Source of the DNA: Liolophura sinensis
Lineage: Eukaryota; Mollusca; Polyplacophora; Chitonida; Chitonidae
Assembly (NCBI RefSeq): GCF_032854445.1
Contig: NC_088295.1
Coordinates: 16,295,385-16,359,384 of the forward strand
DNA: 64,000 nucleotides
Direction of reading: 5' to 3'
The notes below the pieces were generated by a model. That model saw nothing but the letters and a program-made list of their open reading frames with translations, ran no database searches and had not been told where the DNA came from. The translations under genes were made by a program, and so were the position numbers. Positions 1-64,000 of the stretch are shown here, piece by piece. Every line of letters begins with the position of its first letter. The first letter of the stretch is position 1.

Positions 1-340
1 CCTATTGGTTTTAAATACATGTATATCTGTAAGAGGCCTTGTCATGGTTGTAAAATCCACAAGCAAAATGAAATGTGATAATTTAAACTAGTTAATGTGG
101 TGAAGGTCAGAGTTGTGGAAAATATTTTGTACCATGGAGTTAAATCTATAAACGAATATTATGATGGTTTCATAGGTAATATGGGATATATGTAATATGC
201 CAGCAACTTCGGAGTGAAGCGGTTAAGGTTTCTTACCGAGAAGTATTTTTTCACCTTTCTTCCAAAACTGACCTGCGGTGGGGAAGAGGGTTGTAGTAAC
301 GCCGGTCGACGTCTGTATGGCAAGCAGTTTTAGTTTTTAA
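1..340. other. Non-coding stretch, nothing recognised
   Basis: AT-rich sequence with no convincing exon, RNA gene or repeat that I can see. It precedes the GATATC minisatellite. Confidence 0.5.
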
Positions 341-354
341 ACCAATTTTTTTGA

Positions 355-585
355 TATGTTAAAATAATTTAAGATATCTTGAATTCATTTAATGAAATGA
401 TGAAATGGATTTAAGGTATCTATTCATTTCATGATATCAGGAATACTAACCATTTCTTAATACCTTAAATTCAGTAGATGATATCATTAAGTAAATTAAT
501 GATATCTTGAATTCGATTCTTGATATTTTGAATTCATTTCTTGATATCTTGAACTCATTTCGTGATATCATTAAATATGGCGAAT
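355..585. repeat. Degenerate 21-bp GATATC minisatellite, block 1
   Basis: The hexamer GATATC (or a one-base variant) recurs, and the clearest consecutive units (about 510-575) are 21 bp, of the form ttgaattcatttcttgatatc. Units vary in the spacer but keep the GATATC core. Early copies are too decayed to count reliably. No coding potential is apparent. Confidence 0.75.
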
Positions 586-884
586 CTGTCCCAGACTTCA
601 TTGCGTAGACCGCACGTGCGATTTAACCAAAAATGGCGGGCGCACATGTATATATAGTCCCTGGGAACTTTTTGGATAATCGTTATACCTCTTGACTAGA
701 GGGTTAATTTTTACAGATTTTTCTGCACTTTCCAGTTTAATATTCTTATACTTCAAAACTGTCAGCACCACGTTGCCCAACAGCATACAAGTTACGAAAA
801 TATAGCATAAAATTTAACTTTTATAGCATAAAAGACTGACAAATACTCTTTAGTAGGAATCACGGGGTTTCCTTTCGTCCACTG
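586..884. other. Unique spacer between the two minisatellite blocks
   Basis: The GATATC periodicity stops here and resumes after about 300 bp. I see no gene; a short minus-strand open frame (598-786) has no recognisable motif. Confidence 0.5.
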
Positions 885-1215
885 TATTTAATGATATCTT
901 GAAATGAATTCGTGATATCATGAATTGAAAGTGTGATATCTTGAAATGAATGCGGGATATCTGGAAATGACTTGAAGATATCAAGAAACAGACTACATTT
1001 ATTGATATCTTTAACTCTGTTCTTGATGCCTTTAATTCTTTGACATCTGTAAAGTATTTCACGATATCTTAAAAACGCACCAACATACCAGTGGATGATT
1101 TCAAGATATCAGAAATGATTTAATGGCGTCAAGAATGAACTAGTGATATCTTAAATCATTTTAACGTATCAGAAATTTGTTACTGATATCGTTAAATGAA
1201 GTCAAAATATGAAAT
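885..1215. repeat. Degenerate 21-bp GATATC minisatellite, block 2
   Basis: Four consecutive clean units from about 892 to 975 each begin with GATATC and are 21 bp long, for example gatatcttgaaatgaattcg followed by t. Flanking copies are more decayed and some are spaced irregularly. Consensus and core match the block at 355-585, so the two were probably one array split by an insertion or by local loss. Confidence 0.75.
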
Positions 1216-2627
1216 AATTGGGTTTAAAAAGTAAAACGGCTTCCCATGCGTCCATCTGTCCACGTTTTTGTAAACACTAATATGTTAAATGCTCTTGGCC
1301 AGTGTCACCAGACTTATGCCACATGAATGCTTAGGAAAGAACACTTTTCATTTTCGTAAAATGACCTTGACCAATGCTTTCAGGGTCATTGGAGTCTTGA
1401 TTTGAATTTTGTTAGTCTTCCAAACAAGATATGGCCTGGATTCTTGAGGCAGTTTTCATCATACTTGTATCACATGCAGTTTTCTATTTGACTGTGACCT
1501 ATTTTTCAAGGTCGTTTGACCTGTGCCTCCATTACCTTGTATAAATACACTGTCTCTTGCAGCTGACGTCCCAGGTGCATCTATTGGATTGTACGATATG
1601 TTATCTTTGCCTGTGACGTCTTGATGTCTTCTACCGATAAACCCGACCATTGCAGCGGTGTACAAAACCAATCTAACAAACGATAAATGTGCTCCACCTG
1701 ATAACTTTGTTACGCTAGTATCCGTGCCTCATTCATTCAAATCGACAGACCTCTGAAAATGGCAAATCGCGAAGAGACCAGTGCTATAAAACTCTATGCT
1801 ATCTTAAACAGACCATGCTTCATTCATTCTGACGAAATATTCTTCATTTAGCCGCCAGATGGCTGTCCTCATGGCTGATGATAAAGATTACTTTTTTTCT
1901 CCACAATGCATCTATTTCAGCTTATGTCCAATGCGGAACATATGTTAATATATACATATATGACTCTGATCTCAAAACTTTGTAAGTGTGTAATACGCGC
2001 CCCCATTATCTCGATGCGTGGTCTCGATCATGTTAAAAGGGGTTCCAGTCGAAGCATATTGAGGATTAAATAAAGGTTTGGAATTCGAATTGAGTGTTCT
2101 TATATGAAAGTTGCATTTTTACGTAAATCAAATAGAAATATTTATGTATTCACACAAGTTAATAATATGGAGGTCTCTATTCTTTTTAGGTACGAGGTGA
2201 AAAACAAGTAATTGATACCCACCTGAATTTAGGTCTGTGACGTCAGTATTACTTAATATTTGAGACTTTGGTTTGTTTTATGATGTGCATGCAGCGTTCG
2301 CAGTTCTTTTATTGAATTATGTTTAATATTTTGAAATGTAACAATGCCACAAGATGTGAACCTTGAGGACGATTGAGTTGTGCACATAGACTATGTTAAA
2401 TATCTCATTATTATATCAAAAGTTTTTATGAAGAAATGTTTTCTGTTGATTTTATTTACCGAGAAGCGTATACATGCATGTGAAGAAAGTACGGGCGCTG
2501 GTCAAGAAGCTTTATTTAGTTGGTTTGTCTGAATATTTCACTTGTCAGTAAATGATCGGAGCCGTATTACTTAGTGAGGAGTCGGAGCCATGCATCTGAC
2601 AAACCTTAGGCATATATGGCTGCACCT
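1216..2627. other. Intergenic sequence, possible old dispersed repeat
   Basis: No exon is supported. Around 1360-1540 there are paired 'gaccttga' and 'caaggtc' style words (for example at 1361 and 1508) of a kind often seen in dispersed molluscan repeats, but I cannot delimit an element. The rest is featureless AT-rich DNA. Confidence 0.35.
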
Positions 2628-2735
2628 TGGAGGCAGTTTCAGTTCAGAGCTGGATTCGAACACGCAACCTCATCGGTGAACCACCGCACTGGTTCCAAAG
2701 CATTGTACTCCATTTGGCAAGCCAGCCAGCAGGGC
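2628..2735 (-). mobile_element. tRNA-derived SINE-like remnant
   Basis: Read on the minus strand, the segment has a tggc...aaatgg stretch resembling an RNA polymerase III A box and, downstream, gttcgaatcc, a near-perfect B box. There is no intact tRNA cloverleaf that I can fold. It is best read as the head of an old tRNA-derived SINE; a degenerate tRNA pseudogene is the alternative. Confidence 0.45.
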
Positions 2736-2917
2736 GTCTCTGCTATACTTTGCAGAGACGACATTGTCCTGTCAAAGGAATGACTATATCGGCAATATTG
2801 CAGCTATACAATGGCGAGCTGACACCTTAAATGGCATCTTGCCTTAGTATCAGCTCTAGGTTTATCTTTTTGCACGTAGAGGTAATGACCGTGCTTCTTG
2901 GAGGGTCTCCCTTTCTT

Positions 2918-3130
2918 ATGTGAACCAAAGTCGAAAATATTTGCGTCGAGCATCTTCTGGCACGTCAGAAATGTTGAACATTGCGTTGTCAGGCGCGGCG
3001 TAGATATCTCTGTCGTCATAAATGACATTTTTAGTCCAATGAGAATGAGTCTTGGCGTCACGTGGTGAACCAACAAAGGTTACTACGCCAACTCCTGGCG
3101 GCATTCTTCCCAGCTGATGACAATGGCGGA
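2918..3130 (+). promoter_or_regulatory. Upstream copy (A) of duplicated promoter
   Basis: This aligns by eye with 4343-4546. In order it holds a degenerate CRE (tgtcgtca, 3011), a CCAAT box (3036), an E-box CACGTG (3059), and a three-codon upstream ORF (atggcggaatga, 3123-3134) whose stop overlaps the main start at 3131. Spacing between elements matches the downstream copy to within 1 bp (25/26, 23/23 and 72/71), which argues that the arrangement is functional or recently duplicated. Promoter activity is inferred. Confidence 0.55.
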
Positions 3131-3222
3131 ATGATGAAGCGTAGGTCTATCATCATTTCAACCCTTGTTCTTGTATCAGTTGGGTTGATAGCCGTTCCGT
3201 CCATAGGGATTCTCTTTAAAGG
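3131..3222 (+). CDS. Alternative or relic first coding exon (copy A) of the pseudokinase gene
   Basis: An ATG at 3131 opens 92 nt ending at a strong donor (gg|gtaagt). The encoded 30-residue peptide starts MMKRRS and is dominated by a hydrophobic stretch (ISTLVLVSVGLIAVPSIGI), a signal peptide or signal anchor. It is the same length and phase as the exon at 4547-4638 and very similar in sequence. No matching exon 2 lies between the copies, so it can only act by splicing to the exon at 4891 (the phase is compatible, phase 2) or it is the leftover of a tandem duplication. I cannot distinguish these without transcripts. Confidence 0.5.
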
Positions 3223-4342
3223 GTAAGTTTATTGTTTTTCCCAATGCCTTGCTGCATTTCGTAGGCTGTAGGTATTTTATTATCCTAACTTACGGATTTT
3301 ACCAAATATACATAGAGTTTAAATAGGCTACACCGGAAAAAAATGCCCTGCACCGACATGGAAATAATTTTGTGAAATTGCATCACTGGTTCGCAAATTA
3401 GTAAATCAGAATAACGGTTGAAACTTTGATTGACGAATTCAAGAAGTGAAATTTTCTACTTTCTGAGGCATTACATGTCAAACTGATAATTAATGTCGGG
3501 TTTTCAGCTTAAATAACTTGGATGCTCCGTGTTAAGATGTGTTTGGTGTAAATACACTCCAGCTGGATGCAGGTTACATCTACATGTATCTATATCTATC
3601 GCATTGCGATGGCTGAACCTCTGCCTAGTAATAAGTTACTTGTCCCCTAACGGGATTCATTCCGGAGCCGAGTCGTATATATATATAAGACTTTAAAAAT
3701 GTTAACCTTGGCACAACCTATATGGCTTCGCGTTTAGCATACAAAATGACTATTTTGGCCAAGCACTGGGGGCCTAGTGCGAGTGTTGGTGGACCGTCAT
3801 TGTGTCCTCGAAAGGGGTTCCAGTGAGGCATGCAGCACTAATTCGGCATTGGAGACATGGAGACGCCGTGGTGGGCGAAATGTCCTTGGAGGTGACTATA
3901 ACCTCAACCAAACGAACACACGCTGGTCATTTCCATAGGTCTATGCAAGCTGTGAATTCTTCAGTTAAATTGCCTGTCGACTGAATCATTTGTAGGACCT
4001 TACAAAGGGCAATCATTGTCCTTCCTTGGATTGGCGTTTAGTATAGGCACTGTACATTCGGTCCTCCGTCACTTCTGTGGAATCAGATGATTTGAAACAT
4101 AATTAAATGTCTTCCAACACCTAAGTTTTGAAGGGAAATTCAGAAATTAAACGTCAATATAAATAGGTTCACGGGTTACAGGTTATAAATAAAGTTTAAT
4201 CATCTATAGATTCGTGCCTTCACTCGTGGGAAAGAGCCTATATAAATGATAAACTGTCCTTTGGTATATATATATATATATCTGGATTCCATAAAAGCCT
4301 TTTAAAGAAGCAATCCCCGCAGTTCTTTGAATGTTCCTTTTC
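3223..4342. other. Spacer between duplicated first exons
   Basis: No second exon of a duplicated gene is visible here. A short plus-strand open frame at 3802-3984 has no recognisable motif. The segment ends near a (TA)9 run at 4264-4281. Confidence 0.4.
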
Positions 4343-4546
4343 TTGTGCAGATTGAAAACATTTGCGCCAGATATGACTGCATGTCTCAGCAACAACGGTA
4401 TATAGCTGGCAGTGTGTACAAGTCTCTGACGTCATAAACAAATTTATTCGGGCCAATAGTAATACACGTTTGCGTCACGTGATGACCCAACAAAGGTTAC
4501 TACGTCAACCATTGACGTTATTCATCCAGCTGAAGACAATGGCGGA
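4343..4546 (+). promoter_or_regulatory. Downstream copy (B) of duplicated promoter
   Basis: It contains a perfect CRE palindrome TGACGTCA (4427-4434), a CCAAT box (4453-4457), an E-box within gtcacgtga (CACGTG 4476-4481), and the three-codon upstream ORF atggcggaatga (4539-4550) overlapping the main ATG at 4547. The CRE is intact here but altered in the upstream copy, suggesting this is the primary promoter and the one able to respond to CREB/ATF factors. The E-box fits bHLH-Zip factors (USF, MITF or TFE type). Function is inferred from motif arrangement. Confidence 0.6.
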
Positions 4547-5238
4547 ATGATGAAGCGTATGTCTTTCACCATTTCAAGCCTCGTTCTCGTATCTGTTGGG
4601 TTGATAGCTGTTCCATCCATAGGGCTTTTCTTTAAAGGGTGAGTTTGTTATGTTGACCAGTGACTTTATTGGCTTTAACTCATGTATTTCATCGATTAGC
4701 TGCTTGGTGAGGCAAAACACGTAGGCCTTATATATAGGCCCATATAAGCATATATGGTGTACATCAAAAATATTAACGTAACGAAGTTTTGATGTTTCCA
4801 TATACGGTACATTAATTTGATTATCTCCCTTTACGTCAAGGGAAGGGAAGGGAATAGTTCCATAATGTTTCCATATGTGTTAAACTACAGGTGTCAGGCA
4901 GGAACGCGAGGTCTGTTGGACTGGTTACCGCAGTCGTGGGATAGTCAGATCTCGGCTGACGGGCCATGCGAGCCAGGTAACATCCTACAGGAGGGCTACA
5001 AAGCCCTGTGCCCTGCAGTTGAGAGACGAAGTGCCATCAAAGATTTGCTCGACAACATTGGATTTTTCGGGTATTGTGTGCACATACATATTCATTAACT
5101 TAACAATCTTCTACGTTATATAATTCAATACCTAATAGTTTGTTATTCATAAATTGGTGTTTAATAGTTTAATGCCGCACTGTACTCTTCCCATATAGGG
5201 TTAACTTTCACAAACTTTGCAAAGTATATCATTATACG

Positions 5239-5300
<62 letters not shown>

Positions 5301-8201
5301 TATTACTTTAATAATTTACTTTGTAAAGGAAATCGAGGCCTGCACCTAAAATGCCTACCTTGCATTCGGTTTACAGGCCATACCCTAATGAGCCACAAGA
5401 ATTAGCCATTTGTCAGTATACCAAAAGTACGTGGGCATGGTTAACAAATAAACTAGTTCGAGGTCGTGACGCCATCTTGGATCTCCATCATGCGGTTAAT
5501 GAAGCCTTGGTAGAACACTCGATAAGTGTGGAGAATCTCCTGGAATTATTCATGGAAAATGCCAACTACGGACTTCAGCACATATGGACACTAACCCACG
5601 AAGTCGGCAGACAAGTATCCCTGCCCATCGTTAGCATTCCAAACCAATTCAATAAACAATATTCACAGCTTTGGCAGTTCTATGCAAGTGTCCGAAACAG
5701 GCAAAGTGCATGGACATCTGGGAGTTCATATTCCAACACCACCATTGTCACGGAAATATCGGGATTCTCTCGAGCTGTTAAGACAGGCAACTGGAAGTAC
5801 GTCAAGAAAGGGTACTTATCGCCTGTGTGGCACTATATCACGTGCGAGCCCGCCAAGGTAAATGAAAAGAAAAATGTATTCAAACAGAATCATTTGAAAC
5901 CGAAACCCTATGTCACATCCGGTGGCGCGGAGGTGAGCTCGGCACCAGAAACAGAGGCGGCGATAACGCGTGACAAGCACGTGCCAGTTCCTAATGATGA
6001 TTGGGAAACGGTTACTCGTGGTTACGTCATCAAACTGTTCAACATTGTAAGGAATGTTCCAGAAGAAACTGAAATAACCGTAACTAATGAGACACACGAA
6101 AATCTGACCCAGAATGAGGATATTGTCAAGATAGCAGTGCTGGAGGAGGATGTTAACCGGGTCACAGCGAAAGAAGAGGAGATCAAAGAAAGCGAAATGG
6201 ACATACCGGAAATAAAGGAACCAGCCGGTGAAAATCAGACAACTCAAAATGACCAGGCACTGAGTACAGGCAAGTGATCAAAGTACTTAAGAATCCATCA
6301 TACTCCATGGAGGAGAAACTCGCGTGTACTGTAGATTTTCCTTTAGCGGATCGCAATCTTTCTTAGTTCCTCCAGTTTATTTAAGAATTACTTTACGAAA
6401 CTACACATGATTAAGAGGTACAATGAAAAGTATTCTCATGATCCAACGAAGAGAAATGGGTCAGGATCTGTATCTATGCTATGTTGTACATTAAATCACG
6501 AACGCACGCCATGCAATAATGTTGCAATTATTGCAATAATATGCTTCTGCATGTCATTCTGTACTGGTATAAAAAGGGTTTCAAATCCTGACGAGTCATT
6601 TTAGACTAATCATTTTGCCTTATTGTTCGTCTTTTGCAGACGACGTGTACAGTCGGAGTCTAAAGAGAGTGTTGTTGGAATCGCTGATTGCAACCGTCTG
6701 TGCTTTCAGTTTATTCATCTTAGGTAAGTGCAGCCATCTACGTTCGACGGAAAAAACAAGGATCGACTATTATTAAGTTGTCTCGTAGAAAGATGCACAT
6801 CAGAAAAGCCAAATTTGTATGCACTATCTCAAAGACAATGAACTAGGCGCGGCATTGTTTCACTTCCGTTTTGGGTTAATATAACGTTTGTGGATGTGAG
6901 GATTGTGATATTATCCAGGGGCTGAGAAAATCCTACTACTAAAACCATGTTGTTGTTGTTCCTACAAAGATGGACACCAAAACAGCAAAAGTCTATTGCT
7001 ACCGGCATTTAGATAAGCAGCACTGTGGTAACAGTGATAACCAACTATGCAGATGCGATATTCGCTAAGTTTATCCAACTATATCCAACCAGGGCCCCGT
7101 GATCACGGAGCGATCTTAGACTTAAAGTCAAAATTTCAAATTATTTTAAAATTGTTATTTCTTACGTAACAAGGTCAAAATATTGTTTGACAACGTAAAT
7201 TGGGAACCAAGTTTAATGATTGAAATTTTGACTAAAACTTAAGATCGTTTCGTGATTTTTGCTGAAGTGATCCAGTGGCTTGATAGTGGAAGGCCCACGG
7301 TTCAATATACTCAAATAGGCATGAAATCTTCATTACAGGTGTTGTCTTCCATTGGCTTGCGCGCACCAAGAAGTTTGGTTTCAAATGGCCAAGTCTAGCG
7401 CAGATCGTCATCAACAAATATAAGCCTGTCCGGCTCATCAAATCTACGGCCGAATTCAACACTTTCCACATGGTCTGCAGAAGAACCAGTCAAAACGTCG
7501 CCGTCAAATGTCTTCAGTCCGCCTCGACAAGTTCAGCGAAAACGGAGATCGTTAATGAACTCCAAACTCTGAAACGAATTCGCCATCCAAACATCATATT
7601 ATTGATGGACTGTATCCGGTCTGGTCCTCGATTCTGTCTCGGGACGGAGTACGCTGCATACGGTAACCTTAAGGACGCCGCACTAAATCCTGCCAAACCG
7701 TTCGCGTTCTACCAGAAGATCGCCGTATATCGACAGATTCTGGAAGCTGTTGACTGGATGCACAAGTCAGGCTGGGCCCATCTAAATGTACGACCAGGCA
7801 GTGTGATGGTCTTCGATCAGTGGTCACAGGTGAAACTGTCCGGATTTACGGCCGCCGTGGAATACTACAAAGGGGAGCTTTGCAGCGACTACAAACTCCA
7901 CCCTATGTGCGCGTCTCCTCAAGTGATCATCAGACAACCCTATGATCCTGTCAAGACAGACCTTTGGGCTTTAGGTTGTCTCCTTTACTTCGTATTTACT
8001 TTGAGGGAAATCAAGGACTCGGAAGCTGCGCTACGTCTTGCCAGAGTTGTCTCCCGCATGGATTATGAGAGAAGATCAGGACACGGCCTCAACTTGCTCA
8101 AGTTGTTGGCCGATCTTCTCGCCATTCATCCAGATAACCGGCCACAGTTGGCCGAACTCATAGAGATCATCAATAATTTAGACGAATATCCGCATCTGTA
8201 A
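4547..8201 (+). CDS. Single-pass transmembrane pseudokinase, about 703 aa (5 exons)
   Basis: Exons are 4547-4638, 4891-5070, 5377-6269, 6640-6723 and 7339-8201; phases agree at all junctions and sum to 2112 nt. Residues 7-28 are a hydrophobic signal peptide or anchor. Residues 30-388 form an unrecognised ectodomain with several Cys and N-glycosylation sequons, acidic and Glu/Thr-rich near its end. Residues 403-422 are a TM helix. The C-terminal part, from about 440, is a protein kinase fold: VAVK keeps the ATP-site Lys (K473) and the alpha-C Glu is plausible at E490. The HRD motif reads HLN (Asp to Asn 566), the catalytic-loop Asn is Ser571, and DFG reads GFT (585-587). The DxWxxG motif is retained (D624). 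Loss of both catalytic and metal-binding Asp predicts a pseudokinase signalling by scaffolding. I do not recognise an orthologue. The 2-kb intron-rich layout and terminal AATAAA support a real gene. Confidence 0.85.
5247..5303. repeat. (TA)n microsatellite in intron 2 of the pseudokinase gene
   Basis: A near-perfect TA dinucleotide run with a single TG interruption, about 70 bp upstream of the exon 3 acceptor. Confidence 0.9.
6270..6639 (+). other. GC-AG intron 3 of the pseudokinase gene
   Basis: The donor is ACAG|GCAAGT, a GC donor otherwise perfect to consensus, and the acceptor is cttttgcag. Only this splice joins the acidic ectodomain frame to the TM exon. If the intron is retained the frame continues for two more codons and stops at 6275-6277 (tga), giving a protein without TM or kinase domain. 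Confidence 0.75.
6724..7338 (+). other. Intron 4 of the pseudokinase gene
   Basis: Donor g|gtaagt and acceptor cattacag; it separates the TM exon from the kinase-domain exon. I see no further feature. Confidence 0.7.
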
Positions 8202-8450
8202 ATAGTTTATCGATGCAAAATTCTGACCATACACGAGTATCCTGTAAAATTACTCGACATTGCTGAATTAATAACGTCACCGTCAAAAACAGAAAAAAAC
8301 ACATTTTAATATGAATAGGATACTTGATATTTAATGAGCGCTGCAGAAATCGTGTCAGTGACAACAGTTCACGGATTGCCATCTCCCAATAAATGTAAAC
8401 ACAGCTAGTAACGCATGATACAAATGTAGAGTATATCTAAGGAAATGTCG

Positions 8451-8456
8451 AATAAA
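8451..8456 (+). terminator. Poly(A) signal of the pseudokinase gene
   Basis: AATAAA lies 250 bp after the stop codon, giving a short 3' UTR. Confidence 0.75.
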
Positions 8457-8488
8457 GAATGCTTATAGCCCTATCCGTGATTTCTTAT

Positions 8489-8522
8489 AATATACCGTAA
8501 GAAAAATCTCTTACGGTATATT
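8489..8522. other. Perfect 14-bp inverted repeat next to the poly(A) site
   Basis: Arms aatataccgtaaga and tcttacggtatatt are exact reverse complements around a 6-nt loop (aaaatc). It starts 33 bp after the AATAAA, close to where cleavage would occur. It could be a 3'-end hairpin or the footprint of a small inverted-repeat transposon. Confidence 0.75.
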
Positions 8523-8592
8523 TAATTTGTCTGCGGATTTCATTCACCAGGTTTAACACGGAAATACAAGTAATGCACGTCACACTGGTGGA

Positions 8593-8931
8593 GTGAGTGA
8601 GTGCTTGGGGTTTAACGTCGTACTTAACAATTTTTCAGTCATAGGACGACGAAGGAATCCTTAGAATGCATTTAATGCGCCTCCTTTTGCAGGACGGATT
8701 TCCACCGCTCTTTTATATTGTGCTGCTTTACGGAGACGTCATTTGCCCCGCCCGAGCCGTTATACTGATACGGGTCAACCAGTCGCTGCACTATCCCCTT
8801 CATGCTGAACGCCAAGCGAGGAAGTTACAACTTCCTCTTTTAAAGTCTTGGGTGTGACTTAACCCAGGAATGATCCTGGATCTACCGCTCCCGAAGCCGA
8901 AACTGTACCAACTGTGCTATCGCGGCTGGTT
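8593..8931 (-). mobile_element. tRNA-derived SINE with 11-bp target site duplication
   Basis: The element is flanked by identical acactggtgga direct repeats (8582-8592 and 8932-8942). Read on the minus strand it begins with a tRNA-like head: A box tagcacagttgg (forward 8908-8919) and B box ggatcattcctgg (forward 8864-8876). It continues through a body ending in gttaagtacgacgttaaacc and finishes in a ccccaagcactcactcac tail. The same body and tail occur at 49190-49430 and 58955-59270. Head, body, simple tail and target duplication together are diagnostic of a SINE. Confidence 0.8.
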
Positions 8932-8942
8932 ACACTGGTGGA

Positions 8943-9682
8943 AGAAAAGTGGTTTTGAACCAAGTTGAAGGTTAACACTGCCTGAACAGTCATACGAGCC
9001 CCGGTGACCAGGCAGATTTTAGCTAGTACAGTAATAGTAACCATCCTGAAAGTGTGTTTTTGAGGCATTTAATTCAGTTACAGATGAATACGCACAAGTC
9101 CTGAAACTGTCTTCAAGGCCATGTCGCTAACCCAGATTAAATACCCCTGTTTTGCGTTCACACGGTATGGGTCAATTGATTCAATAGCACTTTCCCTTTA
9201 ACTCTTTGTTAAAGGGTATATGTCGGCACCACAAAAAAATTGAGTATGACTACAAACTTAAAAACATATATCGGCTCAAGTCTCATACATTGGAAGATGC
9301 AAACTGAGCCTGTGAATCAAGTAGCTGTGCAGGCTTGGTGTACAAACCTGGACGTCAGTAAAGATACATGCACTCTGGCTGACTGAGGTAGCATAATCCA
9401 ACAGCCAGGTTTTGGCCAAATGACCAATTTGAGAGCCTCCACATCAGACACAGCCAAACTTCACAGTAGAAACTGATATGAATTGTATCAGACAAAATCC
9501 TGAATAACCACCAAGGCAGCATGATGCGCAGCACCATGCTAAGTACCATTTGCATATATTCTCAATATTCTCAATGCTGTGGTTAAAGTACATACATTCA
9601 CCCTCTCCAATAAAAAAAACACTAAGGCCTGTTGCATGTCAGTTTTTTTTTTTTTACTTCCTTCTGAAAATGTATACAGAGT
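8943..9682. other. Intergenic sequence downstream of RPS14
   Basis: This lies between the SINE and the RPS14 stop codon and must include the RPS14 3' UTR at its upper end. I see no canonical AATAAA on the minus strand close to the stop. No other gene is supported. Confidence 0.4.
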
Positions 9683-13145
<3,463 letters not shown>

Positions 13146-13146
13146 C

Positions 13147-13757
13147 CTACAAATAGAGAACAAAGAAGCTGCAGCTTATAATTAAACTACAAATTTAAAG
13201 TTTATGTACACCCCCAAAAACCGTTCGCTCATTCAAGGAAGTTAACCATCTTTAACTCTCACTGCTCAAGGAACGGTTCCCTTTATCACCATAAGCATCT
13301 GTAAAAAACCTGTCATAGAATCAGCCTCTAGGAATCCTAGTATTTGCAGTACTATTAAATTTCTTTATGTTATCAGTTGTGGTTCATATTAACGTAAACT
13401 GACATTTCATACCATGAAAGGCTGAATTTTCTGTTCTGGCTTTTAAAATAGGAATCTCAGTACATATTGATTCCATTCTGCTGATTTAACAGAACACCAT
13501 CTCATATAAAGATGAAATGAATGGCGAACAAGTCTGGTTCTGTCTTTCTTCTTGTATTATGTTGTTGTTGTAACGACTTTGACGTTAATTTGAGGACGTT
13601 GGAATTAATTTAATATTACGACCTTTAATCAACACAGCATGTATTTATTGACTGATCTGAACAAAAACTAAATGTTAAAATGTGTATAAAGTATAGAAAA
13701 AAGTACATAAGAGTTGACAGATGATGTGATGTTCTTGGATTTTGTACAGTTACATAC
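13147..13757 (-). other. RPS14: Intron 1 of RPS14
   Basis: It separates the TOP exon from the coding exon. I looked for box C/D or H/ACA snoRNA signatures, common in ribosomal protein introns, and found none I could support. Confidence 0.5.
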
Positions 13758-13798
13758 TTTCACCACACGTTAACGAAGGCGAAAATCCAAAGAGGGAG
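13758..13798 (-). other. RPS14: Noncoding 5' exon of RPS14 with TOP-like start
   Basis: On the minus strand a tract ctccctctttgg is followed by about 30 nt and a good donor (gtggtgaaa|gtatgt). The first coding exon has an acceptor (ttgtag) one base before its ATG, which requires such an upstream exon. A cytosine-initiated pyrimidine tract (5' TOP) is the rule in ribosomal protein mRNAs and gives mTOR-dependent translation control. The exact start is inferred. Confidence 0.6.
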
Positions 13799-14189
13799 AT
13801 TTCTCGAGACTTCACGAGAACTTATCCACGTAGATGAACGAAGTCATCCGGAAATTACCGACCTCCATTTCTCTCGTCCGGGGTTTGTTATTGTTGAAGT
13901 CAATTCAGCATGTTTTCATGTCATTCAGGACCATTATTTAGTGGATTTCTGAGGGCTAATACCTGTGTGATTGACCTCATACCGGCACATAGTAATGGAT
14001 CTTTGGTTTATCATTAGGTGAGAAATTATTCTCGGGTCTGGAGAGGCTAACGTCAGATTTTTTTGCGAACGTGTTGCACACAAAGTAAAGGTTGTGTTGT
14101 GACAGTGCACGGGTTGGACTGCCGTTTGGATTTGCCAGCTTCGTCGCCTGGTCGGACGAGAAGTCTTTCGTTCAGCTCCCAGGAGAAGG
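13799..14189. promoter_or_regulatory. Divergent promoter region between RPS14 and ZSWIM8
   Basis: About 390 bp separate the inferred RPS14 start from the ZSWIM8 ATG, so the genes are head-to-head. The region is locally more GC-rich than its surroundings and contains an ETS-type site (ccggaa, 13848-13853), typical of TATA-less housekeeping promoters. No TATA box is evident. It must also include the ZSWIM8 5' UTR. Bidirectional activity is inferred. Confidence 0.6.
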
Positions 14190-17100
14190 ATGGACTTCAT
14201 GTTTGATTGGGATAACGAGGGAGATCGATTTTCTTTTGAAGACAGTGATCGTTTCGAAGAAGATTCACTCTGTTCTTGGATAAGCGAACCGGAAAGTCTG
14301 TGCAATAACTGGCGAGGGTGGAAAAAGCAACATGGAGGCCAACAGAGCAGCCCGTTGATCCGTCCTCCGAGTGGTACGTATATGCTCTACCTTATATATT
14401 TACCTTTAAATAGCTCAGTGGACGTATCCAAGGAAAATCAGAGTCTTGCTGAACCTTGGTCTTCATTCCTGAGGAAAGAGGATAATTCTTCACTCTTTGT
14501 GTTTTTGTGAACTGTCAAGTTTTTCATTCATTCTAATACTGTTTATTTAAAGCCAAAATTTTTTGCAAGGATTCGTCAGATTTCTGTTCACGCGTTTTAG
14601 AATTTCATAGATGTAATAAATTATATTTGATCTCCCACATTTCGTTTTAGTTTTAATTTTCAAAATGTCCAGTTTTTATTGCGAATTGTACTACCATATC
14701 AACACCTGCAGTTAATAGATCACGACTGTCTGGTAGAGGTGTGTTCATATGGTGTCGTTTGACATTTTGGTACTAAATATATGATACAGTTCATCCAAGC
14801 ACCATTGGTTTAAAGCACACAACAAATTTTAAGAACTAATCAGGTATTGTGATAGGGTAAACATGGCTTTATTCATAAATTGTGTATTGATCAGATGTTA
14901 TGTAACATTAACATTATTCATGCATGTTATTAAGTACACAAAGTTCTGAATGTCATAAATGAAAGTCAGCTTAAATCCTTTAACTCCAGGGGTTTAATGA
15001 TGTTTACTGAGAAGAGTGAATTTGGCTTGCAAGCATTTAAATGGGTCACAGAATTAAAAGCCCATGAACTACATCATGTAAAGCTGGCTGTAACTACTGA
15101 GGGCCATTTTTGTTTCTTTTTTCTCTCTGATTTATGTAGTGTGAAATTTTCAGAGGAGGCTATTTGAGCATTAAATATTACTAATTTTACATGTAAGACA
15201 TTACTTGTTGTTGGAGATTTGAGATCAAATTAATTTTGGTTTTAGCGGTCAAATTTTTGACACTATCTTTTAATGTGAAACATTAATTTGGTGAAGGGCA
15301 TGAGACATCACAGTTATGTGTGAATTTGGGCTTTTGAGTTGTTTTTTGTTTATTTCCTCAGGCCTGAAGGATTTTTCTAGCCACCAAGGATTTGCATTTC
15401 TTTAGTGTAATTCTTCGGTTTTTCCACGCATTTCTTCTAGTTTCCACCAGTTTTCTTTGTCAGTAGGGCCTTAGTGACAAAAAGCTGTCACATTTGGATG
15501 TGCAGTGCAAGATCCATTGAAAACATCATGGTTTGCATATATATAGATCTACAGCACATGTGAGACAATTTGATAGTAATTTGTCAAAGTTTGATGGCTT
15601 CCCTAGCAGAGGCAGTTTCTTCCTTGGATATGTTCTGGATGTCTTTAGGCCATCCTTAAAAATTCCTTGTGGGGCATATCCTGACCCTGTCAGAAAAAGT
15701 AGTGTTTCTAGGGAAGTCTATTTATTTCTGTCTGATGAAGAATGTAGGGATGTTAACGAAATAAACATTGAGAAAGACATTGAAAAAAACAACTCCTATC
15801 AGATTCCCAAATAAAAAATTTACAGGAGTTTTTTTGGATAATGAATCGGGTTACGATCAATGAACATATTTTTACAGGGGTGTATACAGACCTCATTCCA
15901 TACTGTTCAATGTCACCCAAACTAGAGCTGTATAAAACGCTCAAAATATTGCCATAAAAATCTCCAAATTACAAGTCTCTGGTAAGAAGAGATGGTGAAA
16001 GAAAAAACTTCATCTACGGGTATTTAATTCATTGAAAGCAATATTCCTAAACTCAAGCACATAAGTGACATTAATGTCTAGTTACAACAACAGTGGAGCA
16101 GCTGAATTTACCTTTGGCACTTCACTTTATTATACATTGCATGTGATCTTTGCTGTATTTACTGATCTTCCTCCTTTGATCACAATCTAGTAAACAGACT
16201 TGCCATTGTAGGACATGGGTAGCAGAGGTCATATGAATCTGAAAATGGAGACAGTCAGCCAAGTGATATTTAGAAATCATCTCATTCCCTTGACACATCA
16301 TCAAAAGTTTGTTGTGTATTTTGGGCTTCAAAACTACGTGGTAAATATCTACAGAGATCTTTAAAAAAATAAAAACTGGCCTCATTGCGCTGACCTTGCC
16401 AGTCACATCTAAAATGAACGGAAATTTCCAGACAATGTACAATTCGAACAGGAAGTATCACTGTTGATGGTAAAAGACTTGCAAGTTGTGAAAGACAACA
16501 ACTTTCAATAACAGTGACACAAAATAATACATCTATGTAACTAGATAGAACCCTGGCGGTCAGTGGATTATACATATTTTTAGATTAAGGTTCAGTTTGT
16601 TTAGTTCAATGATTCCAATTTGGATTTGGTGTTCACAATACTTAGCCTTACCATGCTTATCATATGGGGGAAGATAGTGAATCTACTGCTTCCATTCCGA
16701 TTGGTTTGCGTCAGACGCAGGACGCTGTAAACAGTAAATAGTACAACAGTATAGTGTTGATGCTGGTAATGACATATAGCACTTCCATAACATGGTCTGC
16801 ACTCTAAATGTTAATGACAATAGATATCTAAATATACCTCTTCTTGATGGGATGGAGTACAATAAGATCGTGTGACCCAAATGTGAATAAACTTAGGAGA
16901 GCTGGTTATTTTTAGAGTATTAATGTATGTGGAAATACACTTTGAGTCTCTAGATGGACTGACAGCAAATTTCTTTTGTTAGGAACATGTCTTTCTTCAT
17001 GCACATACAAGATGTATTTGATGAAGACTGACAAAAGGCTTGTCATCCATTCCCACTTGCATGTCAAATATTGGCTCTTCATTTAAAATAGTTAAAACAT

Positions 17101-20100
17101 ACTAAGATGTAGCAATTAAGAACATATCCCACCTCATTTATCAACCTATGACATAATCCCAGCAGTACATGTAACAGCATGTGTAAAACTACATGTACCC
17201 TAATCCCTCAGTCTTTCGCTAATGAAAGAGCAATTTTCAGTGAGATCTATGCACCTTTTATTTTGCTTCCAGAGACAAAACTACATTCTTTAAGTTGACA
17301 AATTTCAGGACTTCTCAAGCAGTATAATTATATGAGTCTATGTAGAATAATGTTTTCGGAACATTCTTGAATAAACACCTTGAAAACATGTGAAAAGGTT
17401 GAAGAATTACAGTGGGCTAAATTTTTGAATCCTGCCGGGAATTAGCTAGGAAATTGGAAATTGTATGTAACCCATTTCATTTTTTTGTGAAGTAGTTAAT
17501 GGGGAAACATGTAAAATTGGAGTGTTGACATTCTCTTTATTGTTTATTAACATACATGTACCCAATGAATACTGAATTGTTGATCTGCTCGCATTGGTTC
17601 CTTTATTTTTACCATAAATTAAATCATATAATTATGTATGTGCCCTCTGGCTTCTTCCATGTTTTCTCTTTATCTGCTGAACATATGTTTAACTTCTTTG
17701 GGCTAATGTGATTTTTAACTACATGAAGGTGATGTTAGCTATAATAGTTGATTTAAATGTTGAGTATGTCGAACTCACCAGTTCATTTGCTGTTTATCTG
17801 TTGTCCAAACAGTTTTATAATTTCTAAGTCATCTGTATATATGTATCTCAAGAAGTATGTCACCACCTTTTTTGCAAATTAATGTTCCTCATTGATAATT
17901 GATACAAGTTATACCTGAATATGTTATGTCCTTTTTAACAGCTTGCAAGGTAAATTGATGGAGCCATGTTTTTGCCCTTTACTGGTTGTGTGTGCAGTAT
18001 ATGCATATATCCTTTGTAATGATACAGCTTGACCTGGCCATTGTTTCAGATGTGCCTTGGTGTTATGCTGGTATGAAATGATTTGAGCTGATAGAATAGC
18101 CTTCCCTGTGTTGCAGTGGACTGGTTAACTTTTTCCTGGTATTGATTATTTCCCATGCTGTGTGGCAAAGCAATGCAAGGTAAAGGTTACCAGCAGGGTC
18201 AGACAAGGGCTAATGTTTCAGGAATCATGGATTCAGGTTTTCCCTGTATATACATGGACATGAGTCCATGGCATGGGTGGGGCATAAATCTTAATTCAGG
18301 TCTCTTTTGTTAACATGGTAATGTAAAATGTACACAGAAAACTGGCATTCTAATGTACTCAGCAAAACAAAGTTAAATCAACTGGCATGTACATTCCCAT
18401 GGCCAAAATTTGAGTAATATATATGTTTGATTTTCTGCCACTTACCCTTCAAGAAGGCCCTGACCAAAATTCTTTTTTCGTGTTTTTGCTGATGCCGAAT
18501 TTTTTTCATTTTATTTCATTGAATTACTTGTTTTGTTTTTTTTTTTCTTTTTTTTTTTTCGTTGATCTTTTAAAATGTCACCCTCTTTCGAGATACAAAA
18601 TTTCCTCTCCCACTGTTGAGCAAATCCGGCCTTATAGCGCTTCAACAAGGATGCTGTGTCTGATACTCGTAGATCGAGATACCTGTGAAGTGTATTCACC
18701 CGTTTCCATTTGTATATCTGTAAAATAGTGTTGCCGTATTTTGGGGGTGGGGGGTGTACTTACTGATATTATTGTGTTATTGTGTTAACCTGTTTTATTT
18801 TGTTTCCGTAGGGAGTCGAGATTTCAGATTAATCACTGATCTTCTGAGATAATCATTGTAAAATGTTCAAGGAAATCTTGGAAACCTTCGCAGCTGTCAG
18901 CGTCTCATGCAACAAAATATAGAATTCTCTATAAGCCAATTCTTTTCGCCTCGCTAACGTACATAAGGAGGTCTGGCAGCAACTTGTGGATGATCATGGA
19001 TACCCCCTGGGCACAGCCCCCTGTTCCTCCCACCATAATGCTGGCCGCTGTCATAGAGGTCAAATATTCTTGAGTATACCACGTAAAACATCAAGCAAAT
19101 AAATAAATTAATTAATTAATAAATAAATAAATTGTATACAGCAGCCGACCTGGCCCTTAGCAATTAGGTCACAGGATTGAATCAACCTACATTTATAGCT
19201 GGTTCAACTTCAGCTTTAAGCCAAGGGGTATGTCTGGTACATTAGATGAAGGGTGATTTTACTCTGGACAAACCGTTTCCTTCACCTATAGCCATGATCT
19301 GCTGTTAGTGCAAAATTCTTGAATTTGGCATTAAACATAAATCAGATAAAGAAATAAAGTATCAGACAAGAGTACATTGTACCTTTTTTATGCTAGGACT
19401 CCTCACCCCCAATCCTCAAAACTCGTCAGCTGCTTTGCATTCAATTTAGATAGGATATGAGGAAAGCAGCTTTAGGAGTTTATGTATTATTAAACTGCAC
19501 TTATGTATCACTGCCAACAATCACAGAGTGGATGAGGATACACATGGAACTGCAGGGTCATATTGTACATGTATGTGTACACTGTAATCCACATGTTAAG
19601 CTTTGCCTGTTGAAACAGGTTATATGCTCACCTGGTGACGAACACCTCAAAATGTTTTACTTGTCAAAATTATATGGTAAATGTAATTACTGTTACTGTT
19701 ACAAAAATTATTTCCTGATGTCATCATCAGTTTATAATGAACATTATTTCAGTTGTTCTCTGAATATTTTCGCAAAAGAATATTTCTCAAAATCACTATT
19801 AGTCAGTCATTACAACATATTCATGTACGTAAAACTACTAAAAGGATCAAAATTGTTACTGCATACATGCACATGTACATATACTTACCCATTTAAAATA
19901 GTCACCACCTGATTCTAGTCAGCTGCTCTTGCAGACCCCTGCCTAGGAGTTTAGAGGGGCAGGGTGCAATGAGGGGTACAACCATATTAACTGGGGGATT
20001 TGGGGCCGCAGGGCCTCAGATGGCCCTTGAGTGCTGGCAACCCGGCGTTATCGGAAATGATTTTGTCATGATGCAGCAGTCATAAGCTGATCACTGAAAA

Positions 20101-23100
20101 CAAAGAGTGATTACTGTAATTTCTCATTAATTTTGCAAGTGATGCTGTCTAATTTCTTTTATTCTAAATAATAGACCTATAGTTTTAAGCATATTCCATT
20201 ACTTCAGTTGCAAATTGTTGATGATTAACACTATTAATATTTATTCTGTTATGTGGTAGAACAAGGTCAATTCATATTTAATTAAAGGAGAGGACTGACA
20301 AGCATTTATTCACAGAACTTGAAAGCTGTTCTCGTGCTCCTTGACCTTCATAAGCATTTCAAATCCCTCACTTGCCCACATATAGCTGCCATTTGAAGCA
20401 CTATGTTAAGCTTTTTACAAAGTTTGTGGAAAAGTACTGAGGAAGTTTTGTGGGTATTTTCGGCTGATTCCTCTTTAATGAGCAACCAATCGAAGTTCAA
20501 TGCAATGATGGCTTTTCCCCCAACTAAATGCTTAGAGTTGTAGTTAGCTTTAGGGTTCTGTATGGCTGACGCTCGGGTATCAGTTTGGCTGTGAATTTCC
20601 TCAGTCGGAGTTTCGACCGCTGAATGATAAGTCAGATTCTGCAATCGAGTCAGAACGATCAGCCGAAGATGATATGTTGCTGTTTTTGTTAAAGAAAATG
20701 TCACCAAAGAACTTGTTCAGAAAAACGTTGTAATGGAGTGGTAACATTTTTGGCATGGGCTCGTTTTTTTTGCCTTTCTTGGGCTGCTCTGCATAATGCT
20801 TATAAGCTTTTGTTTCAACACATATACACACAAAAATAGTGGCAAATTGAACTGCTGTAAAAAGCTAGACAAAGGCACTCAGGTGATGCTGTTTTATCTG
20901 ACATGCAAGTATTTAATTGCAACTTTTTCAGCCATTATGTACTGGTCATGTACTGACACATATATTTAGTAAAAATATTTAAACATATATATAAAAAATA
21001 AACCTTTCAGGTTATACACTCCTTAGTGATGATATCATTAAGTGGCATTTCAGTGAAGTCAGGTGAGAAGTCTGTGAATTTGTGTCATTTGGGTGAATGT
21101 GAGTGGGTGGAGACCCATATAATAATCTTTGCCAGGTATGTGTAGGTGAATGCACCTGCATTGATAAACAGGACGAGGTAAGCATAGACTAAACATGTGC
21201 TTAGCACACAGTTGAGTGACATAGCTTTATTCTAGAGCCTATTGTGATTTACATATCACGGCAATCCAACCATATTCTGACCATGAGGTGAACAGTCAAT
21301 TGACCAAGTGCAATGCATCATTAATCATCTACACCTGCTTAAAGAATGGACATGTGCCAATTCTTTGTCCTAAATGGAAATTTAAAATTGCCTCACAAAA
21401 TTGCAAAGTGTAGCATTTTCTGTACATATTACATTGCAGGATATGTTTAGTGCAGTATGAGTGAGTATTATGTGAAAGTAATGGTTTTATCATTCTTATT
21501 ATGAGATATGAATATGTTATATGTACATGTACTGGACAAACATTTACCGAGGTTTCTCAGAAATTTTCAGTGCGATCTATTTTTTTTCACATTTGTGGCA
21601 GTTAGTTGTACTTGTGTATGTTTAGACTTGCATGTACATGTGTATCGTGAGGTGTACAATTTTACAGTATATAAGTGTACAGCAGTGTAAAGGTTTCTTC
21701 AGGAAAACTTTTTACATGCACTGTTAAGGTCCATTATGTAGTAACATCATATTACACTTACATGTACATGTTACATGTACATGCCCCCTTCTGTACACAC
21801 ACACTATCACTTTCTTCAGTTCTTTTCTTCTCTGTCAACAGAATTAAGTAAACAATTACATGAACTTTTTGTTGCAAAATTAATGTGCATATGGGATACT
21901 CTTGTACATGTATGCATTTAGCGTAAGATGTATGCATGTTTTGACTGAATTGATGTCATAGGTTTATGTCTAAGAAGAAAAGTGATTAACAATTTGATAT
22001 TCATTATGGACTCATTTAACTGGTTCATTACTAATAAAATTTTAGATTGTTCCAGATTGTTCTTAGGCCTCAGAATATTGGGAAATGGACATACTTTATT
22101 TGTGAGCATCTTACCGAGTCATTTCTTGGCCCAGTCTCCGGAACACTAATTTACCCCTTTTTTATGTTTTGTGTGCATGGATTTAAATTCAGAACAATGA
22201 ATACTGTAATTTGTAGTCAATTTTGACAGGCAGGCAGGCAAATTGAACAGACCCTTTTGTTCAATCAGAATATTCTGAGAATTAGATTCAACTCTTATTC
22301 TGGATGTGATACATTAAATTGACAGTAACATACACACATGAGAGTAGTGATCACCACAAGGTGTGTATAGTAACTATATCTCTTTGACTCTACTAGCTAC
22401 ACTTTGATGCTGTACGCCATAGTTACCAGCACTGATTTCTTTATTAACAGCAAGAGCATTCAGATACTGTAGGCCAAACACATTTACTCTACATCTGACT
22501 GTTAGGTGGCACAGGCTTCTTTGGAGAGTCACCTACTGTACATATATATTCAGATTTGGCTAAAACCTCACTTACTCAAGGCCCACAATGAACATGCACT
22601 TTTTTCTTAAACTGGTGATATAAACAGAATACATGCACCTTGTATCTGTTTAGTTTATTAAACCTTGAACTTATCCTTTCACAGAGGGTTTTGCTTGCAT
22701 AAGTCTCTTTTAACTTAACCCTGTTTGTATTAAATCATGTATGGCCATGGAAGAAGTACGTGCATGTACATGTAATTATTCCAAAATATCCTTGAAGAAG
22801 ACCTTCACTATTGTGCTTTGATAACAACACTCAAATTACAGAGAAATTTTTTTTTACAAAGAAGGACGAGAGAGTTAGGGATATTCAGTACAATGAAGAA
22901 GACCGTTTATTTCTCATTGTGCAACAATTGCTTTGTTTTTCAACTTAGGTTGGGGTTATTTTTGCAGAGTGCAGTTATAGATGGCAGTAAGTTTGCTGAC
23001 ATTTGAGTACCAGCTGTGGAGTCCTTGGACTCCCCCAGCCCAGTTGTACTGATTGCTTGGCAGGGCAGCTAACTCGAGGTGTGCTTTGTCTTTAGGCTGT

Positions 23101-26100
23101 GTTTACCTGTACAAGTGTACAGAGTGTGATAAATCTGCTGACATGTCCAAACACGCTGGTGACCGTATACTCTGCAGACTCTCACAACATCTAACACATA
23201 CATGTAGCTATCTTCAGGCATACAGGTATTCTATTTTCATATGAGTTTTTTGAAAGGCCAGCCTATGTTTGGTCATAGTTGAGAGGACTCACTAGTTTTC
23301 CCTTTTATTGAGGCACATTTACATGTATTTAAACTGTTCACACCATGGAGCTGGACACATTTATGCTTGTATATTAACTGAGCCTACATGTAACTGCCAA
23401 TAAGCTGCTAATTAAATGACCTGCAAGTAAAATAATATGACGTAGATATTAATACATTTAGGAACAGTTTGAAAATACACTTTGAAAGTGAATGGAGGCT
23501 CCATAATTTCAGCATTCATTTCAAAAAATCATACACTACTTGTGACTACTTCATTTGTGCGTGCAATTTCCCATATTGTATGTAGTCTGAATCCTGTTAA
23601 ACAATGAGGTAACTATACATGTACTCCATGTTTTACACTGGCTTTATATGTGTTGTCCACTGTAGATGCATGTAATGCACATATAAAATGTCAGGTACAA
23701 ATCTCCTCAGTAAATAACTGTATGTACATATATATTGTATATCTGTATATGGTCATTCGCATGAAATACCGGTAGTTATGACTACAGTTAGTACATGCAT
23801 TTGCTTGATTACTGATCTTTCCAAATTTTATATTTCAGGGCTCTCAATGTTTGTAAAGGCATTTGTGACAAGTACCTATAAGCAGTTGGTGCACTCTTAG
23901 GGTTGTTGAAGTGTTCTGTATGTTTACACAACGTTGAGATAGTTACATGTACGTGGTACATGTATTTATAGACCATTTGCCTCGTGTAATTTACATTTAA
24001 TTTGATTTTTATTTCCATGCAGAAGCTTACATGCTTAACATGACTCTACTGAATTACCTTATACTATTGTAACATAACAGCATCTTTGCAGTAATGTGAT
24101 GCCATTTTAGGACATGTCAAACTACAAAAAAGTGGGACCTCGTCCAGTGAAGTATGAATTGTGCTCTGATGCGACAGTAACCACTATTATCGATGAAGTC
24201 AATGATTTTCAGCTCCTTTAAAACTTACCCATTTCAACACAGTTTGCCCAAGCTTTCATTCTTTTTTCTAAGTGGCAAATGTATTTTGAGTATATTGCGA
24301 GCTTTCCAAACGACTTTACAAAACTAAAATTGGAGTAATTTTCTCTAAATTGGAGCTTGAAAACATGTATGACTGAAGTGGTCTCATTGAAAAATTCACA
24401 TGCATTTTAAGTTTACCATTTTCACAGTTATCCATCTCTAGGCAAGGTGGAGAACCTAGTATTGTTACACCATAGTGCTCAGATAGTACACTGACATGTA
24501 TACATGCATGTGCATGTACATTTGGGTTGGTAAAGCCTCTGAAAGCTGTTGACATTTGTATTAATGAAACAAGCACATTATGTATATGTATACATGTATT
24601 GCCCCATTCAACCCACTGGCTGTTTATGTAGTGTGTCACATACAGTGTACATGTTGAGAACATGCGTAGTACCCTTTAAAGGCACTATGTACATGTATTC
24701 TATTAAGTTTCAACTTATAATACCTCATGCCATATATGTATGTCATTTTCTAGGATAGAATTTTGAAGTGACACCATTTGCTAAAACAAATGCAAATTGC
24801 TTTAGCTTACATGTACATTGTTCATCCACTGTAGTCCAGTTAAATTTCAGAAAAAATGATTTGTTCTTGCAGATTGAACATGGTTGTTTGGGTTTTCCTT
24901 TATAGAAGTGTATGGGCCACTGTGCAAGGTAGCATCCTGAGTAAATCAATATCCTAGGGTATGGAAGCACTCACTAATTGATTCAGATTCCCAGCCTATA
25001 TAGAGTGCTGGAAACCTACTGGCCCAGATTGGTGCAGGCAGGAGAATAATATTAGCTGGTTGTACGTGCTCATGTTGCTGCATGGCTGCTGGCTGCAGTC
25101 TTATATCACTACCACAGACACACTAGGGCAAAGATAAGAGAGGCACACTTGTGCTTTGAGGTGGTATATGTGCTAGCATTTAGCCCACATTTGACTCCAT
25201 GTACATATAAATAGGCTAGCATTTGTGACGTCCAAGAGTTGAGATCTAGGGCTGTATGAGCTATTGGAAATACTTTTTATAGTACTGTATCTATATGTTC
25301 ATGTGCATAACTATGTACCTGAACAGCCCATGTTCAATTAGATGTCTTTAAATTATAATCAGATGGATAATTCAGTTATTGATGCATTCACTACATGTAC
25401 TATAGATCTTTGTATTAGGCTTGCTGCAAGCTTGCACATACAGTATACATGTTGGGCTCATGAATGTATGTATAGCTGACATGTAGTGCATGTATATTTC
25501 CTTATAACAGAACGCGAATCAACCTTCTAACACTACGTCCATGGTTACTGGGTGGAAAATTGGAAATTGCAGGTTTCTGTAAAGGCCACTGACACCATTG
25601 ATCCTGTTCCATGATCTTATTTTGCAAAGCTAGCCATATCTGTAAATTGCAGAGTGACCGTCCGAAGGAGAACACATGCAGCTAATAAACCCCCGATATC
25701 ATGAGTAACCATCCATCACCTCACCCTAACCACACTCTGTCTACCCAGGTGGTAGCATCTGATGGCAGATGATTAGGAGAATTATATATAAATCTATGGT
25801 AAATAACCTAAAATTTTAGCAACAAAAGTACAGCTTTAGAGGCATATAAATATCATAAATATTACCTTTGGTGCTGAAGCTTACATTTTCCTAGTAGAGT
25901 ATCAAGGTACCATGTGAACAAATCTCGACATTATTCTAAGATTAATAGAATATGTACAACTTAGCTGTTGTCTTGGGTAAAAGTTTAGGTCCTTTATTGT
26001 AGATACAACAGCTAAGAAGGTATAATTTTTTCTGATGTATATTTGTTGACTTCTGGCCTCTTTAATATGGTTTAATAAAAACCAAACTGTATGTATAAAA

Positions 26101-29100
26101 ACACAATAAGCATTGCTTGTCTTTTCTCAGTGTTGTGGCATTACTTAAATATATGTTAAACTATTCCATTGGAATAGCAGTACACTGTTGTAAATACATA
26201 CATGTACTCCTGTATATAAATGTACCTGGTGAAAATTCTAGATGTGAATGTGTAACAGTGGTGTGTACTCTTTATATAATTATGTTGTCCATTAACTCAG
26301 AACAGAATGCATGTTATTGTCATTCAGTTCTTGTTTGTGATGTCATCTTTCAGAAGGACAGACAAGTTCATTAGTGGAGCTAGCTGCCCAGTCTGTGGCC
26401 TGTAATATTCCGTTTGAAGTGGTGGAATACTTCCCCCAGCCCATCCCAGAGTATCTTCAGCTGCGCATTGCTTTCTGGAGCTTCCCAGAAAATGAAGAGG
26501 ACATCAGGTATGCCAGTCACTAAATTTAAGCCTGATTTTGTGGACATGATCTATTGGTATTTATACAGTCAAACCTGTCGTATGTGGCCAGTGAAGGGAG
26601 ACCAGAGTAGTGGCCGCTTAGGGCAGGTGGCCACATAACACAGACTGGGTAAAAGAGCGAGCGAACACATAACTTATGTTTCTGAATATAACCAGTTGGT
26701 ATTAATTTCAGATATGGTCGGTGTTTATGCCTACATACATTTAGTAGATATATAACAACAATATACTAATATTATATTGTCCCGGTAACAGCTTTATAGG
26801 CTTTCTGTAAGGTTTGCTGTAAATGTCTGAACAGTGGATATTTGTGGAAACATGTATTGGTTAATGCATGTTACATGCCAGTCATCCCCACAGAGATTGT
26901 ATGATTGGGCATTCGAATTTACAGTGATAGAGTGTGAGCTATCCTGTAGAGAGATTGCTGTGTGGCTGTGTCCAGGCTATTATCTTTAACACAGTCATGC
27001 CTGGCTATCTCAATTCCATGTTTTTTGTATAAACAGCAAATAATATGCTGACTCACAAGTTTCTTGTGGGAATAATTTTACTTTTTCAGCTAATAAGGAT
27101 GTTTGTTCATAGAAGTAGATGAGTAATATTTTGTTGCATTTATGTTATTTTTTCTAACAACACAAAGATCTTTATGTTTATATTCATCTGGTGTATAAAG
27201 ACCTTCAGTTTACAAGCTCCAGAATACATGTATTTCACCTAACTGTACGTAATTGCACCTTGGTTTGTTGCTGGAAGGCCTGATATTATATACAAAAAAT
27301 ATAAATGCCCTAAAGTATCAGTGTCTTAACCATGTATTATTATAATTACATATACATGTAGTACACTTTTTCCAAATGTAGATCCACAAAGTAGGTGTGT
27401 TTGAAGATACAGGTATGACTGAATTGTGGATTTCAAATCCACAAGGATATGCAGATTGTAGGCTTATTACATGTGTTTATTAAATGTGTTAGAGGCTGTA
27501 GTACTTATACATGCTTTTGGCCTGCTCACAAACCTTGATTCAGGCCTCAGGAACACATGCAAAAATAAGGTCATTGATAGCTCTGCTTGATAACATATGA
27601 CCTCCATAAGACTTGACATTGTTCTGTCTAAATGCATTGACCAGGCAAGTCAGTCATATAAAGGGGACAGTGCCTGGCTTGCCTAGGGACTGCAGACTGA
27701 GCTATAAACAGCCAAACAGACTCTGAGCTGGGGACTCCAACATGCCTAGAGGCCTGGCTGTCAGCTGATAACACATAGTAGCTGACCTTACCCTTACAAA
27801 GGCAAGCCCACAGACAAAGAGGGGCCTTGCATTTACTGTACATGCATGCACATGGGTCTCATTATCATATCCACAAGCAAGTAATTCAATTGTGTCTCTG
27901 ATGAGCCATAGCTTTGCACTGTATCTATGCTTAATGCATATTCATGTATAAGCCAGATGTAATGTAACCTGGAATTGTGACCTTACATGTACATGCATCA
28001 AATGTAATGTAACACTTGATGATGCCACGTATAATATGACTCCTGCATGAACATACACACAAGGGTGGATCAAAGAAAGACAGTCAGATCTGGACCAACA
28101 TATGTGATAATAAATGAAAAAAATAGCCATACATACATTTTGATATATTGTTTGATTTCTTAGTCTTTGCTACTTATAATTATGAGTGTTATAAATGAGA
28201 AATCTCTTTGACTACAATATGGGCAGTTGGGCATATCGGCAAACTATTGCATACTTCTTACCTGTACCTGTTCACAAACACATCTTTAATCAGGAACTTC
28301 AGGACAAACTGCCAAGGGTTGCATTTTAATAAAAATCAAAAGTATTATTTGTGTAGGAATATTTCATAACAACAGCCTACTCTCCAAGATTCACAAGTGC
28401 TGCTGTATTAAACAGATAAATACAGACAGTACAATAAATTATTACTTTAGAATTCTTTGTCTTCAAACTAAATATTTTCTGAATTTCAGACTTTATTCCT
28501 GTTTGGCAAATGGAAGTGCAGATGAGTTTCAGAAAGGGGAACATCTATACAAGGCCAAGTGTGTCCGTGATGCTCTTCAAATTGGTATGTGTTGCCTGCT
28601 GAAAGCCGCCTTGTATGTACAGTACAATAAGTAAGGCAGAAGAGAATTGTCTTTGTCATCTATGTGCTTGTTTTCCAGTACACTACACAGATCTTTATTC
28701 CAGCTATAGGATGAAACAAATGAAGCAGATAATTTAATGTATAACCTAAACATAAAAAATGATGACATTTTTTGTTACGGAAACCTTTGTCTTCTGTGGA
28801 ATTCACTGTTTGAATTCTTTTCAAGTCGCCTATTTTCCTGATTCTTGTTGATTCACACACCTCATAGAGCCACATAAGAGTATTATGTAAAGTTATTAGA
28901 AAAACTGTGTCGGCTTCAAAGGTATCAGTTAAGGTCTTCATGTGCTTCAGAACTTTAAAAGGTGATTTTCACCAAGCTTTAGGTGAAATACAATATGTTA
29001 AGAAGTATTAGAGTTGCTCTCTGCCACTGTTCTTGTCTTCATTTATTTAAAGCAAACTGTGTTATCTTCATCTGGTTTAAATAACCATGTACATGTATTC

Positions 29101-32100
29101 TGTTATGAATGCATTTAAATATTGAGCATATAAGTATCTACATATGTACCAGATTTTGATCACTTTTAACCGAACCCCTGTTTAATTTTAGGATTTCACT
29201 TGAGTTCCACCGTAATACCTCCTCAAGGTCAAGGGTCGTTTAATGTTGCTGTTGTGTTTGATCGACGGCGGATCTCATCCTGCAACTGCACGTGTAACAG
29301 CACCCCATCATGGTGTGCTCATGTGGTAGCCCTGTGCCTCTACAGGATACACCAGGTTGGTAGATTATATGACAGAAGAGGAGTAAATGTAAAGGAGTAA
29401 AAGGTGTGAGCTCAAATTTGGCCTTTGACAGGATTCTGCCACTCTTCACTTCTTGTGGAGCCTTGGTTGCAAGAAGCAATCAACTGCCCTTGTTGGCCTG
29501 GTTGTGCAGTGACATGTTTACGAGAAACACTTGTATTCCACCAATATAGGTTGGGCATATCAGTTTGTCACATGTGAGGAAGTTCTCAGTAATTTACCAA
29601 AGGCCATTGGTTTACCCCAGGCACTCCATTTTCCTCCACCCATAAAAGTGAACACCATTGGACAAGTGAAATACATTTTAGTCTGGCTTTAAGCAGTAAT
29701 CAGATGAATAAATCAAAGACTAAAAGATTTATCAGATAGGTTACCAAAGTCTTATGATGTGTATGATTTTACTACATTTATCTCGGGTCATACAGGAATT
29801 TTTATTTGCTTTACCATTGCAAAATTGTTTCACTTACTATTTTTTAGGCCAACTCGGTGTGTCTGAGAGCCCCTGTGTCAGAATCACTCTCACGCTTACA
29901 GAGAGACCAGCTGCAGAAATTTGCTCAATATTTAATCAGCGAACTTCCTCAACAGGTAACGCACACTTTCATGTATCCTGATGAGTTAAGCAAGCCTAGA
30001 TCAGTTGAGAACAGTACTTTGTAGACACATTTACACTGAATGCAACAACAATGTTCTCAGCTGTAACATATGAGAAATAGAGTGCACTAAAGGGGATAAC
30101 ATCAGGGTGATGTGATTGTTGCCAAGCAAAGGTAGTAATTTTACCATTTCGCATGGTCTTGGCATTAAACTTTGTGTGGGTGTAGTTGTCACGTCCACTG
30201 TGAATCTGCATGAATCTCTTGTTATTCTCCAAGATAATTTAGCTATATCTCCATTCTATTTCCTCATTTTTGTCATTGTTGTTAATATTCTGTACTTACC
30301 ACAAATGATAAATATCTTTGTTCCCTTTGTAGATTTTACCTACAGCACAGCGGTTGTTAGATGAACTCTTGTCCTCCCAGCAGAATGCCATCAATACTGT
30401 TTGTGGTGCACCAGGTAACACCTCTGCAGTGTGTTGTCAGTGTTATTTTTTAGGGATCTCAGCTTTTACCTCTGTGCATCTATAATGAATGTAATTGTTT
30501 ATTTATGGCAATATTCAGATAGAAATTAAATTGTAATGTTAAGACAGTCAGCCATCCTTGGAAGAAGCAAGCTGATGTCAGTGACATACTTGCACTGTGG
30601 GATGCTGTAGATATTTTCAGTCTGTTGGGTTCAGCACTGTATTCTTCATCTCTTTAACGTTTTTTATTTTTCGTAGCACATTGCGAAGTGATGGGTTATC
30701 GAATTGAATGTGTAGGTTTTGTCATGAAACCTCAATCTGAAGATAGATTGGTGTATAAGAATGATCTTTATCAGTGATGACAAAGATTAATGAGTAAACC
30801 CTGGAATGCAGTTAATATCTTAGTGTCTGCTTAATTTATACAGATCCAACAGCTGGACCCTCAGCCAGTGAGCAGACATCCTGGTGTTTAGATGCTGACA
30901 CACTTCATGAAAATGTGAAGAAAACTCTGATCAAGTTCTGTGTGCCCTCCCCCATGGTTTTCAGGTAAGTGTTTGTAGTGAATAACTTTATCCTTCAACA
31001 CTGAGTTTTGCATTACCAGAATTGATCTTTATTATTTATTGTCTCTTTATTATAAGTTTTCTGCACATTCATCAAACTACATATTTAAGGAATGAATTGA
31101 AATGTAAAAAAAATCTCAATATTGAATTCTGATTGCTTAATTTCAATATGTACATGTTTACATATGTTTTGCCATAGTCAATATGTGAACATTTAGAGAA
31201 ATTATAGGATCTTCTTGCCACTGCAGTGATGTGAACTACTTATCATCGACGGCGCCACCTGCAGCTGCAGAATGGCAGAGTTTGCTGCGACCGCTACGTG
31301 GTAGAGAGCCTGAAGGCATGTGGAACCTGCTGTCCATTGTAAGAGAGATGTACCGTAGGAATGACAGCAATGCTGTGCCCTTACTGGAGATTTTGACAGA
31401 CGAGGTGCTGCAGTGTGAACAGGTAAGAAAATAGGATCTATTCCTTGTATCTCTAAAATTAGCAATTTGAATGCAACACATGCATGAATTTACCTTCACA
31501 TATCCTGCAATCAAGAATAAAAGGAGGACAAATGTTTTTTCACCCTAGTTATATGCTGTGCATGTCTATACTGGTTTATTGTATAAAAAGTTTTCTAATT
31601 CTGCAACTGCTTTGAAACTATAGTATAATTTTCCAGTTTCAAGAGAAACAAAGTGGAATAAATCAGTGAGATGAAGGAAAAATTTGTATTGAACAGGGCC
31701 AACACCATGGTTGAGAAGGATTTAGTGTTAAAGAACAGGTTAACTTCCATAACTTTGGCAAGTTCTATAAAATTTGAAGATGAAATGATAATATTCTTAT
31801 GTAATGTTGAATCAAATATGTCTAGTACGCCAATGTTTAAATAAGTCAGCATTACACAAAAGTACATTTATTGTGTCCTTTGTGACTTCAGCGATGTGCT
31901 CTTGCATGATATCTTTCTGGCAAAAGTAGAAACAGCAGAAAACTTTCCATAGGGCCCTTCAAAAAATAAAATAGCAGTTTTAATTTTTTGCCATTTTTTT
32001 TGTTGCAGTTTGCAATCTTTTTTGCAGTTAAAAACAAACAGTGACTTTGTTTATAGTTAACAGTAGTTATATAAATCCCTTTCTTTCTCCATTAGATCCT

Positions 32101-35100
32101 TGTGTGGTGGTTTTCAACCAAAATCTCCTCCTCGTACCTGAACATGGCCAATCACATCAGTCGTGGAAATGGTAACAACAGCTCAAGTGGCACTCAGCAC
32201 GCGGCATCAAGTTTGTGTGACGAGCTAGTGACACTATGGAGACTTGCTGCTCTCAACCCCAGACTCTCCCCCATACAGAGAGAAGACCTGGCTGCTAAGT
32301 TCAAAGAGTGGCACATATCCACGATAGACAAGGTGCGCAAAGCTCGCGGAACCAGTTATGGCGGAACACTAAACAATATGAAGAAGAATGACGTGGAGGT
32401 GTTCCCAGGGTTCAAACCCTCACTGGAGGCGTGTCAGATGGACTGGAGTGATTACCCCATTACAGGGGTCACCTACAGTGAGAATGGCTGCTCACATCTC
32501 CAGTACAACTTCAGCCGCAGTCATGATGGAGACATGAAAAAGCCATCAAGGGTTCAAACTGTCACAGTCTGTTCTGAGGACCTTATTAGTACAGACAACA
32601 AAACAACGATAGTTCAAGGCCCAGGAAAGCTAGCAGAACACGCGCTAGCACGGTCTCAGGAAAAACAATCTAAGTCACACAATAGTTTGCGAAACTTCTC
32701 TCATAGTGACAGATCTCAAAATGACGGTGCTTGTAGCTCAGGGTCTGAGGGGTTTTGTGAGCCTGACAGGGCTGACCCTCTGTTTAGAGACTCTGATTCC
32801 AGTCTAGACATTGCTAAGGATCATGGTGTCGTACAGTACACACCTGGCCACTGTGTTTATCATACCAACTCTGGCCCTCATCCTCCAACTCACAGTCGGG
32901 ACCCCCAGTCAACTGGTCCATGTGAAAGAGTTGGGGCACAGAAAGCGGCAGATGCTGACCCGCTGGATGTAGACTCAGACACCTCGTGCCAGGGAACGCT
33001 AGCCACTGCAGCAGCTCCCTCACAGAGCTTACCAAAACCTGCTGTGGACCATTCTATGTCAGACACACAACACTCCAGTGACGAGTTCCTCATTTACTTC
33101 TATGATACCAAAGCTAAAGTACCAGATTCAGACAAGAAGAAAAAAGACAAAACTGAAGAACCAAATTATTTTGCTGGTTTAAAAGCCATCAATGATTGTC
33201 AAGAGGTATTGATGGAATATGGAATTTTCATTTCTGCATGTACTGTGAAGGGGATGTTCGCATAGTTCACATGCACAGTTGTTAAATCTGTCACACTATT
33301 CAGAATCTGTAATTTCTCCCTCCGATAAGTACAGCAGCCGTACTTTTCTAAATGTGTCTGGCAGATCTGAATTGTCTAGCCAAGCACATTTTGGCCATGT
33401 CACTATACATAAAGAATCAGAGCTAAAACACACTGCACACTTCCTACTCCCTCCCACCGCTAAACACAGAAATAGTTTATTATGTAACACTAGAGTGTGC
33501 AACCCTTTTAGTGGAAGAAAGACCCCATAACTGTACATTCCTGAATAATAAAGTCCTCCACGCTTTGTTCCTCGTACTTTTTTATCCAGGAATGTATAGT
33601 TACAAAGCCTTTCTCCACACTGAACAAGAGAGAGGGAAGGATGTAGGGTAAGAAATGCCTGTCCTGATGATACTTTCCTGTTATATTGGAGGCCATTTGC
33701 ATTCTTCCCAGTTTAGATATCAGAAAACAAATCTTTTCTCTTGCATTCTCCAATGTGGAACTGTCATTGTTCTCCACAATGAAAACAAATTTCCATTGAT
33801 AATAAACTTAGTTTGACTTTCAGATTGTTGTTCATGATGATTAAAAATGACAACATTCACATAACTGGCATAAATGTAACTGGCACATCAAAAGATCAGA
33901 AGAAAAAATAACTGGGAATAACTAACCTCCCAGGCCCAGAAGAAGTTTGCATGAAGTCTGAGCCAACTGTTTCTTTGATGATATATCTGATCTTAAGGTT
34001 TTTATTATTCATGATCTACACAGTACTATGAAATTAGAATTACTTCAGGGCTGAAATAAACTGCTTTTGTGGCAGACATGTTTTACAGGTTGGAAGTGGA
34101 AGGAAAGCTTTAACATACCTCTGCTAGATTCATATGCGTGTCACTGTAGTAGATTGCCAGTGAACAGTGTTTTAAATGTAAATTGCTTGATGGTTTTCCA
34201 ATGTTTATGTCATTGGCACAAAAATATTGAAAATTCTCCATCTTCATATTTTTAGAAATAACAAATGAACATTGTGTTCAATAAATATATACGAATACAG
34301 ATGTGTTAATAAGTACATGAATATGTTGATGTAGGACCATGCCCTTTTCTTCCAATGCCATTGTGCTGTGTACAAACAGATGACTTCCACTTTGAGCCAT
34401 GTTGTATCTCTAACTGAAGAACGCCCGTATTGTTTCTTTCATTGTTTGCACTGTATCATGGAATTCTTTTAACATGGCCACTTTTACAGGTTGCAAAGCC
34501 AGTTGTTTTGAACTAAAATCACAACCTCTATATTACATGTAGTTTCATCAGAAGGCCATTATCTAGAAGTATGCAACTTCCCTATAGCCAGTCTCCAGGG
34601 CTCTTTACATTTTTCTTTGATCTCTAACACGTTATGTGATGTGTCTGCAAAGCCATGTATTTTTTTCTGTCTATTGTGCAGCATATGCTTGAGAAACGTC
34701 TGAGGCACGGTGGGGAAAAATGGTTCAGATGTGGGTGTGTTGCAGCAGACTTAAAAAAAAGATGACAATAGAGAATTTGTAAAAGGACAACAATGTATTT
34801 GAAAGTAATTGTTTTAGAGTTGCTTGAAAATAAGAAAACAATCATTGGGTTCTCAACGGTATAGCAACAATGATTAGCAAAGTTGTAGTTTTTAAGTATA
34901 GAGTTTCGGTTTCAGGGTGTGACAAGTTCTTGTAGCAGCCGTTTACAAATGGCTTTGACCTTAACAGTTTCTCAGCACATTAGATTTCCCATGATTCCGT
35001 TCACAATTTCCACCCAAGAGGTTGGCATTTTTCTCCACCAGATGGCGCAAGCTACAGACAACATAACATATGTAATGTACTGTGGAGACAAGCTATAGGG

Positions 35101-35894
35101 AAGTTGAATATTTATAGGTAATGGACTCCTGGTTTCATTGAAAATGGTGAATGAGATGCGGATGCATTGTCCATTGATCTTATTGTACGTGTTGAATTTC
35201 CCATCACTTTAAACTTATTTATATATTTGATTGGTTTTATGCCTTACTCAAGAATATTTCACTTGCACGATGGCAACCAATATCGTGGTGAAAGGAAACC
35301 GAGAAAACCTGGGGGGATCCCACAGTCATCACATTATTAGACCTTGCACTGCGGAAAGGACCATGATGGTTTTGTGCTGTTTAATTGATTTGCATCTCAG
35401 TGCACAGTAATGTAATGGTGATATTTGAAATCATCGTTTTACAGCTACATAATTCATAGACATGTCAATAGCAGTGTTATTTACTGTTGACTTATGGACA
35501 TACTTGTTCTTCTTTTCAGAACCAGTTTGCTAGAGCTGAGGCACTTCATGCACATGGTCACACCAAAGAGGCTAGCAAGCTGGCCAAGCAGCTGGCTGAG
35601 GATATGTTAGACAATCCACCTGACCTTCTGGCCGAGGCAGCCAACCTGGCAGCTATCAAGGGCAAGGGTCAGTCTCCACACAAATTCTATATCTCAACAT
35701 TTCAAGAAATTTTGAAGTACTTAAACTTTCACTGAACAGTTAGCCTCTTCTTATCTGTAATGTGGGGGATGGTGGTGATGAACACATTAATAATTACTGG
35801 TTGATAATGGTATTGTAAGTCGACAAAGAAGTAAGGTCTTTATGAAAATTGACAGTCTTATTTTTTTTATATGGATAGATCAACTGTAAGTGTA

Positions 35895-35963
<69 letters not shown>

Positions 35964-38900
35964 TATTCATAATTCAGTTTGGTTCCCTATTGGTAATTAG
36001 GAAAGAAGAAGAAGGCCCAAAATGTGATCAGCATGCTAGCCAGTAACACCCTGTCTAAGGCAGCTTTCTTGTGCAGTGTGTTGGCGGAGGACCCAGACTG
36101 TCACCACCTTGCTTTCAAGATTGGCATGTTTGGCCTGGAAATGCCCAGACCACCTGCCTCTTGTAAGGCGTTAGAAGTAAGACAGGTGCTCAATACTTCT
36201 CCTATGACCTTCAGGTTGCTCCAAACACTATGGGAAGACATAACTTGTAACATGTAGCTGTATTTGTGCTCTGTAAAACTGAATGTGATGACAGTTTGAT
36301 GTATACATGTAATGCTTAAATTAGCCTTTTCTGTCAGAAGCAACTAATTGCTAAAACTGCATTCGAAAGGTTTGATTTGTCATATCAACAAATGCAACAA
36401 GTCAGATGAAAATGTGACAAGTTGTTTTGCATAAAATTTATACCTTTAAATGACAAATGGCAAACTGTGAACCCATTTAATAGATATGCTAGAGAATTCC
36501 TCGGAGAATCATCATACAATTGGCTTACCTCTCATTTTTACAACTTGACATTTGTTTCAGGTTAAGCTGGCGTATCAGGAGTCTGAGTTGGTGTCCCTTC
36601 TGAAGAAGATTCCATTGGGACCGAGTGAACTGACTGTTTTACGAGATAGAGCTGAACAGCTAAGAGATGGCAAACTCAAATCTAGGGGAGAAGCTTTACT
36701 ACCTCTAATGTTGGCCAGTTTCATCTTTGACTCCTTATGTTTGCCAAGTAAGTCTTGGTTGTAGCTCTTGTTGTATTAGTGCAAGGCTCAAGAGTTTTCT
36801 CCCCTTGATAAGGTGTAATTCTGATATGCCTTTGTCCAATTTAATTTAACACAGATTAACATCTATCATTCTTGTTCTCTTCATACAGTGGTTTTTAATA
36901 TGCATACCACCATATCTTGAAATCTATCATTCTTGTTCTCTTCAGACAGTGGTAATGACCCAGGAGTCTCTCACCAATGCCATCGCTGTTAGTTCAAGTC
37001 CCGCTCATGCTCGCTTCCTCTATGGCCGTACGTGGGAAGGTCTACCAGCAACCTGCGGATGGTTGTGGGTTTCCCCCGCGCTCTGCCTGGTTTCCTCCCA
37101 CCATAATGCTGGCCGCCGTCGTACAAGTGAAATATTCTTGAGTACAGCGTAAAACACCAATCAAAATAAATAAATAAATGAAATGTTCTGTCAAATTTAG
37201 TTCAGGGGCATGAAAGGATGAAGAGATCAGACTTTAACACTATTAGAAGATTGCGAATCTCCATCCAGAGCTTGAAATTAATACAGAATAACTGATTTGC
37301 CCCTTGAGTGACCTATGACGCAGAGAATGTCAGGTCAGTGGGACTTCAGTGGTTTATAACCTGTTTGTAACTGTGATATGTTTTATCCTGCAGTGTTCCC
37401 TGTGAATGGTTCAAACAGCAGACCTCCTAGCCGCTCTGTACAGGTGACAGCCAGGTTACCCAGTGATGAGAAACTAGGCTTTGAAGCTGCTGTAGCAGCA
37501 CTAGGTGAGAAGAATTAAGATTTGGCCTTTCAGTGTACATGTAGTTGAATGAATTCGAAAAATCTGTTAAATTGATTTTGAAAACATGCTCTTGAATATA
37601 TGAGTACAATCTTAAAGGCACAAGTTAAAAAGTCCATTTCAGTGTGAAATTGTACTGGTGATAAAGTATTTTGTTTACTAAATCTGAAAACAAAGATTTC
37701 TGAATATATCGTCTGATGCTTTTTAAAGTATGCTATTATCAGAAAGTAAGATTTTCTCTTGTGCTGAATGTGTTTTCGGTAGTCATTTGTTTGGTATCCT
37801 GTTTGGCAGGTTTGAAGGCTAATGTGTCTGAGGCAGATCATCCATTGTTATGTGAAGGAACTCGCAGGCAGAAAGGAGATTTAGCAATTGCCATGCTGGT
37901 TCACTACAAAGATGACCAAGTCAAACTCAGCAAGGTAAAGTATGGCCTAACTGGCAACTGTGTAGAAATCCAGATATATACTTCATGTGCAGTAACAATA
38001 ACATGGAAAAAAAGATTCTTAAGCTGTTAACTAGTCTTTATTATATAACCTAGTTCCTGACAAAGCTCTTTCATTTGGCCACTCTTTCTTTTACTGTTAG
38101 ATCATGGACAAACTGCTGGATAAGGAGGTACACCAGCTGTTTAAGGCCCCTAGTCTAACCACCTATTTGGCCAGCAAGTCCACTGGATGTACAGCTGTAT
38201 CAGTAGCTACAGGAGAGACACGAGCAGGACCTGAACCTGCCTCACCTGCCCGATCTGCCCAGTCCGCACCCCCTGTTGGGGCTGTGGGTGAGAATGAGTC
38301 CATGTCACCCCCAGAGGTGCGTCCCAGTCAGCCTGAGAGCCAGGAGGCCACACCCACCAGAGAGAGTAACCATTCTCTGCTAGCTGCCCGTAAGGATGGG
38401 GGAGCTGCTGTGCACAGTCTTGAGTACCTGAATTTAGAGCAGTCTCGGGGCCAGCAGGGCCCAGTCACCAGTGGGGCCAGGCCAAAAACAACCTACCCTG
38501 CCAGGTATAACAGGTACGTTACCATTGGTGCCCTTTAGTTGGTACATATTTTTTTTACATTTGTTCAGGGCTTTATGGCAGATTTTATGCTTGTTTGCTT
38601 AAAACTTGGTGATCCACCAAATATTACATGTATGCAGTTTGTAACCATTGCCTATATTGAACAGGTTATTCACATGCATTGATAAAGTTGTGTTTTCTTG
38701 TGTTCAGCGGTAAGGACACAGAGGACAGTTCGGCATTGGAGGAGGAAGGAGATGATTTCAAAGCTTTAGAAGCCAAACTCAGGTGTATGAGCATGAAGAA
38801 GAAGCCTTCACAAGGTATGAATGGGAATTGTCTGCACATGTATTTTGTTCTGGTGGTTACTGGTATAAACTTACATGGAGATCGACACGCTAGTAAAATA

Positions 38901-41900
38901 TTTGTTTTAATAAAAATTACAGTTCTTGATAATTGAAAAAGGAGTACCAGGCTAAACAGTGGCTTTGTGTCCTCAGCTCATACAGTTATTAGGAGTAATT
39001 TGGGTTTAATTGACAAAGGGATTGAGGCAGTGTGAAAATGAAAATATGTTTGGTTTTAGGAATGGCAAGTATTGACAGCAGTGCCCCTGAGACTACCTCT
39101 AGTGACAACTCCCCAACACTTGTCCGACGTCACTGGGCAAAACATCAAGGGCCTGGCAGTGACAGTGGAAGCAGTGGGAAAAGCAGTGATTCCATTGGCT
39201 CTAGTAGCTCTGGAGACAAAGGACCGAGGCCTAAAATCAGAGACGAGGAGAGGTGGGTTGTCTCCCTTGATCCATATTTGTTCGTCCTGTTGATAATATA
39301 AGCTCGTCTGTGTCACGCAGAGCCAGTTAACCTCCAGATTGTTTAGTGGCTTAAATTGTTTTGTGAATTACATATTAGATCTGCATCAACCAATTAAGTA
39401 TCAGTGTGATCATTGCTCAGTGATTAGTTCTGATATTTTTTCATACACAAATAACCTTTTCCTGTTTTGTGTCTTTTATTGTAACTTAAAAACATAAGGC
39501 GATATCGTGTGTGACATAAATTTTATTAAATTGGAGAAGATGTTTAATTGACTCTTTGCAGTATGATAATATGTGTTCCCTGATTACTGGTATTAAATGA
39601 TGCTATGTAATTTTACATCAGATGCTTGCCTTTTCTGTTGCAGTCCTGTATGGTCTGTCAATAACAGGGTAATACCCCAGCTAAATTTGGATTCGAGAAG
39701 CTCCACTCCAAACATCAAGGGACTCAGGTGAGAGTGTATTATTTACCTTTCTGACTTTAACAAGAAGGACATGTAAACATTTCTGAAAGAAACATGTGTC
39801 TAAGTCTTATTCTTGAAGTTTTGTAGTGATATGGATTATTTCCATTATGATTCAAATATTTGTTGAAGGCTGTTTAGATATTTTCTTTGGTTTTAAATGA
39901 CTATGTGTTCATGTATTTTCTGTTCTGTTCTGTTCAAGATTGTTGTTGTGTTTTAATCAGGTACAAAGGTAAAAACAGGGTCATGCCTACTATTCCAAAT
40001 CAACCAAGTGAGGCTTCTGCTCACTTCATGTTTGAGCTGGCAAAGACGGTGTTGACTAAGGCTGGAGGGAACAGCTCTACTTCTTTGTTTACCCAGCCCA
40101 CAGCTGCTAACAATCATACAGGCCCACACCGAGCTCTACATCTGTGTGCATTCCAGATTGGGCTGTATGCCCTTGGACTTCACAACTGTGTCTCGCCTAA
40201 CTGGCTGTCAAGAACATACTCTTCACATGTATCCTGGATCACAGGTAATTGGAGCTAAATGTTGAGCGGCAGTTTTAACGACTCTCGCTGCCTGAGAGGC
40301 AACACACCTCTAGCATAAATTACAGGGTGTTAAAGATGGAGGACGTTATGAACTCAACGATTTATGTCAGCTTTGCCGTTTTCAGGCTTTGCAAGTCTGG
40401 CGAGAAAAAATCGCAAAATTATGCAGCAGGCACCACCAGATAGAAAAAAATGTGCTCTCTTCAGCCTATAGTGTCATGTTTCTAAGTTTTTATCTCCTTT
40501 AATGTTTTTTTATTGATGAGAGGGTACCCTCTCTGGGTCAGATGGTAAAATAGCTTCTTCGCTGCTTTTGTTGCACCACTGAAATCACATGTTCAAACCT
40601 GCTTCAATTGTGGCTTTAAGTTGGAGGGGTTGTCTGATGTAAGTACTTGATGAAGAGATGATGATTTAATTTGGGCACTCTGGTTACCTCCACATATATA
40701 CCGGCAGTCATAAAATTGAAATGTTGAACACTAATCAAATAAGTATGAAAATACATAATTATCGATATCTGTTTCAGGTCAGGCTATGGAGATTGGGGCA
40801 CCAGCCATCAACATCCTGATAGAAACCTGGGAAGGTCACCTGACCCCACCTGAGGTTGCTTCGCTAGCAGACAGGGCTTCTCGTGGACGAGACCCAAACA
40901 TGGTCCGGACAGCTTCGGAGCTGGCTCTGTCCTGTCTACCCCACGCTCATGCCCTCAACCCAAGTGAGATCCAGCGAGCTCTGATACAGTGTAAGGAACA
41001 GAGTCGTGATATGTTGGAGCGGGCATGCCTGGCTGTGGAGAGTGCTGCCAAGGGAGGGGGAGTGTACCCTGAGGTGCTGTTTGATGTGGCCAAGCGCTGG
41101 TATGATCTGTCAGAGCAAGCTTCAGCGGTCGGGGCTAGTGGAAATGTCCGTGACAGGAATCACAGGGAAGCCCATGCAGCAGGCGTTGACCACTCCACTG
41201 ACCAGCCTGCCGTGGCGCAACCTGAGATCCCTGTCCCTGTTGCCCCAGACAGGCCCAGCCCTACCAGCTCCCACTCCCAGATAGGGGCATTCGGTCAGCC
41301 GATTGTGTCCCAAGCCCAGATCTCAGCCCCCCAAGTTGTGCCTGTGGCTGGTCAGCTTCCCACCCAGTCCATGGTCATCCCTTACCCTATCCCACCAGGC
41401 AACCCATCACACCCCCAGCTACCACCTCATGCCTATGTTCCCTACAGTTATGTTCAGCCCATTCAGTCATTAGCACACCACTATAGTCAGCCTCACATTC
41501 CTGTCCACACACACAACATCCACCCAGCATATGTCACATACCCATACCAAAATCAGCCAGCATTCAGCAACTTACAGCCCATCCATAACCTCCCTCCAGG
41601 CCCCACCATGGTGTACCACCCATCTGCCACCCACTTACGCCCTCCACCCACAGCCATGCCGGTGTACACAAATCAGATCACTACTGCACAGACAATGAAC
41701 AATGCCAGTGTTACCCTGGCGTCTATCCAGCCAATGCACCCAGTGGAGCACCTGCTGCAACCTGTGGAGCAGCAGCAGCAGCAACAGCAACAATCGCAGA
41801 ACATCACTCCCCCACAGCCTATGTTACAGTCCACGGTGAGGAACCAGGCACAGATGAACTATCTTATGGCAGCCTATAGGGTAGGCATGTTGGCCATGGA

Positions 41901-44110
41901 AACCCTGGCACGCCGGGTGCATGACGACCGGCCACAGACCAAGTATGCACGGAACCCACCTTATGGGGAGGATGTCAAGTGGCTGCTGGCTGTTGCTATG
42001 AAACTGGGTAAGCTATCCACAGCAGTCGTGTCTGTCAGGTTATGTGTATATGTGAGCAAATCTAAATCATTACTCTTAAATTTAAAAGAGAAGAAAACAT
42101 GAAAATAATGCCAAAATCGGAAGAAATAGTGTTAAAACTTATTTGCAAATATGGTCTTTAAGATTTTTTAATTTCTTTTCTTTTTTTTTTCTTTTTTTTT
42201 ATTAGGAGAAAAGGATATTTTTGTATGATGGGTATTTGGGACCGCCTTTTGGTACTTACCGTCATTGCATAATAGTGTTCTAAATAAGGATGTGATGCAT
42301 ATCTAATAAATATATTTGAATGTAAATTTGTTGTTTGTATTCAAAAATAGGCATTTAATTTGAATGATGCTAATATTTATGAATGTATTAAAAACATAAA
42401 TATAATCAAAATTCAGATTGATCACATTTGTTAGCTCAAAAGACCAAATTCATGTTCAAATATATTTATTGAACATGTGTTATATCCTCATTTACATGTA
42501 TAACATTACACAAAAACTATATATACCAAAAGGTGGTCCTGAAAACCCACAGTACATTTTCAGGTGTCATTTTCTCTTTTAAAGAAAATTGAAAAATATA
42601 TTGAAGACCATGTTTACAACTAACATTTTTTTTTTTTTTTAAATTTTTATGTTTTCTCCACCTTGAAGTACATTTCATATACTTTAGAGTGTAAGATATT
42701 GGTTTTCCAATTTTGTTCCTTAAACACATTGTTTGTGATTTTTTTATGATCAGGGTATGTAAATTTTGATCAATTTTCTGACAATATGTTACAGGGTATG
42801 CCTTGCATGTTGATGGTACAGAGTTTTCTTGCTCTCCTGCAGGCACAAACTACTTGCAGCAGTTTTGTGCAAGTGCGGTCAACGCAGTTGTCAGTCCGTT
42901 CATTCTGTATGACATTGCCGTTGAGTCAGCTCATATCCTGGCCAGGAATAACCCAACACAAGTGTCCAATCATCTGAGGTCAAACATACTCAACCCACTT
43001 GTACAAAAATGCTTGCAGATGTAAGTACATGTGTATTATAACTATCTAGCCACATTTTTCAGACATTACTGAACATAAATGTCACAAAGTGTGTTTAAAC
43101 TAAATTTGATTGTACTTGTTAAATTCATAATTTTCTGTGAATAGTTTATATATTATGACAGGTAGTAACAAAACATTTTAGGTGTTTGTGACAGTATATG
43201 CATAGTGAATACAGATAAGGGGTGTACAGGTGTAAATATGCTTAAAAAATTAGATGACACTGTATACGTCAACAGTATACTGCAACCTCTACTATCAAAG
43301 CACAAGGAATGAAAAATACAGAATAACATTGTCAGTGAGTTATTGTAATAGAACCCACACAGGTTGATGCGAAATAAAAGTAGTAACTTCATTCAAATTC
43401 AGTCCTCTTGTGGAAGAACTGAAATACTAACTTTATTGGGTTATTTATATGTAGGCCTACATCTACATGTATACCGGGTAGTCGTGTATAGCTACCGAGG
43501 AAAGAATCTCTGCATGTCAACCTCTGTAGTGAAGTGTTGAGTATTTGAAAAAAAAAAACTGTGTTCTGCGGCACCACATACAGTACTTGGAAAGTCAGAA
43601 GTAACCTACATACTCCCTCTCTTTCAAAGTGGGGAGTACCATACTCCCTCTGAGAAAAAATTATATGTAGCACTATGAAGAAATAGAGAAAAATCCCCTG
43701 GTGAGGAGAATTTACATAGGAAAAAAATAATAAAACGCCTTCTAAACTTTCTACATTGTTATATTCAGAATGTAGGAAGTTGAGAAGATGTTTTATTATT
43801 TTTTCCCTATATTATATTTTGTGGTGTGTAATCCACACTTTGGGCCTCCAGAACCACGACGATTATGCTACTATTTGGCTTGTTTGTTGACAGGTTCATC
43901 CAGTGTGCACATCAGCGTATTCATCACATCAACCAAAATGATTATGAAGATTTTATCACCATTGTCTGCAGCGCGCGGAATGCATTCTTCATGACCCCAG
44001 GAGGCATTGTTCAGTTCAACGAGTTTTTACAAAGTCTTCGAAGATCCAAGTCTTGTCGTAAAGATCTCTGGACACGAATAGTCAATGCTTTAAGCACTGG
44101 GGGCATTTGA
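14190..44110 (+). CDS. ZSWIM8: ZSWIM8, Cullin-RING ubiquitin ligase substrate receptor, 1888 aa (22 coding exons)
   Basis: Exons: 14190-14373, 26354-26507, 28490-28584, 29192-29355, 29848-29955, 30333-30414, 30844-30964, 31227-31422, 32096-33205, 35520-35667, 36001-36176, 36561-36747, 37394-37504, 37810-37934, 38101-38513, 38708-38814, 39060-39252, 39644-39727, 39961-40244, 40778-42007, 42843-43020, 43894-44110. They sum to 5667 nt with every phase matching. The N-terminus (FSFEDSDRFEEDSLCSWISE), the SWIM zinc finger (C175, C177, C186, H188), and blocks such as MASIDSSAPETTS, NQPSEASAHF and NWLSRTYSSHVSWITGQAME are near-identical to vertebrate ZSWIM8 (1837 aa in human). In the family (EBAX-1 in worm, Dora in fly) it recruits Elongin B/C and Cullin 2/3 and ubiquitinates Argonaute during target-directed microRNA degradation. 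No break is seen. Confidence 0.97.
18967..19133 (+). mobile_element. Dispersed SINE-like repeat (ccaccataatgctggccgcc family)
   Basis: It has the body cccaccataatgctggccgc, followed by a conserved aaatattcttgagta word and a (aaat)n tail at 19098-19133. Copies in the same orientation lie at 37018-37190 and 58805-58925, and an inverted copy at 35222-35345. The family is found widely in mollusc DNA as far as I know. Confidence 0.65.
19138..19362 (+). mobile_element. tRNA-derived SINE-like element
   Basis: A B-box-like ggattgaatcaacc near 19170 is followed by a cagctttaagccaagggg body word and a tail gcattaaacataaatcagat with aaagaaataaa. The body word is shared with the element at 40530-40690. 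The head is decayed. Confidence 0.45.
26568..26655 (+). repeat. Dispersed 'caaacctgtc...gtggccgc' repeat in ZSWIM8 intron 2
   Basis: The segment begins cagtcaaacctgtcgtatgt and has two imperfect gtggcc-centred repeats (agtggccgcttagggcaggt). Sequences of this form are, to my knowledge, common dispersed repeats in marine invertebrates; the class is uncertain. Confidence 0.45.
29192..29355 (+). CDS. ZSWIM8: ZSWIM8 exon 4: SWIM zinc finger
   Basis: The exon encodes residues 145-199. The SWIM motif CxC-x8-CxH is complete (C175-x-C177, then WC186-A-H188), so the zinc site is predicted to be intact. In the family this finger lies just C-terminal to the Elongin/Cullin-binding region and contributes to substrate or Argonaute recognition. 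It is followed by VVALCLYRIHQ, which continues into the next exon. Confidence 0.95.
29560..29720 (+). repeat. SINE-tail-like remnant in ZSWIM8 intron 4
   Basis: The phrase ctggctttaagcagtaatcagatgaataaatc resembles the 3' tail (taaacaccaatcagataaataaat form) of SINE-like repeats elsewhere in the window. The 5' part is unrecognisable. Confidence 0.3.
32096..33205 (+). CDS. ZSWIM8: ZSWIM8 exon 9: large low-conservation linker exon
   Basis: This 1110-nt exon begins ILVWWFSTK after the acceptor tccattag and ends at NDCQE before gtattg. Its ends are conserved with ZSWIM8 (a WW-F/Y-S start; NYFAGLKAI near the end), but the middle is Ser/His/Asp-rich and probably disordered. It carries SPIQRE and PGFKPSLEACQ blocks that match the family. 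Confidence 0.95.
35222..35345 (-). mobile_element. Inverted copy of the ccaccataatgctggccgcc repeat
   Basis: The word tactcaagaatatttcactt, then a diverged accaatatcgtggtgaaagg, is the reverse complement of the family body. It lies in ZSWIM8 intron 9 in the opposite orientation to the gene. Confidence 0.6.
35898..35961. repeat. (TA)32 microsatellite 40 bp upstream of a ZSWIM8 exon
   Basis: An uninterrupted TA run ends 39 bp before exon 11 (36001). The acceptor ggtaattag has a poor pyrimidine tract, so repeat length may affect branch-point use. Confidence 0.9.
37018..37190 (+). mobile_element. SINE-like repeat in ZSWIM8 intron 12
   Basis: The best preserved copy of the family in the window: ggtctaccagcaacctgcgg head region, tcccaccataatgctggccg body, gcgtaaaacaccaatcaaaa and an (aaat)n tail. 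It makes a long spurious open frame at 36949-37152. Confidence 0.7.
40530..40690 (+). mobile_element. tRNA-derived SINE-like element in ZSWIM8 intron 19
   Basis: A-box-like tgggtcagatggt (about 40535) and B-box-like tgttcaaacctg (about 40590) are spaced as in tRNA promoters, followed by gtggctttaagttggagggg. The last word is shared with 19138-19362. Confidence 0.5.
40778..42007 (+). CDS. ZSWIM8: ZSWIM8 exon 20: conserved repeat region plus Pro/His/Gln-rich segment
   Basis: The first 370 nt encode a stretch almost invariant in the family (VASLADRASRGRDPNMVRTA, CLPHAHALNPSEIQRALIQC, GGGVYPEVLF). It is followed by about 230 residues rich in Pro, His, Tyr and Gln, including a pure run of eight Gln around residue 1679 encoded by mixed CAG/CAA codons (41770-41793). 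The exon ends with a conserved AYRVGMLAMETLARR segment. Confidence 0.95.
43894..44110 (+). CDS. ZSWIM8: ZSWIM8 terminal coding exon
   Basis: It encodes the conserved C-terminus (FIQCAHQRIHHINQNDYEDF; FMTPGGIVQFNEFLQSLRRS) and ends with a TGA at 44108-44110. The acceptor is tgttgacag, and the codon is split AT|G. Confidence 0.95.
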
Positions 44111-46220
44111 CCCTTAACTTATCTTAGACCATTTCTCTCATCTTGGAATACATGTTCTTATATCTTTACCGTTTCTCTTTTACATGGCAGTGATTGTGAT
44201 TCACAGCCTTTAACCCAGGAAATGACATTGAATTTTAGACTTGTCTGAACTTGTGTACCATGTATATTGAATGATCCTATGTTTTTCAGTGTTTGATGCA
44301 TATACACATACAACAACTTTTTTGTTGGTTCTTTTTTATTTGTTTTTTGTTGCATGTTATTATTATTATAATTAATTATTAATTTTTCAGGTTGAAATTT
44401 AGCATGTGTTATTTTCTGAACTGAATTTGTATTGTTGTTCTTTATTTTATCCCATCTGTTGTGTACGTCATGGCCCTGTACTTGTTGCCAGATATGTTCA
44501 TATTGGATTTTAAACAAAAATAGTATATTCATACATTATATATTAGATATACACTTGGAAACATAGTTAATATAAAATAAAGGGTACATTGGCTGGCCAG
44601 CTTATAGTCAAAATGTAGAGAAAGGTTGTGAGCAGGGACGGGTAACTAGAAAAGGGTAACCACCTACTACTCATGATATATCACCATAACACCTAAAAAC
44701 TAAGTTAAGTCCAAAAGCTGCCCTCTTTTCTGAATTGTTTTTATCCATCACAATGTTGGTTCAATTAAGAAAAATGCACTTAAATCTTTTGAAGAAAACA
44801 ACAGCTTTTGCGAGACATGTGCTCAGCCCTTCAGACCAGACTTTTCTGGGCAAAAAAAAGAACAAAAAAAAGAGAAAAACTCATTCTGGATGTGGTTAGC
44901 ATACTGTTTGGAACAAAATTTACTGTGGTCAATTTCATACATGGGACTTACGTTCACACTACGTTTTCCTCAGCTTTTCATAACTTTTTGCTAAGTCATG
45001 TGGTCTAGTGGTGTTGTAACATAAGAGATACTATTTCAAAAAATTTTATGAGAAATTGAAGTTCTATGAACCTGACTACTGACGCCTTTGCTTAGTGATG
45101 TTTGATTCCAGGAAGATTTAAGCATAGAAAAAAACAGTGTAAGGTCATCAAACGACTTGACAGTCTAGTTGTCCTCAGATGCCACTTTTTAACCCATCTT
45201 GCTTTTCGCTGAATTTCTTTCATCCAGATGAAACTAACATTGAGTATATATGTAAACTGGGTGACTGTGCCAAAGGATAGATTTAATCAGTCATCGGCAT
45301 TAAATTCAATTATTTCTGGCCATACTTAAATACATTCTCATGTGTGTAGGTGATGTCATTGTTTTGTAACGGTAATGTCATTTTAGTCAACTGATGGTAT
45401 TTGTTAAGACATACATAAGTAAAGAAGGGCCCACAACCGACGGTCATTTTGCTGGAATTTTAAAAGAAGAAAAAAAAAGCGAGATCTAGTCCCACGAACT
45501 GGCCGTCGTTACCAACTTTTAACAGATTTATGCGGTTTTAGAGTAGTAATCGAAAAGCAGAATTCTACCATTATCACAGGAAAAATGCATTATGACAGAG
45601 GAGAACAAGACTGCAACTGGCTGGCACATGTCCTGACGAGCCATGCAATTAGGTCACAGTACAACTATGCAGTGATTAGCCAGCTGTAAAAACTCGCTGT
45701 CAATTACGTTATGGTTACCTAGTCAGCGCTAAATAAATACATTGTTTGTTTTTTTTTTAAAGAAATCTCCCAGTCAAGTGGCAAAGCATAAAACACAGTG
45801 TGGAGACGTGTCTAGAAATTACAATGAAAATGTTTTATGGATTGTGATTGTAGTCAGCCGTTCAGTCGACATTGCTTACAGTGATATGTCGTAGTTTGTA
45901 TTGTTGAGCTGTTATAAAATTGTAACCCATTAACACGCCCTGGCTGTTTGATATATATGTGTTCTGTATTATCTATCATCTAACTTGACTTTAATTCCGA
46001 TCTCCGTTCATCTGTACAAACTGCTCACGTGTGAGATCACCGAGAACTGTCATCTCGTGCTGTAGTGAGCCACTCCAACAAAATCGTGTCCCATTGTTTC
46101 TAACTCCGTTCGTATCGTCGCATTTCCTGTGGTGTGGTGAAAATTGGCATGTTTTGCTTGCTGATGTACCCTCATAAGAAATTCAGAAAAAAATCAATAA
46201 AACATTTTAAAAATCATGAT
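44111..46220 (+). other. ZSWIM8: 3' UTR of ZSWIM8
   Basis: About 2.1 kb of noncoding sequence follows the stop. Two candidate poly(A) signals are present, at 44576-44581 and 46196-46201, so short and long 3' UTRs are possible. Confidence 0.6.
46196..46201 (+). terminator. ZSWIM8: Distal poly(A) signal of ZSWIM8
   Basis: AATAAA, followed by T-rich downstream sequence. A proximal AATAAA at 44576-44581 is the alternative end. Confidence 0.5.
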
Positions 46221-46221
46221 C

Positions 46222-49085
46222 AATATGACCCCATTTTTCCTTGTTTCATTTTCTGTTTTCATGTTTCTGATTCCGATCATTCAATACCCGTATAGCGTGA
46301 ACGATTTTAGATATAGTTAGGAACTTGACACGCAAATGAACTCCACTGTGTGTGTGGAGCTATACATCAGAGCATGACGTACAGTAGGATTCCGGAGCAA
46401 GATTTCCAAAGGTTGCGGACATTTTTGAAAGTACTTGAATTTGATTTCTCAATGTTAATTATGATATTGCATTAATGTTTGAAATGGCTAGATAAATTAT
46501 CTATCCTACCAAAAGAGTATCCAGTAATCTTCACATGGAGGTATGTACTAAAAGCGAAAGACATTTTGTACGTTACTTTAAAAGTCCTGGGAAAACTTTA
46601 ACGGGTGATATGGTCTATCTTCCAAGCGTCAGGGAATAAGTGATGATTAAAATATTTTTTTTGTGATGCCATAAACTTCATGAACCAGAAGTCTAATTTC
46701 ACCTACATTTCAGATTTAGTATACAACATGTATATCCTCGCAGTCTGGAGGTGTTCAAAAGCATTAACACCCATATATGGCTTCTTAATTGTAGTTGGCT
46801 ATCCGAGATCACAACATTTTTTTTTTTCAAACCAGGAAGTCAAATCATTTAAATCCAGTTTCTTTCTTGAACATGAGGGTGTTGATCGCCTAATCGTGTT
46901 CAAGTTCAACGGCCATGCCATGTACCATGCTTAAGCAAAAAACGTAACTAAGCCATGTCTTTTTTTTCTGATCTCTCCAGAGTGTAATATCTGACTGGTT
47001 TAGACGATGAATGTGAACGTTCCATGAAGGCAGAGAACTATTTAGATGTCCAGGCCGTTCCTGGAATGATGTTATCCCCCCCCCCCTCCACTCCCCACCT
47101 ACCAACAGCATTGCACTTAATTGTGAGTTTCGCTGAAAAGCTGTTACCTCTTCGTTCCATAAACTATAGATGCGCAAGACGTGTAAGACCAAAGCGCCGC
47201 GAAAGGTTTCGTGAACGATCATATTTTACTGTAATTATGCATTTCATAGTTATTTATAAGGCCATAGAATCATACTCAAGAACTATTACGAGCTGCATTT
47301 GTTTATATAGAAATGCTTCTGTCCATCTCTAGGTCCAAAATACAACAGCTTATATCTCGAGCCATGCAAACTGCCTACTACATGACCACAACCATGTCAC
47401 CGAGCAGAAATAAAATCGAATTTATACAGTGCAGGTACTTCTCGTTCGACTCTTCTCATTCGGTTGGATTGTTTGGCATTATCTAAATTTGTGCACGTTT
47501 ATATTTGTAATTGAGGTACATTGTACAAGTGTGATACAGACCTGTAAAGTTCACTCCATCATTCTTTTGTTCTCCACCGAAAAAAATGTATACAAGATGT
47601 AGCCTTTAATTCATATAGTTCTCAGAGAATACTCAATAGTGATTTTTTAAAGCTTGGCGCAATTTGCTCAGATATCCCGTAAGGCATTAACGCCCTTAGA
47701 TGTAAATAGCCTTATGTCTTGCTTCCGTGTTTTTTAAAATGCGTCCCTGCCATTTTTAGTTTCCAAGGCTTTTAGCTTGGTTTTGTAAAGTTTACTTAGT
47801 CCGTTTCAGACGTCGTAAAAAGTATTGATCTGAAAACATTTTTTTTTTTTTGTGTGAGAAAATTTTTTACACTGTATATGTACACGGAAATCTGCCTGTC
47901 TCGAACTTGCCTCACTTGCCAGCTGTAATCTAGCTTGAAAAATGAAACTAGGCATTCACATTAAGCGTTGCATGGACGCATAGATTTTTTCATCGTCAGC
48001 AATGGGGAAAAGTCTTAAAACTTTCGGATTTCCATTGAAGTCTAAGCACAGAAATCTTCAATCAGATTAGTACGGGTATTACTTCCATAGCGAGCTATTC
48101 CTCACCTGGCTTGAATCTACCAGTATGTACCTAGCCCTGCATACATGCCTGCATTACAACAATTCTTTACACCTCTTACACGGTATTTGTTGATGTTTTT
48201 TGTTTTTAACTTCGCTCCAAAACATTACCATTCATTTCAACAAAAAAAATCCAATCTCTCACCAAGCGCAATCACATTTTCAAAGTGCTTTGAATCCACT
48301 CACTGTGTGAGCCACATGTAGTTACTCTAGCCTTAACCCCAGTGGAAGAAATTTAAGGGTAACATTTTTGATATATTCTTAGTGGTAAGCAAAGAGAAAA
48401 GCCTTTTCGGAATCACAGAATATCCACTTCCTGGCAGTTCTTACTCCTTTTTCCACAAGATAACTGAATGAGACTTTATGGCCTTAATTGGTTCTTCGAA
48501 ATGACCTAACCATTTACTGAAGTGGTGGGAAAATGAGAAGAAAAAAGAGGGGGCGAGATTCAGGGCATTCATACTATTTGAAAACGAAGACAAACTGATT
48601 AGATAGACACAAACGGGTTCCAAGAGCTTGTGCAAAACAGGGGAGCAGAGTGAAACTAGGTATAATAAGTAATAGCACGAATTGTCTAAAATTAATGTTT
48701 ACTTTTCTTGCGCATATTTTAAGGCAAAATAATTGTTATAATAAAAATTGTACAAAGGTACAATTAACCCACAGGTAGATTCTTTCTGTATATTATATCC
48801 TTTTGTGTATCAATGTACAGATACGCCGTAATATTAAACGTTATGAAGTTGCATCCTTATTTCCAGCAGGCATTTCTTAACATGAAAAATATGGTCACCT
48901 AATTTGCTTGAGGAAATCTTTCAGTAAATGAAATAAGGTTAACATATCGGCCTACCAATAACCGTAAATTTGTGTGAAAGATTACCTATAATAATGAAGC
49001 CTTTCCCAAAATATTTGTTGCATTGCATTGCGATGAGGGATCAGTATATCTCACCTTGTTCATTAAGCTTTTCCAACTCAGCGGG
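46222..49085. other. Intergenic, no gene supported
   Basis: AT-rich DNA with scattered short open frames that show no domain or credible splice structure. A short C/T-rich low-complexity patch lies at 47080-47098. Confidence 0.45.
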
Positions 49086-49435
49086 GGCCGCTTCGATGGC
49101 CGAATGGTTAGAGCATCAAAGTCGGGGGACCTGGCATCAAAACCGGATCGGGTCGAACCGGAGACTTAAAAAATGACAGGTGTTTGTGAGAGGACTGAGC
49201 ACTAAGAGGTTAGAGCAAGGAAACAGGGCTATTGTACCGGTGTCAGTATAGTGTGACTGGGTGGAGTGCTATGTCTGGTGTCTTCGGCATAATACTTCAG
49301 AGGCGGTTGAATTTTCGTCTGCATGGACTCGCCCTGCCGCAAGAAGACACAGTATATGTAAATACACCCAATAACTACTCGTCACATGAAAAATTGTTAA
49401 TTATACGACGATAAACCCCAAGCATCCATTCATTC
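49086..49435 (+). mobile_element. Full-length tRNA-derived SINE
   Basis: The tRNA-like head starts at ccgcttcgatggccgaatgg; tggccgaatggttag is a good A box and gggtcgaacc a B box about 45 nt later. The body (gtaccggtgtcagtatagtg, gtcttcggcataatacttca) and the 3' tail (cgataaaccccaagcatcca, then cattcattc) match the minus-strand elements at 8593-8931 and 58955-59270. This is the most complete copy and sets the orientation of the family. Confidence 0.7.
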
Positions 49436-52400
49436 AATCAGGGATGAGGATTTGAAAGAATCTAATCTTTGGCCAAATCTAGTTCTTTTACTAAGCTGGG
49501 GTGGGTTAGTAGACGAAATTTCAGCTGATTTGGACAAAGTAGATTCTCTTTCCGTCTTCATTTTAGCGGTTAGAATAATACCTTTAGGGAGGCAAAACGA
49601 GTGAACAACTTATTTTAACTTTGTAAAGAACATTAGGTTAGGGATATATTTAAAGAAAACCTGTGTGAAAAGATTATAGATGTACTTTATGAATTGCAGA
49701 CAGAAAATAGTCGTGTTTGTCGAATCTAAGAGTAAAACTCAAAGGATATACATTTGAAAAGTAAAGAATTCTGTTCGGTTGTAATCCATATCCATTGCAT
49801 GATTTATTTACTTACAAGACACCAATTTGGTTCCCTGATCAGATTGATAAATAAAGGCTTTAGAGAAATAATATAGATTGGTTTTAAGAGGTTCTATATA
49901 GTCTGAATAGATCAGCCATACGCCTGACAAATTCGTTTATGACTTTCGCTAATCTCCCACTCACCTTAATTTCCGAGATATTTAGCCTCAGCGCGTTACA
50001 TGGATTGTCTCGGAATATAGGCCACTGGGCCATTGGTTCTGGCTGGTACCACATCGTAAGAAGTGGCCTCGAGTCTTCAAGAGCCTAATGCTGTGCACGT
50101 AAACTGACAAAACACCCACATGCGTGAAACATTCCCACGTCACGCAGCAGGGGAATCAATTTATCGAAGCTATTACTGGAAGCGGATTGACTCTTGACTT
50201 GGCAAGAAACGTGCCTCTGTTACACTTTGGAAGGATTTACGATGCAGTTGGAAGGACGAGATGTTGACTGTTATATGACGAGAACAAAGAGATAAAGCAA
50301 GAGAAGAGTCTGTTGTGACCAAACTCAGAATCGATCTATCGGAAAAGGGCGGATCCTGCTCGAATAGAACAGATATAATTGTAGTCTTTGGCTTCAACTA
50401 TATAAACTTGATAATTGTTCTATCTGTCAGAGTAATGCCAATAGGGGAAATGCAAATATTCCTCGAAGAAAGGAAAAGAAATATTACAGTATTTATTAGT
50501 AATTCCACCAAAATGTCCTTAGCAGCAGAGAAAATTTCTCAAAGAATGATCTTCATTTATCCAAGACCTCGATCAAAATACTCAGCGGCGAAAGAAATTG
50601 TAATTGAAATTTTTGTTTTGATATTGATCAACCCGCCGACGTTACATTTCCAGTGTTTGAAACACACAAACGCGAAACTTTGGAAATGAAATTGTGGAAG
50701 TGATTTGGGTAAGCCTTAAACGCTACGTTATTTCAAATTTCGTTAGTGTCTAATGATAAAGTGCTCGGATTATAACTGTGTTTGTGGCGTGTACACATCC
50801 CTAGTGTAATGAAATGATATTGAAACTTTCTTCTAATATGGTATAGTGTTGGATTATGTCACCCGTAATGATAATTATTCAGTTTTATTACGCTCTAGCT
50901 ATAATCATTTCGGAGGATAGCAATTTTGTTCATTGTGATGCAATATAAACACATGTAAACGAAGTTTTGTCTATTCACGAGCCTATCCAATCAAATGGGA
51001 ATCCGATGAGCGAGGTAACATATTTTATACTGATGGGGACTTGTCGTTCTTCACTGTACTGGACGAACATGAATTTGACTAATTTATTTACAATGTACCT
51101 TGAGTTTTACGCCTGAAGCAGGAATATAGTATTACTTACAAGGCCACGATCAGGTTTACAGCTAGTCTGAGGAACACGAGTTGAGGCCTAGGGATACCAG
51201 ATGCGTGTATTTTATTGTCTAAGACCACAGAGATCTATTATCGCTGGTTGTCAAAGGACAATCATGTTTGTAACATGTATGCCTCTTTGGATGTCTATTA
51301 TAAGTTGCGAATTCATAGAGGACACGGCTTTCCTCATGGATGACGTGGTAACATACTTAAATTTTCATTTTTGTTTAGGCCTGAACATCTTCCAGTGCGG
51401 ACATGCTTACAATCTGTCCTTTATATTCAAATAATCCCACAGTGTTATCTTAAATGTCTAAATGCAGATCTACTTAACGATAAAAATAATTGTTAGCCAT
51501 TTTAAGTTGGAGTTACATAAAATGGACAGGAAAGACCTATAGAGCGAAGAAATACAGGTTTAAAATCTCTGAATACATATCTATTTAACAACAACAACAG
51601 TTTTTAGACACTTTAAGCGAACATATCCTAGCCTTTATGTTGCTGCTGCCCCATTAGTGTTATTCCTGGTGATTCATGGCAAAATAAAATGTTGAAGTAC
51701 TGATTAGAGGAACTTTTTGGAGTTGAACTGGAGTTATATAATACAAATACTCTAAGGTATGCTTAGAATCTGAAGTGTTTGACGTTAGGTTCCAATAAAG
51801 AAAAACAGTAATTTTGTTAAGCCATATATTGGCGTGATTACAAAGGAAACGAATATATTGTCATGATAAGTTGTAATAAAGTGACGAAGTACCGCCAGCA
51901 ACTTCTGGTCTTTCCATGACCTTCGATGTAAATGACTGTGAACAGTTTAGACAAGGTCAAACCAGGCCGAAGGTAAAACTCCTGATAAAACAGATATAAC
52001 AATGATTGGTGGCCGATAAAAGATAGTCTAGTGACATTCCTCAGAAGCATTCCCTTTTATATATTGGATTGAATAGGCAAAACATTGATGAAGCGAAATC
52101 ATTTTCAGTTGTTCATTTATTTCAACACATACAAGACCCAGTCGCCTGTATTAGATGTATTTTTTAAATGAAACATATTAATCAGCGCTAGTAAATAAAA
52201 GGTCTCACACATTTAAGGGTGTCGTGAAAACAATTGAAATGTGCAATGTGAGCTGTTTGAAATGCTTGGGTGTGTCTTCTACACAGAATGAGCTGAACTG
52301 CTTCAGTAAATCATGATGAGTTTCCAGAAGAGTGTTCACTGTAGGAACTGAAGTTTTTGTAACACATTTAGAGCTCAAATTTCTTTTGGACGCTACCACC

Positions 52401-53380
52401 TTTGCCAAAACAAAAGAAAAACGAATAAAAAAAATTTTTAAAATACGAAATTATATTATTATTGCCATGTTTTCCCAACTATATATTACTGGTAGAAATT
52501 CCCAGAATTCACTGCCAGAGGAAGTGTGGTACAGACGAAACCTTATACGATGATTTCCATTAACTACAATTTAAATTACCACTCGGCGATTTAGGGATAG
52601 TCGGATGTGTCATGTACACTACTGGTTTTTCTTGGAATTCGACACAGAGGAAGATTATGTTAATCAAAACCCTCACCAGAAGACTTAAAATATGAAATTA
52701 ATACGTTTGTTGGGTCAGCCTTTCTGATGGGTGAGGCGGGATGAATGCATTGGTGATTTAACGGGTATGATGTCCGATCGTTTTTCTGCATTTTATTTTT
52801 TTCACCTGATGAAAATTACATTCTAACGCTTGTAACATGCATCCGTTGCTTTATATCTGGGTTATGTATGCAGAGTTTTGCAGAAATATTCCGAAACAGC
52901 AGAAATATTGTATTCAAAATCTACTGCCACGCGTTTCGGGGTCCACCTGATGGACAGCACCTGGTTCGGAAAAGGGGAGAATCGGCCCCAGAGAAGCACG
53001 ATAAGACAGTCAAATTCTATCACAGTTCTGTAAATTTCCGAATCAAATGTATAAAACTTGGTCGAAAACATCCATAAAAGCTATATGGTCATAAGAAAGA
53101 TGGTTGTTTAGTAATAACTCGTCGAAGATACACTCCCGATCAAAGACGCCAATTTTTCGTTCACGTGGCACTCTGTTTCTCATTTAAATTATGGAGATCA
53201 ACGTTAACCAGAAAAATATCTTTAACGAACTTCCATATATGTATTTCTACGAGCTGTCAAAGTTTTGTTTTGGTTAACATTTGTCCATATATGTAAAACT
53301 TTAGAATGCGATTAGTTTTGTCATATTTAGGCAGGTTTAAAATCCGTATTTCTGCCAAAGTCTCTCATGCGTTATTCATA
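49436..53380. other. Intergenic, no gene supported
   Basis: The longest open frame (50315-50689, 124 codons, plus strand) has three N-glycosylation sequons but no recognised domain and no flanking splice logic. Chance is a fair explanation in DNA of this composition. Nothing else is supported. Confidence 0.4.
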
Positions 53381-53382
53381 GT

Positions 53383-53450
53383 ATAGTGGACTAACGAAGT
53401 CGCTGTAGAGAACAAATTCAACCACGAGGAGGAGTTCGAATCGTCGTGCT
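53383..53450 (+). mobile_element. tRNA-like SINE head fragment
   Basis: tatagtggactaacg resembles an A box and gagttcgaatcgtc a B box about 45 nt later. No cloverleaf can be completed. Confidence 0.4.
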
Positions 53451-53911
53451 TCTTCTTTTTTGTTACTTTGGAAACATGTTTTTGTGTGAGTAAAGATATA
53501 GGCCGCCTTGCATAAAATAAGTGTTATCATGAATTAGAAAGTTAAGGTATTACATAACGTGCGGCAACTGTATCGAAAGCATACATGAATCCTAAAACAT
53601 GTGGTACTCTAGCTATCATAAACATTAACCTGCTGTGCGTAGCGGAAGTACAACGCTGAAAGTTACATTTGTTATATATGCATTCATGCTCAAGAGTTTT
53701 TCCGAAAGTCACATTTATGGTGTAGTGATTTTTTCCCACTCTATAGTGTTTAATGCAACAAAAAAAAGAATTTTTGTTTGACTGGAACAGACTACCATTT
53801 TTCGATTTTATGACCTATACATCGCTTCGGTGCATGTTTGGGGCTATATAAGGCACATACTCGTCAAATAACAGGAAAAGAGGAGTAAAACATAGCTGAG
53901 CAAAGAAATAG

Positions 53912-54000
53912 TTTTACGACTGTGTCACTCACAGCTCTAGTAAGTATCGCTTCTTGGGATGCACAGTTTCTTGCCCTGGGGTCGATTCCCCGCCTTACCT
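53912..54000 (+). mobile_element. Possible tRNA-like fragment
   Basis: ggggtcgattccccgcc is B-box-like and agctctagtaag about 45 nt upstream is a weak A box. This could be a decayed SINE head or chance. Confidence 0.25.
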
Positions 54001-54257
54001 CACCACGTCTTTTGTGAAATAAATGTGGGAACGTCCTACTGGACGTGAAATACAGGTGTTCTATATGTTTTATTTTATTCAATGGCTTCTTTTTTGTGTA
54101 CAAACTGGATTTATTCTTTGGATAACATGTCTGTTGTATTTATGAGGGAGGACATGCCAAATAGTAAAGGAAACAAAATCAATGGGCTCATCTGATGTTC
54201 ATCAAGTGAGCAGAGGAGGGCCACAAAGACTAACTTTCTTGTTTTCTTTCTCCTCAG

Positions 54258-57200
54258 CTCGTTTGGAATGATCGCGCCAAAGAATTATTTCCGAAGACCA
54301 GGAATGATTTATCTGAACATGTGTAAAGGACTGTTCTCGCAATACTCATATTCCTAGCTAAAGGTCCTTAAAAGGTAGACAGTTTGTGACATGTTAAAAT
54401 GAAAATATGCCTTTCCATGCCACGATATATAGTATAAGTCATGCTTAGGCTTCACACATACGGGAAGTGTTCACTATCAGTTCTGAGCACGAGACCTGTA
54501 ATCTGGAGCTCAAATGTAGTGGACACCTCACATGGGAATGTGATTTGCACTTTATATGACGGGCAAGAAACCGTTTATTTCTTAAATTGCGCTGACAACG
54601 AAAGGCAAGTGGTAAGAGTACACTGCCACAATATATACGGTAACAGACGTTATAAGTTAGGGTACGTGTCCAAGATTATCGTGTACTGATATGTACATGT
54701 TACTATATATATATATATCATATTTCACGTGAAACTTGCACCTGCTTTGCGCTAGAAAGCCAGACAACAACAAATCAAATTTAAAGTATGAAACAAGCGA
54801 TCATGTTTCTTTGCTTCTTTGTGCTCGTTTTAACGCCGTTTTCAGCTTTCTTTTAGGCCTTAAACACGCCAGTGCTTTATTGTAACAGGCGAATCTGAGT
54901 TCAGGTATATTCATGGTGCTTCCTCACAGGAATGCTCTGCCGAAGACACTATACATGTCAGTTTTGTAAGTCTAAGGCCAGAACATTTAAGTCTACATCG
55001 GATGATATCCGGGATTCCCTGCAGCGGACGATTTTAATATCTCTGCGCTTATTTGTTAAAATAACGAGAAGATCCATTTAACATGCTTCAGCAGGTACAT
55101 CGGCGAACAACTGACAGAAATTCTTGTTTACTATCAAAAGAAATCACTGTTTGGACAGGTCACGATCAAAAGTGTTTTGTTTGACCAAAACAACATTACT
55201 GGAGATAAATGAAAACAGTGCTCTATGATTAGGTTGGATGGCTGTGTAAAGAAATCTTTAAGGTAAACCAGAGATAAAGCCTTTGGTTTATCTGTACAGA
55301 TGAGCTGGTGCCTGACTACTATCGGGTATGGTTTCGTTCTGGGTTTTCTATTGTTCGCTTTTACCATGTAACTATATATAACATGGGCTGGCCTTCTTGA
55401 GAAAACACAATCCAGAAATGAGATTTTTGCTATGGACAATCCTATGAAAAGCGGAAATAACCGGGAAGAAATCATAACATCGTTGAACTGATGAAAACAT
55501 TAATAGCCTAAATGTAACTGAAGACGGAAACTTCACGTATATATAACCCGCATGTATTTCCTCACCTCGCTCAATGGCCCGAGCCTTCGCCATCTGTTGT
55601 GAAAAAGCACTGACATTCACGGAAACCATTACATAACCATTCATGAGAGCGACTACCATGTATTCCGTCAATAAACGTTTACCTTCCGAGTCTCCAGTTC
55701 ACCAGAACTGGTCGGCAACAATGAGAATTCCATGATAAATTCCTGGAAACAGTTAAAATTAGGAATCTGTCACAGATCTCTTAAACATATTATTATTAAT
55801 GAAAAGCAGCAATTTATTAAGATTTATTGTTGTCTTAGTATTTGGCATAATGCTTTTTACCAAAATTCTTTATAAGATTAAGTTTAAGAAATCAGGAATA
55901 TTGGCACATAGGAATGATGATTTTAGAATTCATGTCACAAAATAAAGTGGAAGATCGTATGACGGAAGAACCTTATGCTTAAGGCTTTTGTTTCATTGGT
56001 AATCCGTTTTGAAATTGGTACACATTTATTTTACACTTTTTCCTCCATCTCGTATATTCATTCATTTGAAGCAAGGTCTGATTTGTGTATGCGGCGTTGG
56101 GGAAGGGGTATTTGTAATGATTTTCTTCCCCATATAAATATAACACCTATAGATGATGCCATACCGGTACCCTTAAATTCACACTTAATCATGAAATAAC
56201 ATTCAGCTAGAGTTTTTTATTCACGTCCAGTTGACTGGCCATTCAAAGCCGGACATGGTCTTTCAGAAGGGCCTCTTGAAGTTTACAGACACTTTCCTGT
56301 AATCTCTGTGTGGGACCATTGTGCTATTAAACTGCATCGTACAGATTGGTATGACTCTGCAATAAAGTTCCTAGACGTTGGCGAGTGCCTGCTGAACTAG
56401 GGTATATTGCATTGGCTCGATATTCATTGTTGACATAACACTCGATGGACGGTCGCTGTAAGGGTTTGGATATCTTAGCACTGGGTTTCTCACCAGAACC
56501 AACCATTAGAGGCTTTAGTCAGATCACCAATCCCTCCATTTCCTGACGTCACTTGCGAAGGTGTTGCGGTTTTGTGGGTTGTGCAGGATGCGGAAGCCAC
56601 CTGCTGTCTAATATGGAACCGCACGCCTCGCGCATAGACGGCTCCATGAACGCGCTGACTTGAGGTTAGTCGGCTGCGCCCAGGGATAGGAGGATTTCTC
56701 AATTAATATTTACATTTCCGTGATTTACTGACATATATATAAATCATGCAGTTGTTCGTAATGACCTTGATGTTTCCGATTTAAGAAAGAAGAAATGGTG
56801 TCCTGGTTTATCAGTATATAATTCCAATGTCGATTCGTAAGAAAGTGGTCCACGGAACTAACGAACATTTCACTCTGCTCTCAACATCAAAATCAGTCTG
56901 ATCTGGGTCCAAAGGTTAGAATATCCACCACCAGTAGTTTTTTGCCATTTTGAAGGCGCTATTCAGACAGGTATGAAAGTAATCTATTGCCTTCTCACAC
57001 CTTTCGATTAATTTGCGCATTAGTTATCCTACTTATTTCCAAAATAAATGCCTAAAATGACAAAATCACGTATACCCATGGCAGGATAGTATTGTGAACT
57101 TTTAAATTAATTATGTTAATGGTACGAGTTAACATTTTAGAAAGGTTCATGTACTTGATTTGTTTCTTACCAGAATTTCAATATAACGACAAGAGAGCAT

Positions 57201-57561
57201 CTCCGGAACTGAAGTAAACGTATGTCACAATCTACTGCTTTCTTGTGGATATTTTCGTTTAATTTGTTACTATTTTTAGCTTCGCTTTTTTGCTTAAATA
57301 GTGCATTTCAATCGGTAAACTTTAGTGTCTGTTATATCGGGCCTACCTTATCAGAGGTTCGCTGTTCAAGTGACGTAAAGTAAAAACCACGAAATCGTTG
57401 AGGTAAACAAGATCCCGTTGACAGGAAACGACATTGAATACATGTGGGTTATTTCTATGGTTGTGTTTATGACCTTGGCAGTTGGAAACTTTGTTTATTT
57501 GCGAATCAAGTGTAAAGGACGCTATACAGGAGCTTCTGAGTACACATATATGACCCAGTAA
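54258..57561 (+). CDS. Candidate immunoglobulin-like type I membrane protein, partial exon model
   Basis: Tentative exons: 54258-54322 (acceptor ttctttctcctcag, donor gt|gtaaag), 54449-54661 (donor gg|gtacgt), 54930-54965 (acceptor gcttcctcacag, donor gtaagt) and terminal 57381-57561. The first three join in phase 2. The second exon encodes KCSLSV...VIW (Cys-x11-Trp) and, about 37 residues later, VRVHCHNIYGN. This is the B/C-strand Cys-Trp and F/G-strand Cys-x-N-x-x-G pattern of an Ig domain. The last exon encodes a TM helix (MWVISMVVFMTLAVGNFVYL), a basic stop-transfer RIKCKGR, and a tail ending SEYTYMTQ. The 5' part with a signal peptide is not found, and the terminal acceptor is weak. I do not recognise a family member. 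Confidence 0.4.
54449..54661 (+). CDS. Ig-like exon
   Basis: A symmetric phase 2-2 exon of 213 nt, as is usual for exons coding a module of extracellular proteins. It carries the Cys/Trp/Cys spacing of an Ig fold. Extra Cys residues (within VICTL and LNC) could form an additional disulfide. Confidence 0.45.
56500..56720. other. Locally GC-rich segment with CRE
   Basis: It is clearly richer in G+C and CpG than the surroundings and contains TGACGTCA (about 56543). It might be a promoter or an old insertion; no exon is evident. Confidence 0.3.
57381..57561 (+). CDS. Terminal exon: TM helix plus short YxxM tail
   Basis: The open frame from 57379 to the stop TAA (57559-57561) encodes about 20 consecutive hydrophobic residues, then RIKCKGRYTGASEYTYMTQ. 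Positive charges after the helix favour a type I topology. YTYM fits the YxxM consensus for PI3-kinase p85 SH2 binding. A start at 57403 (after ttgag) is an alternative boundary. Confidence 0.5.
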
Positions 57562-58804
57562 ACCAATGGAATTAGGTGCCCAGAATTTTAAGGTTTTTCT
57601 TTACAAATTGTTCCTACATGTTTATACACCAAGTTCCAGTCTTCTTCACCTTCGTCCTAAATGAAGCATGTATGCTGTTTCATTTTTGGACTTTGCTTTG
57701 TATCGGTTAATTTAATTGTAAAGTGTAAAGACGAAAATATATCCTCACACCAATACGTCATCGACATGGGTTTTATAGGTCAATTCAGATATGAATGACT
57801 TTGATCAAGATTTGGACGATCAAGTGAGTCTGTCTGTGCTAATATAAACTTGGTTAGTTTACTGGAAAAAAATATCTACCTTCTTTCATTCAGTATATTT
57901 ATAGCTACATAAATAGAAGTATTTTTGTACATAGCTGTCCTGTAAGGGGCCTATTCATATTTCAGTCAGAAGGATGCTCAGCGAAAGTAACGATGCTTGT
58001 TGAGTTTATGGTCATGAGGAAATGAAAAACATGATGGAAGAATGAATCCATTGTACATCATCAGCTAATTGCAAATCTAAGATATTATATTTCTGCTCAG
58101 AAAAAATATTCACCCATCTATAGGTATATAAGTACATATTTTTAATTTATTAATTATCTTAGTTTTACTACCTCTGTAGTCTCTGTACTATACCGACGGC
58201 CCTTCGGCCTGTGTGACATTTATGTATTAGATGTACTGGTAGTCGAAGTTGAATGTGTTTCCAACTACAAAGTTTGAATAAGATAAAAACATCTTACTCA
58301 AACGTGTGAAACCAAGCCTCTGACAAACAAGTGGAACCATCAGTACTGATGCCGGTGCCATTTGCTTAAACAGAACTGTCGCCCTGTTAAAAGTCAGAGT
58401 ACTTGTGGAACTTGCAATAAATCTTTCACCACTTGGAATAATTTCCCTAGGGGAAAAGTTATCCGGTTTATATAGTCACGAGATCCGCATGGCCGATTTG
58501 TACACAAAACGCTCATTTAAAAGTTTCCTACAATTCATTAATTGCTATAAAGTGTGAAAACAAAAGCCAGCTGTTAACATTAAAAGGGACATAGAAATCA
58601 GAAATTAGTTAGTATGGTCTTGTCAATGTCGGAAAACTGAGTAGGCCTAAATGGCATCACGCATATAGTCAAGTTTTGAGAGCACTTGGCGTGGCCTTGT
58701 CCATTCCGTGGGAATATATCCAAGACATTTTTATGAACACAGGTGGAGTTATTAGATGACATTATACATTATGTTACTGTACTTGATGTGTATCTGACAT
58801 GGTA
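57562..58804. other. Noncoding, including possible 3' UTR of the Ig-like gene
   Basis: No AATAAA lies near the stop and no further exon is evident. Confidence 0.35.
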
Positions 58805-58925
58805 TACATTTGTCGACATTTCCCGGGATCTGTCTGGTTTCTTCGCACCATAATGCTGACCGCCGTCATACATGTGAAATATTCTTGAGTGCGGGGTAAA
58901 ACGCTATTCAATAAACACATTCGTC
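58805..58925 (+). mobile_element. SINE-like repeat copy (ccaccataatgctggccgcc family)
   Basis: It contains cgcaccataatgctgaccgc, the word gaaatattcttgagtgcggg, and a taaa-rich end. The head is truncated. Confidence 0.55.
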
Positions 58926-58954
58926 AACAGTGTACTTTACACAGAATGTGTATA

Positions 58955-59270
58955 TGTATACTTTGGGTTTTACGTGGTACTTAACAATTTTTCAGTTGAA
59001 TGACGACAAACAGCCATTCGATGTGAGTATATTGTTTCTTCTTGTGGCCAGGAGAGTTCCTGCCTCCACTGAAGCATTATGTCGAAGACGCCAGACATGA
59101 CACCCAACCCAGTCACATTATACTAACACCGGTTCAACCAGTTCTGTTTTCTTGCTCTAACTTCTCAGTGCTGTTCGTCAAGCGAGTCAGCAACAAGTGC
59201 CACTTTTAAAATCTTTGGTATGATCCGACCAACATGTACCTTACATAGAGCCTGAAATGTTCTTTGGCCA
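58955..59270 (-). mobile_element. Diverged copy of the tRNA-derived SINE
   Basis: The forward words cttgggttttacgtggtact-like 3' tail complement, tacttaacaatttttcagtt, and attatgtcgaagacgccaga match the elements at 8593 (minus) and 49086 (plus). The tRNA head end near 59250 is decayed. Confidence 0.55.
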
Positions 59271-59611
59271 GGATAAATCTTAAATGATAAAATTACTGGT
59301 TTGCAGGCAAGACAACATACCTGATAAGTGGCTAGACATCAACTAGCTTACACAACAGTACTCGTGGGTAAATATATGACAACATATGACATCAGCCTTC
59401 GTTTTGCAACGCTATAGTAAACATCACATCACAAGTGGTTTGACAGCACATGTACTTCAATGCACAAGCTATTTTTTGCCAAACACAAAATCATACATAG
59501 ACTAACTATATTGCCATTAATTAGAGCGCTCATACAGATCAGAAACTGACTAGTATGAGTGGTATGTTTAACTCGGCGCCGTTATTTACATCTCAGGGCG
59601 ATTGAACATTT

Positions 59612-60645
59612 TCACACACCGGACACTCCGCTGTGCTTTTGGATGCTCTGAGACAGTTTTGTATGCCTTGAAATCGTTTTGCACTGAGATGGTGCTGGAT
59701 GTTCCGGGATGGTTGTAGATGCTCTCAGATGGTTTCGAACGTCACTAGGCGCACAACGTGCTCTGTCTACGCTACTCATGAATTTATAGTGGTTTACAGG
59801 CAATATATGTCTGCACTGGTGACCATGCCCGGAAATTATATATCTAGTGTCGCAGGGAAAGTAGGTTGGACTTGGAGTAGCTATAGTTACAAGTCAGGTC
59901 GACTAACAATTAAATATAGACATTCCGAGATGATTCTTAATACTCGGAGATGCATCCTGATGCTCTCAAATGCCTCTGGGTGCCCCCACCCCCCACCCCT
60001 AATTGCTTCTCTATACTTTTTGATGTGTCTAGGTGCTATAAAATGATTCGGGTATTCCAAATGCTCCTTGATGCTCTGATAAGCTGTTGGACACCTTCAA
60101 ATACCTCTGGATGCTCATATTCTTGGGCACCTTGATATACTTCCGAAAACTCCCCTAAACTCCTGGACACCTTGAAAGACTTTGGATGTTCCTGGATGTT
60201 CTTGGTCAACTTGAGATACTTCGGAATGTTCCCAGATGTTTTTGGACATCTTGAAATACTTTTAGTGTATCCCAGGTGTCCTTGGACACACCCGTATTTG
60301 CCCTCAAATGCCTCTAGGTTTCACCCTCTCCCTCACCCCTCAGTGCTTCGGTATACTTGGCGATATGTCGGGATGCTCTCAAATGCTTCTGGGTATTCCA
60401 GATGCTTCTTGGTGGTCTGATAAGCTATCGGATACTTTTCTGGATGCTGATATTCTTGGACACCTTCCGAATGCTCCCAGAAGCTCCTGGACACCTTGAG
60501 ATACTTCTGGATGTTCCCAGATGTTCTTGGACACCTTGATATACCTATGGATGCTCCCAGATCTTCTTAAACATCTTGGGAACTTCCCAGATGTTCTTGG
60601 ACACACCGCTATTTTTTTTGACACATTAACATACTTTTATACCTT
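59612..60645. repeat. Degenerate 40-bp tandem repeat with 340-bp superstructure
   Basis: Units of about 40 bp have the form gatgttcccagatgttcttg followed by gacaccttgatatact. They recur throughout with point changes and small indels. A larger copy is apparent: the segment around 59966-60130 (tgcctctgggtgc..., ctgataagctgttgg) repeats at 60305-60470 (tgcctctaggttt..., ctgataagctatcgg) with an offset near 340 bp. The several open frames here are a by-product. Confidence 0.75.
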
Positions 60646-60953
60646 CTGGTATGCTTCCAATTCTCCAAAACCCCAAGGATAACGGACCACTCTTAAGTCC
60701 AGATAGTTTCGCACTTGAGATGAACATTTTGTTTAAAACGAGTGTTTTGCATATACTTGAATCGTCAGTATTAACCGTTGTTTTTCACTATTAATGCACA
60801 CATCAGATTAGTTTTCACTATTGATGTACACATCACGTTAGTCTGAATGGAAATAATCAGACAACAATCATCACTGTGTACAAATTTCAACGTAAAGAAA
60901 CTGTATCTCCATCTTATAAATAACGCTTTCTTCTGATTCTATGGTGTCAACAG

Positions 60954-61043
60954 ATGGTGATCTCAACTTATTCACCAAAAGGAGACTATACTAAGGGATT
61001 TCTCTTCACATACAACACCTCGAATACGACAAGTTTTCTCTGA
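60954..61043 (+). CDS. Orphan exon-like segment with CUB-like end
   Basis: After the acceptor ggtgtcaacag there is an open frame MVISTYSPKGDYTKGFLFTY followed by NTSNTTSFL and a stop. The pattern hydrophobic-S-x-x..KGF-x-x-x-Y resembles the last strands of a CUB domain. It is short and no partner exon is identified, so chance is possible. Confidence 0.25.
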   Translation: MVISTYSPKGDYTKGFLFTYNTSNTTSFL

Positions 61044-61380
61044 TGTATTGATCTTAAGCGACAATTGCCGGAGATAATTGTGAAAGTGATCGTATCTATT
61101 TGCCAACATAAATGCAAATTAGGAGTTCAAAGTAGAGAGTTACGGATTAGTAGATGATTATTTTACACATTTATTTGTTTATATTTGTGGTGATTATATA
61201 CAGAGAGTCGCGACGCACATTGGCATTGTTTCTGGAAAATATTACCCATCAAATAAAATCACATTTCTTATTCCTCAAAAATTTAGCTGGACATGAAAAA
61301 CTGTCTCGATCCCTGAAGGGTTGCTATCGCTGAAATCCTCAATAGTATCTAGATATTCGGACCAGTACATTGATTATTAG

Positions 61381-61564
61381 ATCAAAAGAAGACCATTCGG
61401 AGAGAAAATTATTTCTCAGCGACTTCGAAACCGACTCCGAAGTACCAGCTTTATCACAGGTTAATAATACTTGTCTTAAAGGTGATCTGCCAGTAATGAT
61501 GTCTCATTTAACGACCGGGCCAGAGTCGATGATTCAGATAATCGATGAGAGAAAAAGTCAGTAA
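61381..61564 (+). CDS. Orphan terminal exon candidate
   Basis: After a tgattattag acceptor the frame encodes about 60 polar residues (SKEDHSERKLFLSDFETDSE ... MIQIIDERKSQ) and ends in TAA. An AATAAA follows at 61683-61688. The acidic/Ser-rich composition and higher GC look coding; it could be a cytoplasmic tail. Unrecognised. Confidence 0.35.
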
Positions 61565-61699
61565 TAGAAATGACGCTGTCTCACACAAGCATTTTAGCTA
61601 TCAAGTCGATGTAATGGCGAGTTCATAGGGTCGATAACTTTCAATTGTTTTTGGAGAGTATGGTGTTGTAAAGTTTGGTTTCAATAAAGCCCTCATAAG

Positions 61700-62924
61700 G
61701 TCACTGATTTGAACATTTTGCAATACCACAACCTTGGGACTACCGAGAAAATGGTTGGCCTTTGCACACTAATAAGATGTTATTCAAATAATATCGATAT
61801 TTTACACCATGCACTTATTCGATTCGGGAGAAGAACTTTGCGTGCCAGAGAACGAAAAAAAAAATTAATTCAATGTTTAAGTTCAATTTTGATGAAACAT
61901 AGAACTACGGGGTTATTTATTGGAACAACCATTGTAAAATATAAGAAAAACAGAGTACTGGAAATGTAAGGAGCACAGACCTACAGGGTGGGACAGTTTG
62001 CTTGCTCTACTTGGAACACGTGCGTTCTGTTTCACAATTGTGTCTAAGATTTAATCCATTATTTGTTTTATATTTGACTTAAAATCCTATTTTTCCTTCG
62101 ACTCTAGTATTTAATTTATATTTTGTTGCGCTGATTTATATATTTTTTTGATTGGTCTTTTTGGCCGTACTCAAGAATGCGTTGTTTTGAAAACTTGTGA
62201 AAGGCGCTATGTTAGATGTAACCAGCTTGTTTGTTAAGCTTTTTTATTCTGGAATCTAGTGCTTATTAGATACGAAAGTCGGCCGCTCACTAGCTGGCTC
62301 ATAACATCCAATTTTGTTAAATATGACAAAACTTCATTCGTTGCGAGTGGGAGTTCTCCTCCAAGAACAACCAATCATTTTTAAACTTTAAAAAATGCCA
62401 TCGTATTAGTCCATACCCTATTTACTGATACTAATAATGCCAGTATCCTTTACTTATTGAAGCATGACTTCCATGGGAAGTGCCAAGTTTTTGTTACAGT
62501 TTCACGTCGACCCCCTGGTCAGTATTGATTATCCAGCATATGTTCTGTCACAGGGACGTCTACATTCGCAAATCTGTTGAACACATGAGCGTGGGAAGTC
62601 TCCAGATGCTAGCCACATGACATCCCGCTACTGTTTATAACAGTGGTCACATTAGTACTTATAACTGACAGACTGTATATATCATTCAAATTCGGAATCA
62701 ATACAATCTCATCTGAAACTAATGGTTTGCGTCTGCATGATGCTAAGCTTTCACTGAATTGAATTTTTGTCAACATATCTAATGCAGTCTGTAGATATTA
62801 GATGCAAATCAATCACATATGATTTGTAAATTGTTTTACAGGTTAACATAAGGTATCGGTACATGCTTTTGTCCACGTGTGCATATGCTAGTGGTAACAT
62901 CAAGGAGAGATTGTTACTAACCTT
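61700..62924. other. Intergenic, fragment of a dispersed repeat
   Basis: Around 62130-62180, tttgattggtctttttggcc and tactcaagaatgcg are the reverse complement of the 3' end of the ccaccataatgctggccgcc family. Otherwise no feature is seen. Confidence 0.4.
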
Positions 62925-64000
62925 TGTCACGGCGTTTGACAAACACAGATTTTGTTAGCGTGTGGCACTTTCAGATAAGTATGGGTACATCCAACATTTG
63001 TTTCGCAGATTTTACATCGTGTTTGTCTCACACAGGTTACAGTGTGAACCATGCCAGGCAGTTTGTAAGCTGTGTCACATCGTGTTTGCTAATAGCTTTC
63101 TTTAGTAGCAAAAAATGCAGGTGACAAATAAATTTACAACGGGAAGTATAAAAGGTGGTTTGTAACCTGTGTCACATCGTGTTTGCCTAACACAGATTAC
63201 AGCCAGAAGCATACAAGGCAGTTTGACACCTGTGCCACATCGTGTTTGCCTAACACAGATTACAGCCAGAAGCATACAAGGCAGTTTGACACCTGTGCCA
63301 CATCGTGCTTGCCTAACACAGATTACAGCCGGAAGCATACAAGGCAGTTTGACACCTGTGCCACATCGTGTTTGCCTAACACAGATTACAGCCAGAAGCA
63401 TACAAGGCAGTTTGACACCTGTGCCACATCGTGTTTGCCTAACACAGATTACAGCCAGAAGCATACAAGGCAGTTTGGAACCTGTGTCACATCGTGTTTG
63501 CCTAACACTGTTTACAACCGGAAGCATACAAGGCAGTTTGGAACCTGTGTCACATCGTGTTTGCCTAACATAGTTTACAGCCGGAAGCATACAAGGCAGT
63601 TTGGAACCTGTGCCACATCGTGTTTGCCTCACACAGATTACAGCCAGAAGCATACAAGGCAGTTTGGAACCTGTGTCACATCGTGTTTGCCTAACACTGT
63701 TTACAACCGGAAGCATATAAGGCAGTTTGGAACCTGTGTCACATCGTGTTTGTCTAACATAGTTTACAGCCGGAAGCATACAAGGCAGTTTGGAACCTGT
63801 GCCACATCGAGTTTGCCTCACACAGATTACAGCCGGAAGCATACAAGGCAGTTTGAAACCTGTGTCCCATTGCGTTTGCCTAACACAGATTACAGCTGAA
63901 AGCATACAAGGCAGTTTGACACCTGTGCCACATCGTGTTTGCCTAACACAGATTACAGCCGGAAGCATACAAGGCAGTTTGGAACCTGTGTCACATCGTG
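62925..64000. repeat. 63-bp satellite array, open at the window end
   Basis: From about 63160 to 64000 a 63-bp unit (acctgtgccacatcgtgttt, gcctaacacagattacagcc, agaagcatacaaggcagttt and a few more bases) repeats head to tail about 13 times with high identity. From 62925 to 63160 the copies are decayed and interrupted. Since 63 is a multiple of 3, stop codons are absent from several frames on both strands, giving artefactual open frames up to 288 codons. From 63476 the units alternate in a three-unit (189-bp) order. Confidence 0.9.

Follow-up and report, generated by a model that had tools for sequence, protein, structure and literature searches.

The gene at positions 4547 to 8201 encodes a protein with a kinase fold whose active site is catalytically dead by motif. 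We put the probability at roughly 60% that it belongs to a chiton family, small and old, of receptor-like pseudokinases with a single membrane pass, which would signal without catalysis in the manner of HER3, ROR and RYK. The window, that is, the whole stretch of 64,000 nt that was analysed, corresponds to C1:16295385-16359384, in which the gene occupies C1:16299931-16303585, and the genome searched comprised 609,464,459 bases in 632 contigs. Eight molluscan haemocyanin domains in a row are present in this genome, as is to be expected of a mollusc. In-silico splicing of five exons gave 2112 nt with a single terminal stop, coding for 703 aa. The features of the gene and of its immediate surroundings are as follows (positions in the window).

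3131..3222, + strand: second copy of exon 1, candidate alternative first exon, with the in-frame ATG and the phase-2 donor kept
4547..4638, + strand: exon 1, with the start codon, coding for a signal peptide or anchor (residues 1-30); donor GG/GTGAGT, phase 2
4891..5070, + strand: exon 2, N-terminal ectodomain module GCQ...W...C...C (residues 31-91), phase 2-2
5377..6269, + strand: exon 3, the remaining ectodomain (residues 92-388) with a hydrophilic stalk at its end; GC-AG donor at 6270
6640..6723, + strand: exon 4, transmembrane (TM) exon (residues 389-416, TM ~399-419), phase 1-1
7339..8201, + strand: exon 5, coding for the basic juxtamembrane segment and the pseudokinase domain (residues ~437-703), with the stop
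8388..8456, + strand: two polyadenylation signals AATAAA, at 8388 and 8451, 3' of the stop

The sequence-only reading of this DNA had arrived at a complete five-exon model, which proved exact, with K473, N566, S571 and G585 at the positions given there. The parts named there (signal or anchor, an ectodomain of about 360 residues, TM helix, kinase fold) are likewise present by sequence and model, the ectodomain measuring 358 residues. Introns 1, 2 and 4 are of the GT-AG type, and intron 3 is GC-AG (CAG/GCAAGT). Two alternative GT donors for intron 3, at 6228 and 6264, stay in frame with exon 4 and give 689 and 701 aa, respectively. Their use would remove 14 or 2 residues from the stalk that precedes the TM helix and change nothing else; thus, the uncertainty of the model is confined to the stalk.

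A 200-base block with the gene start is duplicated 1.4 kb upstream (3052-3250), with 81-86% identity and a spacing of 1416-1417. Compared with exon 1, the copy has 5 silent codon changes and 6 replacement changes (dN 0.095, dS 0.264). This is a hint, though no proof, that the upstream copy may be used as an alternative first exon.

Based on a search of the genome with the focal kinase domain, 28 matches were obtained. Six other loci stood apart with E values from 9.9e-59 to 2.2e-38 and 33-39% identity, the next match being at 6.6e-15. Two other family queries recovered the same seven loci, after which the values dropped to 3.2e-12 and 1.1e-10. The loci found by the genome kinase search, besides the focal gene, are listed below.

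C7:44.31 Mb: paralogue A
C8:25.50 Mb: paralogues B and C, a tandem pair
C7:48.43 Mb: paralogue D
C6:1.20 Mb: paralogue E
C6:1.187 Mb: locus F, a partial frameshifted copy, 97% identical to most of the kinase exon of E with a one-base shift

Locus F was excluded from the family counts, so that the six members referred to below are the focal gene and A, B, C, D and E. In a tree of 15 rows, including nine other kinases of the genome, a branch with a support of 100/99 separates these six from the rest. The frame of paralogue A ends before the end of the C-lobe. The sequence-only reading had known of no family with this architecture; the protein has a family of its own, with six modelled genes. Among the papers listed from a partial literature collection, judged by titles and abstract openings, none dealt with this family. 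The family may exist, unnamed, in public protein databases. Viral contigs and prokaryote genomes gave pattern hits alone (31 and 13 stretches, respectively), with no relative confirmed.

Paralogues A to E were each modelled with five exons, open frames and phases 2-2-1-1, the kinase domain lying in one exon that follows a phase-1 acceptor. This agreement in phase is partly built in, as the search for paralogue exons 1-3 used the phases of the focal gene alone, and other acceptors exist near the paralogue kinase exons. The strongest test of a common exon plan is the TM exon. With strict limits, a TM exon of phase 1-1 was found in four of the five paralogues (A, B, C and E), and the same stretches contained none in the 0-0 or 2-2 class and none on the reverse strand. 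As background, a 55 kb part of the window outside the gene gave, with these limits, one match over two strands and three classes. The TM exon of D was seen in unguided or loosened scans alone. Exon-1-like exons were present upstream in all five modelled paralogues, against a background of two matches in total (55 kb) at limits that all five pass. Exon-2-like exons, also found in 5/5, make a weak test, since the 2-2 class had a background of 4 and 5 on the two 55 kb strands. For D and for E the choice lay between at least two exon-2 candidates, and in A, B and D certain exon-3 ends were picked from among candidates. It should be noted that the limits of the exon tests and of the background test were set after the candidates had been seen. 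In the unguided scan, exon-2-like exons of phase 2 came up in B and D, and TM exons of phase 1 in B, D and E.

Direct comparison of the focal ectodomain with the paralogue loci by tblastn gave a best E of 0.44. When exon 2 and the start of exon 3 were aligned, 8 of the 15 family pairs scored at the level of <=1% of shuffles and 7 did not; A, B, C and E pass this test against the focal gene, whereas D passes with none of the other five. The case for ectodomain homology within the family is built on exon position, phases and these shuffle tests. Taken together, an exon plan common to the family, with its TM helix, is supported.

The two strongest 19-residue hydropathy windows of the focal protein are residues 11-29 and 401-419, and exon 4 was the sole TM-exon candidate found when the gene was scanned for such exons. 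AF2 placed a TM helix at residues 388-425, with a block pLDDT of 73-88 for residues 391-420. Four N-glycosylation sequons are located in the ectodomain (residues 211, 328, 333 and 377) and none in the cytoplasmic part. Sequons in the paralogue ectodomains are few (A 0, B 1, C 1, D 0, E 1), and A and B also have cytoplasmic ones. In the proposed receptor, the protein would sit at the cell surface with its kinase domain in the cytoplasm. The first hydrophobic segment of the focal protein is long and could be an anchor.

The ectodomain ranges from 129 to 464 residues across the six members. That of the focal gene had no Pfam match at E<=10, and its search alone against the PDB gave four chance-like matches at E<=10 (best E 0.14). 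A six-row ectodomain profile returned neprilysin at 0.41, which says little, the underlying alignment being poor and a second attempt no better for paralogue A. In the AF2 model built on a six-row alignment, in which the ectodomain was covered by the focal gene alone, this part was badly predicted (block mean pLDDT 26-52). No known fold was found for the ectodomain with Pfam or the PDB searches, though at this confidence of the model one may be present. Against the whole genome, the focal ectodomain gave six matches, all of them to the focal gene or its second exon 1. CLCC1 (MCLC), suggested by a resemblance, was considered as a source of the ectodomain and rejected: there was no Pfam MCLC match here (E<=10) or in the paralogues (E<=1), and the MCLC matches of the genome sit elsewhere, on C7.

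A signal, a non-cytoplasmic region, a TM helix and a kinase, arranged in this order, would also suit a sensor in the membrane of an internal compartment, the ER or similar, with a luminal sensing domain. IRE1 and PERK have such a plan, with a luminal part, a TM helix and a cytoplasmic kinase, and a position in the plasma membrane is not proven by sequence. However, Pfam reveals no second domain, such as an RNase, in the chiton protein, and a spread of 129-464 residues in the ectodomain is, in our judgement, unusual for a housekeeping ER sensor. We consider this reading unlikely.

In the cytoplasmic part, the Pfam annotation of the focal protein consists of Pkinase (99.5 bits against a cut-off of 31.7; residues 461-691) and PK_Tyr_Ser-Thr (74.9 bits), with no other family; Pkinase exceeds its curated cut-off in all five paralogues as well. 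AF2 with the six-row alignment gave a bilobal kinase fold over residues ~437-703, with a block mean pLDDT of 71-94 for residues 431-700, while prediction of the focal protein without an alignment yielded no usable model (mean pLDDT 35.2). The diagnostic residues are the following.

7506..7508, + strand: K473, ATP-site (VAIK) lysine, retained in 6/6 modelled family members
7785..7787, + strand: N566 in place of the HRD Asp (HLN), 6/6
7800..7802, + strand: S571 in place of the catalytic-loop Asn, 6/6
7842..7844, + strand: G585 in place of the DFG Asp, 6/6

The loss of the HRD Asp, the loop Asn and the DFG Asp, claimed by the sequence-only reading, is therefore real, but it is not restricted to these three residues. 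The GxGxxG glycine loop is absent in all six members, and the APE motif reads SPQ in the focal protein. The alpha-C Glu is kept in five of the six.

The retained residues leave room for a receptor whose conformation is set by ATP or another nucleotide, bound without hydrolysis. Such a switch would give a use to the invariant K473 and to the alpha-C Glu (5/6), for which there is no catalytic role to account. Yet the glycine loop and the DFG Asp are missing in every member, and the Lys-Glu pair may be purely structural, so that we hold this explanation to be quite improbable. Lower still is our estimate for an atypical active enzyme whose catalytic residues have been relocated and which carries out phosphotransfer or some other nucleotide transfer. 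The same Lys (6/6) and Glu (5/6) can be cited for it, and HER3, with HRN, is listed with an accessible ATP site in the excerpted text of PMC13259870. On the other hand, the HRD Asp, the catalytic Asn, the DFG Asp and the glycine loop are all lost in 6/6, and loss of the DFG motif is expected to preclude Mg2+ binding, as stated for one human receptor pseudokinase in the same excerpt. We regard activity of this kind as very unlikely.

Conservation within the family bears on why such a domain is kept. Lys, Asn, Ser and Gly at positions 473, 566, 571 and 585 are invariant in the six members, while members differ from one another in 56-69% of residues and, within shared codon boxes, in 55-80% of four-fold sites. 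NG86 yielded no dS for 13 of the 15 pairs. Among the nearest other kinases of the genome (nine alignable of ten fetched), the HRD Asp is present in nine, the loop Asn in nine, the DFG Asp in seven and the Lys in eight. Invariant columns of the family are concentrated at residues 560-587 (13 of 28, compared with 31 of 264 in the whole domain; p 7e-7), a segment whose limits were picked after the alignment had been inspected. Active kinases likewise concentrate conservation in the catalytic region, and the telling point is therefore which residues are conserved, namely non-catalytic ones, rather than where. As the substituted residues have remained fixed despite 55-80% change at four-fold sites, the comparison speaks for a catalytically dead domain under purifying selection. 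The suggestion that the domain is selected for a non-enzymatic role is thereby strengthened, with Asn, Ser and Gly in six of six genes and the invariant columns at the dead site.

That the locus is a sequencing error, a misjoined model or a decaying pseudogene can be dismissed as extremely unlikely: the exon joins were modelled from DNA without RNA, a frameshifted relative (F) exists and the C-lobe of A is shortened, but six open frames share the same substitutions and the assembly is built from HiFi reads (PMC11068029, seen in excerpt). Single splice sites, for example the GC donor of intron 3, could still be wrong. A chance origin of the focal frame is very unlikely because five paralogues have open frames and identical substitutions, and the same set of genes speaks against the single pseudogene that the sequence-only reading had named as a possible refutation. 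Judged by these sequences, this is an old, selected pseudokinase family, and neither a sequencing error nor a lone pseudogene.

With regard to the kinase group, a family profile compared with the PDB was closest, among the best 60 of 1107 matches, to SNRK (8e-29) and MELK (9e-28), and also to MARK, SIK3 and CaMKII; 59 of these 60 were non-tyrosine kinases and one was TYK2. Pkinase outscores PK_Tyr_Ser-Thr in all six members. Foldseek ranked SIK3 at the top for the AF2 kinase domain. VIA-align of the same model gave a Z of 24.4 and an rmsd of 3.0 over 250 residues to FGFR2 (5ugl_A), with SIK3 at 24.3; many kinases were tied within 1 Z of this top match, and the fold comparison does not separate kinase groups. 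We take the domain as CAMK-like, group membership not being proven. SNRK, MELK, MARK, SIK3 and CaMKII are soluble active kinases. The chiton proteins have the kinase fold in common with the CAMK group, which supplies their best sequence matches, but differ in being predicted to span the membrane and in being dead by motif. TGF-beta receptor kinases possess an Activin-receptor ectodomain and a GS motif; no such Pfam match was found in the focal protein (E<=10) or in the five paralogues (E<=1).

The closest analogy in layout is offered by the human receptor tyrosine pseudokinases, for which the excerpted review PMC13259870 names HER3, ROR1/2, RYK, PTK7, EphA10, EphB6 and STYK1. Like these, the chiton proteins would combine a single-pass layout, an extracellular part and a dead or impaired cytoplasmic kinase domain. 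According to the same excerpt, HER3 has HRN (Asp replaced by Asn), EphB6 has Ser for the loop Asn and EphA10 has GFG for DFG. The combination of Asn, Ser and Gly is seen in the chiton family and in none of the eight human receptor pseudokinases tabulated there. The chiton domain also differs in being nearer in sequence to CAMK kinases, in lacking the glycine loop and in having an ectodomain without a Pfam match. Receptor guanylate cyclases are likewise single-pass receptors, and their kinase domain is catalytically inactive (PMC4883820, on the oyster kinome), but the chiton protein has no cyclase domain (Pfam, E<=10) and ends 12 residues after the Pkinase match.

Based on the above, we suggest the following scheme for the proposed receptor-like pseudokinase. 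The signal peptide would route the fast-diverging ectodomain outside the cell, a single helix would span the membrane, and the CAMK-like, dead kinase domain would lie in the cytoplasm. A ligand or partner bound outside may then shift the pseudokinase to another conformation or dimerisation state; in turn, the pseudokinase would activate or assemble other proteins without phosphoryl transfer. It is most likely that the dead domain would act in this way, on partners, once the ectodomain is engaged. Precedents exist: HER3 is an allosteric activator of EGFR and HER2, and RORs bring signalling complexes together (PMC13259870); in plants, the kinase domain of the receptor EFR acts allosterically on its co-receptor BAK1 (PMC11259431). 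The latter is a precedent for allosteric action by a plant receptor, with no kinship of ectodomains claimed. By analogy with these systems, we presume that a ligand is bound and that the signalling is non-catalytic, by allostery or as a scaffold. Of the receptor role proposed earlier, the receptor-like order of parts stands, being modelled in five paralogues too, whereas the role itself (ligand, partner, surface) is one that we infer.

A broader interpretation, which we offer tentatively as a possibility, is that these genes represent an undescribed class of animal receptors. It would unite a CAMK-derived pseudokinase, a membrane helix and a quickly diverging ectodomain of variable length in a possible recognition system (immune, gamete or sensory) of chitons or molluscs, with signalling through a conserved non-catalytic surface at the dead site (HLN...S...VF..W..VKL[SA]GF).

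In the excerpt of PMC13259870, the review of human receptor pseudokinases treats tyrosine-kinase receptors only. A multigene family that uses a dead kinase of CAMK-like type would mean that the receptor-pseudokinase design has arisen independently. Furthermore, Asn, Ser and Gly fixed in six divergent genes provide a clean natural test of why a dead active site is kept. In our judgement, the family also supplies a well-delimited group of putative orphan receptors, their ectodomains unrecognised, from a mollusc class whose signalling has been little studied.

Several features were noted beyond the main pseudokinase model. The following features were found in the stretches L011/L012, L015 and L021 of the same genome (G000):

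C8:25507499-25508563 (L011/L012), exon 3 of paralogue C, encoding 402 residues of ectodomain
C6:1186900-1193000 (L015), approximately bases 71-893, minus strand, partial kinase-exon copy (locus F)
L015, roughly bases 1150-5760, upstream of this copy, 47-base units repeated in tandem over a long array
C1:16088000-16089200 (L021), about 207 kb before the window, kinase with altered motifs

A genome-wide search with a 355-residue piece of the paralogue C exon found no relatives elsewhere (next match at E 5.5). The locus F copy is frameshifted and matches paralogue E's kinase exon at 97% identity over most of that exon's length; no TM exon copy was found beside it in the 6.1 kb of L015. A single unit of the 47-base repeat is also present in L014.

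The window contains the following additional features:

32096-42102, + strand, exons of a ZSWIM8-like gene (Pfam TPR_ZSWIM8 and ZSWIM4-8_C)
63132-63899, tandem-repeat open frame, unit resembling CATSCLPNTDYSQKHTRQFDT, with zero Pfam matches over the cut-off
3052-3250, duplicated block (81-86% identity) containing a second exon 1 of the main gene

Based on its motifs (Tyr at the VAIK Lys position, GFG in place of DFG, HRD-type Asp retained), the L021 kinase is likely a pseudokinase distinct from that of the main gene. The second exon 1 keeps its reading frame and is a candidate alternative first exon.
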